A stretch of 64,000 nucleotides of DNA from Lunularia cruciata. Taxonomy: Eukaryota > Streptophyta > Marchantiopsida > Lunulariales > Lunulariaceae. The stretch spans positions 1,302,001 through 1,366,000 of the forward strand of contig OX419763.1 in the NCBI GenBank assembly GCA_948567375.1. Reading direction: 5' to 3'. Within the stretch, counting starts at the first letter, position 1. The number at the start of each line of letters is the position of its first letter. The notes beneath the pieces were generated by a model. The model was not told the origin of the DNA. It saw only the letters and a list, made by a program, of their open reading frames with translations, and did not search any database. Below, piece after piece: positions 1 to 64,000 of the stretch. A program made the position numbers and the translations under genes.

Positions 1-532
1 GAAATTTGAAGTGCAAGTCAATGTGCTTATTGAATGTTGGATTCCGCAGCCTTGATCTTCATTCAGTGTGTTTGATCTTGAGTGAAGTGCAATTGGAGCA
101 ATGCCTTGACAGATCTGAGAGGAATTGTTGTGTTGGTAGTATTTTGCATTTGTGAGTGCAGCGTGTTGTTGATTTGAAGCAATTTTGATCAAGGAAGTTG
201 TGCCTTCAGTAGAAGGATAGAACACAATTTTGAGGCAAAGTTGTTTTGTAGTGAAGTGCCTTTTTTGGGAGAGCCTGAATCATCACAATCAAAATTGTTT
301 GGAAAGATTTTATAGAGTTGTGATTAAGGAGTTTTCATTCATGACAAGATTGCAAATCAGTGCTTGTTACACTCTTCTAGGTGTGGTTTCTACTTGAGAG
401 ATTAAAGACACAACCAAGAAGAATTGGAATTGTTAATTTGCTTTGTATTTGGATGTTTTTGACTAGTATCTCTATGGGAACAAACTTCACTTACCTGATT
501 ACTGCAAAAGTGATATTTGTTGGGTTGTCACA
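1..532 (+). repeat. 3' part of the 5' LTR of element C
   Basis: This stretch aligns with 14550-15094, the end of the 3' LTR of the same element. It ends in TTGTCACA, with the primer-binding site 7 bases beyond. It covers only the region downstream of the second TATA box (R/U5-like); the coding part of this LTR lies outside the window. Short open frames here are not conserved between copies and are not called as genes. Confidence 0.92.
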
Positions 533-539
533 TGATTTT

Positions 540-557
540 TGGCACCATTGCCGGGGA
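540..557 (+). promoter_or_regulatory. Primer-binding site, tRNA-Asp type (element C)
   Basis: TGGCACCATTGCCGGGGA differs at two positions (both G to A) from the complement of the 3' end of plant tRNA-Asp, TGGCGCCGTTGCCGGGGA. It starts 7 bases after the LTR end, as in A, B and H. It primes minus-strand DNA synthesis. Confidence 0.9.
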
Positions 558-614
558 TACAAATCTTGGAAGAATACAAAGCCAAATTCAAAACTAGGTA
601 TCAAAGCAATATGA

Positions 615-3130
615 ATGTCTGCATCAAGAGAACAATGGGAAGAGAGAGTTCAAAGATGAGCGTTGCATTGTGAAGAAGATGAACATCTGAAGATCCAAGC
701 CTCTTTTGACAAAACTGAATGATAGGCATTGGACTTTCAACTCCTTCACCAAGTGCAAGAAGCCCTGCAAGAACTTGACCAAAAGAAACACAAAGGCAAT
801 TGGCAAGGCTCTTTCACATCCCGTCTTCCAAGAAGAAGAAAGACTTGAGCGGCCAGACATATTCATTATGGCCCAGCACACTGACTTCCCCTAGACTTGT
901 AAAGGAAGTTGCATTTCTAAAGAATTTTGTTCAAGAAAAGATAGCATGGACACTAACGGAAGAAGACCATCAACATCTTCTACAAACAATTCCTCAATTG
1001 TCTTGAAGGAATTTCAAAAAACACATTGAAGGTGTTGAGGCCGATTCTTCCACACGAGTTGAAGTCAACACCCTCAGAGAAGAAATTGTCAAAGAAGACC
1101 ATAACTTGAATTTGATGAATTGGGACCCCTAGGCTGTCAACACGGCGTCAATTCCAACCAGCTCCTTGGTTCCATCAAGTTCAAATTTACCCCAACCGAT
1201 CCCATCAAATCAAACGATGACTTCGCTGCCTATCACCCAACACGCCTATCAAAAGTACAAGGGGACAAAACAAGACAAAGACCCCAATGAATTCATTGAG
1301 GAATTCGAAGTCATCTCCTTTGCTAACAAGGAGCATGACTCAGCAGATTGACTACAAATTTTCCCAAGTCTGCTCCAAAAGAAAGCTTGGAGCTGGTACA
1401 CCCATGTAACTCAGAAGGATTTGTACCGGCGGACTGGCCAGACTTGAGAAAAAATTTCTTGGATGATTCCAAGAAGTTGATTACGACACAAGTGTCTTTG
1501 CGGCACTCAACGATTTAGACCGCGGCAAGAAGGAGAAGTTGAGAGACTACTCTGAGTAGTTCATGGCACTCTTGAACCGAGTCCCAAAGCAATTGGGTGT
1601 GGAAGGTTACTCCAATGCCCAAGCCATTACCTGGACTTTAGGGAGGACTTTCACCAAAGATTCAGATCTTTGCAAGGGAGAGGAATGTAACTTCCCTTGA
1701 CAAGGTACTCAAACAGGTCGCTCGCTACGGGGCGGCTCACTCTCACTCTGCTGGCAATTGAAGAAATCGAGAGAAGAAAGGCAAGAAGCCATACGTAGAG
1801 CTTCTTGTAGTACATCCCCTTCTTTGGAGGAATCCTCCATGTCTTCAAGATCTTCTTTGGAATCCAAAGAAGAATCAAAGCCAAGACAAGTACAAAGACG
1901 TGGGGTTAAGAAACCAATGACTCCCCCGGCAAAGAGTGTACATAAGGCGGATACTAAGCTAGAGGCTCTCATCAAGGACTTTTGGATTTTAAGATCCAGA
2001 TGATTGGGGCTAAGGACAGAAGGAAGCTCCCAGCATTTGGCAGATCCAATGTATGGTGCACCGCATATGGCAAGTCAGGCCATGCAAACACGAAATGCAA
2101 TACTCGTAATGCATTCCCGGTGCAGCAAATTGATTGGGTTCCGGGATGGAACCAGGAAGAGGAAGAAGAGGCGGTGTACCAAACCCAAGATGTACAACCT
2201 CAGGCTAGCACATTGTATCAAGGTCCAAGGTACGGACCAAGGGAGTATAACCCCAATGCTCCTCCATGAAGACCATCGATGAGCAACCAAAATTGACCTC
2301 AGGGCACCCAGGGCATGTTACAATTGTGGCTTGATAGGACATTGGTCTCCAAACTGTTCGGAGCCAATAAGGCAAATTGGGTACGTTCTCCTATGCAGAG
2401 ATTGCAAAGGATTGAGTCATGCGGGCAACCAATGCCCTCACCCACCAAACCCGAAGCCGCCTGTAAAATATGTACAAACTCCCGTTGAGTGTGCAACGCT
2501 TCAGGCGAAGGGTGATACCACGGTAAATTGTATAACACTTGAGGAGGAGAGACCTCAGGAAGGGAGTCCGGCCTTGGAAGGAGAATGGCCGGACCTTGAA
2601 ATTTTGAAGGTTGAAACACACACAAGTAAGAAGAAGCGTGACCTCGAAGAGCTGAGTACGACCTCGTCGTCTTCCAAAAAGGCAAAGAGACTGCACCCAA
2701 AGGCAATCCTTTCTGCCAAGGAGGAAAAGGTCCTCGCTAATGCCAAAGCTAAAGCCTTGTAGAAAGAACTCAAGGAAGCAATACTCAGAACTTGGGAAAT
2801 GAGTTTGGAGGAGGAGATAAAGACGAAGCTTCTAGCTTTTCTGGTGGACATCCGATCCGAAGTAAAGAATCTGATCCAAGCCGGGGTGGGCCAACTTGAG
2901 GAACCTCAAGTCAAGACCACTAGTAATCCCGTCACCATTTTGAAGCGTCCCGAAGTCAAAATCGAACATGGAGAGACTTCAAACCCAAAGCCAAAGGCGA
3001 AGATGGTCAAATTGGGAGGAGAACCCCAATATGACATTGTAGCGGATTTGACAGCCACAAATGCCAAAGTCACATTTAAGCAATTGTGGGAAGAGAACAA
3101 GTTGTACAAAAGGCAGCTGAATTTGGCCCT
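615..3130 (+). pseudogene. gag: gag of element C (decayed)
   Basis: Gag forms the particle and binds the genomic RNA. The start is the ATG at 615 (MSASREQW), which aligns with the cleaner minus-strand copy starting at 40803. In order: a basic coiled N-terminus; a retrotransposon-gag domain (KYKGTKQDKDPNEFIEEFEV near 1255-1320); an Ser/Glu/Lys-rich linker; a first zinc knuckle with one Cys lost (CTAYGKSGHANTKC near 2060); two more knuckles near 2320-2430 (CYNC...H...C and CRDCKGLSHAGNQC); then an acidic/lysine-rich tail to about 3130. The frame changes several times, with stops for example at the arginine codon following RVQR and at 1349-1351. It is non-functional as it stands. Confidence 0.85.
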
Positions 3131-3911
3131 CAAGAAAGTAAGGTCAATGTCAAAGAAAGACCTGCCCGCTATATATCATATTGAGCAAGAAGATCTGGGA
3201 TCTCCCGAGGTCAACACGGAGATTGCAGGGTGCATGATCACATCAATACCCATTGATTTGAGGTCAAGTATGAATGTCATGACCATAGATATTGCAAGTC
3301 AACAGGGGTATCACACGTTTGAGCCAACACCCTGAGTCTTGAAATTTGCAGACCAAACCAGGAGATGGTCCTTGGGCATGCTATCAAACATTACCACAAT
3401 CATTGGAGGGGTGGCCTTCACGTTGAACTACATTGTGTTGCCACCAGTGACCAAGACTGGTTACCTTCTATTGATCGGAAGACCCAGGTTGTACAGTGCC
3501 CAAGTTGTGGTGGATTGGCACCAACAAAAGCTACGGTTCATGGACATTTTGTCTGAAGACCAAATGCTGCTGATTGTGACTTGGACAAAGGTTCCCCACC
3601 TCGGGAAAACTAGTTTGTCAGAAGATGAGGACGAATCCAAAGACTCATCGTCTTCGTCTTCAGATGAATCTAAAGACAAATTCCAAGTCAATTACTTGGA
3701 ATGCTACGAGGTGGATGTCGAAGATGAAGATCCATATGACCTTGCCTCGGGTGAACCTGACTTGGAGGAAGGGGGTTTGATGGCAGCTTGCCTTGGGTTA
3801 AGCCAAGTAAGCCACATTTAAGGAGTCATCAACCTTGATGACTGTCAAGATGTTGTCTTGACTAAAGGGAAAATTTTAAAACTTTTGAAGACAATCACTT
3901 CGGAGGAGTTG
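3131..3911 (+). pseudogene. pol: Retropepsin-like protease and linker of element C, cut by solo LTR D
   Basis: The region follows gag. The C-terminal protease pattern is clear: LLIGRPRLYSAQVVVDWHQQ near 3455-3530, matching the retropepsin (I/L)LGRPWL block and beta strand. The expected active site reads IDLRSS near 3255: the catalytic Asp is present but the following Ser/Thr-Gly is not. A TGA separates the halves near 3334. An acidic Ser/Asp/Glu linker (3610-3770) leads to GVINLDDCQDVVLTKGK, which begins the RT module. The gene stops at 3911, where solo LTR D begins, and resumes at 9274 after one copy of the duplicated target AGTTG. Confidence 0.82.
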
Positions 3912-6699
3912 TGTGGTGCCCACATTTTCTGTTTTTTCCAAAATAGAGAAGAAGAAGTGTATAGAGAAGTCGGATTGCACCTATATGGCTGAAGAAGGCA
4001 AAGAAAAGAGTCTTCAAGATGAAACCCGAGGTAAAGTGGCTTCAGGTCATAAGGGGAAGTACTCAGATATGCCGAGAGAGTGAAACCGAGAGATAGTGAG
4101 AAAGTAGGAGAGATGGGAGGAGGAAAGAAGAACTCCAAATTTGCAGTGAGAAATCATGCAATTTGGAGGTTAGATGTGATCGCAAGAATCAAAGTCTTGA
4201 GCTGACTTCAGATCACTTTCTTGGCGTGGAATTGGAATGTGAGTTTTCCAGGTTTCATGACGGAGATAATCAAGAGTAAGTGTCTCGATGGCCCCAAGGA
4301 AGAGGGGAAGAGAGGAAATCCGCCTTGCTGGACAGAGTCGGATTGGAGATTAGTGCTCGGGAGAGAGGCATGCACGGAGCAGGGTGCCACATTCTTGGAG
4401 AAGGGGGAAGTAGCAGAAGAGACCCAAGAAGTGAGGGATGCTTTCTCTTCAAAGAGAACAAAGAACCGATATAAGGTTGAGAGTTACAAGGATCCATTGA
4501 AGAGAGGGGTCGTGAGTGCTCTCATGGCAATCTTGAAGCCGGAGAGAATGACTTATGTGATGAAACACCAAGCGGTGTTCTTCCATAAGATGTTTGCAAG
4601 AGAACCAATTAATTGGGCAAGGTGCTTCCATGGGAGGACGAGATAGATGGTGTGGAATTTGTGGTTTAAGTCGCCTCCACACAACATCGTGTTGTTTGCA
4701 ACACATTTCTACCTTGGGTTCATTTTGCTCAATACGGCGGAGTGCAACCAAATGGTGTCTCACTTCCATCCCGACTTGAGAAGAGAAGTCGACACGGAGG
4801 AGCAACAGTACATTCTTCAAATCCAAAGCACGGATGAGAACTATGCAAAGACGGGTAAGAGCATGGGGATAGAAGCAAGTACTCTGAAGTTGAAGAAGTG
4901 GAGTCGGCAAGGAGAAGCTGAAGATAAAAAAAAGACCTTGGAAAGTCAGGAGAGGAAACCCGAGGAAAGGCATAGTGGTGGTCGTGTCGTCAGACGAAGA
5001 CTTGGAAGGCGTAGCCGAATGCAAGTCTGAAGACTCGGAACATGAGGAAGAACTGGAGCTCACACTGCAAATTGGAGATACAAGTAGCAAATAGTGATGA
5101 AGGTGGAGAGATGACGTCGGTATCTATTGCAGCTGAAGAAGAAGAAGAAGAAGTTCAGGTGGAGCTCGAGGAAGCAAATACTGAGAAGTTGGAGGACGAG
5201 ATACCCGAGCCCGAGGAGAAGAAGTTTATGATCCAAAGAGAAGTTCGTTCAAGACGTAAGGCAAAGTGTGAAGCGGGTCCGAGTAAAGCGAGGGAAGAAG
5301 TGAATGCTAGCTCGAGAAGTGAGGCGTTTATTTCAATACGAAGACTGCAGAGAAGAAGTCGAGTATCGGGTGAAGAAGAAGTAAGGAAGGAGATTGGTAT
5401 GCATGAGGAAGTAGTTGCGAGTGATGGAGTGGAGTACCTACGGGAGATTGTGTGTCCATTGTTGGTGAAGGTGGAGCACAAGAAGAAGGAGATGCAGTCG
5501 ACATGTCCGGAGGTGAAGACTGTGTTGCAGGTATTGGCAAGATTGGAAGAAGAGAACTCAGAGTTGAAGAAGAGTATAACCCGAGGCAAGGAGGAAAGGG
5601 AAGTACTGCAAGGGGAGGTAGTAGTACAGAATCAAGTGATTGAGCACTTGAAGAAAGAAGCAAGGTATCAAGAAGAACTTGTGAAGAAGAGTGACATAGC
5701 GAGGTAAAGACAAGTAGCAGAATATGAAATCTTGAAGCAACAGTTTGCTGATTCTAGACTAGAAATAATCCATGCTATGGCGAGGGTAGCAAAGACAGAA
5801 CAAGAGCTCGATAGAGTGATTGAGAGTGTAGAAGAGAAGAAGCAACTGTGGCAGCAAGAGTTGACAATAAGATATAGGGAAGAAGAGAGATTATGAGAGT
5901 TACTTCGTAATCAAGAGGAGAAGATTGAGCAGAAGGAGAAGGAGAAAGAAACCGTGAAAGCCGAGTTTGAGGCGGAATTGGCGATGTATTGAGAAGATTG
6001 GCTTGCAGATCGGGAACGAGAAAGGAAGATGCGATTGGAGCCATTGAAGGAGATCGTCATCAGAATGAATGTGATGTTAAGTACAAAGGCCAGTATTTGG
6101 ATTGAAGAGACGAGGCTGCATGAGTTGAAGTTGTTGGTGCAGGAGACGAGGAGGAGACAGACAAAAGATACAGATATGAACGCGTTGTTAGTTAGTCTCA
6201 AGATTTGTGTAGATAGGAAGATATTGGAAGTTGAAGACAATATCACGATTAGATTAGATCTAGTGAAATTGGAGATAGTGTGGTACTCACATTTTTCTTT
6301 TTGGACGAGTTTAGAATAAGAAATGTCTTGCTAAAACCAAATTGAAACAAATGGAGAAGAAATGAGTGCAAACTTGTGTTTTGATCAGACCCGAGGAAGT
6401 CAATTTCATGTAAGAGGAAGAAAAGCTCGGTTTGGATCAGACCCGAAGAAGTTTACTTTGTGTCAGAGGAGGGAAAAACTCGGATCACACGTTAAGGAGT
6501 GCAAACCCGAAGGAGAAATAGAAATTGCAGGTCAGGATTCTTGCGGGGGCCATATCTCAATGATCAAAAGTCAAAATCGAGCGTGTTATATCTCGTTGGA
6601 AACGTCTCGTCTAGGGCTTTCCATTGCCATCACAATCACAAAGTTTGGAAGTCTGTAGAAGAAGTTACAAGCATTTGAAGTTTCTAGAGTAAATGTACT

Positions 6700-6800
6700 T
6701 TGGGTCAAAGTGTCTTCGGATCAAAGTGTCTTCGGGTCAATGTGACTTCGTACTTTGGACTTTGGGTTTATATGACTTTGGGTCTAAAGACTTCATCTCA
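6700..6800 (+). repeat. Short imperfect tandem repeats in LTR E
   Basis: About four to five degenerate units of the type TTCGGGTCAAAGTGTC, roughly 16-18 bases each, follow one another here. They lie in the E-specific upstream part of the LTR, where enhancer repeats are often found in LTRs; an enhancer role is inference only. Confidence 0.6.
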
Positions 6801-7054
6801 AGATGAAAGTGACTAAATCAGAGGTAGCCGGACCTCGGAGTGCAATGAAGGTGACTTTGAGAGTTTTGCAGGTGGAATCAGAGGAAGTTAGAGTAGAGAA
6901 AAAAGATAGTTAGAATACCCATGACTTCAATTTCAATTCTAATTGAAGATGGAACATGAATTGAAGGAGAAGTAGCAATTAGTGAATAAACCCAAAGTGT
7001 AGGATCCGACAGTAAGTGTCTTCGGGTTAGTAACATGAGTGATTAGGGGAAAGT

Positions 7055-7402
7055 GTGTTACAAATTGAAGGTGTAGATAGTGTAACTATGCTTTCAATTA
7101 CAATTCTTGATGAGGATATAGTAGAATTAGCAAAAGAATTGATAATAGTTAGACCCGAGGTAAGAGAGATAGGAATGCAGGTGTCTTCGGATTTGACATT
7201 TGACACTTTAGAGAAGAGTGGGTCGGGAGATGGAGATTTAGAAGGCTTAACTATGATAAGAATTTCATATCAGGAAAGAGAAATGTTAGAATTAGTGGAG
7301 GAAGTAGGAGATGTGAAACCCGAGGAAAATGTAGTAGGAAGTAAGATTACTTCGAGTTCGGGTTTGAAAGCAGAGGAAGAAGTAGACATCAGATTGGAGT
7401 AG
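7055..7402 (+). pseudogene. C-terminal remnant of the LTR-encoded protein in LTR E
   Basis: An open frame of 115 codons aligns with the last part of the LTR protein in other copies: LEKSGSGD, then an ERE(M/L)LELVEEV segment, and the ending LKAEEEVDIRLE. No globular domain or main coiled coil precedes it in this LTR. No promoter is visible close to the ATG, so it is probably a relic of a longer frame and not an independent small gene. Confidence 0.6.
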
Positions 7403-7517
7403 AAACCGATTTGAGATTTGAAGTGGCAGATATGAAAGGTTGTATTGTCATATGGGATCTACAGGTTAGAACAATTGTGGTAGAACGGTATAGTTGTTAG
7501 AACTGTCGATTGCTCAC

Positions 7518-7524
7518 TATTTAA
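7518..7524 (+). promoter_or_regulatory. Second (genomic-RNA) TATA box, LTR E
   Basis: TATTTAA lies after the coding remnant, 670 bases before the LTR end, the position shared by all LTRs in the window. Confidence 0.6.
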
Positions 7525-8590
7525 GAGTGGCATTCACAGTCACATGTTGTTCAGTGCTCATAATTCTTGAGAATAGATAAAGCGAAGTGCTATGAAGCAG
7601 TGCTTGTCGCTTGAGCTTGATTTTGAGTATCAATTTCGCAATTGTGTTTGTGCGTGTTTGGAGAAATTCGAAGTGCAAGTCAGTGTGCTTGTTGGATGTT
7701 GGATTCCACAGCCGTGATCTTCATTCAGTGTGTTTGATCCTGAGTGAAGTGCAATCGAAGCAATGCCTTGACAGATCTGAGAGGAATTGTAGTGTTGGTA
7801 GTATTTTGCATTTGTGAGTGCAATGTGAAGTTGATGTGAAGCAATTTTGATCAAGGAAGTTGTGCCTTTAGTGGAGGGGTGGAACACAATTCTGGGGTGA
7901 AGTTGTTTTGCAGTGAAGTGCCGTTTTTGGGAGAGCCTGAATCATCACAAATCAAGATTGTTTGGAAAGATTTGAAGGAGTTGTGATTAAGGAGTGTTAA
8001 TTCGTGACAAGACTGCGAGTCAGTGCTTGTTACTCTCTTTTGGGTGTGGTTTCTACCTGAGAGACTAAAGAAGAACTCAAGAAGAACTACATTGTTACTT
8101 TGCTTTGTATTTGACGTATTCAACTCGTATCTCTGTGGGAACGAACTTTACTTACCCGATTACCACAAAAGTGATATTTGCTGGGTTGTCACAGATAGAT
8201 AAACTTCAAAAAGACATTAGAGCCAAACCCGAAGTAGATGAAGTAGGAGTGGAGATGTCTTTAGAGTTACCAGTAGAGACAATAGAGAAGAGTGGGTCAG
8301 GAGATAAAGAGTTAGATAGATTACCTACTAGTGCAATGTCAGATCAGGAAAGAGAATTGTTGGATCTGGTAGAAGATTTAGTAGTTGTGAAACCCAAGGA
8401 CAGTTAGGAGGTAAAGTTACTTTGGGATCAGGTTTGAAAGCCAAAGATGAAGTAGACATCGGATCGGATTAGTAACTGATTTGAGAGTTGTATAGGCAGA
8501 TATGAAGAGGTGCATTGTCATTTCAGATCTGCAGGGTTGTAGAGTCATTAGGAAGAGGTGCATTAGGAAGATAATTATCAATTGCTTCAA

Positions 8591-8597
8591 TATTTAA
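8591..8597 (+). promoter_or_regulatory. Second (genomic-RNA) TATA box, LTR D
   Basis: TATTTAA in the conserved context cttcaaTATTTAAgagtggc, 672 bases before the LTR end. It is present although the first promoter of this LTR is deleted. Confidence 0.6.
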
Positions 8598-9268
8598 GAG
8601 TGGCATTCGCAGTCTTATGTTGTTTAGTGCTCATAATTCTGAGAATAGATAAAGCAAAGTGATGTGAAGTAGTGCTCGTTGCTTAAGCTTGATTCTAAGT
8701 ATCAGCTTTGCAATTGGGTTTGTGAGTGTGTAGAGAAATTTGAAGTGCAAGTCAGTGTGCTTGTTGGATGTTGGATATCACAGCCTTGATCTTCATTCTA
8801 TGTGTTTGATCTTGAGTGAAGTGCAATCAAAGCAATTCCTTGATAAATCTGAGAGGAATTGTAGTGTTGGTAGTATTTTGCATTTGTGAGTGCAGTGTGA
8901 AGTTGATGTGAAGCAATTTTGATCGAGGAAGTTGTGCCTTCAATGGAGGGGTGGAACACAATTCTGAGGTGAAGTCGTTTTGCAGTGAAGTGCCATTTTT
9001 GGGAGAGCCTAAATCATCACAATCAAGATTGTTTGGAAAGAATTGAAGGTGTTGTGATTAAGGAGTGTTAATTTTGTGACAAGACTGCGAGTCAGTGCTT
9101 GTTACTCTCTTCTGGGTGTGGTTTCTACCTGAGAGATTAAAGACGCAACCAAGAAGAATTGCATTTGTTACTTTGACTTTGTATTTGACCAATTCTGACT
9201 AGTATCTCTGCGTGAACGAACTTTACTTACCCGATTACCGCAAAAGTGATATTTGCCGAGTTGTCACA

Positions 9269-12045
9269 AGTTGGCAAGATACATTGCCCTATTTATAGAA
9301 TTCTAGGATATATTTGCCTAGTCTATCAATCAAATGTCGGGTATTCCACTAGAATTTGGAGAACACCGGATTGATCTAGTTGAAGGTGCAGTTCCGGTTT
9401 GGCAGAGACAATACCATCTGAACCCGAAGTACCCTTTTTTGGTGAAAGATGAAATAGACAAGTACTTAGGGGCCAGAATCATCTTCCCTATCTTAAGCAA
9501 TGAGTGGGTCTCCCCCATTGTCATTGTACCAATGAAGAAAATAGGGAAGATCAGAGTATGCCAAGACTTCCGCAAATTGAATGCAATCACAAGGAAGGAT
9601 CATTATCCCTTGCCTTTTACCAATACTATTTTGGACCAAGTAGCTAGTCACCCTTGTTATAGTTTTTTGATGGATTCTCAAGGTACAATCAAGTATCCAT
9701 CTGAGAAGAGGACAAGGATAAGACCACATTCACGACCGATTGGGGTACCTTTGCTTACAATCAAATGCCCTTTGGGTTGTGTAATGCTCCCGCTACTTTT
9801 CAGCGGATGATGAATTCAATCTTCAAAGATTTCCTATGCAAATTTGTAGAAGTCTTCATTGATGATTTTTTGTGTGTTTGGGCAAAGAGATATACATTTG
9901 GATTACCTTTGCTAAACTTTTGAAAGGTGTCATTTTGCTGGTTTGTCATTACACCCAAAAATGCTTCTTTGCAATGAAGGAGGGAATTCTTCTAGGGCAT
10001 TGGGTGTCAAGCCAAGGTATTGAAGTCGATGTCGAGAAGGTCAAAGTAATCTCAGCTTTGGAATCTCCAAAGAACATCCGGGAGCTGAGAGCCTTCTTGG
10101 GACATGTCTGATACTACTGACACTTTGTTTCAAACTATGTGGTGTTTGCTGCACCCCTTACAAAGCTTATGAAGAAATCAGAAGACTACCTGTGGGAAGT
10201 AGATCAAGAAGAAGCTTTCCAGGTGTTGAAGAAGAAACTGGTTGAAGCACCAGTTACAAGGGCTCCAAATTAGGATGTCCCTTTTCATGTATATGTGGAC
10301 ACTTTGTCCATGGCAATCGGTGTTGTCTTAAGTCCAAAAGACAAGAAGAAGAAGGACTATCCCATTTATTATGGCAGCCAACAAGTATCAGTCTCAGAAA
10401 AGAACTATTCGATGACTGAACAAGAAGCACTTGGAATGGTGTATGCCTGCAAGAAATTTTGCCACTACCTGTTGGGATACGAGTTTGTCTTCTATGTTGA
10501 CCATTACGCATTGCAACATTTGGTCAAGAAGGTAGATTTGTCCGGGCAAATTGCAAGATGGATCTTGTTGTTACAAGAATTCACATATACTGTACAAGTA
10601 AGGAAGGGAGCTTCGCATTCAAATGCAGACTTCCTGTCCAGGTTAGAAACTCATGACCAAGAGTGGGAAATTGACGATCGGTTCCCTGATGGAGAGTTAT
10701 ATCAATTAACAGCAATGCCAAGTACAAGGTATGCAGTAGAAAATCATTATCTGCATACTCTCCATTGTCCTGAAGGGCTGGACCGGGAGCAAAGGGCAGT
10801 CTTTCTCAAGAAAATGGGGCCATATCAGCTCAAACACAACATTTTATTCAAGATGGGCGAAGATGAAGTACTTTGGTGATGCTTGGAGTCATATGAAGTT
10901 GGAGGCGTAATCGAGTCTTTACACTCTGGAGCATCGGGAGGACACTATGCTCTGAAGAATACTATAAGGAAGATTCTTTCCTAAGGATATTGGTGGCCTA
11001 TGATGCATGTCTTTGTGTACAAAGACATGCATGCCTATATCCAAAGCTATGATGCTTGTCAAAGAACAGGGAAGCCGACGGCTACGTCCCAATGGCCTTT
11101 GAGACCAATTTTTCCATTGGCTCCATTTGAGAAATGGGGTATTGATTTTGTGGGTCCCATTCAACTAGTGACCCAAGTCACAAGGAAGAGATACATTTTG
11201 GTTTGCATTGACTATGCTACCAAGATGGTCGAAGGTGAAGCAACTAGTAGGGATGATGCCAAAATTGTGGCGGAATTTTTCTTTTGAAACATCATCTCCC
11301 GATATGGGTGTCCTCTGGAATTGGTTAGTGATAGAGAGACAAATTTTTTTGAACTTTGTGATGGAGGAGTTAACCAAGTACTTTGAGATTAAACATCAGA
11401 AGACGACTCCTTATAACCCAAAAGCAAATGGCTTAACAGAAAAGGCGAATGGGTTACTTTGCAAAATTTTGACTAAGGTGACTGTCAATTATGCCTATGA
11501 TTGGGATACAAAATTACCAACCGTGTTGTGGGCATATAGAATGGCAGAAAAGATTACAACCAAAAAAACTCCATACTTCTTGACATACGGCTTGCATCCC
11601 ATACTACTGTTGAATTTGAAGTACCGACATATCAGATTCTTTGCAAAGAATAGTTGTCAGAGGAAGAAAGCCAAGATCTTTGGATCCATCAACTAATGTG
11701 GTTAGAAGAGAAAAGAGGCAATGCAATGCAAACCACAAAAGAAGTACAAGACCAGAGGAAAGTCAGGCACGATAAGCATATCAAGCCTATGGCAGTGCAC
11801 AAATGAGATTTGGTTTTGTTATACGACAATTGCCAAATATTTTTCTAGGCAAGCTGCATTTGAGATGAATGAGGCCTTATCGAGTTCTTCATCTTTCTGA
11901 AAATGGGTCCATTCAACTTGCAGACCTGGAAGGCAATCCTTTTGCTACTCAAGTAAATGGTTGGAGAGTTCGGAGATATTGGACCATAGATTTGGAAGTC
12001 GTTAAGACACCCAAAGTCTATGTTCGTGGGGACGCTCACATTTGA
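9269..12045 (+). pseudogene. pol: Reverse transcriptase-RNase H-integrase of element C (decayed)
   Basis: This is the continuation of pol after solo LTR D. The RT N-terminal part begins at FIEF with an amber codon (9304-9306). The open stretch from 9334 covers GIPLEFGEHRIDL through VCQDFRKLNAI. The catalytic FIDDF is near 9860 but is followed by a one-base frameshift. EGILLGHWVSSQGIEVD is near 9990-10035, followed by the thumb. RNase H (YVDT, TEQEAL, VDHYAL) lies at 10290-10620. The integrase zinc region and core lie at 10900-11460 (HSGASGGH, then SYDAC with one Cys lost; WGIDFVGPI; NGLTEKANG). The C-terminus ends at a TGA (12043-12045) overlapping the polypurine tract. It copies RNA to DNA and inserts it; this copy is inactive. 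Confidence 0.88.
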
Positions 12046-12056
12046 AGGAGGGAGTA
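12044..12056 (+). promoter_or_regulatory. Polypurine tract, element C
   Basis: GAAGGAGGGAGTA abuts the 3' LTR start TGTGGTACCCACA. It overlaps the pol stop codon. It is the expected plus-strand primer site. Confidence 0.88.
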
Positions 12057-12443
12057 TGTGGTACCCACATTTTTTGTTTTTCTTTGGTTTGTTAGCATTT
12101 AAAGAGGTGGTAGATGGTTAGAACCTAACAAGGGCTAACCTGGGAAGAAATGGAAGAAGCGTGGGGGTGAAGTAAAACCCGAAGTCGACCTCAGGTCAAG
12201 ACGTGAAGTAAGAACCCAAAGATATGAAGACAAAAGAAGAAGATGGAGAGACTTCATATTGGGCGGCGTGAGCAGATCCAAAGAACCTGTAACAAACATC
12301 TTTGGAGTCGGCGCAATCAAGAAAGTATGCGGGAAGAAAGTAATGACCTCGGGATCAAGAACTTCTTGATAGTGATAGGCAACTTCACCAAATCAGAAAT
12401 TTGAGAGGAGGAGCAACTGAAGAGTGACTGATTGGCGCAAGAC

Positions 12444-12449
12444 TATAAA
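12444..12449 (+). promoter_or_regulatory. First TATA box, upstream of the LTR-encoded frame (subfamily II)
   Basis: ACTATAAAA lies 34 bases before the ATG at 12478. The same arrangement recurs in minus-strand subfamily II copies (47939-47944 with ATG 47911; 51161-51166 with ATG 51132) and in subfamily I. Confidence 0.6.
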
Positions 12450-12477
12450 ATTACAAGTTGCACAAGGAGGAAGAGCA

Positions 12478-14298
12478 ATGTCCATTCACTACCCGGTGCC
12501 TATTCAGAGTCAACCCAAAGTGATGCAAATTGCAAATCCGCAAGAAGAGGAGTGGACTAGGACTTTGGGGATGATCTTCCACAAGAGGAAAGTGAGGAAG
12601 CTCATGATGACTCCAAAAGTGTGTAAGCAGAATGTGGTGAGAGGGCTTGCAATTTGTAGATTAGAAGTAAAAGCACGGATCAAAGTCTTGATGAGACTTT
12701 GTATCACATTCTTGGCTTGAAACTGGAACTTCAGTTTTCCAAGTTTCATGGTAGAAATTGCAGCAAGCAATTGTAAAGATGGCCTGAAACATGAGGGGAA
12801 GAGAGGGAATCCCGCTCGATGGACGGAGGCAGATTGGAGAGTAGTGTTGGGAAGAGAAGCAGGAGAGGTAGTAAGTACCACCTTCTATAGGAAATGTGAT
12901 GCTTCAGAAGAGACTGCCAAAGTAAGGAAGTCGTTCAATCAACCCTGCACTAAGAATGGGTATAAGGTGGATAGTTATAAAGACCCTGAGCGGAGAGGAA
13001 TAGTAAGCGCAATGATGGTCATGTTCAAACCAGAGCAAACCTCCTATGTTACTATGTAACAGGTGGTGTTCTTTCACCAAATGTTTGCGGGAGAGGCAAT
13101 AGATTGGGCAAAATGTCTGCATCAGAGAGTGTGGCAGATGATTATAAGATGGAGAATGGATATACCACCACATTACTTTGTGCCATTTGCAGCGCACTTT
13201 TATTTTGGGTTGAACTTGCTGACTTTGGAAGAACAAAGTCAAATGCATTCGCGCTTTCATCCAAATTTACGCAAGGAGGCCGATGTAGATGAGCGATATT
13301 ATATGGAGAGAGTGCCAAAGGGAGATGCATACTACAAGGAGAGTGGGAAGGAGAAGATCGTAGCAATTGACCTTCGAAGGGCGCAAAAGAGAGCCAAGCC
13401 TAAGAGTTGTGTTGCGATAGTATAACCCTAGAAAGTTCCAAAGCTTAACCCAATGGCGGTTGTAGTGAAGACAAGGGAAGCCAAAGTAGAGTTGATACAC
13501 TCCAAAGCAATTGCTGTGGTAATGGAGCAAGAGTTGGAGAGCCTCAAGAAGAAGGCAGCAAAGAAAGATCAAGCCTGGCAATGAGAGTTAATGGAGCATA
13601 GTAGAGAAGAAGATTGGTTGTGGGGGTTGATGCGAGTAGCAAAGGAGGAACTCTTTGTGAATCGGAGGGAGAAGGAGGCATGAAAGGCTAAATTTGAAGA
13701 TGAGCTCCAGATGTATCGTAGTGAATTGGAAGAAGAGAGGAAGAAGGAGAAGCTTACGGTTGTGGAAGAAACTAATGAGGTAGAAGGTGTCATCAATGAA
13801 ATCAAGGCCATGCTGAGCACAAAAGTTGATTGTAAACTTGAAGAGGTGAGGTTGCATGAGTTGAAGTTACTAGTGCAGGAGACGCGCAAGAGGAAGGCAA
13901 AGGATACGGAGTTGAATAATCTCTTAATTTGTTTGTGAGATGGTGTAGATAGGAAGATGTTAGAGGTGGGAGACAATGTGTGCCTCAGAGTAGATCTTAT
14001 TAGGACGGAGTTAGCTAAACTTTGTAGTGAGGTAGAAGAAGTACAAAGACCTGAAGTTTTAGAAGTAGGAGCGCAAGTGTCTTTGGACTTGTTATTTGAC
14101 ACTTTAGAGATGAGTGGGTCGGGAGATATGGAGTTAGATAGATTACATGCTAGTATAATTGTAGATCAAAGATAAGAAGAAGTAGAATTGGTAGTAGAAT
14201 TAGGAGTTGTGAAATGCGAGAATAGAATAGTAGTGAGTGAAGTTACTTTGGGATCGGGTTTGAAAGCCGATGGTAAGGTTGACATCGGATCGGATTAG
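12478..14298 (+). pseudogene. LTR-encoded coiled-coil protein, subfamily II (607 codons, nonsense only)
   Basis: From ATG 12478 (MSIHYPVPIQSQ) to TAG 14296-14298 the reading stays in one frame, broken only by nonsense codons (for example at 12718, 13057 and 13423) and by no frameshift. The N-terminal half holds the globular domain: GKRGNPARWTEADWRVVLGR, then AIDWAKCLHQRVWQMI and PPHYFVPFAAHFYFGLNLL (about residues 195-250). The second half is coiled coil rich in Glu/Lys/Leu with LHELKLLVQETRKRKAKD. It ends DIGSD like subfamily I. It lacks most of the long acidic linker of subfamily I. The preserved frame despite high divergence suggests past selection on the protein. The function is unknown; no enzyme motif or membrane segment is visible. 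Confidence 0.82.
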
Positions 14299-14414
14299 TA
14301 ACAGTTTTGAGATAGAAAGAGGCAGATATGAAGAGGTGCATTGTCATTTCGGATCTGCAGGTTAGAAGAGTTGTTAGGAAATGGTATAGTTGTTATAACT
14401 ATCATTTGCTTCAC

Positions 14415-14421
14415 TATTTAA
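14415..14421 (+). promoter_or_regulatory. Second (genomic-RNA) TATA box, 3' LTR of C
   Basis: TATTTAA after the LTR frame, 674 bases before the LTR end. Confidence 0.6.
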
Positions 14422-15094
14422 AGATGGCATTCATAGTCTTATGTTGTTTAGTGCTCATTATTTCTGAGAATAGATAAAGCAAGTGCTGTGAAGTAGTGCT
14501 CGTCGCTTGAGCTTGATTCTGAGTATCAACTATGTGTTTGTGTTTGTGAGTGTGTGGAGAAATTCAAAGTGCAAGTTAGTGTGCTTGTTGGATGTTGGAT
14601 TCTGCAGCCTTGATCTTTACTCTATGTGTTTGATCTTGAGTGAAGTGCAATCAAAGCAATGGCTTGACAGATCTGAAAGGAATTGTAGTGATGGTAGTAT
14701 TCTGCATTTGGGAGTGCAGCATGAAGTTGATGTGAAGCAATTTTGGTCAAGGAAGTTGGCCCTTCGGTGGAGGGGTAGAACACAATTCTGAGGCAAAGTT
14801 GTTTTGCAATGAAGTGCTATTTTTGGGAGAGCCTGAATCATCACAATCAAGATTGTTTGGAAAGATTTGATGGAGTTGTGATTAAGGAGTGTTAATTGTG
14901 ACAAGACTGCAAATCAGTGCTTGTTACTCTCTTTTGGGTGTGGTTTCTACTGAGAGATCAAAGATGCAACCAAGAAGAACTGGAATTGTTACTCTACTTC
15001 ATATTTGGAAATGTCTTACTAGTATTTATATCTCTACGGGAACGAACTTTACTTACCTGATTACCGCAAAAGTGATATTTTCCGGGTTGTCACA

Positions 15095-15769
15095 CCTACC
15101 ACACTAGATTGCTTTGGGACTCAGTTCAAGAGAGCCATGAAGAGCCTAGAGTAGTCTCTGAACTTCTCTTTCTTCCCTCTATCTAAATCATTAAGTGCCA
15201 CAAAGACACTCGTATTGTGATCAACTTCTCGGAATTGTTCTAGGAAGTGATTTCACAAGTCTGCCTAATTGGCTAGTGTGAACCTCTTTTGGGTTACATA
15301 GGTATACCAGCTTTGGGCTTTCTTTCAGAGCAAACAAGGAAAAATTCACAAATGATCCGGAGAGTCATGTTCCTTGTTGGCAAAGGAAATGACTTCAAAT
15401 TCTTTGATAAATTTATTAGGATCTTTGTCTTGTCCTATCCCCTTATACTTTTGATAGGTGTATCGGGTGACAAGTAATAAAGTCATTGTTCAACTTGGTG
15501 GAATCGGCTGTGGTAAGGTTGAAATTGATGGACCCAAGGAAATGGCTGGTATTGATGTTGTATTGATAGCCCAAGGGTTCTAATTAGTCAAGTTTAAAAT
15601 GGGGTCTTTGTCAACAGATTCTTCTTCTCTAATGGTGTTTACTTCAACTGGAAACTGAGTAAGAGGTTCAACACTTTGAGAGTGTTTGTGAAAATTCTCT
15701 CGAGCCAATCAAGGAATTGTTCATAAGAGATATTGGCACTCTTCTTCTGTTAAGGTTTGTGCTACCTTT
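15095..15769 (-). pseudogene. gag: gag fragment B' (middle to N-terminal part), split by LTR F
   Basis: Reading on the minus strand, this matches gag of the other copies: the segment after NFV.EKTA, the linker with the DPTLNLTNWN-type motif, the retrotransposon-gag domain and the region before PKQLGVVGY. It is contiguous with 19554-19611 once solo LTR F is removed (target CCTTT at 15765-15769 and 19554-19558). The left end is cut by the insertion of element C. It contains several stops and frameshifts. Confidence 0.85.
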
Positions 15770-16440
15770 TGTGACAACCCGGCAAATATCACTTTTGCGG
15801 TAATCGGGTAAGTAAAGTTCGTTCCCGCAGAGATACGAGTCAGAAATGTCCAAATACAAAGCAAAGTAACAATTTCAGTTCTTCTTGAGTTCTTCTTTAG
15901 TCTCTCAGGTAGAAACCACACCCAGAAGAGAGTAACAAGCACTGACTCGCAGTCTTGTCACAAATTCACACTCCAAAATCACAACTCCATCAATTATTTC
16001 CAAACAATCTTGATTTGTGATGATTCAGGCTCTCCCAAAAACGGCACTTCACTGCAAAACAACTTTGCCTCAGAATTGTGTTCCACCCTTCCACTGAAGG
16101 CACAACTTCCTCGATCGAAATTGCTTCACATCAACTTCGCACTGCACTCACAAATGCAGAATACTACCAACACTACAATTCCTCTCAGATCTGTCAAGGC
16201 ATTGCTTTGATTGCACTTCACTCAGGATCAAACACACAGAATGAAGATCAAGGCTGTGGAATCCAACATCCAACAAGCACTCTGACTTGCACTTCAAATT
16301 TCTCCAAACATTCACAAACACAATTGCAAAGTTGATACTCGGAATCAAGCTTAAGCGACGAGCACTGCTTCATAGCACTTCGCTTTATCTATTCTCAAAA
16401 ATAATGAGCACTGAACAACAAGTTCCTGCGAATGCCACTC

Positions 16441-16447
16441 TTAAATA
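16441..16447 (-). promoter_or_regulatory. Second (genomic-RNA) TATA box, LTR F
   Basis: TATTTAA on the minus strand, downstream of the LTR frame and 671 bases before the LTR end at 15770. Confidence 0.6.
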
Positions 16448-16563
16448 GTGAAGCAATCGACAGTTCTAACAACTATACCGTTCTACAACAACTGTTCTAA
16501 CCTGCAGATCCAAAATGACAATGCACCTCTTCATATCTGCCCCTTCAAATCTCAAATCGGTTA

Positions 16564-19137
16564 CTAATCCGATCCGATGTCTACTTCTTCCTCGGCTTTC
16601 AAACCCGAACCCGAAGTAATCTTACTTCCTACTGCATTTTCCTTGGGTTTCATATCTTCTACTTCTTCTACCAGATTTAACAATTCTCTTTCCTGATCTG
16701 AAATTGTACTAATAGGTAATCTATCTTACTCTCCATCTTTCTACCCACTCTTCTCTACTATTCCTGAGACCAACTCCGAAGACATTTGGATCCCGATGTT
16801 ATCTATGTCGGGTTTTGCTTTAACATCCTGCCGAAGCTTTTCTAACTCTATTCTTACTAAGTCTAATCTAATGGCAATATTGTCTTCTACTTCTAAGATC
16901 TTCCTATCTACACGAGTTCTCAACTTAATCAACAAAGCATTTAGATCTGTATCTTTCGCTTGCCTCCGCCTCGTCTCCTGCACTAACAACTTCAACTCGT
17001 GCAGACGTGTTTCTTCAATTCGAACGCTGGCCTCTGTACTTAGCATCGCATTTACTCTGAGGACTATTTCCTGCAATGGCTCTAATCTTGTCTTCCTTTC
17101 TCGTTCCCGATCTGCAAGCCATTCCTCTCTGTACATCGCCAACTCCTCTTCGAATTCGGCCTTCACCGCGTCCTTCTCTTTCTCCTTCTGTGCAACCTTT
17201 TCTTCCTGATTACGAAGTAAGTCTCGTAATCTCTCTTCTTCTCCATATCTCGCAGCCAACTCTTGCTGCCAGAGTTGCTTCTTCTCCTCCATACTCTCCA
17301 TCACTCGATCGAGCTCTTGATCCTTCGATGCTACTCTCGCCATAGCATGGATGAGCTCTACTCTTGAATCAGCAAACTGCTGCTTCAAGATTTCATGCTC
17401 CGCTACCTGTCTCTCCCTTGCGATGTCACTCTTCCTCGCAAGATCCTCTCGATAGCTCAATTCTCTCCTCAGGTCTTCGATTACCTGACTTCTCTCCATT
17501 GCCTCCAATTGCAGTACTTCTCTCTCCTTCTCACCTCGGGTCATACTCTTCTTCAACTCCGAGTTTTCTTCTTCTAATCTTGCCAACACCTGCAATACAG
17601 TTTTTACCTCCGGACATGTGGACTGCATCTCCTTCTTCTTATGTTCTAACTTTACCAACAACGGACACACCACTTCCCGCAGGTACCCCACTCCATCACT
17701 CGGGATCACTTCTTCTTGTGCGGCTACTTTTCTTTGTACTTCGTGTTCATCCGATACTTGCCTTCTTCTCTACAGTCTTCGTATCGGAATTGATGCTTCA
17801 TTGCCCGAGCTTCCTTCTACTTCTTCTGTCACTCTACTCGGTCTCGCTTCCCCCTTCGCCTTACATCTCGAGCGAATTCCTCGCTGTACTGCGATCTTCT
17901 TCTCCTTGAGCACCGGTACTTCGTCTTCCAGCGCTGCATTGTCTTTGGCTTTTACCTCAGCTTGAATTTCTTCTTCGTATTCTTCAGGCGTTGGTGCCGA
18001 GGTCATTTCTCCACCGACTTCACTATCACTGCTTGTATCTCCACTCTGCAGTGTCAGCTCAGGTTCCTCCTCACGTTCCGAGTCCTCCGTCTTGAGCTCG
18101 GCTTCGCCTTCTAAGTCTTCATCTTCCGACTCGATCACCACCATTCCTCGCCTCGGGTTATTTCTCTGCACCTTCCGAGGTTTCTTGTTTTCTTCGGCGT
18201 CTGCTTGCCGAGTTCTCTTCTTCGTCGGGGTACTTTCAATGACCTCTACGTTCTTCCCCGTCTTCAAGTAGTAATCGTCTGCGCTCCGGATTTGAAGAAT
18301 GTATTGCTGCTCCTCCACATCGACTTCCTTTCGCACATCCGGATGAAAGTGCGACACCATCCAATTCCGCTCCGCCGAGTTCAGCAAATTGAGCCTGGGA
18401 TAGAAATGCGCTGCAAATGGCACAATATAATGTGGGGGGGACCTATCCCGCAGATTCCACACCATCTGCCTCGTTCTCCCGTAAAAACACCGTGCCCAAT
18501 TAATTGGTTCTCCTACAAACAATTTGTGAAAGAACACCGCTTGGTGTTTCATCACATAGGTAGTTCTCTCCGGCTTCAGGATTGCCATCAAAGCACTCAC
18601 AATTCCTCTCTTGACAGGGTCTTTGTAACTTTCTACCTTGTACCCATTCTTTGTTCTCTTCGACAAGAAGGCATCTCTCACCTCCTGAGTTTCTTGGGCT
18701 ATCTCCCCTTTCCCCAAGAATGTGGCCCCCTGCTCCGAGCCTGCCTCCTTCCCGAGTACGAGTCTCCAATCCGACTCTGTCCAGCGAGCCGGATTTCCTC
18801 TCTTCCCTTTGTCCTCGGGACCATCGAGACATTTACTCTCGATGATTTCTGTCATGAATCCTGGAAAGCTTATGTTCCAATTCCATGCCAGAAAGGTGAT
18901 CCGAAGTCGGCTCAAGACTTTGATCCTCGCTACTACATCTAATCTCCGAATTGCATGATTTCTCACTGCAAATTCGGAGTTCTTCTTCTCTCCTCCCATC
19001 TCTTCTGCTTTCTTTCGGTCTCTTGATTTCTCTCTCTTGACTTCCCCCTTGTGCACTAACACAAGTCCAACTCTATTTCCCTTTCCACGATCACCTGCAA
19101 GACGACTCCTCAGCGGCGAAGGAAAATTGCTTGACAT
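16564..19137 (-). pseudogene. LTR-encoded coiled-coil protein, subfamily I, best copy (858 codons, three nonsense)
   Basis: From ATG 19137 (MSSNFPSPLRSRLAGDRG) to TAG 16566-16564 the frame is continuous with three internal nonsense codons (17772-17770, 16743-16741, 16728-16726); the first is CTGCAG changed to CTGTAG. Upstream ATG 19191 is in frame but lies before the TATA box, so 19137 is preferred. Residues about 50-290 form a globular domain: WTESDWRLVLGKEAGSEQGA, EPINWARCFYGRTRQMVW (near 207) and PPHYIVPFAAHFY (near 233). Residues 290-460 are an acidic/basic linker (TLQSGDTSSDSEVGGE). Residues 480-770 are heptad-rich coiled coil including LHELKLLVQETRRRQAKD. The tail ends DIGSD. There is no signal peptide, membrane segment or catalytic motif that I recognise. 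A DNA- or Gag-binding accessory role is only a guess. Confidence 0.85.
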
Positions 19138-19158
19138 TTCGTCGTTGCAGTCTCGATT

Positions 19159-19164
19159 TTTATA
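19159..19164 (-). promoter_or_regulatory. First TATA box, upstream of the LTR-encoded frame (LTR F)
   Basis: On the minus strand, CTCTATAAAAATCG with TATAAA starting 27 bases before the ATG at 19137. The same block CTCTATAAAAATTG occurs in the LTRs of A and H. Confidence 0.65.
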
Positions 19165-19553
19165 GAGTTGCACTTCTTCGTCTTCCGTCACTTCGAGTTT
19201 CTACCGAGAAATCACACCTCCTGCATGCACCCGTTACTGTCGCCTCACCTTCACGCGTATGAGCCACCAATTTTGAAACCACCCCTTCTTGAGTTTCTCG
19301 CCCCGACGAAAGGTTGTTAGACTGTCTTTGAGTTGGGTTGAGCTCCCCTTCCCGATCCGAAGACAATTTACTTCGTATCGTTTGCTGACACGGCATTTCA
19401 GAGTACTTCGCCTTATGACCCGAGGCCACTTTACTTTGGGTTTCACCCCGAAGACAGTTTTTGTCGTCTTCTTCGACCAACCAGGCGCAATCCGACCTCT
19501 CTATACACTTCTTCGGCTTTATTTAAAAAAAAACAAAAAATGTGGGCACCACA

Positions 19554-19611
19554 CCTTTTCAGAAATGAATTTCTTTATAAACTCAACTTCCTTTATAGCT
19601 TTAATGGAAGT
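19554..19611 (-). pseudogene. gag: gag fragment B', N-terminal side of LTR F
   Basis: The minus strand reads the KAIKEVEFIKKFISEK-type segment of gag, contiguous with 15769 downward. At about 19611/19612 it abuts protease sequence of element B in the same orientation, with shared letters around the switch, so this is a recombination or deletion junction. Confidence 0.75.
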
Positions 19612-20080
19612 CTTCTAATAAAGTTTTGTCCCAAGGTGGGGAACCTTCTTCCCACTCATTGTCACTAGCTTTTGGTCATCAGACAAGATGTCCTTAAAGC
19701 ACAACTTCTTTTGGTGCCAATTCACAAAAACTTGGACACTATATGACCAGGGTCATCCGATCAACAATGATTTTTGCCAATTTTGGTCATTGGCCTCAAT
19801 ACAACATAATTCAATTTGAAGGGCACTCTTCCAATGATTTTTGTTATATTTGATAGGATACCCAAAGGCAGTCTCCTAGTTTGATCTGCAAATTTCAAAA
19901 CTCAAGGTGTTGGCTCAAATGTATGGTACCCTAACCTATTTGCAATGTCTTTGGTCATGAAATTAACATCAAAACTGGAATCAATGGGTATCGATGTCAT
20001 CATGCATCCGGCAATCTCCGCATCAACATTGGGAGATCCCAAGTCCTCCTACTCAATATGATAGATGGCGGGTAGGTTGT
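19612..20080 (-). pseudogene. pol: Protease region of element B (3' truncated)
   Basis: Minus-strand match to the retropepsin region: the PAIYHIE motif near 20065; IDSSFDVNFMTKD near 19975, keeping Asp-Ser of the active site but with Ser in place of Gly; then a DILSDDQKLVTM-type block near 19690. The RT module never follows; the sequence jumps to gag B' at 19611. Frames are broken. Confidence 0.78.
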
Positions 20081-21408
20081 TTTTGGACATTGCCCTTACT
20101 TTCTTGATGGCCAAACTAAGCTATTTCTTGTACAACTTATTGTCCTCCCATAGTTGCTTGAATGTCACGTTTGCACTCGTGGATGCCAAATCCGTCACAA
20201 TATCATATTGCAGTACTCTTCCCAACTTCACCTTCTTCAACTTCTTTTTCATATTCAAAGACTCACCTTGTTTGAGTTGGGCCTTGGGTCACTTCAATAT
20301 CATGATAGGAGTACTAGTAGTCTTGACCCAAGGTTCTTTAGGTTTGCTCACCTCAACTTGTATCAAGTCCTTGACTTTGGATCTGATGTCTGCCGGAAAG
20401 ACTAGAGGCTTTGTCTTTGTATCCTCTTCCAAACTCATCTCCCAAGTCCTTTGTACTACTTCTAGGACTTCTTTTGCAAAGCTTTAGCTTTGGCTTTTGT
20501 AAGAATCTTCTCCTCGTTTGCAATAAGAATTGCTTTTGGGTGCAACCTCTTTGCCTCTCATGAAGATGAAGTAGTACTCAGTTCCTCAGGGTCACACTTC
20601 TTCTTGCCCATGCGTGTCTCAACTTTCAATGTCCGGCCATTCTCCTTCTAGAGCCGGACTCCCTTCTTAAGGTCTCTCTCTTCCTCAAGTGTTAAACAAT
20701 TTACAGCAGTGTCTCCTTTTGACTACATTGCTGCATGCTCAGCTTGGATCTATACATATTTTACATGCGGTTTTGGGTTGGGTGGATGACGACATGATTT
20801 GCCCGTATGACCAGATTCTTTACAATTCCTACATAGGAAGACATACCCAATTTGCCATCTTGGCTTTGGACAGTTTGGAGACCAATGCCCCATCAAGCCA
20901 CAATTGTAACATGCCATGGTGCAACATTTTGGGGCTGATTTTGGCTGCCCATTGGTGGTCTTCATGGACACGCATTGGGGTTATACTCCCTTGTTCCATA
21001 CCTCAAACCTTGGTACAATATGCTTGTTGGAGGTTGTACCTCTTGAGTTTGGTTCACCACCTCTTATTCCTCTTCGTGGTTCCATCTTGGAACCCAATCA
21101 ATCTGTTGCATTGGAAATGTATTACGAGTATTGCATTTTGTGTTTGCATGGCCTGACTTGCCACATGCTGTGCACCATACGTTTGATCTGCTGAATGAAG
21201 GAGGCTTTCTTTGGTCCTTCATCCCAATCATCTGGATCCGAAAACTCCACAAAACTTCAAACTCTTTTATAAGAGTATCCAGCTTATTGTCTGCCTTTTG
21301 TACATTGTTTGCTAGCGGTGTTAATAGTTTCTTTTCTCTATGTCTTTGTATTCTTCTTGGCTTTGACTCTTTGTTGGATTCCAAAGAAGAACTTGAAGAT
21401 GTGGAGGA
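20081..21408 (-). pseudogene. gag: gag C-terminal half of element B, with three intact zinc knuckles
   Basis: On the minus strand: a Ser-rich linker (SSTSSSSSLESNKESKPRR), knuckle 1 WCTACGKSGHANTKC (near 21160), knuckle 2 CYNCGLMGHWSPNC (near 20905) and knuckle 3 CRNCKESGHTGKSC (near 20845), all with the four metal ligands. The acidic/lysine-rich tail follows to IYHIE. The left part of this gag continues at 35302 because element A is inserted at 21409 (target GAGGA). Frameshifts are present between segments. Confidence 0.85.
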
Positions 21409-21792
21409 TGTGGTACCCACATTTTTTGTTTGTTTCAAAATTTGGAAGAAGAAGTGTATAGAGAAGTCAAATTGCGCCTGTATGGCCAAAGAAGGCAAAG
21501 AAAAGTGTCCTTGGGATGAAACCCGAGGTAACATGGCTTCGGGTCATAAGGCAAGGTACTCGGAATAGCCTTGTCAGCATACAACCCAAAGTAAGGAGTC
21601 TTTGTATAGGGGATGCTCAACCCGAGGCGAGGACAATGTAACAACTTTCCTTCGGGGTGAGATATTCAAGAAGGGACTGTTCAAAAATGGTGGTCATACG
21701 CATAAAGGACACTTGACGGTGACAAGAGCATGCAAGAGGTGTGATTACTTGGTAGAAATTTGAATTGAAGAAAGATGAAGAAGGCACGACTC

Positions 21793-21798
21793 TATAAA
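21793..21798 (+). promoter_or_regulatory. First TATA box, 5' LTR of A
   Basis: CTCTATAAAAATTG with TATAAA 27 bases before ATG 21820. Confidence 0.65.
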
Positions 21799-21819
21799 AA
21801 TTGGGCTAGAGACGAAGCA

Positions 21820-24406
21820 ATGACAAGCAATTTTCCCTTGCAGTTAAGAAGTCGTCTTGTAGGAGATCATGGGAAGGGAAGTAGAGTTGAAGACACGCTG
21901 GTGTGTAGAGAAGAATTCAAGAGAGGTAATCCAGGAATCAGTAGGAAGAATAGTCCCCAGCCCAAAGTTGAAGAGAGAAAGATGGGAGCAGGGAAGAAGA
22001 ATTCAAATTTGCCGTGAGAAATCATGCAATTCGGAGGTTAGATGTGATTGCAAGAATTGGAGTCTTGAGCAGGCTTTGGATCACATTCTTGGCATGGAAC
22101 GGGAATGTTAGCTTTCTTGGGTTCATGACTAAGATCATCGAGAGTAGATGTCTCAATGGGCCCCAAAGAAGAAGGGAAGAGAGGTAATCCGGCTCATTGG
22201 ATAGAGTCAGATTGGAGGTTAGTACTCAGAATAGAAGCAGGCACGGAGCATGGTGCCACATTCTTGGAGAAGGGTGAAGTAGCAAAAGAAACCCTGGAGG
22301 TGAGAGATGCTTTCTCTTTGAAGCGCACAAAGAATGGTTACAAAGTAGAGAGCTACAAGGACCATGTCAAGAAAGGGATCGTGAGTGCTCTAATGGCAAT
22401 CTTGAAGCCGCAGAGAACAACTTATGTGATGAAGCACCAAGCAGTGTTCTTCCATAAGATGTTTGCAAGAGAGCCAATTAATTGGGCAAAATGTTTTCAT
22501 GGGAGAACGAGAGAGATGGTATGGAATTTGTGGGATAAGTTGCCTCCACATTACATTGTGCCGTTTGCAGCTCATTTCTATCTCGGCCTGAACTTGCTCA
22601 ATGCAACAGAGCGCAATAGGATGGTGTCACATTTCCATCCCGACTTAAGAAGAAATGTTGATGCAAAGGAGCAGCAATACATTCTTCAGATCAGGAGCAG
22701 TGATGAGTACTATGCACAGATGGGGAAGAGTGTGCAGTTGGAAGTGAGTACTCCAAAGTCAAAGAAGAGGAGTCGACAAGGAGAAGGAGAAGAAGTCAAG
22801 AAAGTAAGACCTTGGAAGGCTAGAAGAGTAAACCCAAGGAAAGGAATGGTGGTAATCACGTCATTGGAAGAAGAATCGAAAGGCGAAGCCAAGTGCAAGT
22901 CCAAAGTATCGGAAAGAGATGAAGAACCCAAGTTCACACTGCAAAGTGGAGACACAAGTAGTGATAGCAACGATGGAGTGGAGATAACATTGGTACCCAA
23001 GGAAGAGAAAGCCAAGATGGAGATGGAGGAGAAAGGTAACTCAAAATGGGAAGACAAAGTGCCAAAGCAAGAGGAGAAGAGAGTTACCATTCAAAGAGGA
23101 TTTTTTTCTAGGTGAAAGGCAAAGTGTGGAGCGGGGCCGAGTAAGGTAAGAGAAGAGGAGGATGAAAGTTTGGGCAGCAAAGCATCCATTCCTTTAAGGT
23201 GACTGCGGCTTAGAAGACAAGTGTTGAGTGAGGAAGAGGTGAAGAAGGAGATCACTCCACAAGTTGAGGTAACTCCGAGTGAAGGAGTGGAGTACCAGCG
23301 GGAGGTTGTGTGCCCATTATTAGTAAAGTTAGAGCACAAGATGAAGGAGATGCAGTTGAAGTGTCCAAAGGTGAAGACTGTGTTGCAGGTGTTAGCACAA
23401 TTAGAAGAGGAGAACTTGGAGTTGAAGAAGAGTATAATCCAAGGTGAGGAGGAAATGGAAGTACTACGAGTAGATGGAGTAGTACAAAATCAAGTAATTG
23501 AGAACTTGAGGAGAGAAGCAAGGAATCAAGAGGAACTAATAGAGCAGAACATCATAGCAAGGGAAAGACAAATAGCTGAGTATGAAATCTTGAAGCAGTA
23601 TGCTGATTCAAGACTAGATATTATCCATGCTATGGCAAGAGTAGCAGAGAAAGAGCAAGAGCTCGATATGGTGATGGAGAGTGAAGAGGAGAAGAAGCAA
23701 TTGTGGCAATGAGAGTTGATAGTGAGGTATAGAGAGGAAGAAAGGTTGAGAGAGTTACTTTGCAATTAGGAGGAAAAGATTGTGCAAAAAGAGAAGGAGA
23801 AGGAAGCTGTGAAAGTTGAGTTCAAAGCAGAATTGGCAATGTACAGAGAAGATTGGTTTGCAGATCGACACCGAGAGAGGAAAATGAGATTGGAGCCATT
23901 CAAGGAGATCATGATTAAGATAAATGCGATGCTAAGTACAGAGGCTAGTGTGCACATTGAAGAGACGAGACTGCACGAGTTGAAGTTGTTGGTGCAGGAG
24001 ACGAGGAGGAGCAAAGAACAAAGACTTGAATGCCTTACTGATTAGTCTAAGAACTCGTGTAGATAGAAAGATATTGGAGGTAGAAGACAATATCACAATC
24101 AGATTAGACTTAGTCAAATTAGAGATAGATAAACTTTGGAAGGATGCTAGAGCAAAACCCAAAGTAGATAACATAGTAGTGCAGATGTCTTTGGAGTTAC
24201 CATTGGAGACATTGGAGAAGAATGGGTCGGGAGATAAGGAGTTAGATAGATTACCCACTAGTGGAATTGCAGATCAGGAAAGAGAATTGTTAGATTTGGT
24301 AGAGGAATTAGGAGTTGTGAAACCCGAGGATAGAGTAGTATTGAGTGTAGTTACTTCAAGATTGGATTTGAAAGCAGAGGAAGAAGTAGACATCGGATTG
24401 GAGTAG
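21820..24406 (+). pseudogene. LTR-encoded coiled-coil protein, subfamily I (5' LTR of A)
   Basis: Starts MTSNFPLQLRSRLVGDHG at 21820. The same frame is kept to about 24010, with nonsense codons at 22015, 23113, 23203, 23710 and 23767. The globular domain carries EPINWAKCFHGRTREMVW and PPHYIVPFAAHFYLGLNLL (22470-22610). The linker has TLQSGDTSSDSNDG, and the coiled coil runs from 23280. At about 24010 the LHELKLLVQETRR block is followed by SKEQRLE instead of QAKDTDLNALL, a frameshift also present in the 3' LTR (34170). It was therefore inherited from the parent and the C-terminal part was already out of frame before this copy inserted. Confidence 0.82.
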
Positions 24407-24728
24407 GAACAGTTTTGAGATTTCACAATCAGATTAGACTTAGTCAAATTATAGATAAATAAACTTTGGAAGGATTTCAAAGCAAAACCCAAAGTAGATA
24501 ACATAGGAGTGCAGATGTCTTTGGAGAAGAATGGATCAGGAGATAAGGAGTTAGATAGATTACCCACTAGTTGAATTGCAAATCAAGAAAGAGAATTGTT
24601 AGATTTGGTAGAGGAATTAGGAGTTGTGAAACCCAAGGATAGAGTAGTACTGAGTGAAGTTACTTCTGGATTGGGTTTGAAAGCCGAGGAAGAAGTAGAC
24701 ATCGGATCAGAGTAGAAAGAGTTTTGAG
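24093..24728 (+). repeat. 330-bp direct tandem duplication in the 5' LTR of A
   Basis: Copy 1 begins TCACAATCAGATTAGACTTA at 24093 and copy 2 with the same 20 bases at 24423. Both run through DKLWKDARAKP, LEKNGSGDKELDRLP and the end of the LTR frame. The 3' LTR has a single copy (34257 on), so the duplication arose after insertion of A. Confidence 0.88.
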
Positions 24729-24831
24729 ATTTGAAGAGGTAGATATGAAGAGGTGCATTGTCATTTTGGATCTGCAAGTTAGAAGAGTTGTTAGGAAACG
24801 ATATAGTTGTTAGAATTGTTGTTTGCTTCAA

Positions 24832-24838
24832 TATTTAA
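24832..24838 (+). promoter_or_regulatory. Second (genomic-RNA) TATA box, 5' LTR of A
   Basis: TATTTAA followed by aggaggcattcac, 557 bases before the internal region. Confidence 0.6.
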
Positions 24839-25401
24839 AGGAGGCATTCACAGAAATATGTTGTCTAGTGCTCATAATTTCTGAGAATAGATAAAGCGAA
24901 GTGCTGTGAAGTAGTGCTCGTCGCTTGAGCTTGATTTTGAGTATCAACATTGTGATTGTGTTTGTGAGTGTGGAGAAATTTGAAGTGGAAGTCAATGTGC
25001 TTGTTAGATGTTGGATTCCGTAGCCTTGATATTCATTCTGTGTGTTTGATCCTGAGTGAAGAGCAATTGGAGCAATGCCTGGACAGATCTGAGAGGAATC
25101 ATCGTGTTAGTAGTATTCTGCATTTGTGAGTGTAGAATACTACCAACACTTGATGTGAAGCATTTTTGATTGAGTAAGTTGTGCCTTCAGTGGAGAGGTG
25201 GAACACAATTCTGAGGCAAAGTTGTTTTGCAGTGAAGTGCCATTTTTAGGCGAGCCTGAATCATCACAATCAAGATTGTTTGGAAAGAATTGTTACTTTT
25301 TGACTTTGTATTTGACCAATTCTAACTCATATCTCTACGGGAACAAACTTTACTTACCCGATTACCTCAAAAGTGATATTGCCAAGTTGTCACATGATTT
25401 T

Positions 25402-25419
25402 TGGCACCGGTGGCTAAGA
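25402..25419 (+). promoter_or_regulatory. Primer-binding site, tRNA-Asp type, degenerate (element A)
   Basis: TGGCACCGGTGGCTAAGA, 7 bases after the LTR end, aligns with the sites of C and H but has several changes in its second half. Confidence 0.75.
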
Positions 25420-25479
25420 ATACAAATCTCGGAAGTGGAAGAATACAAGCCAAATTCAAAACTGATCAAAGCAATATGA

Positions 25480-28140
25480 ATGTCTACATCAAGAGAACAA
25501 CAAGAAGAGAGAGTTCAAAGACAAGCATTGCATTGTGAAGAAGACAAACGTCTAAAGATCCAAGCTACTTTCTACAAAACCAAACAAGAGGTGTTGGACT
25601 TTCAACTCCTTCACAAAGTGCAAGAAGCCCTACAAGAAGAACTTGACTTAAAGAAACGTGAAGGTGGTTGGAAAGGCTACTTTGCATCCCCATCTTCCAA
25701 AAAGAAGAAAGACTCGAGTAGCCAAACATATTCATTTCGGCCCTGTACACCAACTTCCCCTAGAGCTGTGAAGGAAGTCGCATCTCTAAAGAACTTTGTT
25801 TGAGAAAAGACAGCACGGACACTGACGGTAGAAGAGTGTCAACATCTTCTATGAAACAATGAAATATAAAGCCCGAAAGACCCAAATAGTCAAAAGGCTA
25901 GAAACACAATACAAACACATGAAATGTGAGCCTAGGCAAGGACCTAGGGCATATGACCAATCTGTAACAAATTGGTATGATGTAAACTAACCTCAATTGT
26001 TTTGAAGGAATTTTGAAGAATACATCGAAGGCGTTGAGCCTAATTCTTCCACTCAGGTTGAAGTCAACACCCTCAGAGAAGAAATTGTTGAAGAAGACCC
26101 TACTTTGAACTTGAAAAATTAGAACCTCTAGGCTGCCAATACGTCATCGATACCAGTCAACCCTTTGGCTCCATCAAGTTCAAACTTACCCGAGCTGATC
26201 CCATCAAGTCAAATGATGACTTTGTTGCTTGTCATCCAACACGCCTATCAAAAGTACAAGGGGACAGAACAAGACAAAGACCCCAATGAATTCATCAAAG
26301 AATTCAAAGTCATCTCCTTTGCTAACAAGGAGCATGACTTGGCGGATTGACTATGCATTTTCCCAAGTCTGCTCCAAAAGAAAGCTCAGAGCTAGTACAC
26401 CCATGTAACTCAGAAGAGGTTTGTACCGGCGGACTGGGCTGACTTGAGAAACAATTTCTTGGAAAAATTCCAAGAAGTTGATTATGACATGAGTGTCTTC
26501 ACGGCACTCAACGATTTAGACATAGGCAAGAAGGAGAAGTTGAGAGACTACTCTGAGCGGTTCAGGGCGCTCTTGAACTGAGTCTCGAAACAATCAGGGG
26601 TGGTGGGTTACTCCAATGCCCAAGCCATTACCTGGTTCTTGGGAGGACTTTCACTAGAGATTCGGATCTTTGCAAGGGAGAGGAATGTAACTTCCCTTGA
26701 CAAGGTACTCAAACATGTTGCCCACTGCGAGGGGGCTCACTCTCACTCTATTGGCAATTGAAGAAACCGGGAGAAGAAAGGCAAGAAGCCTAGGAGAGCT
26801 TCTCACAATACATCCCCTTCTTTGGAGAAATCCTCCACGTCTTCAGGCTCTTCTTTGGAATCCAAAGAAGAATCAAAACCAAGATGAGTACAAAGACGTA
26901 GGGGTAAGAAACCAGTGACTCCCCCAACAAAGAATGTACATAAGGCTAATACTAAGCTAGACGCCCTCATCAAGGAGTTTTTGGATTTTAAGATCCAGAT
27001 GATTGGGGCAAAGGACCGAAGGAAGCCCCCAACATTTGGCAAATCCAATGTATGGTGCACCGCATATGGCAAGTCAGGCTATGCAAACACGGAATGCAAT
27101 ACTCATAATGCATTCTAGGTGCAGCAGATTGATTGGGTTCCGGGATGGAACCAGCAAGAGGAAGAAGAGGCGGTGTACCAAACTCAAGAGGTATAGCCTC
27201 AAGCGAGCACATCATATCAGGGTCCGAGGTTCGGACCAAGGGAGTATAACCCCAATGCTCCTCCACAAAGACCACCAATGGGCAACCAAAATCAACCTCA
27301 GAATGTTGCACCGGAGCATGTTACAATTGTGGTTTGATGGGACATTGGTCTCCAAATGTCTAGAGCCAAGAAGGCAAATTGGGTACATTCCCGCTTTGTG
27401 GAAATTGCAAAGGATCGGGTCCTACAGGCAACCAATACCCTCACCCACCAAACCCAAAGCCACTTGTAAAGTATGTATAGACCCCGGCTGAGTGTGCAGC
27501 ACTGCAAGTGAAGTGGGACACAATTGTAAATTATATAACACTTGAGGAGGAAAGACTTCAAGAAGGGAGTCCGGCCTCGGAAGGAGAATGGCCAGACCTT
27601 GAAATTTTGAAAGTTGAGACACGCAATAATAAGAAGAAGCATGATCCCAAAGAGCTGAGTATGACCTCATCGTCTTCTAGAAAGGCAAAGAGATTGCGCC
27701 CAAAAGCAATCATTTCTGCTAAGGAGGAAAAGATCCTTGCTAAAGCCAAAGCTAAAGCCTTGGAGAAAAAACTCAAGGAAGCAATACTTAGGACTTGGGA
27801 AATGAGTTTGGAGGAGGAGACAAAGACAAAGCCTCCAATTTTTTTGGCGGACATCCGATCCGAAGTGAAGGGTCTGATCCAAGCCAAGGTGGGCCAACCC
27901 AAAGAACCTTGGGTCAAGACCACTAGCAATCCCGTCACCATTCTGAAGCGTCCCGAAGTCAAATTTGAACATGGAGAGACTTGGAAACCAAAGCCAAAGG
28001 TGAAGATGGTTAAATTGGGAGGAGTACTCCAATACAATATTGTAGCAAATTTGGCAACCAAAAATGCCAACCTCACATTTAAGCAATTGTGGGAAGACAT
28101 CAAGCTGTACAAGAGGTAGCTGAATTAGGCCCTCAAGAAA
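25480..28140 (+). pseudogene. gag: gag of element A (decayed)
   Basis: Open from ATG 25480 (MSTSREQQEERVQRQ) to 25803. A family-specific insertion of about 130 bp, not seen in C or H (near 25860-25990), interrupts the next part. The gag domain (KYKGTEQDKDPNEFIKEFKV) is near 26255. The linker contains an in-frame TAG at 27194-27196 that is also present in H. Zinc knuckle 1 is damaged (CTAYGKSGYANTEC near 27055). Knuckles 2 and 3 near 27315-27435 are damaged too. The Lys/Glu-rich tail is open at 27508-28119 (203 codons). It is not functional. Confidence 0.83.
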
Positions 28141-28900
28141 GTAAGGTCGATGTCAAAGAAAGACTTGCCCGCTATATATCATATTGAGCAAGAAGATCTA
28201 GGATCTCTTGAGGTCAACACAGAGATTGCAGGGTGCATGATCACATCCATACCCATCGATTTGAGGTCGGAGGTGAATGTCACGACCAAAGATACTGCAA
28301 ATTGACTGGAGTATCATACGTTTGAGCCAACACCCCGAGTCTTGAAAAATTGCAGACCAAACCAGGAGACGGCCATTGGGCATGCTGTCAAACATTACCA
28401 CAATCATTGGAGGGGTGCCCTTCACATTGAACTACATTTTGTTGTGACCAGTGACCAAGACTGGTTACCTTCTATTGATCAAACGTTCTGGTTGTACAGT
28501 GCCCAAGTTGTGGTGGATTGGCACTAGCAGAAGTTACGGTTCAAGGACATTTTGTCCGAAGACCAGAAGCTAGTAACTATGAGTTGGACAAAGGTTCCCC
28601 ATCTTGGGGAAACTAGTTTGTCAAAAGATGAGGACAAATCCGAAGACTCATTGTCTTTGTCCTCAAACAAATTCAAAGACAAAGTCCAAGTCAATTACTT
28701 GGAATGCTACCTGGTGGATGTCAAAGATGAAGATCCATGTGACCTTGCCTCGGGAGAACCTGACTTGGAGGGAGGTTTGATGGCAGCTTGCCTCGGGTTA
28801 AGCTGAGTAAGCCACATTGAAGGAGTCATCAATCCCAATGACTGTCAAGATGTTGTCTTGACTGAAGGGAAAATTTTAAAATTTTCAAAGACAGTCACTT
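28141..28900 (+). pseudogene. pol: Protease and acidic linker of element A
   Basis: IYHIEQEDLGS near 28175 opens the region. The active-site block reads IDLRSEVNV (28255), with the catalytic Asp but no Ser/Thr-Gly after it. A stop lies at 28302. YHTFEPTPRVLK and the YSAQVVVDWH strand follow at 28495-28525, with a frameshift between. The acidic linker is at 28600-28780, then GVINPNDCQDVVLTEGK, the RT entry. Confidence 0.8.
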
Positions 28901-31643
28901 CGGAGGAGTTTGCAGGATACACTGCCCTGTTTATAGAATTCCATGATGTATTTGCCTGGTCTATCAATCAAATGCTGGGTATTCCATGAGAATTTGGAGA
29001 AAACTGGATTGATCTAGTTGAAGGTCAGTTCCGGTTTGGCAGAGACAATATCTTTGAACCTGAAGTACTCCCTTTTGGTGAAAGATGAAATCGACAAGTA
29101 CTTAGGGGCCAAAATCACCTTCCCTGTCTTAAGCAGTCTTAAGCAGTGAGAGAGTCTCCCCCATTGTCATTGTACCAAAGAAGAAAACATGGAAGATCCG
29201 AGTGTGCCAAGACTTCCGCAAATTGAATGTAGTCACAAGGAAGGATCATCATCCCTTGCCTTTTACCGATACCATTTTGGACCAAGTAGCTGATCACCCT
29301 TGTTATAGTTTTCTTGATGAATTTTCAAGATACAATCAAGTATCCATCTGAGAAACGGACAAGGATAAAACCACATTCACGACCAATTGGAGCACCTTTG
29401 CTTACAATCAAATGCCCTTTAGGTTGTGTAATGCTCCAGGTACTTTCCAACAGATGATGAATTCAATCTTCAAGGATTTCTTGTGCAAATTTGTGGAAGT
29501 TTTCATTGATGATTTTTGTGTGTTTGGGCGAAGAGATGTACATTTGGATTACCTTTGCCAAACTTTTGAAAGGTGTCGTTTGCTGATTTGTCATTACACT
29601 CGGAGAAATGCTTCTTTGCCATGAAGGAAGGAATTCTTCTGGGGCATCGGGTATCAAGCCAAGGTATTGAAGTTGATGTCAAGAAGGTCAAAGTAATCTC
29701 AGCTTTGGAAAATCCCCCAAGAACATCTGGGAGTTGAGAGCCTTCTTGGGACATGTTGGATACTACAGATGCCTTGTTTCGAACTATGTGGTGCTTGCTA
29801 CACCCCTTACAAAGCTTCTGAAGAAATCCGAAGAAGCAAATCAAGAAGAAGCTTTCCAAGTGTTGAAGAAGAAACTGGTTGAAGCACCAGTTATGAGGGC
29901 CCCAAATTGGGACATCCCTTTTCATGTATATGTGGATACTTCATCCTTGGAAATCAGAGTTGTCTTAAGTCAGAAGGACAAGGAGGAGAAGGACTACCCG
30001 GCATATTATGCAAGCCAACAACTTTCAGTTTCTGAAGAGAACTATTCAATGACTGAAAGAGAAGCACTCAAAATGGTGTATGCCTGCAAGAAATTTTGCC
30101 ACTACCTGCTGGGATACAAGTTTGTCTTCTATGTTGACCATTACGTATTGCAACATTTGGTCAAGAAGGCAGATTTGTCCGGGCAAATTGCAAGATGGAT
30201 CTTGTTGTTGCAAGAATTCACATAAATTCACATACACTGTACAAGTAAGGAAGAGAGCTTTGCATTTGAATGCAAACTTTCTGTCCAGGTTAGAAAATCA
30301 AGCCAGGAATGGGAAATTGATGATCGGTTCCCTGATGAAGAGTTATATCAATTAACAGCAATGCGAAGTACAAGGTATGCAGCAAAATATCATTATCTAC
30401 ATACTCTCCATTGTCCTGAAGGGCTGGACCCGGAGTAGAGGGCAGTCTCTCTCAAGGAAATGGGGCCGTATCAACTAAAACACAACATTTTATTCAAGAT
30501 GGGCAAAGACAAAGTACTTCGGCAATGCTTGGAGTCATACAAAGTCGGAGGTGTAATTGAGTCTTTACACTTTGAAGCATGGGGAGGACACTATGCTCTG
30601 AAGAATACTGTAAAGAAGATTCTTTCCTTGGGGTATTGGTGGCCTACAATGAACAAACATACGTATGCCCATATCTAAAGCTATGATGCTTGTCAAAGAA
30701 TGGGGAAGCCGATGGCTACTTCTCAATGGCCTTTGAGACCAATTCTACCCTTGCCCCATTTGGGGAATTGATTTTGTGGGTCCCATTCAACTAGTGACCA
30801 AGTCACAACAAAGAGATACATTTTGGTTTGCACGGACTATGCTACCAAGATGGTCAAAGCTAAAGCAACTCACAGAGATGATGCCCAAACCGTGGTGGAA
30901 TTTTTCTTTCAAAACATCATCTCTCAATAAGGGTGTCCTCTAGAAGTGGTCAGTGATAGAGGGACACATCTTTTGAACTTATGATTTAGGCGTTAACCAA
31001 GTACTTCCAAATTTAACATCGGAAGACGACTCCTTATAACCCAAAAGCAAGTAGCTTAACGGAAAAGGTGAATGGGTTACTGTCAATTATGCCTATGATT
31101 GGGATACAAAATTACCAGCCACGTTGTGGGCATATAGAACAACAGAAATGATCACAACCAAACAAACTCCATACTTCTTGACATATGGCTTGCATCCTAT
31201 ACTACCAATTGAAATTGAAGTACCGACATATCGGATTCTTTGCAAAGAACGATTGTTGGAGGAAGAAAGCCAGGATCTTCAGATCCATCAACTAATGTGG
31301 TTAGAAGAAAAAAGAGACAATGCAATACAAACCACAAAGAAGTACAAGAGCAAAGGAAAGTCAGGCACAATAAGCATATCAAGTCTGTGGATGTGTGCAA
31401 AGGAGATTTGGTTTTGTTATACGACAATCACCAAATATTTTTTCCAGGCAATCTGCATTTGAGATGGATGGGGCCTTATTGAGTTCTTCATCTTTATGAA
31501 AATGGGTCCGTTCAACTTGCAGACCTGGAAGGCAATCCTTTTGCCACTTGAGTAAATGGGTAGAGAGTTTGGAGATATTGGACCATAACTCGGAAGTCTC
31601 TAAGACACCCAAAGTCTTTGTTCGTGGGGATGCTCACATTTGA
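28901..31643 (+). pseudogene. pol: Reverse transcriptase-RNase H-integrase of element A
   Basis: The RT entry EEFAGYTALFIEFHDVFAWS keeps a His codon (28942-28944) where C and H have amber. The catalytic block VEVFIDDFCVFGRRDVHLDY (29490-29550) is intact, but frames shift before and after it. Thumb and RNase H are open at 29734-30225 with YVDTSS, TEREAL and VDHYVL. A 9-10 base repeat (attcacata) at about 30220-30235 breaks the frame. The integrase zinc region is at 30540-30700 (SYDAC, one Cys lost). The core WGIDFVGPI block is shortened near 30760, and the C-terminus runs to TGA 31641-31643. It is inactive. Confidence 0.86.
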
Positions 31644-31654
31644 GGGAGGGGGTA
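31642..31654 (+). promoter_or_regulatory. Polypurine tract, element A
   Basis: GAGGGAGGGGGTA directly before the LTR start, overlapping the pol stop codon as in H and C. Confidence 0.9.
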
Positions 31655-32037
31655 TGTGGTACCCACATTTTTTGCTTTTTTAAAATTTGGAAGAAGAAGT
31701 GTATAGAGAAGGTGAATTGCGCTTGTATGGCCAAAGAAGGCAAAGAAAAGTGTCCTTAGGATGAAACTTGAGGTAATGTGGCTTTGGGTCATAAGGCAAG
31801 GTACTTGGAATTGCCATATCAGCATACAGCTCAAAGTAAGGAGTCTTTGTATCGGGGGTGCTCAATCCAAGGCAAGGACAATGTAACAACTTTCCTTTAG
31901 GGCAAGATATTCAAGAAGGGACCGTTCAAAAATGGCGGTCATACGCGTAAAGGACACTTGATAGTGATAGGAGCATGCAAGAGGTGTGATTTCTTGGTAG
32001 AAATTTGAATTAAAGAAAGACAAAGAAGGTGCGACTC

Positions 32038-32043
32038 TATAAA
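32038..32043 (+). promoter_or_regulatory. First TATA box, 3' LTR of A
   Basis: CTCTATAAAAATTG with TATAAA 27 bases before ATG 32065. Confidence 0.63.
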
Positions 32044-32064
32044 AATTGGGCCCAAGACGAAGCA

Positions 32065-34509
32065 ATGACAAGCAATTTTCCCTTGCCATTAAGAAGTCGT
32101 CTTGCAGGAGATCATGGGAAGGGAAGTAGAGTCAAAGACGCACTGGTGTGTAGAGAAGAATTCGAGAGAGCTAATCCGGGAATCAGTAGGAAGAATAGTC
32201 CCCAACCCAGATTGGAAGAGAGAAAGATGGGAGTAGGGAAGAAGAATTCTGAATTTTCCATGAAGAATCATGCGATTCAGAGGTTAGATGTGATTGCAAG
32301 AATTGAAGTCTTGAGCAGGCTTTTGATCCCATTCTTGGCATGGAACTGGAATGTTAGCTTTCCAAGGTTCATGACTGAAATCATCAAGAGTAGATGTCTT
32401 GATGGCCCCAAGGAAGAAAGGAAGAGAGGTAATCCGGCTCGCTGGACAGAGTCGGATTGGAGGTAAGTACTCGGAAGAGAAGCAGGCATTGAGCATGGTG
32501 CCACATTCTTGGGGAAGGGTGGAGTAGCAGAAGAAACCCAAGAGGGGAGAGATGCTTTCTCTTCAAAGCGCATGAAGAATGGTTACAAAGTAGAGAGCTA
32601 CAAGGATCCTATCAAGAGAGGGATCATGAGTGCTCTAATGGCAATCTTGAAGCCGGAGAGAACAACTTATGTGATGAAGCACCAAGCGGTGTTCTTCCAA
32701 GGGATGTTTGTAGGAGAGCCAATTAACTGGGCAAAGTGTTTTCATGGGAGAATGAGAAAGATGGTATGGAATTTGCCGGATAAGTTGCCTCCACATTACA
32801 TTGTGCCGTTTGCTCATTTCTATCTTGGACTAAACTTGCTCAATGGGGCAGAGCGCAATAGGATGGGTGTCGCATCCTGACTTAAGAAGAGATGTTGACA
32901 CGGAGGAGCAGCAATACATTTTTCAGATCAGGAGCAGTGATGAGTACAATGCACAGACAAGGAAGAGTGTGCAGTTGGAAGTGAGTACTCCAAAGTCAAA
33001 GAAGAGGAGTCGACAAGGAGAAGGAGAAGAAGTCAAGAAAATAAGACCTTGGAAGGCTAGAAGAGTAAACCCAAGGAAAGGAATAGTGGTAATCATGTCG
33101 TCGGAGGAAGAATTTGAAGGCAAAGCCGAGTGCAAGTCCGAAGACTCAGAAAGTGATGAAGAACCCGAGTTCAAACTGCAGAGTGGACACACGAGTAGTG
33201 ATTGCGACGACGGAGGGGAGATGACATTGGTACCCAAGGAAGAGAAAGCCAGGATGGAGATGGAGGAGAAAGGTAACCCAAAATTGGAAGCCAGAGTGGT
33301 AGAGCAAGAAGAGAATAGAGTTACCATTCAAAGAGGAGTTCATTCTAGGCAAAAGGTGAAGTGTGGAGCAGGGCCGAGTAAGGTAAGAGAAGAGGAGGAT
33401 GAAAGTTTGGGGAGCAAAGCATCCATTCTTATAAGGCAACTACGGCTTAGAAGGCAAGTGTTGAGTGAGGAAGAGGTGAAGAAGGAGATCACTCTGCAAG
33501 TCGAGGTAACTCCAAGTGAAGGAGTGGAGTACCTATGGGAGGTTGTGTGCCCATAATTAGTAAAGTTAGAGCACAAGATGAAGGAGATGCAGTTGAAGTG
33601 TCCAGAGGTGAAGATTGTGTTGTAGGTGTAAGCACGATTAGAAGAAGAGAATTTGGAGTTGAAGAAGAGTATAATCCGAGGTGAGGAGGAAAGGGAAGTA
33701 CTACGAGTAGATGCAATAGTATAGAATCAAGTGATTGAGAACTTGAGGAGAGAAGCAAGGAATTGGGAGGAGCTGATAGAGCAGAACATCATAGCAAGGG
33801 AAGGACAAATAGCTGAGTATGAAATCTTGAAGCAGCAGTTTGCTGATTCAAGACTAGAAATTATCCATGCTATGGCAAGAGTAGCAGAGAAAGAGCAAGA
33901 GCTTGATAGGGTGATGGAGAGTGTAGAGGAGAAGAAGCAGCTGTGGCAATGAGAGTTAACAACGAGGTATAGAGAGGAAGGAAGGTTGAGAGAGTTACTT
34001 CGCAATCAGAGAAGATTGGATTGCAGATCAAGAATAGGAGAGGAAAATGAGATTGGAGCCATTAAAGGAGATCGTGATCAAGATAAATGTGATGCTAAGT
34101 ACAGAGGCTAGTGTGCACATTGAAGAGACAAGACTTCACGAGTTGAAGTTGTTGGTGCAGGAGACGAGGAGGAGCAAAGAACAAAGGCTTGAATGCCTTA
34201 CTGATTAGTCTAAGAACTCGTGTAGATAGAAAGATATTGGAGGTAGAAGACAATATCACAATCAGATTAGACTTAGTCAAATTAAAGATAGATAAACTTT
34301 GGAAGGATGCCAGAGCAAAACCCGAAGTAGATAACATAGGAGTGCAGATGTCTTTGGAGTTACCATTGGAGACATTGGAGAAGAATGGGTCGGGAGATAA
34401 GGAGTTAGATAGATTACCCACTAGTGGAATTGAGTGAGTAGTATTGAGTGAAGTTACTTTGGGGTCGAGTTTGAAAGCCGAGGAAGAAGTAGACATCCAA
34501 TTGGAGTAG
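32065..34509 (+). pseudogene. LTR-encoded coiled-coil protein, subfamily I (3' LTR of A)
   Basis: Starts MTSNFPLPLRSRLAGDHG at 32065, open to a TAA at 32464 (Leu codon TTA in the 5' LTR). It reopens in the same frame at 32509-32850 with EPINWAKCFHGRMRKMVW and PPHYIVPFAHFYLG. A frameshift near 32850 moves the linker and coiled coil to another frame (32843-33556, 33731-33952). About 80 bases of coiled coil are deleted near 34010. The SKEQRLE frameshift near 34170 is shared with the 5' LTR. It ends DIQLE at TAG 34507-34509. Confidence 0.8.
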
Positions 34510-34625
34510 AAACAGTTTTGAGATTTGAAGAGGCAGATATGAAGAGGTGCATTGTCATTTTGGATCTGCAAGTTAGAAGAGTTGTTAGGAAACGGTATAG
34601 TTGTTAGAATTGTTGTTTGTTTTAG

Positions 34626-34632
34626 TATTTAA
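34626..34632 (+). promoter_or_regulatory. Second (genomic-RNA) TATA box, 3' LTR of A
   Basis: TATTTAA followed by aggagac, after the LTR frame. Confidence 0.58.
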
Positions 34633-35301
34633 AGGAGACATTTGCAGTAATATGTTGTTTAGTGCTCATAATTTCTAAGAATAGATAAAGTGAAGTGTTG
34701 TGAAGTAGTGTTCGTTGCTTGAGCTTGATTTCGAGTATCAACATTGTGATTGTGTTTGTGAATGTGTAGAGAAATTTGAAGTGCAAGTCAATGTGCTTGT
34801 TGGATGTTGGATTCTACAACCTATCTTTATTCTGTGTGTTTGATCTTGAGTGAAGAACAATCAGAGCAATGCCTTGATAGATCTAAGAGAATTGTAGTGT
34901 TGGTAGTATTCTGCATTTGTGAGTGTAGCACAATGTTGAATTGAAGCAATTTTGATCAAGGAAGTTGTGCCTTCACTGGAGGGATGGAACACAATTTTGA
35001 GGCAAAGTAGTTTTGCAGTGAAGTGCCGTTTTCAGAAGAGCCTGAATCATCACAATCAAGATTGTTTGGAAAGAATTGAAGGTGTTGTGATTAAGGAGTG
35101 TGAATTGGTGACAAGCTTACGGATCAGTGCTTGTTACTCTCTTCTAGGTGTGGTTTCTACCTGGGAGATTAAAGACGCAACCAAGAAGAACTACATTGTT
35201 ACTGTTTGACTTCGTATTTGACCAATTCTGACTCATATTTCTGCGGGAACGAACTTTACTTACCCAATTACCGCAAAAGTGATATTTGTCGGGTTGTCAT
35301 A

Positions 35302-36530
35302 GAGGATTCCTCCAAAGAAAGGGATGTACTACAAGAAGCTCTTTGTCTTGGCTTCTTGCCTTTCTTCTCCTTGATTCCATCGATTACTAGAAGAATGAGA
35401 GTGAGCTGCCCTGTATTGGGTGACATGTTTGAGGACTTTGATCATGGAAGTTACATTCCTCTCCTTAGCAAAGATGCAAATCTTTGGTGACAATCCTCCA
35501 AGGAACCAAGTAATGGCTTGGGCATCGGAGTAACCAACCACACCGGATCGCTTTAGAACACGGTTCAATAGGGCATGAACTACACAAAGTAGTCTCTCAA
35601 CTTCTCCTTCTTTCCTCTGTCTAGATTGTTGAGTGCCATGAAGACACTCATATCATAATCAACTTCCCAGAATCCTTCTAGGAAATTGTTTCTAAAGTCT
35701 GCCTACTCAGTTGGTACAAACCTCTTCTAGGTTACATGCATGTACCAACTCCAAGCCTTCTTGTGGAGCAGACTCAGGACAATCCGCTGGCAATCTGTAG
35801 AGTCATGTTCCTTGTTGGCAAAGGAAATGAATTGAATTCTTTGATGAATTCATCAGGGTCTTCATTTTTTTTTGTTCCCTTATACTTCTAATAGGTGTGT
35901 TGGGTGATAGGTTACAAAGTCATTGTTTGGGTTTTGAGGAATCAGCTGTCATAAGGTTGAACTTGATGGACCCAAGGAACTGGCTGATATTGAAGTTGTA
36001 TTGACAGCCCAAGAGTTCCAATTGGTCAAGTTCAAAGTAAGGTCTTCATCGATAGATTCTTTTTCTTTGATAGTGTCGACTTTGACTAGAAATAGAGTAA
36101 GAGGTTCAACACTTCCGGAGTGCTCTTGAAAATTCCCTTGAGCCAACAAAGGAATTTTTTGTAAGAGATGTTGGTACTCTTCTTCTGCTAAGATTTGTGC
36201 TGTCTTTTCATAAATAAATTTCTTTATATATTTGACTTGCTTTATAACTTTTAGGGAAGTTGGTGTACTGGGTCATAACAAGTATGTCTGCTTGCTGGCG
36301 TCTTTCTTCTTTGTGGAATTTGGAGATGAGAAGTAGTCTTACCACCCGCCTTTATGTTTCTTTTGTTTGAGTTCTTTCAAGGCTTCTTGAACTTTCTAAA
36401 GAAGTTGAAAGTCCAACACCTCCCCTTTGGTTTTGTCAAGAGTAGATTGGATCTTCTGGCGTTCTTCTTCTTCGTGGTGCAAAGTTCATCTTTGAGCTCT
36501 CTCTTCCCATTGTTCTCTTAATGCAGGCAT
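35302..36530 (-). pseudogene. gag: gag N-terminal half of element B
   Basis: Read on the minus strand from ATG 36530 (MPALREQWEERAQR) through the basic coiled N-terminus, KFIYEKTAQ, the DPTLNLTNWNSW-type motif (ORF 36149-35949), the gag domain, PITWFLGGLSPKICIFAKER (35490) and the Ser-rich linker, where element A is inserted. It continues at 21408. Frames are broken in several places. Confidence 0.86.
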
Positions 36531-36593
36531 TCATATTAGTTCAAAACCCAGTTTAAAATTTGGCTTTGTATTCTTCCACTTCTGAGATTTTTA

Positions 36594-36611
36594 TCCCCGG
36601 CAGCAGCACCA
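36594..36611 (-). promoter_or_regulatory. Primer-binding site, tRNA-Asp type (element B)
   Basis: On the minus strand TGGTGCTGCTGCCGGGGA, 7 bases after the LTR end at 36619. Confidence 0.87.
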
Positions 36612-36618
36612 AAACTCA

Positions 36619-37404
36619 TGTGACAACCCAAAAAATATCACTTTTGTGGTAATCCAGTAAGTAAAGTTTGTTCACGAAGAGATACAAGTCAGAATTGGTC
36701 AAATACAAAGTCAAAGTGTAACAAGTAGTTCTTCTTGGTTGCGTCTTTAATCTCTCAGGTAGAAATCACACCTAGAAGAGAGTAACAAGCATTGACTCAC
36801 AGACTTGTCACACAATTTGTCACCCATAATCACAAATCATTCAAATCTTTCCAAAAAAACTTGATTGTGATGATTCACTCTCTCCCAAAAACGGCTATTT
36901 TGTTGTAGAACTACTTTGTCTCAGAATTGTGTTCCACCCCTCCACTAAAGGCACAAATTTTTCAATCAAAATTGTTTCACATCAACCCAACGCTGCACTC
37001 ACAAATGCAAAATACTACCAACACTACAATTCCTCTCTGATCTATCAAGGCATTGCTTTGATTGTAATTCACTCAAGATCAAACACACAGAATGAAGATC
37101 AAGGCTATGGAATCTAACATCCAGCAAGCACATTGACTTGCACTTCAAATTTCTCCAAACACTCATAGATACACACACAAAATTGATACTCAAATTTAAG
37201 CTTAAGTGACAAGCACTACATCATAGCACTTTGCTTTATCTATTCTCAGGAATATGAAGATTGAACAAAATTTTACTATGAAGGTCTCCTTTAAATAGGC
37301 AAAGCTCTTGACAATTAACTAACTTCCTAAACTCCTTCCTACTGCCTTTACCAACCTGTATATCCAAAATGACAATGCACCTCTTCATATCTGCCGCTTC
37401 TTAT
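36619..37404 (-). repeat. 5' LTR of element B (3' portion only)
   Basis: Minus-strand R/U5-like end and the second TATA box (37291-37297). The coding part is not found beyond 37404, where LTR G begins after the presumed target cttat (37400-37404). Confidence 0.87.
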
Positions 37405-40065
37405 TGTGACAACCCTACAAATATCACTTTTGCGGTAATCAGGTAAGTAAAGTTCGTTCCCACAAAGCTACAATTCAGAAATGTCCAAATATGAAGTCAA
37501 AATTCACAATGTAGTTCTTCTTGATTTCTTCTTTAATCTCTCACGTAGAAACTACACCCAAAAGAGAGTAACAAGCTCACAATCTTGACAACTTGTCACG
37601 AATACACACACACATAATCACAACATAGCAAATTCTGTCCAAACAACTCTTGATTGTGATGATTCAGATTCTCCCAAAGACGGCACTTCACTGCAAAGAA
37701 CAATTTTGCTTCAGAATTGTGTTCTACCTCTCTACTGAAGGCACAACTTCCTCAATCAAAATTGCTTCACATCAACTTCAAGCTGCACTCACAAATGCAG
37801 AATACTACCAACACTACAATTCTTCTCAGATCTATCAAGGCATTGCTCCGATGCACTTCACTCAGGATCAAACACACAGAATGAAGATCAAGGCTGTAGA
37901 ATCCAACATCCACAGACACACTGACTTGCACTTCGGAATTCTCCACACACTCACAACCACAAACACGGAATTGACAATCAGAATTAAGCTCAAGCAACGA
38001 GCACTGAAAACAACACTTTGCTTTATCTATCTTCAGAAACATGAATACTGAACAATATTGTATTGCAAATGCTCCCCTTAAATACTGAAGCAAACGATAG
38101 TTCTTCCTACCTATGCACCGCTTCCTAACATCTTTTCCTACCTACAGATCCCAATTGACAATCTATCTCTTCATATCTGCCTCTTCCTATCTCAAAATTG
38201 ATACTTATCCTGATCCGATGTCTACCTCATCATCGGCTTCCAAACCCGATGATCTTCCTACTACTTCTCCTTCTTTGGGTATAGCTAATTCTACTAATTC
38301 CTGCACTAATTCTACTACTTCTACACTAGGAACTACAATTGCATTAAAGAGTGGCTTATCTAACTCTTTATCTCCTAACCCACTCTTCTCTAATGTGTCA
38401 AATAACAAGTCCGATGACACCTGTACTCCTACTTCTACAACATTGGGTTTCTTCTCTGCTGTCACATTATTCCAAATTTTCTCTAACTCCAAATTGACAA
38501 AATCTAATCTAAGACTAAAGTTGTCTTCTACCTCTAACATCTTTCGATCTACACGCTCTCTCAATCGAATCAGCAACGTGTTCAGGTCCACCTCCTTGGC
38601 TTTTCTCTTCCGAGTTTCCTGCACAAGCAACTTCAACTCATGTAGGTGGGCTTCTTCCAATCTCCCTTCAGCCTCCGTGTTTAAGATTGCTCTCAACTTC
38701 CCCGCAACTTCTCCCACTTATTCCAATGCATATCCTCAAGAGCGCTCTACCTTCAATTCTCCACGATACATCTTCAGCTTGTCTTTGTACTCTACAGCGA
38801 GCATCTTTTTCTCTTTTGCATACTGCGTGCTCTGCAACTCTGCACTTCTGACTAGCTCTCGTAATTGTTCCTCTTGTTCCTGCCTGGCTGCTAACTCCCT
38901 CTGCCATGCTTGATCCTTCCCCACTACACTCTTCTTCAAGCTGTCCAACTCCTGCTCTATTACGATGGTCATCGCCTTCAAATGAACATTTTTGATGCAC
39001 CCATCACTCACTTCCTCCTTCATTTTGCTCAGCCACGTTGCCTATTCCTTTAATTCTCCGGCTTGCCTTTGCAGTTCTTTCTCTTAACCTCGCAGCTTTC
39101 TTGTAACATTTTGAAAGTCTTCTTCTTCAAGACTTCCTCCCTCCAAAGTTCTTCCATTTCTTCATTTTGTTGGACTTGTTGCTCCTGCAACCCCTTCACT
39201 CCACTCAGCAAATGCATCACCACCTGCAACTCATTCATCCACTTCCTACAATCTTGGGGAATTGCATTCCGATGCTCCTTCAGTAGCTCCAGCAATGGGG
39301 TGACCACTCTTGTCGAATAAGATATCCCACCAAAGTTTTCTTCACCTTCTCACTGTCTTCATCTTGAGTCTTCACCTCCTTCATCGGCTCCTTCATCCGA
39401 AGTCGTGATCTTTGTATCTTCAAAGACACCGTTTCTGTACTTTCTTCTTCTTTACCTATTGAACTTGGCCTGCTGGATACTCCTCCTTCTCCTCTGGTCT
39501 CGGCTTGTTCACCACCATAGCTACATAGTGACTCATTGTTCCAGGTTCTCTATCCACCATCGCCTAACAAGCTTCACTGACCGCCACCAATTGCTGAACT
39601 TCAGGTTCCCCCTTGCTATCACTTCCGAACTCCTCACTTTTTAAGGTGAGCTCCTCTTCTTCGGATTCCTCCTCTTGCGACTTGGTTTCTTCCTCTGACT
39701 TTGATCCCAATGATGCTTCTCTCACCATCTTCATATTCTTCATAACCAGTCTTCGAGTCTTTCTTTGAGTGGGAGGCGACTTTGCTTCTTTGGGTCTACC
39801 GCGTTTCTTCGTCTTTGGACTGGTGACTTCTTCGATCTTCCACTATCTGGTCTTCAAGAAATAATCATCGTTGGCTCACAGATGTATCATATACTGTTGC
39901 TCTTCTTCATCTGCTTCCCATCTTAAGTCAAGATGAACATGAGACACCATGCGATGATGCTCCTCTACTGTAAGCAGGTTCAACCCAAAGTAGAAGTGCT
40001 CTACGAACGGTGCAAAATAATGCGGCGGAGAACCTGTTTGCCAATTGATCACGGTGCAAAATCCA
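37405..40065 (-). mobile_element. LTR G (subfamily II), truncated, minus strand
   Basis: On the minus strand it ends GGGTTGTCACA at 37405, next to cttat. Going up it contains the R/U5-like region, the second TATA box (38078-38084) and the subfamily II frame. The frame is cut at about 40065, where gag sequence in the same orientation begins. The simplest reading is an element G deleted from mid-gag to mid-3' LTR. The second target copy is not found. Confidence 0.83.
38205..40063 (-). pseudogene. LTR-encoded coiled-coil protein, subfamily II, N-terminally truncated (LTR G)
   Basis: Minus strand. It enters within the globular domain at VINWQTGSPPHYFAPFVEHF (40050) and HRMVSHVHLDLRWEADEEE. A charged linker follows, then coiled coil (39307-38736) with VKGLQEQQVQQNEEMEEL and EEQLRELVRSAE. 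The open C-terminal part (38717-38205) has LHELKLLVQETRKRKAKE and ends with EVDIGSG. Frameshifts and stops separate the open stretches. The N-terminal third is missing because of the junction at 40065. Confidence 0.78.
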
Positions 40066-40803
40066 TAGTCGATCTGCGGAGTCATGTTCCTTGTTGGCAA
40101 AGGAAATGACTTTGAACTCCTTGATGAATTTGTTAGGGTCTTCATCTTGTTCCGTACGTTTATACTTTTGATAAGCATGTTGGGTCACAGGTAACAAAGT
40201 CATCATTCGGTGCGGCGGACTTGGCTATGGTAAGTTTGAATTTACGAGAACCGAAGAGCTACTTGGTATAGACGCGATGTTGTCTGCCCAAGGGTTCCAA
40301 TTCGTCAAGTTCAAATTGGGGTTTACTTTGACAATTTCTTCTTATCTGGTTCTGTCGACTTCAACCCAATCAGAAGTAAGAGGTTCCACAACTTCAACCT
40401 GGTCTTCGAACTTTCTTTGGGATAACCGGGGAATTGTTTGTACCAGATGTTAACACTCTTCTTTCATAAGTGTTCGTGCTGTCTTTTCATGAACAAACTT
40501 CTTAATGAATTTGACTTCCTTTGTAGCTTTAGGGGAAGTTGGTGTACTGGGTCGTAATGCATATGTCTGCCCGCTCGAGTCTTTCTTCTTCTTGGAAGAT
40601 AGGGATAAAAAGTAGCCTTGCCACCCTCCTTCATGTCTCTTTTGGTCTTGCAGGGTTTCTTGCACTTTGTGAAGGAGTTGAAAGTCCAACGCCTCTCGTT
40701 TGATTTTGTCAAAAGTGGAGGGGACTTTCAAACGTTCGTCTTCTTCACGCTGCAATGCTCGTCTTTGAGCTCTCTCTTCCCATTGTTCTCTCGATGCAGA
40801 CAT
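40066..40803 (-). pseudogene. gag: gag N-terminal fragment, relatively clean start (element G)
   Basis: ATG 40803 opens 117 codons: MSASREQWEERAQRRALQRE, then LLHKVQETLQDQKRHEGGW, KKKKDSSGQTYALRPS and KFVHEKTARTLMKEEC. This is the least damaged Gag N-terminus in the window and supports the start chosen for the other copies. The fragment continues through the DEDPNKFIKEFKV gag domain to KEHDSADRL, then joins LTR G at 40065. The 53 bases above the ATG (to 40856) match the gag leader, ending just short of where the primer site should be. Confidence 0.82.
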
Positions 40804-40856
40804 TCATATTGCATTGATACCAAGTTTCAAATTTGGCTTCATATTCTTCCACTTCT

Positions 40857-41185
40857 GCTCAATTTGGCGGAGCGTAATCTGATGGTGTCTCATTTCCATC
40901 CTGATTTGAGAAGAGAAGTCGACGCGGAGGAAAAGCAATACATTCTCCAAATCCGGAGCACGGACAATTACTACGCAAAGACAAGGAAGAACGTGGAGGT
41001 CGTTGAAAGTACCCCGATGAAGAAGACAACTTGGCAAGCAGAAGCCGAAGAAAACAAGAAACCTCGGAAAATGCAGAAAAATAACCCGAGGCAAGGAATG
41101 GTGGTGATTGAGTTGGAAGATGAAGACTCAGAAGGCAAAGCCGAGCTCAAGACGGAGGACTCGGACCGTGACGAGGTCAAAGTTG
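40857..41185 (+). pseudogene. Fragment of LTR-encoded protein, subfamily I
   Basis: Plus strand: LNLAERNLMVSHFHPDLRRE through STPMKKTTWQ, NNPRQGMVVIELEDEDSEGK and ELKTEDSDRDE, the region after the globular domain and into the linker. It joins an inverted gag leader on the left and subfamily II on the right. A 198-codon open frame starting at 40618 spans the left junction; it is chimeric and not taken as a gene. Confidence 0.78.
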
Positions 41186-43530
41186 GGCAAAGTCTTTGCA
41201 CCAACAAGGAGTAGGTTATATGATTAATAGTTGAAGAGTGGACCTGCCAACCCATTATTTCATACCTTTTGCAGCCCATTTCTACTTTGGACTAAACCTA
41301 CTAAGCTTGAAGGAGAGAGGAAGAATGGTGTCACACTTTCACCTTGACTTATGACAAGTAGTAGATTCACATGAGCAATTAATCTTACATAAGATGAGTC
41401 CATGAAGTGATGACCACTACATCAAGACCGAGAAAGAGAAGATAGTGTTGGTAGAAATCTCAAGGCCAAGTAAGACAAGTAAACCCAAAGGAAGAATATC
41501 ACCATTGTAGCACAAAAGATGAGGAGGTTGAATCCAAAGCCAAAGATGGAGGTAGTGAAGAACCAATCTTTGGAGGATGAATCAGAAGAGGAAGCCGAGT
41601 TGAAATGTGAACACTCAAGAGAGGAGAAGAGTTCACCCTATAGAGAAAGGAGTCCAATATTGAGAGTGATGGAGAACTCAAAGTCCAACAATTGGTGGAA
41701 GAAGTAGCGAGGGAAGAAGATGAGGAGTTCCATGCGGCAATTGACCATATGAAAAGAAATGATGAGCCTTGTCTAGAGTTACCTATAGTAGAGTTGGAGG
41801 AAGAACAAGTGGAAGAGCTTGCCTTGGTGTTTCTAAGGGCAACAAGATCAAAGAGGAGTGTGCACGTTGTAGCTGCAAGTCCAAGCAAAACCAAAGAGGA
41901 GGAAGAAAGCTTGGAAGGAGTGATGTTGAAAGTACAAAGATCGCACCTTTGGGGTAAAGCACTAGCCAAAGAAGTGCTGATCAAATACAAAGACAGAGAA
42001 GATAATGGAGGAGGATATGTCAGAGTTGAGTATATATCAAAGATCGTCTATCCTTTGTTGGTGCAGCTGCAAGGGAGGAAGGAGAATTGAGGAGAGATCA
42101 TCTTGACTTGAAGGATAAAATCAACATATTAAAGTTCTTGAATGAAGACAACTTGGAGTTGAGAAAAAAGTTAAGCCAAGGAGAGCAAGAGGCCAAAGAA
42201 CTTTCAAGAAGATGTTGTTCTTTAGAGGAAGAGCTTTGATAACTTGAAGGAGAGTTGTGTGATGTACGGCAAAAAATTCAATCAACAAGCTGCAAAATTG
42301 AAAGAGCAAAAGGAAGCATTCAAGAAGTTGAAGGGAAAATTTGCTACTGTGTACTTGGAGGTGCTACAATTGAAGGCAATGGCAATAGTGATGGAGCAAG
42401 AATTGGAGAGCTTGAAGAAACCACAACATAGAATGATTAGGCATGGTAGCACAAGTTGACAACTAGACATTAGGGAGAGGAAAGATTATGAGGTATTGTA
42501 AGAAGTGTAGAAGGCCAGATTGCTCAGTATACAAAGGAGAAGAAGATGCTAGGCGGTTGGTAGAAAGTCAAATTGTAGATGTATAAGGATGAGTTGAAGG
42601 TGGAATGAACTCATGGGTTTACATCGGAATCAATAGGAGAGATCATTGGGAGAATGAAGGTGATGTTGAGTACCAAAGTGGAAGTGAAGTTGGAGGAATT
42701 GAGACTGCATGAGTTAAAATTGCTTGTGTAGGAGACAAGGAAGCGGAAAGTAAAGGACATAAATCTAAATAAATTGTTAATTTGCTTAAGAGATCATGTA
42801 TATAGGAAGATGGTAGACGTAGTATATAATTTTTATCTCAGATTAGATTTAGTAAGATCCAAATTGGATAAACTTTGGAGTAGTGTGAAGGAAGAAGCTA
42901 AATGCAAAATAATTGAAGTAGGAGCTCAGGTGTCTTTGCATGAGTTACTTGAGACATTAGATGAAGTTAGAATAGAGAAGGAGAAGGTAGAGAGCATAGT
43001 CATGACTTTGCTTTCAACTCAAGCTGAAGATAGGATGGAAATAGAAAAGGAAATTGTAATTGTAGATAGAGCCAAAGAAGGAGACGTGACTGTAGGAAAA
43101 TCAAGTTTAAAAGCCAAAGTTGAGGTAGACATTAGATGGGATTAGTAATAGATTTGAGATCTAAAGAGGTAGATATGAAGAAGCAGAATGTCATTTTGGA
43201 TCTATAGGTTGGTAAAGTCATAGTTAGAATGATATTTAGTTAGATAATTTTTGGATTGCTCTACCTATTTAAAGGAGGCATTCATTGTGTTTTTTTGTTT
43301 AGTATTCATATTTCTGACGTTGAGTAAAGTAAAGTGTTGTAACTTAGTGCTTGTCATTTCAGCTTAATTCCCAATATCAATCATATGAGTGTTTGAAGAA
43401 GTTCAAAGTGCAAGCCAGTGAGTTTGTTAGATGTTGGATGCTACAACTCTGATTTCATTTTGTGTGTTTGATCTCGAGTGGATAGCAATCAAAGCAATGC
43501 CTTGAAAATCCATGAGGAATTTGTGGGAAT
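41186..43530 (+). pseudogene. LTR fragment, subfamily II: frame from mid-globular domain to the R/U5-like region
   Basis: It begins at GQSLCTNKE, which corresponds to WAKCLHQ in another frame, then HYFIPFAAHFYFGLNLLSLK (41255-41310), a linker open at 41519-42090, coiled coil to 42470 and an open C-terminal part 42774-43145 (LRLDLVRSKLDKLW). TATTTAA at 43266 is the second TATA box. The R/U5-like region breaks off near 43510-43530, so there is no LTR end. Many stops and frameshifts. Confidence 0.75.
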
Positions 43531-43600
43531 TACAAGGCTCTTTAGTACAGCCTTGTAAGTTAAGAAGGATTGGGCAAACGGAAGGAAAGCAAATCTAGAA
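43531..43600. other. Unmatched filler with a 9-bp inverted repeat
   Basis: About 70 bases that I cannot match to the family lie between two LTR fragments. They start with TACAAGGCT (43531-43539), a 9-base loop, then AGCCTTGTA (43549-43557), a perfect hairpin. Confidence 0.6.
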
Positions 43601-45901
43601 TATTGCACCAAAAGAGGAGGTCAAATCGAAAGGAGAAGCAAAGTCTACGTCAGAGGGGCTAGAGGAAGGAGAAGTGGAGTTAACCTTACAAAGTGAAGAA
43701 TCCAGTGAGGATAGTGAGAGAGAAGCCAAGGTGTAGAAAGATCAAGAAAAGGTGATTTCCCTATAAGAAGAAATTGAGCAGCATGATTGGAGAGAGGATT
43801 GTGGCCAAGTTGGAAATAGAAGAAGAAGAAGGATTGGTGGCCAAGCCAAGGTGAGTCATGCAAGAAGGAGAAAGTTTGATGGCAGCAGATCACATCATCA
43901 ATTTGGATGATGAGGAAACATTGAAAGTACAAAGATCTTGACTTTGTAGTAAAGCATCAGATTCAAAAGGGAAGAGCAAGATTGACAAAATCTCCAAAGA
44001 AAAGCTGGAGGAGGAGGAAGGGTATGAAGGAGTGGAGTACCTTTGAGATGTTTTATGTTTGCTATTGTTGTAGATGGAGAAGAAGAAGAAGGAGATGCAG
44101 AGTAAGCATTCCTAGGTAATGAATGTATTGCAATTGTTGGAGAGATTAGAATCTGAAAATCTGAAGTTGAGAGAGAGTATGACCAAAGGAGAGGAAGAAA
44201 GAGAAGTGTTGTGGGTAGATGCAACATTGTAGAAGAAGATAAATGAAATCTGCAAGAGAAGTTTTAAAAGCAAGGAAGAGAGTTAGTAATGAAAGTGAAG
44301 GAAGTCACGCAGGAGAGACTTTGGGTAGAAAAGTTACAAGCCGAGCAAAAAAATAGAAGGGAATTGGTTGAAGCTAAGGAGGAAGAGCTTGATGCATTTT
44401 GGCAGAAAGTAGAAGAGAAGAGAAAATAGAAGCCTGACAACATGAATTAACCAAGCACCATCAAGAAGAAGGGAGGTTGAGAGATCTTGTGAAGACATTA
44501 GAGGCAAAGATTGACCAATATGTGAAGGAGTTGGAGGATCACACAATGGAGTATGAAAATGAATTGAAAGTGATTAGAGCTATGATGGAGGAGAAAAGAT
44601 AGAAGAAGCGGTCAACCAAATCTATTGAAGAATTAATTGTAGAGATGAAGGTGAGATTAACCACTAAAGCCAAAGTAAGAATGGAGGAATAGAGGCTACA
44701 TGAATTGAGATAGCTTGTGCAGGAGATGAGGTGTAAGAATGCAAAGGATAAGGACTTGAATGCCTTGTTAATCAATCTCAAAACTTGGATGGATAGAAAG
44801 ATGTTAGATGTAAAGAATAATATGTCTATCAAGTTGGGTTTGGTTAGATTGGAATTAGACAATCTTTCGGATATTGTATGTGTCACACCCAAAGTAAGAG
44901 AGGTAGAGCTTTGGATTTGTCATTTGAGACTTTAGAGAAGAGTGGGTTGCAAGTAAGGATGTATATAGGTTACCCATGTCTTTGATTGTAGATCCCAGTG
45001 AAGACATGTTAGAATTGGTAGAAGAGTTAGTAATTGTAGAATCCGAAGTACATGAGGTGAGGGGACTTTCCTCAAGTTTAGAAGCCAAAGTAGAAGTAGA
45101 CATCGGATTGAAGTAGAAACAATTTTGAGATAGGAGGCGGTAGATATGAAGAGGTGCATTATCATTTTGGATTTGTAGGTTGGTAAATTTGTTAAGAATT
45201 GGTTTAGGAAGTTAGATAACTATTGAACGGCTTTTCCTATTTAAAGGAAGTATTTGTAGTGTTATGTTGTTTAGTATTCATATTCTTGAGAATGGATAAA
45301 GCAAACTGTTGATCTCAATACTCGTCGCTTGAGCTTAATTCCAAGTATCGACTCTGTGTGTGTGTTTGTGAGTGTTGGGAGAAATTCAAAGTGTAATTCT
45401 GAGTGTTAGATGTTGGATTCTACATCTCTGATTCCATTCTCTATGTTTGATTGTGAGTGGATGGGAATCAAAGCAATGCCTTGACAGATCTGAGAGGAAT
45501 TGTAGCATTGGTAGTATTTTGTAGTTGTGACTGCAGTGCTGAGTTGATATGAAGCAATTTTAATCAAGGAGGTTGTGCCTTCAATAGAGGGGTGAAATAC
45601 AATTCTGAAGTGAAATCATTTTGTAGCAAAGTAGCCATTTTGGGAGAGATTGAATGATCACAATCAAGATTGTTTGGAAAGATCTGAATGATTTGTGATT
45701 ATGGATGACAAATTCTTGTGACAAGATTGTGATCTAGTGCTTCTTACTCTCTCTCTTGGATGTGGTTTCTACTTGAGAGATTAAAGAAGAACTCAAGAAG
45801 AACCATGTTTGTTCCTATTTTACTTTGTATTTGAGCATTTCTGACTTGTATTTCTATGGGAATGAAATTACCACAAAAGTAATATTTGTCAAGTTGTCAC
45901 A
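43601..45901 (+). pseudogene. LTR fragment (mid-linker of the frame to LTR end), diverged
   Basis: It opens with the linker motif EVELTLQSEESSEDSERE (near 43670), coiled coil follows with many stops, and the conserved tail DKEDLNALLINLKT lies near 44750. The frame ends about 45116 (EVDIGLK). The second TATA box is at 45239. The LTR end is AAGTTGTCACA (45901), followed by actat (45902-45906) inside a minus-strand subfamily II frame. The left end of this LTR and the second target copy are lost. Confidence 0.75.
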
Positions 45902-48190
45902 ACTATCTTCTCCTTACTTCTCTCCACTTCCAACTTGTTCTGATACATTGTCAACTTATCTTCAAACTTTGCTTTTGGCACTTCCTTCTCTTCCACATAT
46001 TGGACTAGTTGGGCTTCTTAACTTCTGATCAAACCCTGCAATATGTCTTCTTCCCAATCTTTAACAATCAGCTCTTGTCACCAGGCTTGATCCTTCTCCA
46101 CTACACTCTTCCTTAGACTGTCCAGCTCTTGCTCCATTACTGTTGTGATTGCCTTCAAGGGTATGCTTTCTAACCTCACATCAGCAACCTCACTTTTCAT
46201 CTTCTCAAAAAATAACTTATGCTCATTCAACTCTTGACCATGCTTCAAGAATTTCTCCTTTAAGGTCTCAAAACTCTTCTCTTGAAGAATTGCTTCATTC
46301 TTAAGTTCTTTGGCTTCCTTTGCTCCTTGGGTTAGCTTACTCGTCAACTCTGAAGTCTCTTCACTCAAGTACCTCACTACTTGTAGCTCATCCCTTACTT
46401 TAGGATGGTCCTTCTTCAACTCCCCTTTCTTTCTCTGGAGTTGCATCTACAAAGTACAAAATGATCTTCATAGGATAGTTGACTCTATCATATCCTCCTT
46501 CGTCATCTTCCTTGTCTTTGTGTTTGGTCAGCAGTTCTTTGGCTGGTGCTTTACTACAAAGATTTGATCTTTGTACCTTCAATGTTACTCCATCCAATCT
46601 TTCATCTTTCATCTTCTTCTCCTTCCACTTTTCTTGGCCCTAAAACTATAGCTTGAGCACTCCTCTTCAATATTGCTGCCCTTGGAAATGCCAAGGCAGT
46701 CTCTTCTACTTGTTCATCTTCTAGCTCAACCGTAGGTAACTCTAGGCAAGGATTATCTTCCCTCCATGCGGTTGATCGCCTCATGGAACTCCCATTCTTC
46801 TTCTTCAACAACCTCTTACCCCTACTGCTGAACTTCAAGTTCCCCCTCACTGTTGCTGCTAGACTCCCCACTATGTAGAGTAGACTCTTCTTTGCTCCTA
46901 AGTTTTCACACCTTGACTCGGTTTCTCCTTCCGATTCTTCTTCCAATGATGGGTCCTTCACTACTACCAGCAATGGCTTTGGATTCAGCCTTCTATAGCT
47001 GTATTGGAAATATTCTTTCTTTGGGTCTACTTCTCTTTCTTGGCCTAGGGATGTCCACCAACACTATCTTCTCCTTCATGCTCTTGAGGTAGTGGTCATC
47101 GCCTTCACGGACTTGCTTGATGCAGTATTGCTCATCTTCATGTGCTTCTCTTTGTAAATCAAGGTGAAAGTAGGACACCATCTTCCCTCTCTCCTCCAAG
47201 CTGAGTAATTTTAATCCAAAGTAAAAGTGGGCTACAAAGGGTACAAAGTAGGGGGCGGCATATCCATTCTCCAACTGGTTAATCATCTGCCCTACGTGCT
47301 GGTGCAAACACTTTGCCCAATCTATCGCCTCTCTTGCAAACATCTAATGAAAGAACACCACCTACTGCATTGTTTCATGGGTGGTTTGCTCTAGCTTAAA
47401 TATGGCCATCAGCGCATTGACTAACCCACTTTGTATTGGATCTCTATACCTATCCACCTTGTATCTATTCTTGGTTTGAGGTACACTAGATGAATTCTTC
47501 ACCCTGGTGGTTTCTTGTAAAGAATCACACTTTTGATAGAAGGTGACTCCTTCTACTTCCCCTACTTCACTTCCCAAGGCTTATCTCCAATCCAATTCAA
47601 TCCATCAAGCCAGATTCCTCTCTTCCCTTCTATCTTAGGTCCATCCTTGTAATCATTGGCAACAACTTTTGCCATAACCTTGGAAAGCTCAAATTCCAAT
47701 TCCATGCCAAAAAGGTGATACAAAGTCTACTCAAGACTTTGATCCTTACCACTACATCTAAGCAATGAATCACAAGTCCCCTCACCACATTCTTCTTACT
47801 TGTCCTCTACGGCATTGTGTGTTTCCTCACGCTCGGTAATTGAAAGATCAAACCTGAGATCCTAACTCCTTTGGGACAGCTATTGAGAAGCATAGGATAA
47901 TGTCATGACATCTCAAAACTCCTTGACAAAGTCTCAATCTTATAGTCTTGTGCTGATTGGTCATTCTTTAGTTGATCTTCATTTGACATGCCAATTTTGC
48001 ATGCTTGTTTTCTATCACTCTCAATGTCATCTTGATCTTGAGGTAGTCACTTCCTTTACCCATAATTTCTTGATTGGCTAGGCCTAAGAAAAAGTTGTTA
48101 TAAGTTCTTTGGATTAGGTAACATATCCTGATACAAACTCCTTTGACTTTGGGTCCATACTTTCATCGGTCCAACCCAAGTCCTTTTGAC
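45902..48190 (-). pseudogene. LTR fragment, subfamily II, minus strand: promoter, ATG and frame
   Basis: Minus strand. A leader (48190-47945) and TATA-like CTATAAGA (47944-47939) precede ATG 47911. The frame continues with WTD-like and GEV..VTFYQKCDSLQETTR (47577), AREAIDWAKCLHQHVGQMI and PYFVPFVAHFYFGLKLL (47343-47220), IVLVDIPRPRKRSRPK, a linker (46973-46602) and coiled coil (46446-46078). It is cut at 45902 by another LTR end. It shows the same TATA-to-ATG spacing as the 3' LTR of C. It has several stops and frameshifts. Confidence 0.78.
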
Positions 48191-48415
48191 TTTGACGAAG
48201 TAAAGTAACAATTTAGTTCTTCTTGGTTGCGTCTTTAATCTCTCAGGTAGAAACCACACCCAGAAAAGAGTAACAAGCACTGACTCGCAGTCTTGTCACG
48301 AATTAACACTCTTTAATCACAACTCCATCAAATCTTTCCAAACAATCTTGATTGTGATGATTCAGGCTCTCCCAAAAAACGGCACTTCACTGCAAAACGA
48401 CTTTGCCTTAGACTT
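48191..48415 (-). repeat. R/U5-like LTR fragment, minus strand
   Basis: It matches the segment about 100-320 bases before the LTR end in other copies (GAGCCTGAATCATCACAATC and GTGTGGTTTCTACCTGAGAG on the minus strand). It is joined to unrelated parts of the LTR on both sides; the left join is a deletion scar near 48190. Confidence 0.82.
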
Positions 48416-48608
48416 TGCCTTGGCCCCTCCGGACAATCACTCATAGCTACTTTTGCCATGAACCCTGGAAAACTCAAATTCCAATTCCAAGCTAGAAAAG
48501 TAATTCAAAGTCTACTCAAAACTTCAATCCTTGCTATTACATCTAGCCTCCAAATCATAGGATTTCTCATGTGAAGGACTGTTCTTCTCATCCCTCATTG
48601 GCTGTGAG
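48416..48608 (-). pseudogene. N-terminal fragment of the LTR-encoded protein, minus strand
   Basis: On the minus strand it reads the conserved RNPMIWRLDVIARIEVLSR block and FLAWNWNLSFPGFMAKV, corresponding to residues about 45-90 of the frame in F. It is cut by the insertion of element H on the right (gtgag at 48604-48608) and fused to the U5-like fragment on the left. A short gactttgcctt repeat (48400-48425) marks the fusion. Confidence 0.78.
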
Positions 48609-48990
48609 TGTGGTGCCCACATTTTTTTTTCCAAAATAAAGGAGGAGAAGTGTATAGAGAAGTTGGATTGCGCCTGTATGGCCAAAGAAGGCAAAGAAAA
48701 GAGTCTTCAGGATGAAACCCAAAGTAAAGTGACTTCGGGTCATAAGGTAAAGTACTCAGAAATGCCCTATCAGCATACAACCCAAAGTAAATTGTCTTTG
48801 TATCGGGGGGAGCTCAACCCGAGGCAAAGATAGTCTAACAACCTTTTGTCGGGGCAAGAAACTCAAGAAGGGGCCGTTTAGAAATTGGCGGCCCATACGC
48901 GCGAAGGTTGATTGACAGTGATAGGTGCATGCCAGAGGTGTGATTTCTTGGTAGAAAATCAAAGTGACGAACAACGAAGAAGTGCAACTC

Positions 48991-48996
48991 TATAAA
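48991..48996 (+). promoter_or_regulatory. First TATA box, 5' LTR of H
   Basis: CTCTATAAAAATTG with TATAAA 27 bases before ATG 49018. Confidence 0.65.
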
Positions 48997-49017
48997 AATT
49001 GAGCTTGCAATGACGAA

Positions 49018-51068
49018 ATGTCGAGTAATTTTCCTTTGCCATTGAGAAGTCGTCTTGCAGGTGATCGGGGAAAAGGAAATAGAGTTGGACTCGTGTTAGT
49101 GCGCAAGGGAGAAGTCACGAGAGTGAAATTGAGACAGAGTGAGAAGGTAGAAGAGATGGGAGGAGGGAAGAAGACTCCAACTTCGCAGTGAGAAATCATG
49201 TGATTCGGAGGTTAGACGTAATAGCAAGGATCGAAGTCTTGAGCCAACTTTGGATCATCTTTCTGGCATGGAACTGAAATGTAAGCTTTCCAGGATTCAC
49301 AACAGAAATCATCGAGAGTAAGTGTCTCAATGGACCCGAGGAAGAAGGGAAGAGAGGAAATCCGGCTCGCTGGACAGAGTCGGATTGGAGACTGGTACTC
49401 GGGAAGGAGGCAGGCTTAGAGCAGGGAGCCACGTTCTTGGGGAAGGGAGAGATAGCTCAAGAAACTCAGGAAGTGAGGCGCTTTCTCTTTGAAGAGAACG
49501 AAGAATGGGTATAAGGTTGAGAGTTACAAGGATCCAGTGAAGAGAGGGATGGTGAGTGCTCTCATGGCAATCTTGAAGCCAGAGAGAACAACTTATGTGA
49601 TGAAACACCAAGCGGTGTTCTTCCATAAATTGTTTGCAGGAGAGCCTATTAATTGGGCAAGGTGCTTCCATGGGAGGACGAGACAAATGGTGTGGAATTT
49701 GCGGGATAAGTCGCCTCCACACTACATTGTGCCGTTTGCAGCACATTTCTACCTCGGGTTGAATTTGCTCAATTTGGCAGAGCAAAGAAAAATGGTGTCT
49801 CACTTCCATCTGGACTTGAGAAGAGAAGTTGACGTGGAGGAGCAGCAGTACATTCTCAAAATCCAAAGCACGGATGATTACTACACAAAGACGGGTAAGA
49901 GCGTGCAAATAGAAGCGAGTACTCCCCTGACAAAGAAGAGAGATCGGCAAGGTGATGCCAAAGATATCAAGAAACCTCAGAAGACGCTAAGAGGCAACCC
50001 GAGGTGAGGCATGGTGGTAATTGAGTCAAAGGATGAAGACTCAGAAGGAGATGCCAAGCTCAAAACGGAAGACTCAAAACACGAGGAGGAGCCTGAGCTA
50101 ACGTTGCAGAGCGGAGATACGAGCAGCAATAGTGATGAAGGGGGAGAGATGACATCGGTATAAGCGGCTGATGAATACAAAGAAGAAGAAGTGCATGCCG
50201 AGATGGAAGCCGAAGACAACACACAGTTGGAGGACGAAGTAACTGTGCCCAAGGAAAAGAAGATTGCATTACAGCAAGGAGTTTGCTCAAGACATAAGGC
50301 AAAGTGTGAAGCGGGGCCAAGTAAAGCAAAGGAAGAGGTAGGAGAAAGCTCGGGGAGTGAGGCATCAATCCCGATACGAAGATTACAGAGGAGAAGGCAA
50401 GTATCGGGTGAAGAAGGGGTAAGGAAGGAGATTTCTATGCACGAAGAAGTAGGTGCAAGAAATGGAGTGGAGTACCTGCAGGAAATTGTGTGTCCATTGT
50501 TGGTAAGGTTGGAGACAAGAAGAGGGAGATGCAGTCGACATGTCCGGAGGTGACGATTGTGTTGCAGGTATTACCGCGATTAGAAGAAGAGAACTCGGAG
50601 TTGAAGAAGAGTGTAACCCGAGGTGAGGAGGAAAGGGAAGTACTGTGAGCGGAGGCAGTAGAGAGAAGTCAGGTAATTGAAGACCTGAAGAGAGAAGTGA
50701 GCTATCAAGAGGATCTTGCGAGGAAGAGTGACATAGCAAGGGAGAGACAAGTAGCAGAATACAAAATCTTGAAGCAGCAGTTTGCTAATTCATGATTAGA
50801 AATTATTCATGCTATGGCAAGGGTAGCAGAGAAAGAGCAAGAGCTTGATAGAGTGATGGAGAGTATGGAAGAGAAGAAGCAACTCAGGCAACAAGAATTG
50901 GCGACACAATATAGAGAAGAAGAGAGGTTGAGAGAGTTACTTCGTAATCAGGAGGAGAAAGTTGTACAGAAGGAGAAGGAGAAGGAGACGGTGGAAGCCG
51001 AGTTCAAAGCAGAGTTGGCGATGTACAAAGAGGACTGGCTTGCAGATCGAGAGCGAGAGAGGAAGATG
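49018..51068 (+). pseudogene. LTR-encoded coiled-coil protein, subfamily I, copy 1 in 5' LTR of H
   Basis: Starts MSSNFPLPLRSRLAGDRGKG at 49018. A one-base loss near 49170 (GGGKKTPT) shifts the frame. The globular domain is open at 49489-50007 (KRTKNGYKVESYKD, EPINWARCFHGRTRQMVW, PPHYIVPFAAHFYLGLNLL). The linker (50191-50553) and coiled coil (50814-51068) follow, and the frame is cut at RERERKM by the composite segment. The conserved tail is missing from this copy and occurs in copy 2. Confidence 0.8.
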
Positions 51069-51552
51069 TAGAGAGTTTAGGGTACACTCCTTTGAGTTGA
51101 GTACTCAATGGCTTAGGATACTTGTGTGACATTTCAAAATCCCCTTGATGAAGTCTCAATTTTATAGTTCTTTGATGTGTTGTCATTCCTCCATCACTCT
51201 TCACTGAAAATCAATCACACATTTTGGATGAGTTCCTCCAAGCATTGTCAAGTTTAGCCACTTGTGCCTTAGTTTTTTTCTTGCTTGTACTTTCTTGGTT
51301 GATAGACCCAAAAGAAAGTTGTTATAATGTCTTTGCATTGAGTTGATCACCATGAGGTGAAGTTTCCTCACTTCTGATTTCTCTGTGACAAGTCTGATCC
51401 AAGTTCTTCTTTCTTGACACAACGTAAATTTATTGTAGGTTCAACCCATAGACACAACTCTCCTTCTTTTGTTGCCATTTTGGTTCAATACAACTTCAAC
51501 TATACACTTCTTCTTCAAAATATAAAAAACCAAAAAAACCATGGGTACCACG
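51069..51552 (-). repeat. 5' part of a subfamily II LTR, minus strand (inside the H LTR)
   Basis: The LTR start, here CGTGGTACCC, lies at 51552 on the minus strand. A leader, TATAAA (51166-51161) and ATG 51132 (MSHKYPKPLSTQ) follow, before an abrupt end at 51069. A single TTTAGGG (51076-51082) lies next to that end. The LTR had inserted into an RT gene on the minus strand, since RT sequence resumes directly above 51552. Confidence 0.78.
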
Positions 51553-51962
51553 TATTGCATTTAATGTACAAAAATCTTGGCACACTAAAATCTCCCCCGT
51601 CTTCTTCTTTGGACAATAATAATGGTAGAAACCAATTCAGTGCTCAAGACTAGAAAATTTATCTTGGCTTCCAAGTACTTGTTGATTTCATCTTTCAATA
51701 AAAGTGAGTACTTCAAGTTCAAGCAATATTGTCTCTGCCAAATTTGGATTGTATCTTCAAGAAGATCAATCAGATGTTCCCCAAATTGTCTATGAGTTCT
51801 TGGCATTTGATCAATAGACCAGGATAGTACATATTGGTACTCAATAAACAAGGTGGTGTATCCTACCTGCTTGTCCAAAGTAATTGTTTTTGATAGTTTC
51901 AAAAATTTTGCCTTTGGATAATATTACATCTTGATAGTCATCAGGGTTGATGACTCCTTCAA
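51553..51962 (-). pseudogene. pol: RT N-terminal fragment, minus strand (inside the H LTR)
   Basis: On the minus strand: GVINPDDYQDVILSKGKI, then YTTLFIEYQYVLSWSIDQMP, FGEHLIDLLEDTIQIWQRQY and KDEINKYLEAKI, ending in VCQDF..LNAI, the RT entry and fingers. The position that is amber in C and H is CAA/Gln here. It fuses to a subfamily II LTR frame at about 51962. A second copy lies in the 3' LTR (61881-62242). Confidence 0.83.
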
Positions 51963-52726
51963 CATCTAACAAGATCTAGGTGAGACTTACATTGTCTCTT
52001 ATATCTAACATCTTCCTATCTATACAATCTCTCAAACAAATCAAAAGATTATTCAGATTGACATTCTTTGCCTTCCTCTTCCTTGTCTCTTGCACTAGCA
52101 ACTTCAATTTGTGCAATCTTGCCTCCTCCAACTTGACTTTGGTGTCAGTACTCAACATCACCTTCAACTCCACAATTACTTCTTCTACTAAATCCATCTC
52201 CATCCTTGAAACTATCTTCTCCTTACTTCTCTCTACTTCCAACTTGTTCTAGTACATCATCAACTCGTCCTCAATTCTGCTTTTAATGCTTCCTTTTCCT
52301 CAGCATAATGGACTAGTTGAGCTTCTATGCTTCTGATCAAACCGTGCAATCTATCTTCCTCCCAATGTCTAATAGTCAATTCTTGTTGCTAGGCTTCATC
52401 CTTCTCCATTGCACTCTTTCTCAAACTCTCTAGCTCTTGCTCCATCACTACTACAATTGCCTTCAAGTGTATGATTTCCAACCTTGCACCAATGACTTCA
52501 CTCTTCATCTTCTTGAATGACACCTTCTGCTCCTTCAACTCTTCACTACATTTCAAGAAGTTCTCCTACAAGGTATTAAAACTCTTCTTCCAAAGAATTG
52601 CCTCATCTTGGAGTTCTTTGGCTCCCTTCTCTCCTTGGATTAGCTTACTCCTTAACTTTGAGGTCTCTTCAATCAAGGACCTCACTACTTGTAGCTCATC
52701 CTTCACTTCAGGATGATCCACAAGTT
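51963..52726 (-). pseudogene. Subfamily II LTR frame, coiled-coil part, minus strand (inside the H LTR)
   Basis: On the minus strand: coiled coil (KSEVIGARLEIIHLKAIVVV, MEQELESLRKS), then the tail open at 52242-51976 (LHKLKLLVQETRKRKAK, LLICLRDCIDRKMLDI). It is fused directly to the RT fragment and, at 52726, to subfamily I copy 2. The 3' LTR carries the same piece at 62243-63004. Confidence 0.8.
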
Positions 52727-54677
52727 TAGGAGAGCCTATTAATTGGGCAAGGTGCTTCCATGGGAGGACGAGATAGATGGTGTGGAATTTGCGGGATAAG
52801 TCACCTCCACACTACATCGTGCCGTTTGTAGCACATTTCTACCTCAGGTTGAATTTGCTGAATTTGGTGGAGCAAAGCAAAATTGTGTCTCACTTCCATC
52901 CCGACTTGAGAAGAGAAGTCGACATGGAGGAGCAGTAGTACATTCTCCAAATCCAAAGCACAGATGATAACTACACGAAGAAGGGTAAGAGCGCGGAGAT
53001 AGAAGCAAGTACTCCCCCGACGAAGAAGAGAGGTCGGCAAGGTGACACCGGAGATATCAAGAAACCCCGGAAGACGCGTAGAGGTAACCCGAGGCAAGGT
53101 ATGGTGGTAATTGAGTCGGAGGATGAAGACTCAGAAGGAGATGCCAAGCTCAAAACGGAAGACTCAGAACACAAGGAGGAGCCTGAGCTAACGTTGCAGA
53201 GCGGAGATACAAGCAGTGATAGTGATGAAGGGGGAGAGATGACATCGGTACCAGCGGCTGACGAATATGAAGAAGAAGAAGTGCACGCCGAGATGGAAGC
53301 CGAAGACAACACACAGTTGGATGACAAAGTAACTGTGCCCGAGGAAAAGAAGATAGCAGTATAGCAAGGAGTTTGCTCAAGACGTAAGGCAAAGTGTGAA
53401 GCGGGGCCGAGTAAAGCAAAGGAAGAGGTAGGAGAAAGCTTGGGGAGTGAGGCATCAATCCCGATACAAAGACTGCAGAGGAGAAGGCGAGTATTGGGTG
53501 AAGAAGAGGTAAGGAAGGAGATTTCTATGCTCAAAGAAGTAGGTGCAAGAAATGGAGTGGAGTACCTACAGGAAATTTTGTGTCCATTGTTGGTAAGGTT
53601 GGAGCACAAGAAGAGGGAGATGCAGTCGACATGTCCGGAGGTGACGATTATGTTGCGCGATTAGAAGAAGAGAACTCGGAGTTGAAGAAGAGTGTAACCC
53701 AAGGTGAGGAGGAAAGGGAAGTACTGCGAGCGAAGGCAATAGAGAGAAGTCAGGTAATTGAAGACCTGAAGAGAGAAGTGAGCTATCGAGAGGATCTTGT
53801 GAGGAAGAGTGACATAGCAAGGGAGAGACAAGTAGCAGAATACAAAATCTTGAAGCAGCAGTTTGCTGATTCACGATTAGAAATTATCCATGCTATGGCG
53901 AGGGTAGCAGAAAAAGAGCAAGAGCTCGATAGAATGATGGAGAGTATGGAAGAGAAGAAGCAAATTTGGCAACGAGAATTGGTGACACGATACAGAGAAG
54001 AAGAGAGGTTGAGAGAGTTACTTCATAATCAAGAGGAGAAAGTTGTACAGAAGGAGAAGGAGAAGGAGAAGGAGACGGTGAAAGCCGAGTTCAAAGTAGA
54101 GTTGGCGATGTACTGAGAGGACTGGCTTGCAGATCAAGAGCGAGAGAGGAAGATGTGGTTGGAGCCATTGAAGGAGATTGTCCTCAGGATAAACGCGATG
54201 TTGAGTACAAAGGCTAGCGTTCGAATTGAAGAAACGCGACTGCACGAGTTGAAGTTGTTGTTGCAGGAGACGAGGCGAAGATAGGCAAAAGACACTGATA
54301 TGAACGCTTTGTTGATTAAGTTAAGAACTTGTGTAGACATAAAGATATTAGAAGTAGAGGACAACATTTCAATCAGATTAGACTTAGTGAAAATAGAGAT
54401 AGAGAAGCTTTGGAGGGATATTAGAGCAAAACCCGAAGTAGATAACATAGGAGTACAAATGTCTTCGGAGTTACCAGTGGAGACATTAGAGACAAGTGGG
54501 TCAGGAGATAAGAAATTAGATAGAGTACCCACTAGTGGAATTTCAGATCAAGAAAGAGAATTGTTGGATCTAGTAGAAGAAGTCAAAGATATGAAACCCG
54601 AGGAAAGAGTAGTAGGAAGTAAATTTACTTTGTGTTCAGGTTTGAAAGCCGATGATGAAGTAGACATCCGATTGTAG
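52727..54677 (+). pseudogene. LTR-encoded coiled-coil protein, subfamily I, copy 2 in 5' LTR of H
   Basis: It enters at GEPINWARCFHGRTR (52733) and runs through PPHYIVPFVAHFYLRLNLL, the linker open at 53101-53364, coiled coil open at 53580-54116 (178 codons) and the C-terminal part 54300-54677 ending EVDIRL. There is no start or promoter in this copy. Stops lie at 52772, 52935 and 53362; frameshift near 53650. Confidence 0.82.
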
Positions 54678-54798
54678 TAGAAACAGATTTGAGATTTGAA
54701 GGGGCAGATATGAAGAGGTGCATTGTCATTTCGGATGTGCAGGTTAAAAGAGTTGTTGTAGAACGGTATAGTTGTTAGATAATTGTTGATTGCTTCAC

Positions 54799-54805
54799 TA
54801 TTTAA
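54799..54805 (+). promoter_or_regulatory. Second (genomic-RNA) TATA box, 5' LTR of H
   Basis: TATTTAA followed by gagtggcattcgcag, 671 bases before the LTR end. Confidence 0.62.
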
Positions 54806-55482
54806 GAGTGGCATTCGCAGTCAATTGTTGTTCAATGCTCATTATTTCTGAAAATAGATAAAGTGAAGTGCTGTGAAGCAGTGCTCGTTGCTTGAGCTTG
54901 ATTCCAAGTATCTGCTTTGTTTTGTGTTTGTGAGTGTTTGGAGAAATTCAAAGTGCAAGTCAGTGTGTTTGTTGGATGTTGGATTCCAGAGCCTTCATCT
55001 TCATTCTGTGTGTTTGATCCTGAGTGAAGTGCAATTGAAGCAATGCCTTGACAGATGTGAGAGGAATTGTAGTGTTGGTAGTATTCTGCATTTGTGAGTG
55101 CAGTGCGAGGTTGATGTGAAGCAATTTCAATCGAGAAAGTTGTGCCTTCAGTGGAGGGGTGGAACACAATTCTGAGGCAAAGTCGTTTTGTAGTGAAGTG
55201 CCATTTCCGAGAGAGCCTGAATCATCACAATCAAGATTATTTGGAAAGATTTGATGGAGTTGTGATTAAGAAGTGTTAATTCGTGACAAGACTACAAATC
55301 AGTGCTTGTTACTCTCTTCTGGGTGTGGTTTCTACCTGAGAGACTAAAGATGCAACCAAGAAGAAATGCAATTATTACTTTGACTTTGTATTTGACCAAT
55401 TTTGACTCGTATCTCTGCGGGAACAAACTTTACTTACCCGATTACCGCAAAAGTGATATTTGCCGGGTTGTCCCATGATTTG

Positions 55483-55500
55483 TGGCGCCGCTGCTGGGGA
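55483..55500 (+). promoter_or_regulatory. Primer-binding site, tRNA-Asp type (element H)
   Basis: TGGCGCCGCTGCTGGGGA has two changes from the exact complement of the plant tRNA-Asp 3' end; 7 bases after the LTR end. It is the best site in the window over its first eight bases. Confidence 0.92.
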
Positions 55501-55559
55501 TATAAATCTCCGAAGTGGAAGGATACGAAGCCAAATTGGAAACTGGGTATCAACGCAAT

Positions 55560-57540
55560 ATGAAGGTCTGCATCGAGAGAACAATGGGAAGAGAGAGCTT
55601 GAAGACGAGCACTTCAGCGTGAAGAAGATGAACGTCTGAACATCCCATCCATCGTTGACAAAACTGAACGAGAGGTGTTGGATTTTCAACTCCTTCACAA
55701 AGTGCAAGAAGCCTTGCAAGAACTTGACCGCAAGAAATGCAAAGGCGGTTGGCAAGGCTACTTTGCATCTCCCTCTTCTTCCAAGAAGAAGAAAGAATCA
55801 AGTGGGCAAACATATGCATTGCGGCCTAGTACACCAACTTCCCCTAGAGCTGTAAAGGAAGTTGTGTCCTTGAAGAACTTTGTTTGAGAAAAGACAGCAT
55901 GAACACTTACTGAAGACGAGTGTCAACATCTTCTACGAACGATTCCTCGGTTGTCCCAAAGGAATTTTGAAGAACCAATCAAAGGTGTTGATCCTGAATC
56001 TTCCTCTCAGGTTGAAGTTGACACCCTCATAGTAGAAATTTTCGGAGAAGACCCTACCTTGAATTTGACGAATTGGAATCCCTGGGCTCACAACACGGCG
56101 TCAATACCAGCCAATCCTTCAATTCCATCAAGTTCAACACTACCTCAGCCGATCCTAGTGCATCAAACAATGACTTCGCTGCCTGTCACCCAACACGCCA
56201 TGTGAAGTACAAGGGGACAGAACACGACAAAGACCCCGATGAGTTCATTGACGAATTCGAAGTCATCTCTTTTGCCAACAAGGAGCATGACTCGGCGGAT
56301 CGATTGATAATTTTCCCAAGTTTGCTCTGAAAGAAAGCTCGGAGCTGTTACACCCATGTGACCCAGAAGAGGTTTGTACCCACGGATTGGGCAGACTTGA
56401 GAAACAACTTCCTAGAATGATTCCAAGAGGTTGACTACGACACGAGTGTCTTCACGGCACTCAACGATTTGGACCGAGGCAAGAAGGAGAAGTTGAGAGA
56501 CTACTCTGAGCGGTTCATGGCACTATTGAACCGAGTTCCCAAGCAATTGGGGGTGGTGGGTTACTTCAATGCCCAAGCCATTACTTGGTTCCTTGGGGGC
56601 CTTTCACCAGAGATACGAATCTTTGCCAGGGAGAGGAATGTAACTTCCCTGGACAAAGTACTCAAACATGTCACTCGTTATGAAGCGGCCCACTCTCACT
56701 CTGCCGGTAACCAGAGAAATCAGGAGAAGAAAGGCAAGAAGCCCAGAAGGAGAGCTTTGCGCAGTACCTCCCCTTCTTTGGACGAATCCTCCACGTCTTT
56801 GAGCTCTTCTTCGGAATCTGAAGAAGAATCAAAGCCAAGACGAGTCAGAAGACGTAGAGGCAAGAAACCAGTGACTCCTCCAGCCAAGAGTGTACATAAG
56901 GCAGATGCCAAGCTGGATGCCCTCATCAAGGAGTTTTTGGATTTCAAGATCCAGATGATTGGGGCCAAAGACCGAAAGAAGGCCCCAGCATTTAGAAGAT
57001 CTAATGTATGGTGCACCGCATGTGGCAAATCAGGCCACGCCAACACAGAATGCAATACTCATAATGCATTCCTGGTGCAGCAAATTGATTGGGTTCCGGG
57101 ATGGAACCAAGACAAGGACAAAGAGGCGGTGTACCAAACTCAGGAAGTATAGCCTCAAGCAAGCACATCGTATCAAGGTCCGAGGTTTGGACCTAGGGAG
57201 TATAACCCCAATGCTCCTCCACCGATGAGCAACCAAAATCGGCCTCAAAATGTTGCACCTGGAGCCTATTATAATTGTGGCTCGATGGGACATTGGTCTC
57301 CAAACTATCCCGAGCCAAGAAGGCAAATTGGGTACATTCCCCTATGCGGAAATTGTAAAGGATTGGGGTATACGGGCAATCAATGTCCTCACCCACCAAA
57401 CCCGAAGCCACTTGTAAAGTATGTACAGATCCCCGCTGAGTGTGCAGCACTGCAGCCAAAGGGGGATACGAATGTAAATTGCATCACTATTGATGAAGAA
57501 AGGCCTCAAGAAGGGAGTCCGGCCTCAGAAGGAGAATGGC
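55560..57540 (+). pseudogene. gag: gag of element H
   Basis: The usual ATG is changed (ATGAAGGTC in place of ATGAATGTC), so the start is lost. N-terminal coiled region at 55675-55887, a stop after LKNFV, the linker DPTLNLTNWNPWAHNTAS (56060), a frameshift near 56205, the gag domain (KYKGTEHDKDPDEFIDEFEV) and a long open stretch 56469-57152 (227 codons) with ITWFLGGLSPEIRIFARERN, a basic Ser-rich linker and an intact knuckle 1 CTACGKSGHANTEC. TAG 57150-57152 is shared with A. Knuckles 2 and 3 each lose ligands (YYNC...NYPE; CGNCKGLGYTGNQC with His to Tyr). It then runs in frame into pol. Confidence 0.86.
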
Positions 57541-57555
57541 CGGACCTCGCCTCGG
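57535..57555 (+). other. Deletion junction removing Gag tail and protease (element H)
   Basis: GEWPD of Gag passes directly to LASGELDLEEGG of the post-protease linker. In element C about 1.15 kb separates the two points. The letters GACCT occur at both breakpoints (compare 2591-2595 and 3738-3742 in C). The frame is kept across the join. Confidence 0.85.
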
Positions 57556-60474
57556 GTGAACTTGACTTGGAGGAAGGGGGTTTAATGGCAGCTCACCTTG
57601 GATTAAGCCGAGTAAGCCACCTTGAAGGAGTCATCAACCCCGATGACTATCAAGATGTTTTATTAATTGAAGGAAAAATTTTAAAAATTTCAAAGACAGT
57701 TACTTTGGAGGAGTTGCCAGGATACATTGCCCTGTTTATAGAATTCTAGGATGTATTTGCCTGGTCGATTGATCAAATGCCGGGTATTCCACAAGAATTT
57801 GGAGAACACCGGATTGATCTGGTTGAAGGTGCAGTTCCGGTTTGGCAGCGACAATACCGCCTAAACCCGAAGTACTCTCTGTTGGTAAAAGATGAAATTG
57901 ACAAGTACTTAGGGGCCAGAATCATCTTCGCTGTCTTAAGCAGTAAATGGGTTTCCCCCATTGTCATTTTCCCAAAGAAGAAAACAAGGAAGATCCAAGT
58001 GTGCCAAGACTTCCAGAAGTTGAACACAGTCACAAGGAAAGATCATCATCCCTTGCCTTTTACCGATACAATTTTAGATAAGGTAGCTGGGCATCCTTGT
58101 TATAGTTTTCTCGATGGATTTTTAGGGTACAATCAAGTATCCATTCGAGAAGAAGACAAGGACAAAACTACATTCATGACCGATTGGGGCACTTTTGCTT
58201 ACAATCAAATGCCCTTTGGGTTGTGTAATCCTCCCGCTACTTTCCAGCGGATGATGAATTCAATCTTCAAAGATTTCCTACGCAAATTTGTGGAAGTTTT
58301 TATTGATGAATTTTGTGTGTTTGGACGAAGAGATGTACATTTAGATTACCTTTGCCAAATGTTTGAAAGGTGTCATTTTGCCGGCTTGTCATTATATCCG
58401 GAGAAATGCTTCTTTGCAATGAAGGAGGGAATTCTTTTGGGGCATCGGGTGTCAAGCCGAGGTATTGAAGTCGATGTTGAGAAGGTCAAGATAATCACAG
58501 CTTTGGAATCCCCAAAGAACATCCGGGAGCTGAGAGCCTTCTTGGGACATGTCGGATATTACAAACACTTCATGTCAAACTATGTAGTGCTTGCTGCACC
58601 ACTTACAAAGCTTCTGAAGAAATCCGAAGACTGTCTGTGGGAAGCAAATCAAGAAGAAGCTTTCCAAGAAGAAGAAGTTGGTTGAAGCACTAGTTATGAG
58701 GGCCCCGAATTGGGACGTCCCTTTTCATGTATATGTAGACACTTTGTCCATGGCCATCGGAGTCATCTTAAGTCAGAAGGACAAGAAGAAGAAGGACTAC
58801 CCGGTATATTATGCCTGCCAACAACTTTCAGTTTCTGAAAAGAACTATTTGACAACCAAAAGAGAAGCACTCGGAATGGTGTATGCTTGCAAGAAATTTT
58901 GTCATTATTTGTTGGAGTATGAGTTTGTCTTCTATGTTGACCATTATGCATTGCAACATTTGGTCAAGAAGGCAGATTTATTGGGACGAATTGCAAGATG
59001 GATCTTGTTGTTACAAGAATTCATGTATACTATACAAGTAAGGAAGGGAGCTTTGCATTCAAATGCGGACTTCCTGTCCAGGTTAGAAACTCAAGACCAA
59101 GAGTGGGAAATTGACGATCGGTTCCCTGACAAAGAGTTGTATCACTTATCAGCAATGCAAAGTACGAGGTATGCAGCTGAATATAATTATCTGAATATAC
59201 TCCATTGTCCTAAGGGGATGGACCCGGAACAATAGGCAGTCTTTCTCAGGAAAATGGGGCCATACCAGCTTAAACACAACATTTTATTTAAGATGGGCAA
59301 AGACGAAGTACTTCGGCGATGCTTGGAGTCATACGAAGTAGGAGGAGTGATTGAATCTTTGCACTCCAAAGCATCGGGAGGACACTTTGCTCTGAATAAT
59401 ACTGTAAAGAAAATCCTTTCGGCAGGGTATTGGTGGCCTACAATGTACAAAGATGTACATGCTCATATCCAAAGCTGTGACGCTTGTCAAAGAACGGGGA
59501 AGCCGACGGCTACTTCTCAATGGCCTTTGAGACCAATTTTGCCTTTGGCCCCATTTGAGAAATGGGGGATTGATTTTGTGGGTCCCATTCAACCAGTGAC
59601 CCAAGTCACAAGAAAGCGATACATTTTGGTTTGCACTGACTATGCTACCAAGATGGTCGAAGCTGAAGCAACTCGCAGAGATGATGCTGAAACTGTGGCA
59701 GAATTCTTCTTTCAAAACATCATCTCCTGATATGGGTGTCCTCTGGAATTAGTCAGTGACCGAGAAACACATTTTTTGAACTCTGTAATGGAGGCATTAA
59801 CCAAGTACTTTCAGATTAAACATCGGAAGACGACTCCTTATAACCCAAAAGCAAATGGCTTAACGGAAAAAGCTAATGGGTTAGTTTGTAAAATTTTGAA
59901 TAAGGTGACTGTCAATTATGCCTATGACTAGGATACAAAATTACCAGCCGCGTTGTGGGCATATTGAACGACAGAGAAGATTACAACCAAACAAACTCCA
60001 TACTTCTTGACATATGGCTTGCATCCCATACTGCCAGTTGAATTTGAAGTTCCGACATATCGGGTTCTTTGCAAAGAACGAATGTCGGAAGAAGAAAGTC
60101 AGGATCTTCGGATTCATCAATTGATGTGGTTAGAAGAGAAAAGAGACAATGCAATGCAAACCACAAAAGAAGTACAAGCACAGAGCAAAGTCAGGCACGA
60201 TAAGAGAATCAAGCTTGTGACTGTAGAAGAAGGGGATTTGGTTTTGTTATATGACAATTGCCAAATATTTTTTCTTGGCAAGTTGCATTTGCGATGGATG
60301 GGTCCCTATCGAGTTCTTCATCTTTACGAAAATGGGTCCATGCAGCTTGTAGACTTGGAAGGTAATCCTTTTGCCACTCAAGTAAACGGGTGGAGAGTTC
60401 AGAGATATTGGACCATAGATTCGGAAGTTTCTAAAACACCCGAGGTCTATGTTCGCGGGGATGCTCACATTTGA
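57556..60474 (+). pseudogene. pol: Reverse transcriptase-RNase H-integrase of element H (least damaged pol)
   Basis: In frame with gag until TAG 57747-57749. It is then open at 57777-58685 (302 codons) with the RT fingers and palm (VCQDFQKLNT, FLDGFLGYNQ, MPFGLCNPPATFQRMM), the catalytic block reading FIDEF, one Asp changed to Glu, and EGILLGHRVSSRGIEVDVEK. A 7-base loss near 58670 shifts the frame. RNase H (YVDT, TKREAL, VDHYAL) is at 58678-59235. The integrase has a complete HHCC region (LHSKASGGH, SCDAC) and Asp/Asp/Glu core (GIDFVGPI, CTDYATKMVEA, NGLTEKANG). Nonsense: 59233, TGA 59728, TAG 59929, TGA 59966. The C-terminal part is open to TGA 60472-60474. Confidence 0.9.
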
Positions 60475-60485
60475 GGGAGGGGGTA
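60473..60485 (+). promoter_or_regulatory. Polypurine tract, element H
   Basis: GAGGGAGGGGGTA directly before TGTGGTGCCCACA; overlaps the pol stop codon. Confidence 0.9.
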
Positions 60486-60872
60486 TGTGGTGCCCACATT
60501 TTTGTTTTTTTTCCAAAATAAAGGAGGAGAAGTGTATCGAGAAGTCGGATTGCGCCTGTATGGCCGAAGAAGGCAAAGAAAAGAGTCTTCAGGATGAAAC
60601 CCAAAGTAAAGTGACTTCGGGTCATAAGGTGAAGTACTCGGAAATGCCCTATCAGCATACAACCCAAAGTAAATTGTCTTTGTATTGGGGGGAGCTCAAC
60701 CCGAGGCGAAGATAGTCTAACAACCTTTCATCGGGGCAAGAAATTCAAGAAGAGGCCGTTTAAAAACTGGCAGCCCATACGCGCGAAGGTTGAATGACAG
60801 TGACAGGTGCATGCCGGAGGTGTGATTTCTTGGTAGAAACTTGAAGTGACAAAGGACAAAGAAGGGCAACTC

Positions 60873-60878
60873 TATAAA
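60873..60878 (+). promoter_or_regulatory. First TATA box, 3' LTR of H
   Basis: CTCTATAAAAATTG with TATAAA 27 bases before ATG 60900. Confidence 0.64.
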
Positions 60879-60899
60879 AATTGAGCTTGCAACAACAAA

Positions 60900-61832
60900 A
60901 TGTTGAGTAATTTTCCTTTGCCATTGAGAAGTCGTCTTGCAGGTGATCAAGGGAAAGGAAATAGAGTTGGACTCGTGTTAGTGCGCAAGGGAGAAGTCAC
61001 GAGAGTGAAATCGAGAGAGAGTGAGAAGGTAGAAGAGATGGGAGGAGGGAAGAAGAACTCCAAATTTGCAGTGAGAAATCATGCGATTTGGAGGTTAGAT
61101 GTAATAGCAAGGATCGAAGTCTTGAGCCAACTTTGGATCACCTTTCTGGCATGGAACTGGAATGTAAGCTTTCCAGGATTCATGACAGAAATCATCAAGA
61201 GTAAGTGTCTTGATGGACCTGAGGAAGAAGGGAAGAGAGGAAATCTGGCTCCTTGGACAATGTCGGATTGGAGACTTGTACTCGGGAAGGAGGCAGGCTC
61301 GGAGCAGGGAGCCATGTTCTTGAGGAAGGGAGAGATAGCCCAGGAAACTCAGGAAGTGAGGCGCTTTCTCTTCGAAGAGAACGAAGAATGGGTATAAGGT
61401 TGAGAGTTACAAGGATCCGATGAAGAGAAGAATTGTGAGTGCTCTCATGGCAATCTTGGAGCCAGAGAGAACAACTTATGTGATGAAACACTAAGCGGTG
61501 TTCTTCCATAAATTGTTTGCAAGAGAGCCTATTAATTGGGCAAGGTGCTTCCATGGGAGGACGAGACAAATGGTGTGGAATTTGCGTGATAAGTTGCCTC
61601 CACACTACATCGTGCCGTTTGCAGCACATTTCTACCTCGGGTTGAATTTGCTCAATTTGGCGGAGTGAAGCAGAATGGTGTCTCACTTCCATCCCAACTT
61701 GAGAAGAGAAGTTGACATGGAGGAGCAGCAGTACATTCTCCAAATCCAAAGCACAGATGATTACTACACGAAGATGGGTAAGAGCGTGGAGATAAAAGCG
61801 AGTACTCCCCCAACAAAGAAGAGAGGTCGGGG
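60900..61832 (+). pseudogene. LTR-encoded coiled-coil protein, subfamily I, N-terminal part (3' LTR of H)
   Basis: Open from ATG 60900 (MLSNFPLPLRSRLAGDQG) to 61397, 165 codons, through FLAWNWNVSFPGFMTEIIK. A one-base loss at AQETQEVRRFLF shifts the frame, shared with the 5' LTR (near 49475) and so inherited. The continuation shows KNGYKVESYKDP, EPINWARCFHGRTRQMVW and PPHYIVPFAAHFYLGLNLL with stops at about 61492 and 61666, ending at TPPTKKRGR where the telomere-like stretch starts. Confidence 0.8.
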
Positions 61833-61836
61833 AGTA

Positions 61837-61880
61837 CCCTAACCCTAAACCCTTAACCCTAAACCCTAAACCCTATACCC
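61837..61880 (+). repeat. Interstitial telomere-like repeats at a rearrangement junction
   Basis: About six to seven degenerate units of the plant telomere repeat in CCCTAAA orientation (CCCTAA, CCCTAAA, CCCTTAA, CCCTAAA, CCCTAAA, CCCTATA). They lie exactly between the broken LTR frame and the RT fragment. No such array is at the corresponding point of the 5' LTR. Confidence 0.92.
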
Positions 61881-62242
61881 GTCTTCTTCTTTGGACAATA
61901 ATAATGGGAGAAACCAATTCAATGCTCAAGACTAGAAAATTTATCTTGGCTTCCAAGTACTTGTTGATTTCATCTTTCACTAAAAGTGAGTACTTCAAGT
62001 TCAAGCAATATTGTCTCTGCCAAATTTGGATTGTATCTTCAAGAAGATCAATCAGATGTTCCCCAAATTGTATATGAGTTCTTGGCATTTGATCAATAGA
62101 CCAGGATAGTACATATTGGTACTCAATAAACAGGGTGGTGTATCCTACCTGCTTGTCCAAAGTAATTGTCTTTGATAGTTTCAAAAATTTTGCCTTTGGA
62201 TAATATTACATCTTGATAGTCATCAGGGTTGATGACTCCTTC
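61881..62242 (-). pseudogene. pol: RT N-terminal fragment, minus strand (3' LTR of H)
   Basis: Second copy of 51598-51962, with only a handful of differences by eye (for example LLVKDEINKYLEAKI near 61970). It starts at the telomere-like junction and ends in the same fusion to the subfamily II frame. Confidence 0.83.
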
Positions 62243-63004
62243 AACATCTAACAAGATCTAGGTGAGACTTACATTGTCTCCTATATCTAACATCTTCCTA
62301 TCTATACAATCTCTCAAACAAATCAAAAGATTATTCAGATTGGCATCCTTTGCCTTCCTCTTCCTTGTCTCTTGCACTAGCAACTTCAATTTGTGCAATC
62401 TTGCCTCCTCCAACTTGACCTCGGTGTCAGTACTCAACATCACCTTCAACTCCACAATTACTTCTTCTACTAAATCCATCTCCATCCTTGAAACTATCTT
62501 CTCCTTACTTCTCTCTACTTCCAACTTGTTCTAGTACATCATCAACTCGTCCTCAATTCTGCTTTTAATGCTTCCTTTTCCTCAGCATAATGGACTAGTT
62601 GAGCTTCTATGCTTCTGATCAAACCATGCAATCGATCTTCCTCCCAATGTCTAATAGTCAATTCTTGTTGCTAGGCTTGATCCTTCTCCATTGCACTCTT
62701 TCTCAAACTCTCCAGCTCTTGCTCCATCACTACTACAATTGCCTTCAAGTGTATGATTTCCAACCTTGCATCAATGACTTCACTCTTCATCTTCTTGAAT
62801 GACACCTTCTGCTCCTTCAACTCTTCACTGCATTTCAAGAAGTTCTCCTACAAGGTATTAAAACTCTTCTTCCAAAGAATTGCTTCATCTTGGAGTTCTT
62901 TGGCTCCCTTCTCTCCTTGGATTAGCTTACTCCTTAACTTTGAGGTCTCTTCACTCAAGGACCTCACTACTTGTAGCTCATCCTTCACTTCAGGATGATC
63001 TACA
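62243..63004 (-). pseudogene. Subfamily II LTR frame, coiled-coil part, minus strand (3' LTR of H)
   Basis: Second copy of 51963-52726: tail open at 62524-62258 (LHKLKLLVQETRKRKAKDAN) and coiled coil above it. The same fusion to subfamily I follows at 63005. Confidence 0.8.
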
Positions 63005-64000
63005 AGTTCAGGAGAGCCTATTAATTGGGCAAGGTGCTTCCATGGGAGGACGAGATAGATGGTGTGGAATTTGCGGGATAAGTCGCCTCCACACTACATC
63101 GTGCCGTTTGCAGCACATTTCTACCTCGGGTCGAATTTGCTCAATTTGGCAGAGCAAAGCAGAATGGTGTCTCACTTCCATCCCAACTTGAGAAGAGAAG
63201 TCGACGTGGAGGAGCAGTAGTACATTCTCCAAATCCGAGGCACAGATGATTACTACATGAAGACGGGTAAGAGCATGGAGATAGAAGCAAGTACTCCCCC
63301 GACAAAGAAGAGAGGTCGGCAAGGTGACGCCGGAGATATCAAGAAACCCCGGAAGACGTGCAGAGGCAACCCGAGGCAAGGTATGGTGGTAATTAAGTCG
63401 GAGGATGAAGACTCAGAAGGGGATGCCGAGCTCAAAACGGAAGACTCGGAACACAAGGAGGAGCCTGAGCTAACGTTGCAGAGCGGAGATACGAGCAGCA
63501 ATAGTGATGAAGGGGGAGAGATGACATCGGAACCAGCGGCTGACAAATACGAAGAAGAAGAAGTGCACGCCAAGATGGAAGCCAAAGACAACACACAGTT
63601 GGAGGACAAAGTAACTGTGCCTGAGGAAAAGAAGATCGCAATACAGCAAGGAGTTTGCTCAAGACGTAAGGCGAAGTGTGAAGCGGGGCCAAGTAAAGCA
63701 AAGGAAGAGGTAGGAGAAAGCTCGGGGAGTGAGGCATCAATCCCGATACGAAGACTGCAGAGGAGAAGGCGAGTATCGGGTGAAGAAGAGGTAAGGAAGG
63801 AGATTTCTACGTAGGAAGAAGTAGGTGCAAGAAATGGAGTGGAGTACCTGTAGGAAATTGTGTGTCCATTGTTGGTAAGGTTGGAGCACAAGAAGAGGGA
63901 GATGCAGTGGACATGTCCGGAGGTGATGACTATGTTGTAGGTATTAGCGCGATTAGAAGAAGAGTGTAACCCAAGGTGAGGAGGAAAGGGAAGTATTGCG
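63005..64000 (+). pseudogene. LTR-encoded coiled-coil protein, subfamily I, second part (3' LTR of H, cut by window end)
   Basis: It enters at GEPINWARCFHGRTR as in the 5' LTR. The PPHYIVPFAAHFYLG block is followed by a linker open at 63257-63814 (185 codons; TLQSGDTSSNSDEGGE, VCSRRKAKCEAGPSKAKEEV, SIPIRRLQRRRRVSGEEEVR). The coiled coil begins near 63830. Stops include 63050-63060, 63220 and 63812. Confidence 0.8.

Follow-up and report, generated by a model that had tools for sequence, protein, structure and literature searches.

The window analysed, a stretch of 64,000 nucleotides from Lunularia cruciata, contains a retrotransposon (element A, forward strand, 21409–35301) in which a Ty3/gypsy interior lies between a pair of long terminal repeats (LTRs). 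Sequence reading identified GAGGA target-site duplications (TSDs) directly to the left (21404–21408) and right (35302–35306) of the element. The 5′ LTR (3986 bp; 21409–25394) was delimited by its TGTGG...TCACA ends and by homology to positions 31655–35301, while the 3′ LTR (3647 bp; 31655–35301) was defined by the same homology and by direct reading; its terminus, ..CATA, is one change away from the TG..CA ends. A primer binding site (PBS; TGGCACCGGTGGC) starts seven bases past the 5′ LTR (25402–25414), and a polypurine tract (PPT; GAGGGAGGGGGTA) abuts the 3′ LTR (31642–31654). An earlier note on this DNA had described exact duplications on both sides, a PBS and a PPT in these places, all of which were found as stated, and the LTR lengths that it gave were reproduced from the borders read here. 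Aligned over 3519 bases (the 5′ LTR having been entered two bases too long), the LTR pair shows 90.8% identity and a K2P distance of 0.100.

The interior of element A contains, on the forward strand, (i) a gag piece (26396–26578; Retrotrans_gag, E 6e-5, 23.6 bits, cut-off 24.1), (ii) a reverse transcriptase (RT) piece (29352–29621; RVT_1, E 6e-6, 26.5 bits, cut-off 29.6), (iii) RNase H (29677–30222; RT_RNaseH_2, E 1.5e-28) and (iv) an integrase zinc-binding piece (30439–30675; Integrase_H2C2, E 4e-5, 24.0 bits, cut-off 25.5). The RNase H match is clear and the other three fall just below the Pfam cut-offs; the order of domains (gag-RT-RH-INT) is that of gypsy elements. Stop codons interrupt the coding sequence, and no aspartic protease was identified in the interior by the Pfam domain search. 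The LTR ends, TSD, PBS, PPT and domain order all fit, and element A is a Ty3/gypsy LTR retrotransposon. An FIDDFCVFG-type RT motif was also spotted by eye; we take this type of motif to be a candidate pointer to the Athila/Tat (non-chromovirus) lineage.

Both LTRs of element A contain the same long frame in a decayed state. The copy in the 5′ LTR spans 21820–24406 (forward strand), with the first possible ATG at 21820 and open pieces, according to ORF reading, at 22129–23115, 23203–23712 and 23984–24406; the copy in the 3′ LTR, also on the forward strand, was located by sequence reading at 32065–34506. The occurrence of one frame in both LTRs, as proposed in the earlier note, is therefore real, but the frame is broken there by stops and frameshifts. 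On the reverse strand, a solo LTR of a younger family (copy D; 3784 bp; 15770–19553; TSD AAAGG on both sides) carries the frame as 455 + 342 codons with one TAG (16744–19137, reverse strand; alternative start ATG at 18999). The same frame is present in a 3′ LTR of the divergent family B (12057–15094, forward strand), which is preceded by a PPT, and shares 48% amino acid identity with that of A. Broken pieces of the frame occur in a forward-strand solo LTR at 3912–9268 (TSD AGTTG on both sides), inside which a 1915-bp forward-strand LTR without the frame is nested (6279–8193; TSD GATAG on both sides). The nested LTR has the same R-U5-like end and a different U3, which is non-coding and unlike the U3 of frame-bearing LTRs. 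A second element on the forward strand has an apparent rearranged 5′ LTR region (48609–55475, with the LTR start at 48609 and a PBS after its end) and a 3′ LTR that starts at 60486 after a PPT; pieces of the frame are found in both of its LTR regions. PBS sequences in the window also follow positions 532 and 55475. Two frame-carrying solo LTRs with their own TSDs (15770–19553 and 3912–9268) are present in the window, in agreement with the earlier description. The additional statement that every solo LTR keeps one copy is too strong, because the LTR at 6279–8193 has no gene and because the frame itself served to find the solo LTRs.

The placement of the frame relative to the LTR borders recurs genome-wide. 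In 24 of 29 frame-bearing loci homology starts at the TGTGG LTR end, ~0.7 kb before the query begins, and in 3 of these 24 a PPT stands directly before the LTR start. The right ends of 20 loci revealed 17 solo LTRs and one 5′ LTR (locus L051) followed by a PBS analogous to that of element A; the other two loci could be assigned to neither class. TSDs of the 17 solo LTRs are exact 5-bp repeats in 11 cases, agree in 4 of 5 bases in four and are poorer in two. The younger full elements E1 and E3 have TSDs on both sides (GCCTT and GTCAT, respectively) and a PPT before the 3′ LTR, and a PPT-LTR junction query was matched by 40/40 scored candidates (the best 40 of 3315 candidates in the genome). The frame lies downstream of the PPT in element A, the family-B copy B12, the second element of the window, L055, L060, L064 and E1–E3; the position of plant additional ORFs, upstream of the PPT and the 3′ LTR, is not the one it occupies. 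Since the homology of frame loci begins at the LTR end and their right ends are mostly those of solo LTRs, the frame lies inside the LTR rather than in the element interior. The loci were found through the frame and the scored matches are the best-matching ones, so that gene presence and intactness are not randomly sampled; the genome searches list only the best-scoring repeats, among which a single-copy homologue could not have shown up.

The same borders bear on the reading that the frame is an ordinary gene of the interior, of accessory or env-like type, which lies after pol and before a short LTR and is misplaced by mis-set borders. Conservation between families is highest in the final ~0.8 kb (R-U5-like), as would be expected of a short true LTR, and in plants the majority of accessory frames sit between pol and the 3′ LTR (PMC7264820, in the available part of its text). 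However, the TSDs of the 11 solo LTRs and the two full elements flank the whole unit, which refutes such an arrangement, and the PPT, which directly adjoins the LTR start, precedes the frame; we regard an interior gene as exceedingly improbable. Neither a frame outside a true LTR of 0.8 kb nor a failure of the TSDs to recur, the two outcomes that the earlier note had named as contrary to its view, was found.

The LTR frame goes far beyond what chance would produce, and several comparisons show that it is a real gene under purifying selection at the protein level. In an unguided nucleotide alignment of D with the 5′ LTR copy of element A (A5), substitutions are distributed over codon positions as 158/130/315 (791 sites each), and fixed differences between D and 24 A-type copies as 110/77/267. 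In the two pairs for which the flanks of the frame were compared (D-A5 and D-A3), neither side has such a codon-position bias, and the third-position excess between D and the A-type copies is periodic only at LTR ~601–2700; the gene start and end are approximate, because no periodicity is seen upstream of LTR ~600 or downstream of ~2700. The first ATG (MSSNF/MTSNF) receives no support from codon periodicity and is missing in one intact frame, in the 3′ LTR of E1; a peptide similar to this start, MSSxxPxPxxS, recurs in family B. Matches from query residue 9–10 were considered as a mark of the start codon and dropped, since they begin there because the frame of the window copy breaks just upstream of 22156.

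Protein-guided comparison of eight window copies gave dN/dS values of 0.12–0.54 in the 17 of 28 pairs with finite dS, the other 11 being saturated; deep family pairs have values of about 0.12–0.22. The same formula applied to gag-pol pieces yielded 0.06–0.69 (median 0.245; 16 rows). Between families, amino acid identity is 40–50% across 200+ codons in one frame. In the younger family, 93/93 scored matches (the best 93 of 26,270 candidates, a set that contains the window copy) extend over essentially the full 455 codons, and 40 of these 93 have no stop within them. An unbroken frame of 878/879 codons occurs in at least 10 younger-family matches, and unbroken 878-codon-type frames were confirmed in the 3′ LTRs of two elements of this family, in which recent differences look neutral (singletons 28/37/35 by codon phase). 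An accidental open frame in purine-rich repeat-derived sequence, coding for nothing, would accord with the purine-rich composition, with antisense frames that are long too and with the near-neutral recent changes in family D. Such an origin is nevertheless very unlikely, given the confinement of the third-position excess to the frame in unguided alignments, deep dN/dS values similar to those of gag-pol, the identity retained between families and the recurrence of the 878-codon open frame.

The predicted LTR protein (~810–860 aa) consists of a mostly helical N-domain, a basic motif of the RKR(S/T) type, an acidic linker and a coiled coil. The linker and coiled coil, already proposed in the earlier note, are borne out on copy D by a net charge of −15 at residues 351–400 and by enrichment of LIVM at heptad a/d positions in the C-terminal part. 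No homologues were found in a collection of 5.8 billion proteins at E ≤ 0.001, nor at E ≤ 1, and Pfam and PDB sequence searches with this protein gave nothing or chance-level matches. A by-eye likeness to PF20167, presumably the “putative plant transposon protein” domain, was dropped; PF20167 is absent from the 11 families matched by any of 37 members. Two AlphaFold2 models are of low confidence (pLDDT 50.9 and 54.5) and the second had no fold match in the PDB at E ≤ 0.001; for these reasons no fold is claimed. Since there is no detectable homologue and no fold match, and the models are poor, function is a guess from composition, and the favoured reading, that the protein may be a nuclear trans-acting regulator, is a weak one. 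Alternatively, the gene might have been captured from the host and be carried as cargo, its role being cellular and not one that serves the element. Retroelements do capture genes (PMC7264820, available part), and the protein is unlike the known TE proteins in the libraries searched, but selection kept across families that differ by ~50–60% at the protein level suggests use by the element, and we consider capture unlikely.

Candidate promoters were recognised on both sides of the frame. Upstream, TATAAAA (P1; 21793–21799, forward strand; LTR +385) is present at LTR 360–410 in 34 of 39 LTR copies (+390 in D, +384 in A3 and +388 in B12), and is missing by exact match in five, among them the gene-less LTR and L097, the second copy of family B. 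The motif decays slowly because it contains no methylatable base. Downstream, TATTTAA (P2; 24832–24838, forward strand), the candidate genomic-RNA promoter, is kept in the three copies D, A3 and B12 and is followed there, at a fixed spacing of 54 bp, by the motif AATAGA. The frame thus lies wholly between the PPT and the putative promoter TATTTAA, in the U3 of both LTRs, which is a sag-type layout. It is quite possible, if somewhat short of even odds, that the 3′ U3 is the only source of expression of the gene, in nef or sag style, as the last cistron of a genomic or spliced RNA, the 5′ and solo copies being silent: in the 5′ LTR the frame precedes the candidate genomic promoter, in the RNA it is downstream of pol, and P1 is a TATA match only. 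The shared position of TATAAAA in D, A3 and B12 argues against this, as D and B12 are only 46–59% identical over LTR 1–600 and yet have kept it.

The closest parallel in position is mouse mammary tumour virus, whose sag gene lies in the U3 of the LTR. As here, an accessory frame is wholly inside U3 and is thus present in both LTRs; host and protein differ, as do the dimensions (LTR ~1.3 kb and gene ~320 codons, compared to ~3.7 kb and ~810–860 codons). In foamy viruses (tas/bet) and lentiviruses (nef), regulatory or accessory frames likewise reach into U3, but from upstream and with partial overlap of the 3′ LTR, whereas here the whole gene is downstream of the PPT. LARDs and other non-autonomous elements have LTRs of several kb. 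Element A resembles LARDs in this respect and is not one of them: its interior encodes gag-pol and its LTR is coding.

The available parts of the sources on plant LTR elements place additional ORFs in the internal region, mostly between pol and the 3′ LTR (PMC7264820). Athila, Bagy2, Grande, RIRE2 and Retand share with the present elements a conserved extra frame in most family copies, but there the frames are internal and, in the portions of text available, none is described inside an LTR (PMC7264820, PMC11963269). Retrosat2, RIRE3 and RIRE8 of grasses, according to the accessible text, combine LTRs of about 3 kb or more with a selected extra frame (ORF0, Ka below Ks), which differs in lying upstream of the gag-pol frame, outside the LTR (PMC3485330). 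Extra ORFs of rotifers are described in the elements and not in their LTRs, as far as the available part of the source goes (PMC5408684). The accessible text of the literature searched, which covers few subscription journals, contained no recognisable account of a plant element with a coding LTR.

The best explanation of these results, to which we assign a probability of roughly 85%, is a large and abundant Ty3/gypsy group with an accessory protein gene of ~810–860 codons in U3. LTRs measure 3.6–4.0 kb in the A and D copies measured and 3.0 kb in the family-B copy. Plus-strand synthesis from a PPT upstream of the gene would duplicate the one U3 that the genomic RNA carries; with the gene downstream of the PPT, the known reverse-transcription cycle would therefore leave two identical copies in each new provirus. 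Recombination between LTRs would then produce a solo LTR retaining one gene copy. The TATA motif at LTR ~+385 may direct a short mRNA ending at the normal LTR poly(A) site, and each LTR could therefore be a self-contained promoter-gene-terminator unit. The product might be a nuclear, oligomeric trans-acting factor that aids the expression of its own family or its escape from silencing, on the model of the regulatory proteins of certain retroviruses, whose genes lie within or across U3. That every frame-bearing LTR, solo LTRs included, is a full expression unit, with its own TATA promoter and a shared poly(A) end, whose product is a nuclear trans-acting protein belonging to a new family, is a tentative proposal, doubtful at present.

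The general view of LTRs is that they are regulatory DNA without coding function, and open frames inside them tend to be dismissed. In this plant Ty3/gypsy group, U3 contains a gene that is large, old and under selection, which breaks with that view and provides a clear example of reverse transcription itself doubling an accessory gene. Two questions become testable: whether solo LTRs can remain a source of a trans-acting protein of the element, and whether a protein encoded in the LTR lies behind bursts of retrotransposons in the host; Ty3/Gypsy bursts are described, in the available part of the source, for the 580 Mb assembly of L. cruciata (PMC9985172). If the proposal is true, the formation of solo LTRs, usually regarded as the death of an element, would preserve the regulator gene as dispersed sources, which could drive or defend bursts of the family and support derivatives with a gene-less U3.

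The description of element A, a Ty3/gypsy retrotransposon (21409–35301), in the earlier note was borne out when its target duplications, LTR borders, PBS and PPT were read directly from the sequence. GAGGA is present on both flanks. The 5′ LTR (21409–25394) ends in TCACA, with TGGCACCGGTGGC seven bases past this end, and GAGGGAGGGGGTA directly precedes the second LTR, which starts at 31655 (3′ LTR, 31655–35301). Across 3519 aligned bases, the two LTRs share 90.8% identity and differ by 246 transitions and 78 transversions (K2P 0.100). The interior contains a clear RNase H match (1.5e-28, Pfam), and gag, RT and integrase matches slightly below the Pfam cut-offs; the domains follow the gypsy order and many stops interrupt the coding sequence.

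The 566-Mb assembly (74 contigs, including the window) was searched with two queries derived from this element. The PPT-LTR junction matched in all 40 scored candidates (3315 candidates at first look), and the protein encoded by the ~800-codon LTR frame in all 122 scored (23,169 at first look), five of the 122 being stop-free. Thirty loci, including the window copy, were cut out, and the other 29 were used for border analysis. Homology began at the LTR end in 24 of them and elsewhere in five. A PPT precedes the LTR start in three of the 24, while the flanks of the remainder differ; three of the remainder (L056, L059 and L062) lie inside or adjoin another LTR copy. Right ends, fetched for 20 of the 24 (omitting the three PPT loci and L062), identified 17 solo LTRs, one 5′ LTR (L051, continuing into TGATTTTTGGCACCGTTGC) and two unassigned copies (L049, L067). 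The 5-bp flanks of the solo LTRs matched exactly in 11/17, at four of five bases in 4/17 and poorly in two (L041 and L061), those of L041 agreeing after a one-base shift. Since flank duplications recur and homology starts at LTR ends, the borders are genuine and the frame sits within them, as the earlier note had claimed. These loci were retrieved via the frame and are therefore uninformative on the share of LTRs without it.

A younger family is represented in the window by solo LTR D (15770–19553, minus strand), with AAAGG on each flank. Its frame comprises 455 + 342 open codons separated by a single TAG. The D protein query matched in 93/93 scored candidates (of 26,270), each match spanning essentially residues 1–455; 40 of the 93, window copy included, are stop-free over this region, and in ten the stop-to-stop frame runs uninterrupted for 878 or 879 codons. 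Pairs of matches on the same strand, ten in all, are spaced 9.9–10.3 kb apart, as expected of 5′ and 3′ LTRs. For three of these pairs (E1–E3), LTR stretches were fetched and identity was measured over the initial ~2.87 kb. E1 has GCCTT at both ends, a PPT ahead of the 3′ LTR and 97.7% LTR identity; E3 has GTCAT at both ends, a PPT and 97.5% identity. In both (n = 2), the frame is intact in the 3′ LTR (878 open codons) and broken in the 5′ LTR (547 codons in E1). The 3′ U3 is the copy transmitted by reverse transcription. E2 (G000:C1:81047934–81061755) has a PPT ahead of both fetched LTRs, 99.6% LTR identity and frames of 678 and 740 codons; its form resembles a tandem, LTR-interior-LTR-interior-LTR. 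Among seven D-type copies, singleton differences are even across codon positions (28/37/35) and those shared between copies favour third positions (19/17/31), a pattern that neutral decay after insertion combined with selection between insertions would give.

More divergent frames are also present. The 3′ LTR at 12057–15094 (B12), preceded by a PPT, carries a frame with 48% aa identity to that of element A (230 codons), and the minus-strand copy at 46.8–47.6 kb one with 41% aa identity over 253 codons. Queries from these pieces matched in 150/150 scored candidates each (of 14,811 and 14,154, respectively). The gene must therefore be old and diverse. Placement of the divergent frames in LTRs was checked in the B family, for B12, with its PPT immediately before, and for L097, where homology begins at TGTGGTACCCACA. 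A second start-like FLAWNWNLSFPGFM segment near the 46–48 kb copy (48331–48498, minus) is apparently a scrambled or duplicated piece.

Selection on the frame was examined in eight window copies by protein-guided alignment (28 pairs). Seventeen pairs with finite dS gave dN/dS of 0.12–0.54, the other 11 being saturated at synonymous sites; the highest values (0.30–0.54) belong to the three lowest-dS pairs, and the other finite pairs gave 0.12–0.22. The identical formula applied to gag-pol pieces gave 0.06–0.69 (median 0.245; 16 rows, excluding identical rows and those of <45 columns). Plain nucleotide alignments, which favour no reading frame, revealed a third-position excess in 5/5 pairs tried: differences by codon position between D and the element A LTRs were 158/130/315 (A5) and 154/128/317 (A3), and between D and further copies 90/74/208 (G49), 133/86/259 (F4) and 188/145/266 (B12). 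Compared with 24 A-type copies (sites where at least 80% of copies differ from D), the counts were 110/77/267, and the excess extends from LTR position ~600 to ~2700; it was absent up- and downstream of the frame in segments of the D-A5 and D-A3 pairs. Despite acquired stops, 8/29 loci, a non-random sample of best protein matches, keep essentially the whole ~800-codon frame in one reading frame. Frame stops at 18 A-type loci are mostly TAG, as would be expected from C-to-T decay of methylated CAG, unlike in the younger family, where TGA is about as frequent.

No relative of the encoded protein was found in protein, Pfam, PDB sequence or fold searches. Residues 47–300 of the D protein are mostly helical in both predicted models (pLDDT 50.9 and 54.5, too poor for further use), followed by a basic KKRTRQ-like motif (RKRTKP in the B-type copy, RKRSRP in the 47-kb copy) and an acidic stretch (net −15 over 351–400). 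The ~340 residues beyond show heptad enrichment, at best 11/16 a/d positions being LIVM versus 4.6 expected per given register (best of seven registers). Our best guess, a tentative one, is that the protein may be a nuclear, oligomeric regulator.

Upstream of the frame, TATAAAA occurs at LTR position 390 (D), 384 (A3) and 388 (B12), with D-B12 identity over LTR 1–600 of only 46–59%. It lies within LTR 360–410 in 34/39 copies (counting both LTRs for some elements), compared with six plus-strand occurrences in the entire window. As the motif lacks C and G, its decay is likely to be slow, and its shared position across families is the better evidence. Downstream, TATTTAA occurs at 3107 (D), 2972 (A3) and 2359 (B12), with AATAGA 54 bp further in all three, in their best-conserved LTR part. 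U3 would thus consist of a possible promoter (TATAAAA), the gene and a candidate genomic-RNA promoter (TATTTAA), with R and U5 after. Reverse transcription copies U3 from the RNA 3′ end into both LTRs, which accounts for two gene copies per insertion and one in a solo LTR.

In arrangement, we rate the gene as paralleling MMTV sag, an accessory gene placed in U3, and as differing from plant additional ORFs, which, in the portions of the sources consulted, are situated in the internal region of the element (PMC7264820), as is the extra ORF of Retrosat2 (PMC3485330). No plant report of a coding LTR was recognised in the literature searched, which does not prove its absence.

The LTR regions of a second element in the window (48609–55475 and 60486–64000) share a common insertion and repeated LTR pieces, 51596–53728 matching 61878–64000 at 95.5%. 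Probably, the rearrangement is older than the insertion of the element, or both regions acquired it via conversion. An ACCCTAA plant telomere-type array (61836–61880, 6.6 copies) lies at the insertion edge in the 3′ LTR region.

One LTR in the window (6279–8193, 1915 bp, GATAG on both flanks), nested inside a solo LTR (3912–9268, AGTTG on both flanks), is gene-less: it has no stop-free frame of >119 codons. Its final 985 bases are shared with D at 91%, and its first 870 match none of D, A5 or B12. This joining of a D-like R-U5 to an unrelated non-coding U3 indicates that U3 modules can be exchanged, and gene-less members may depend on other members.
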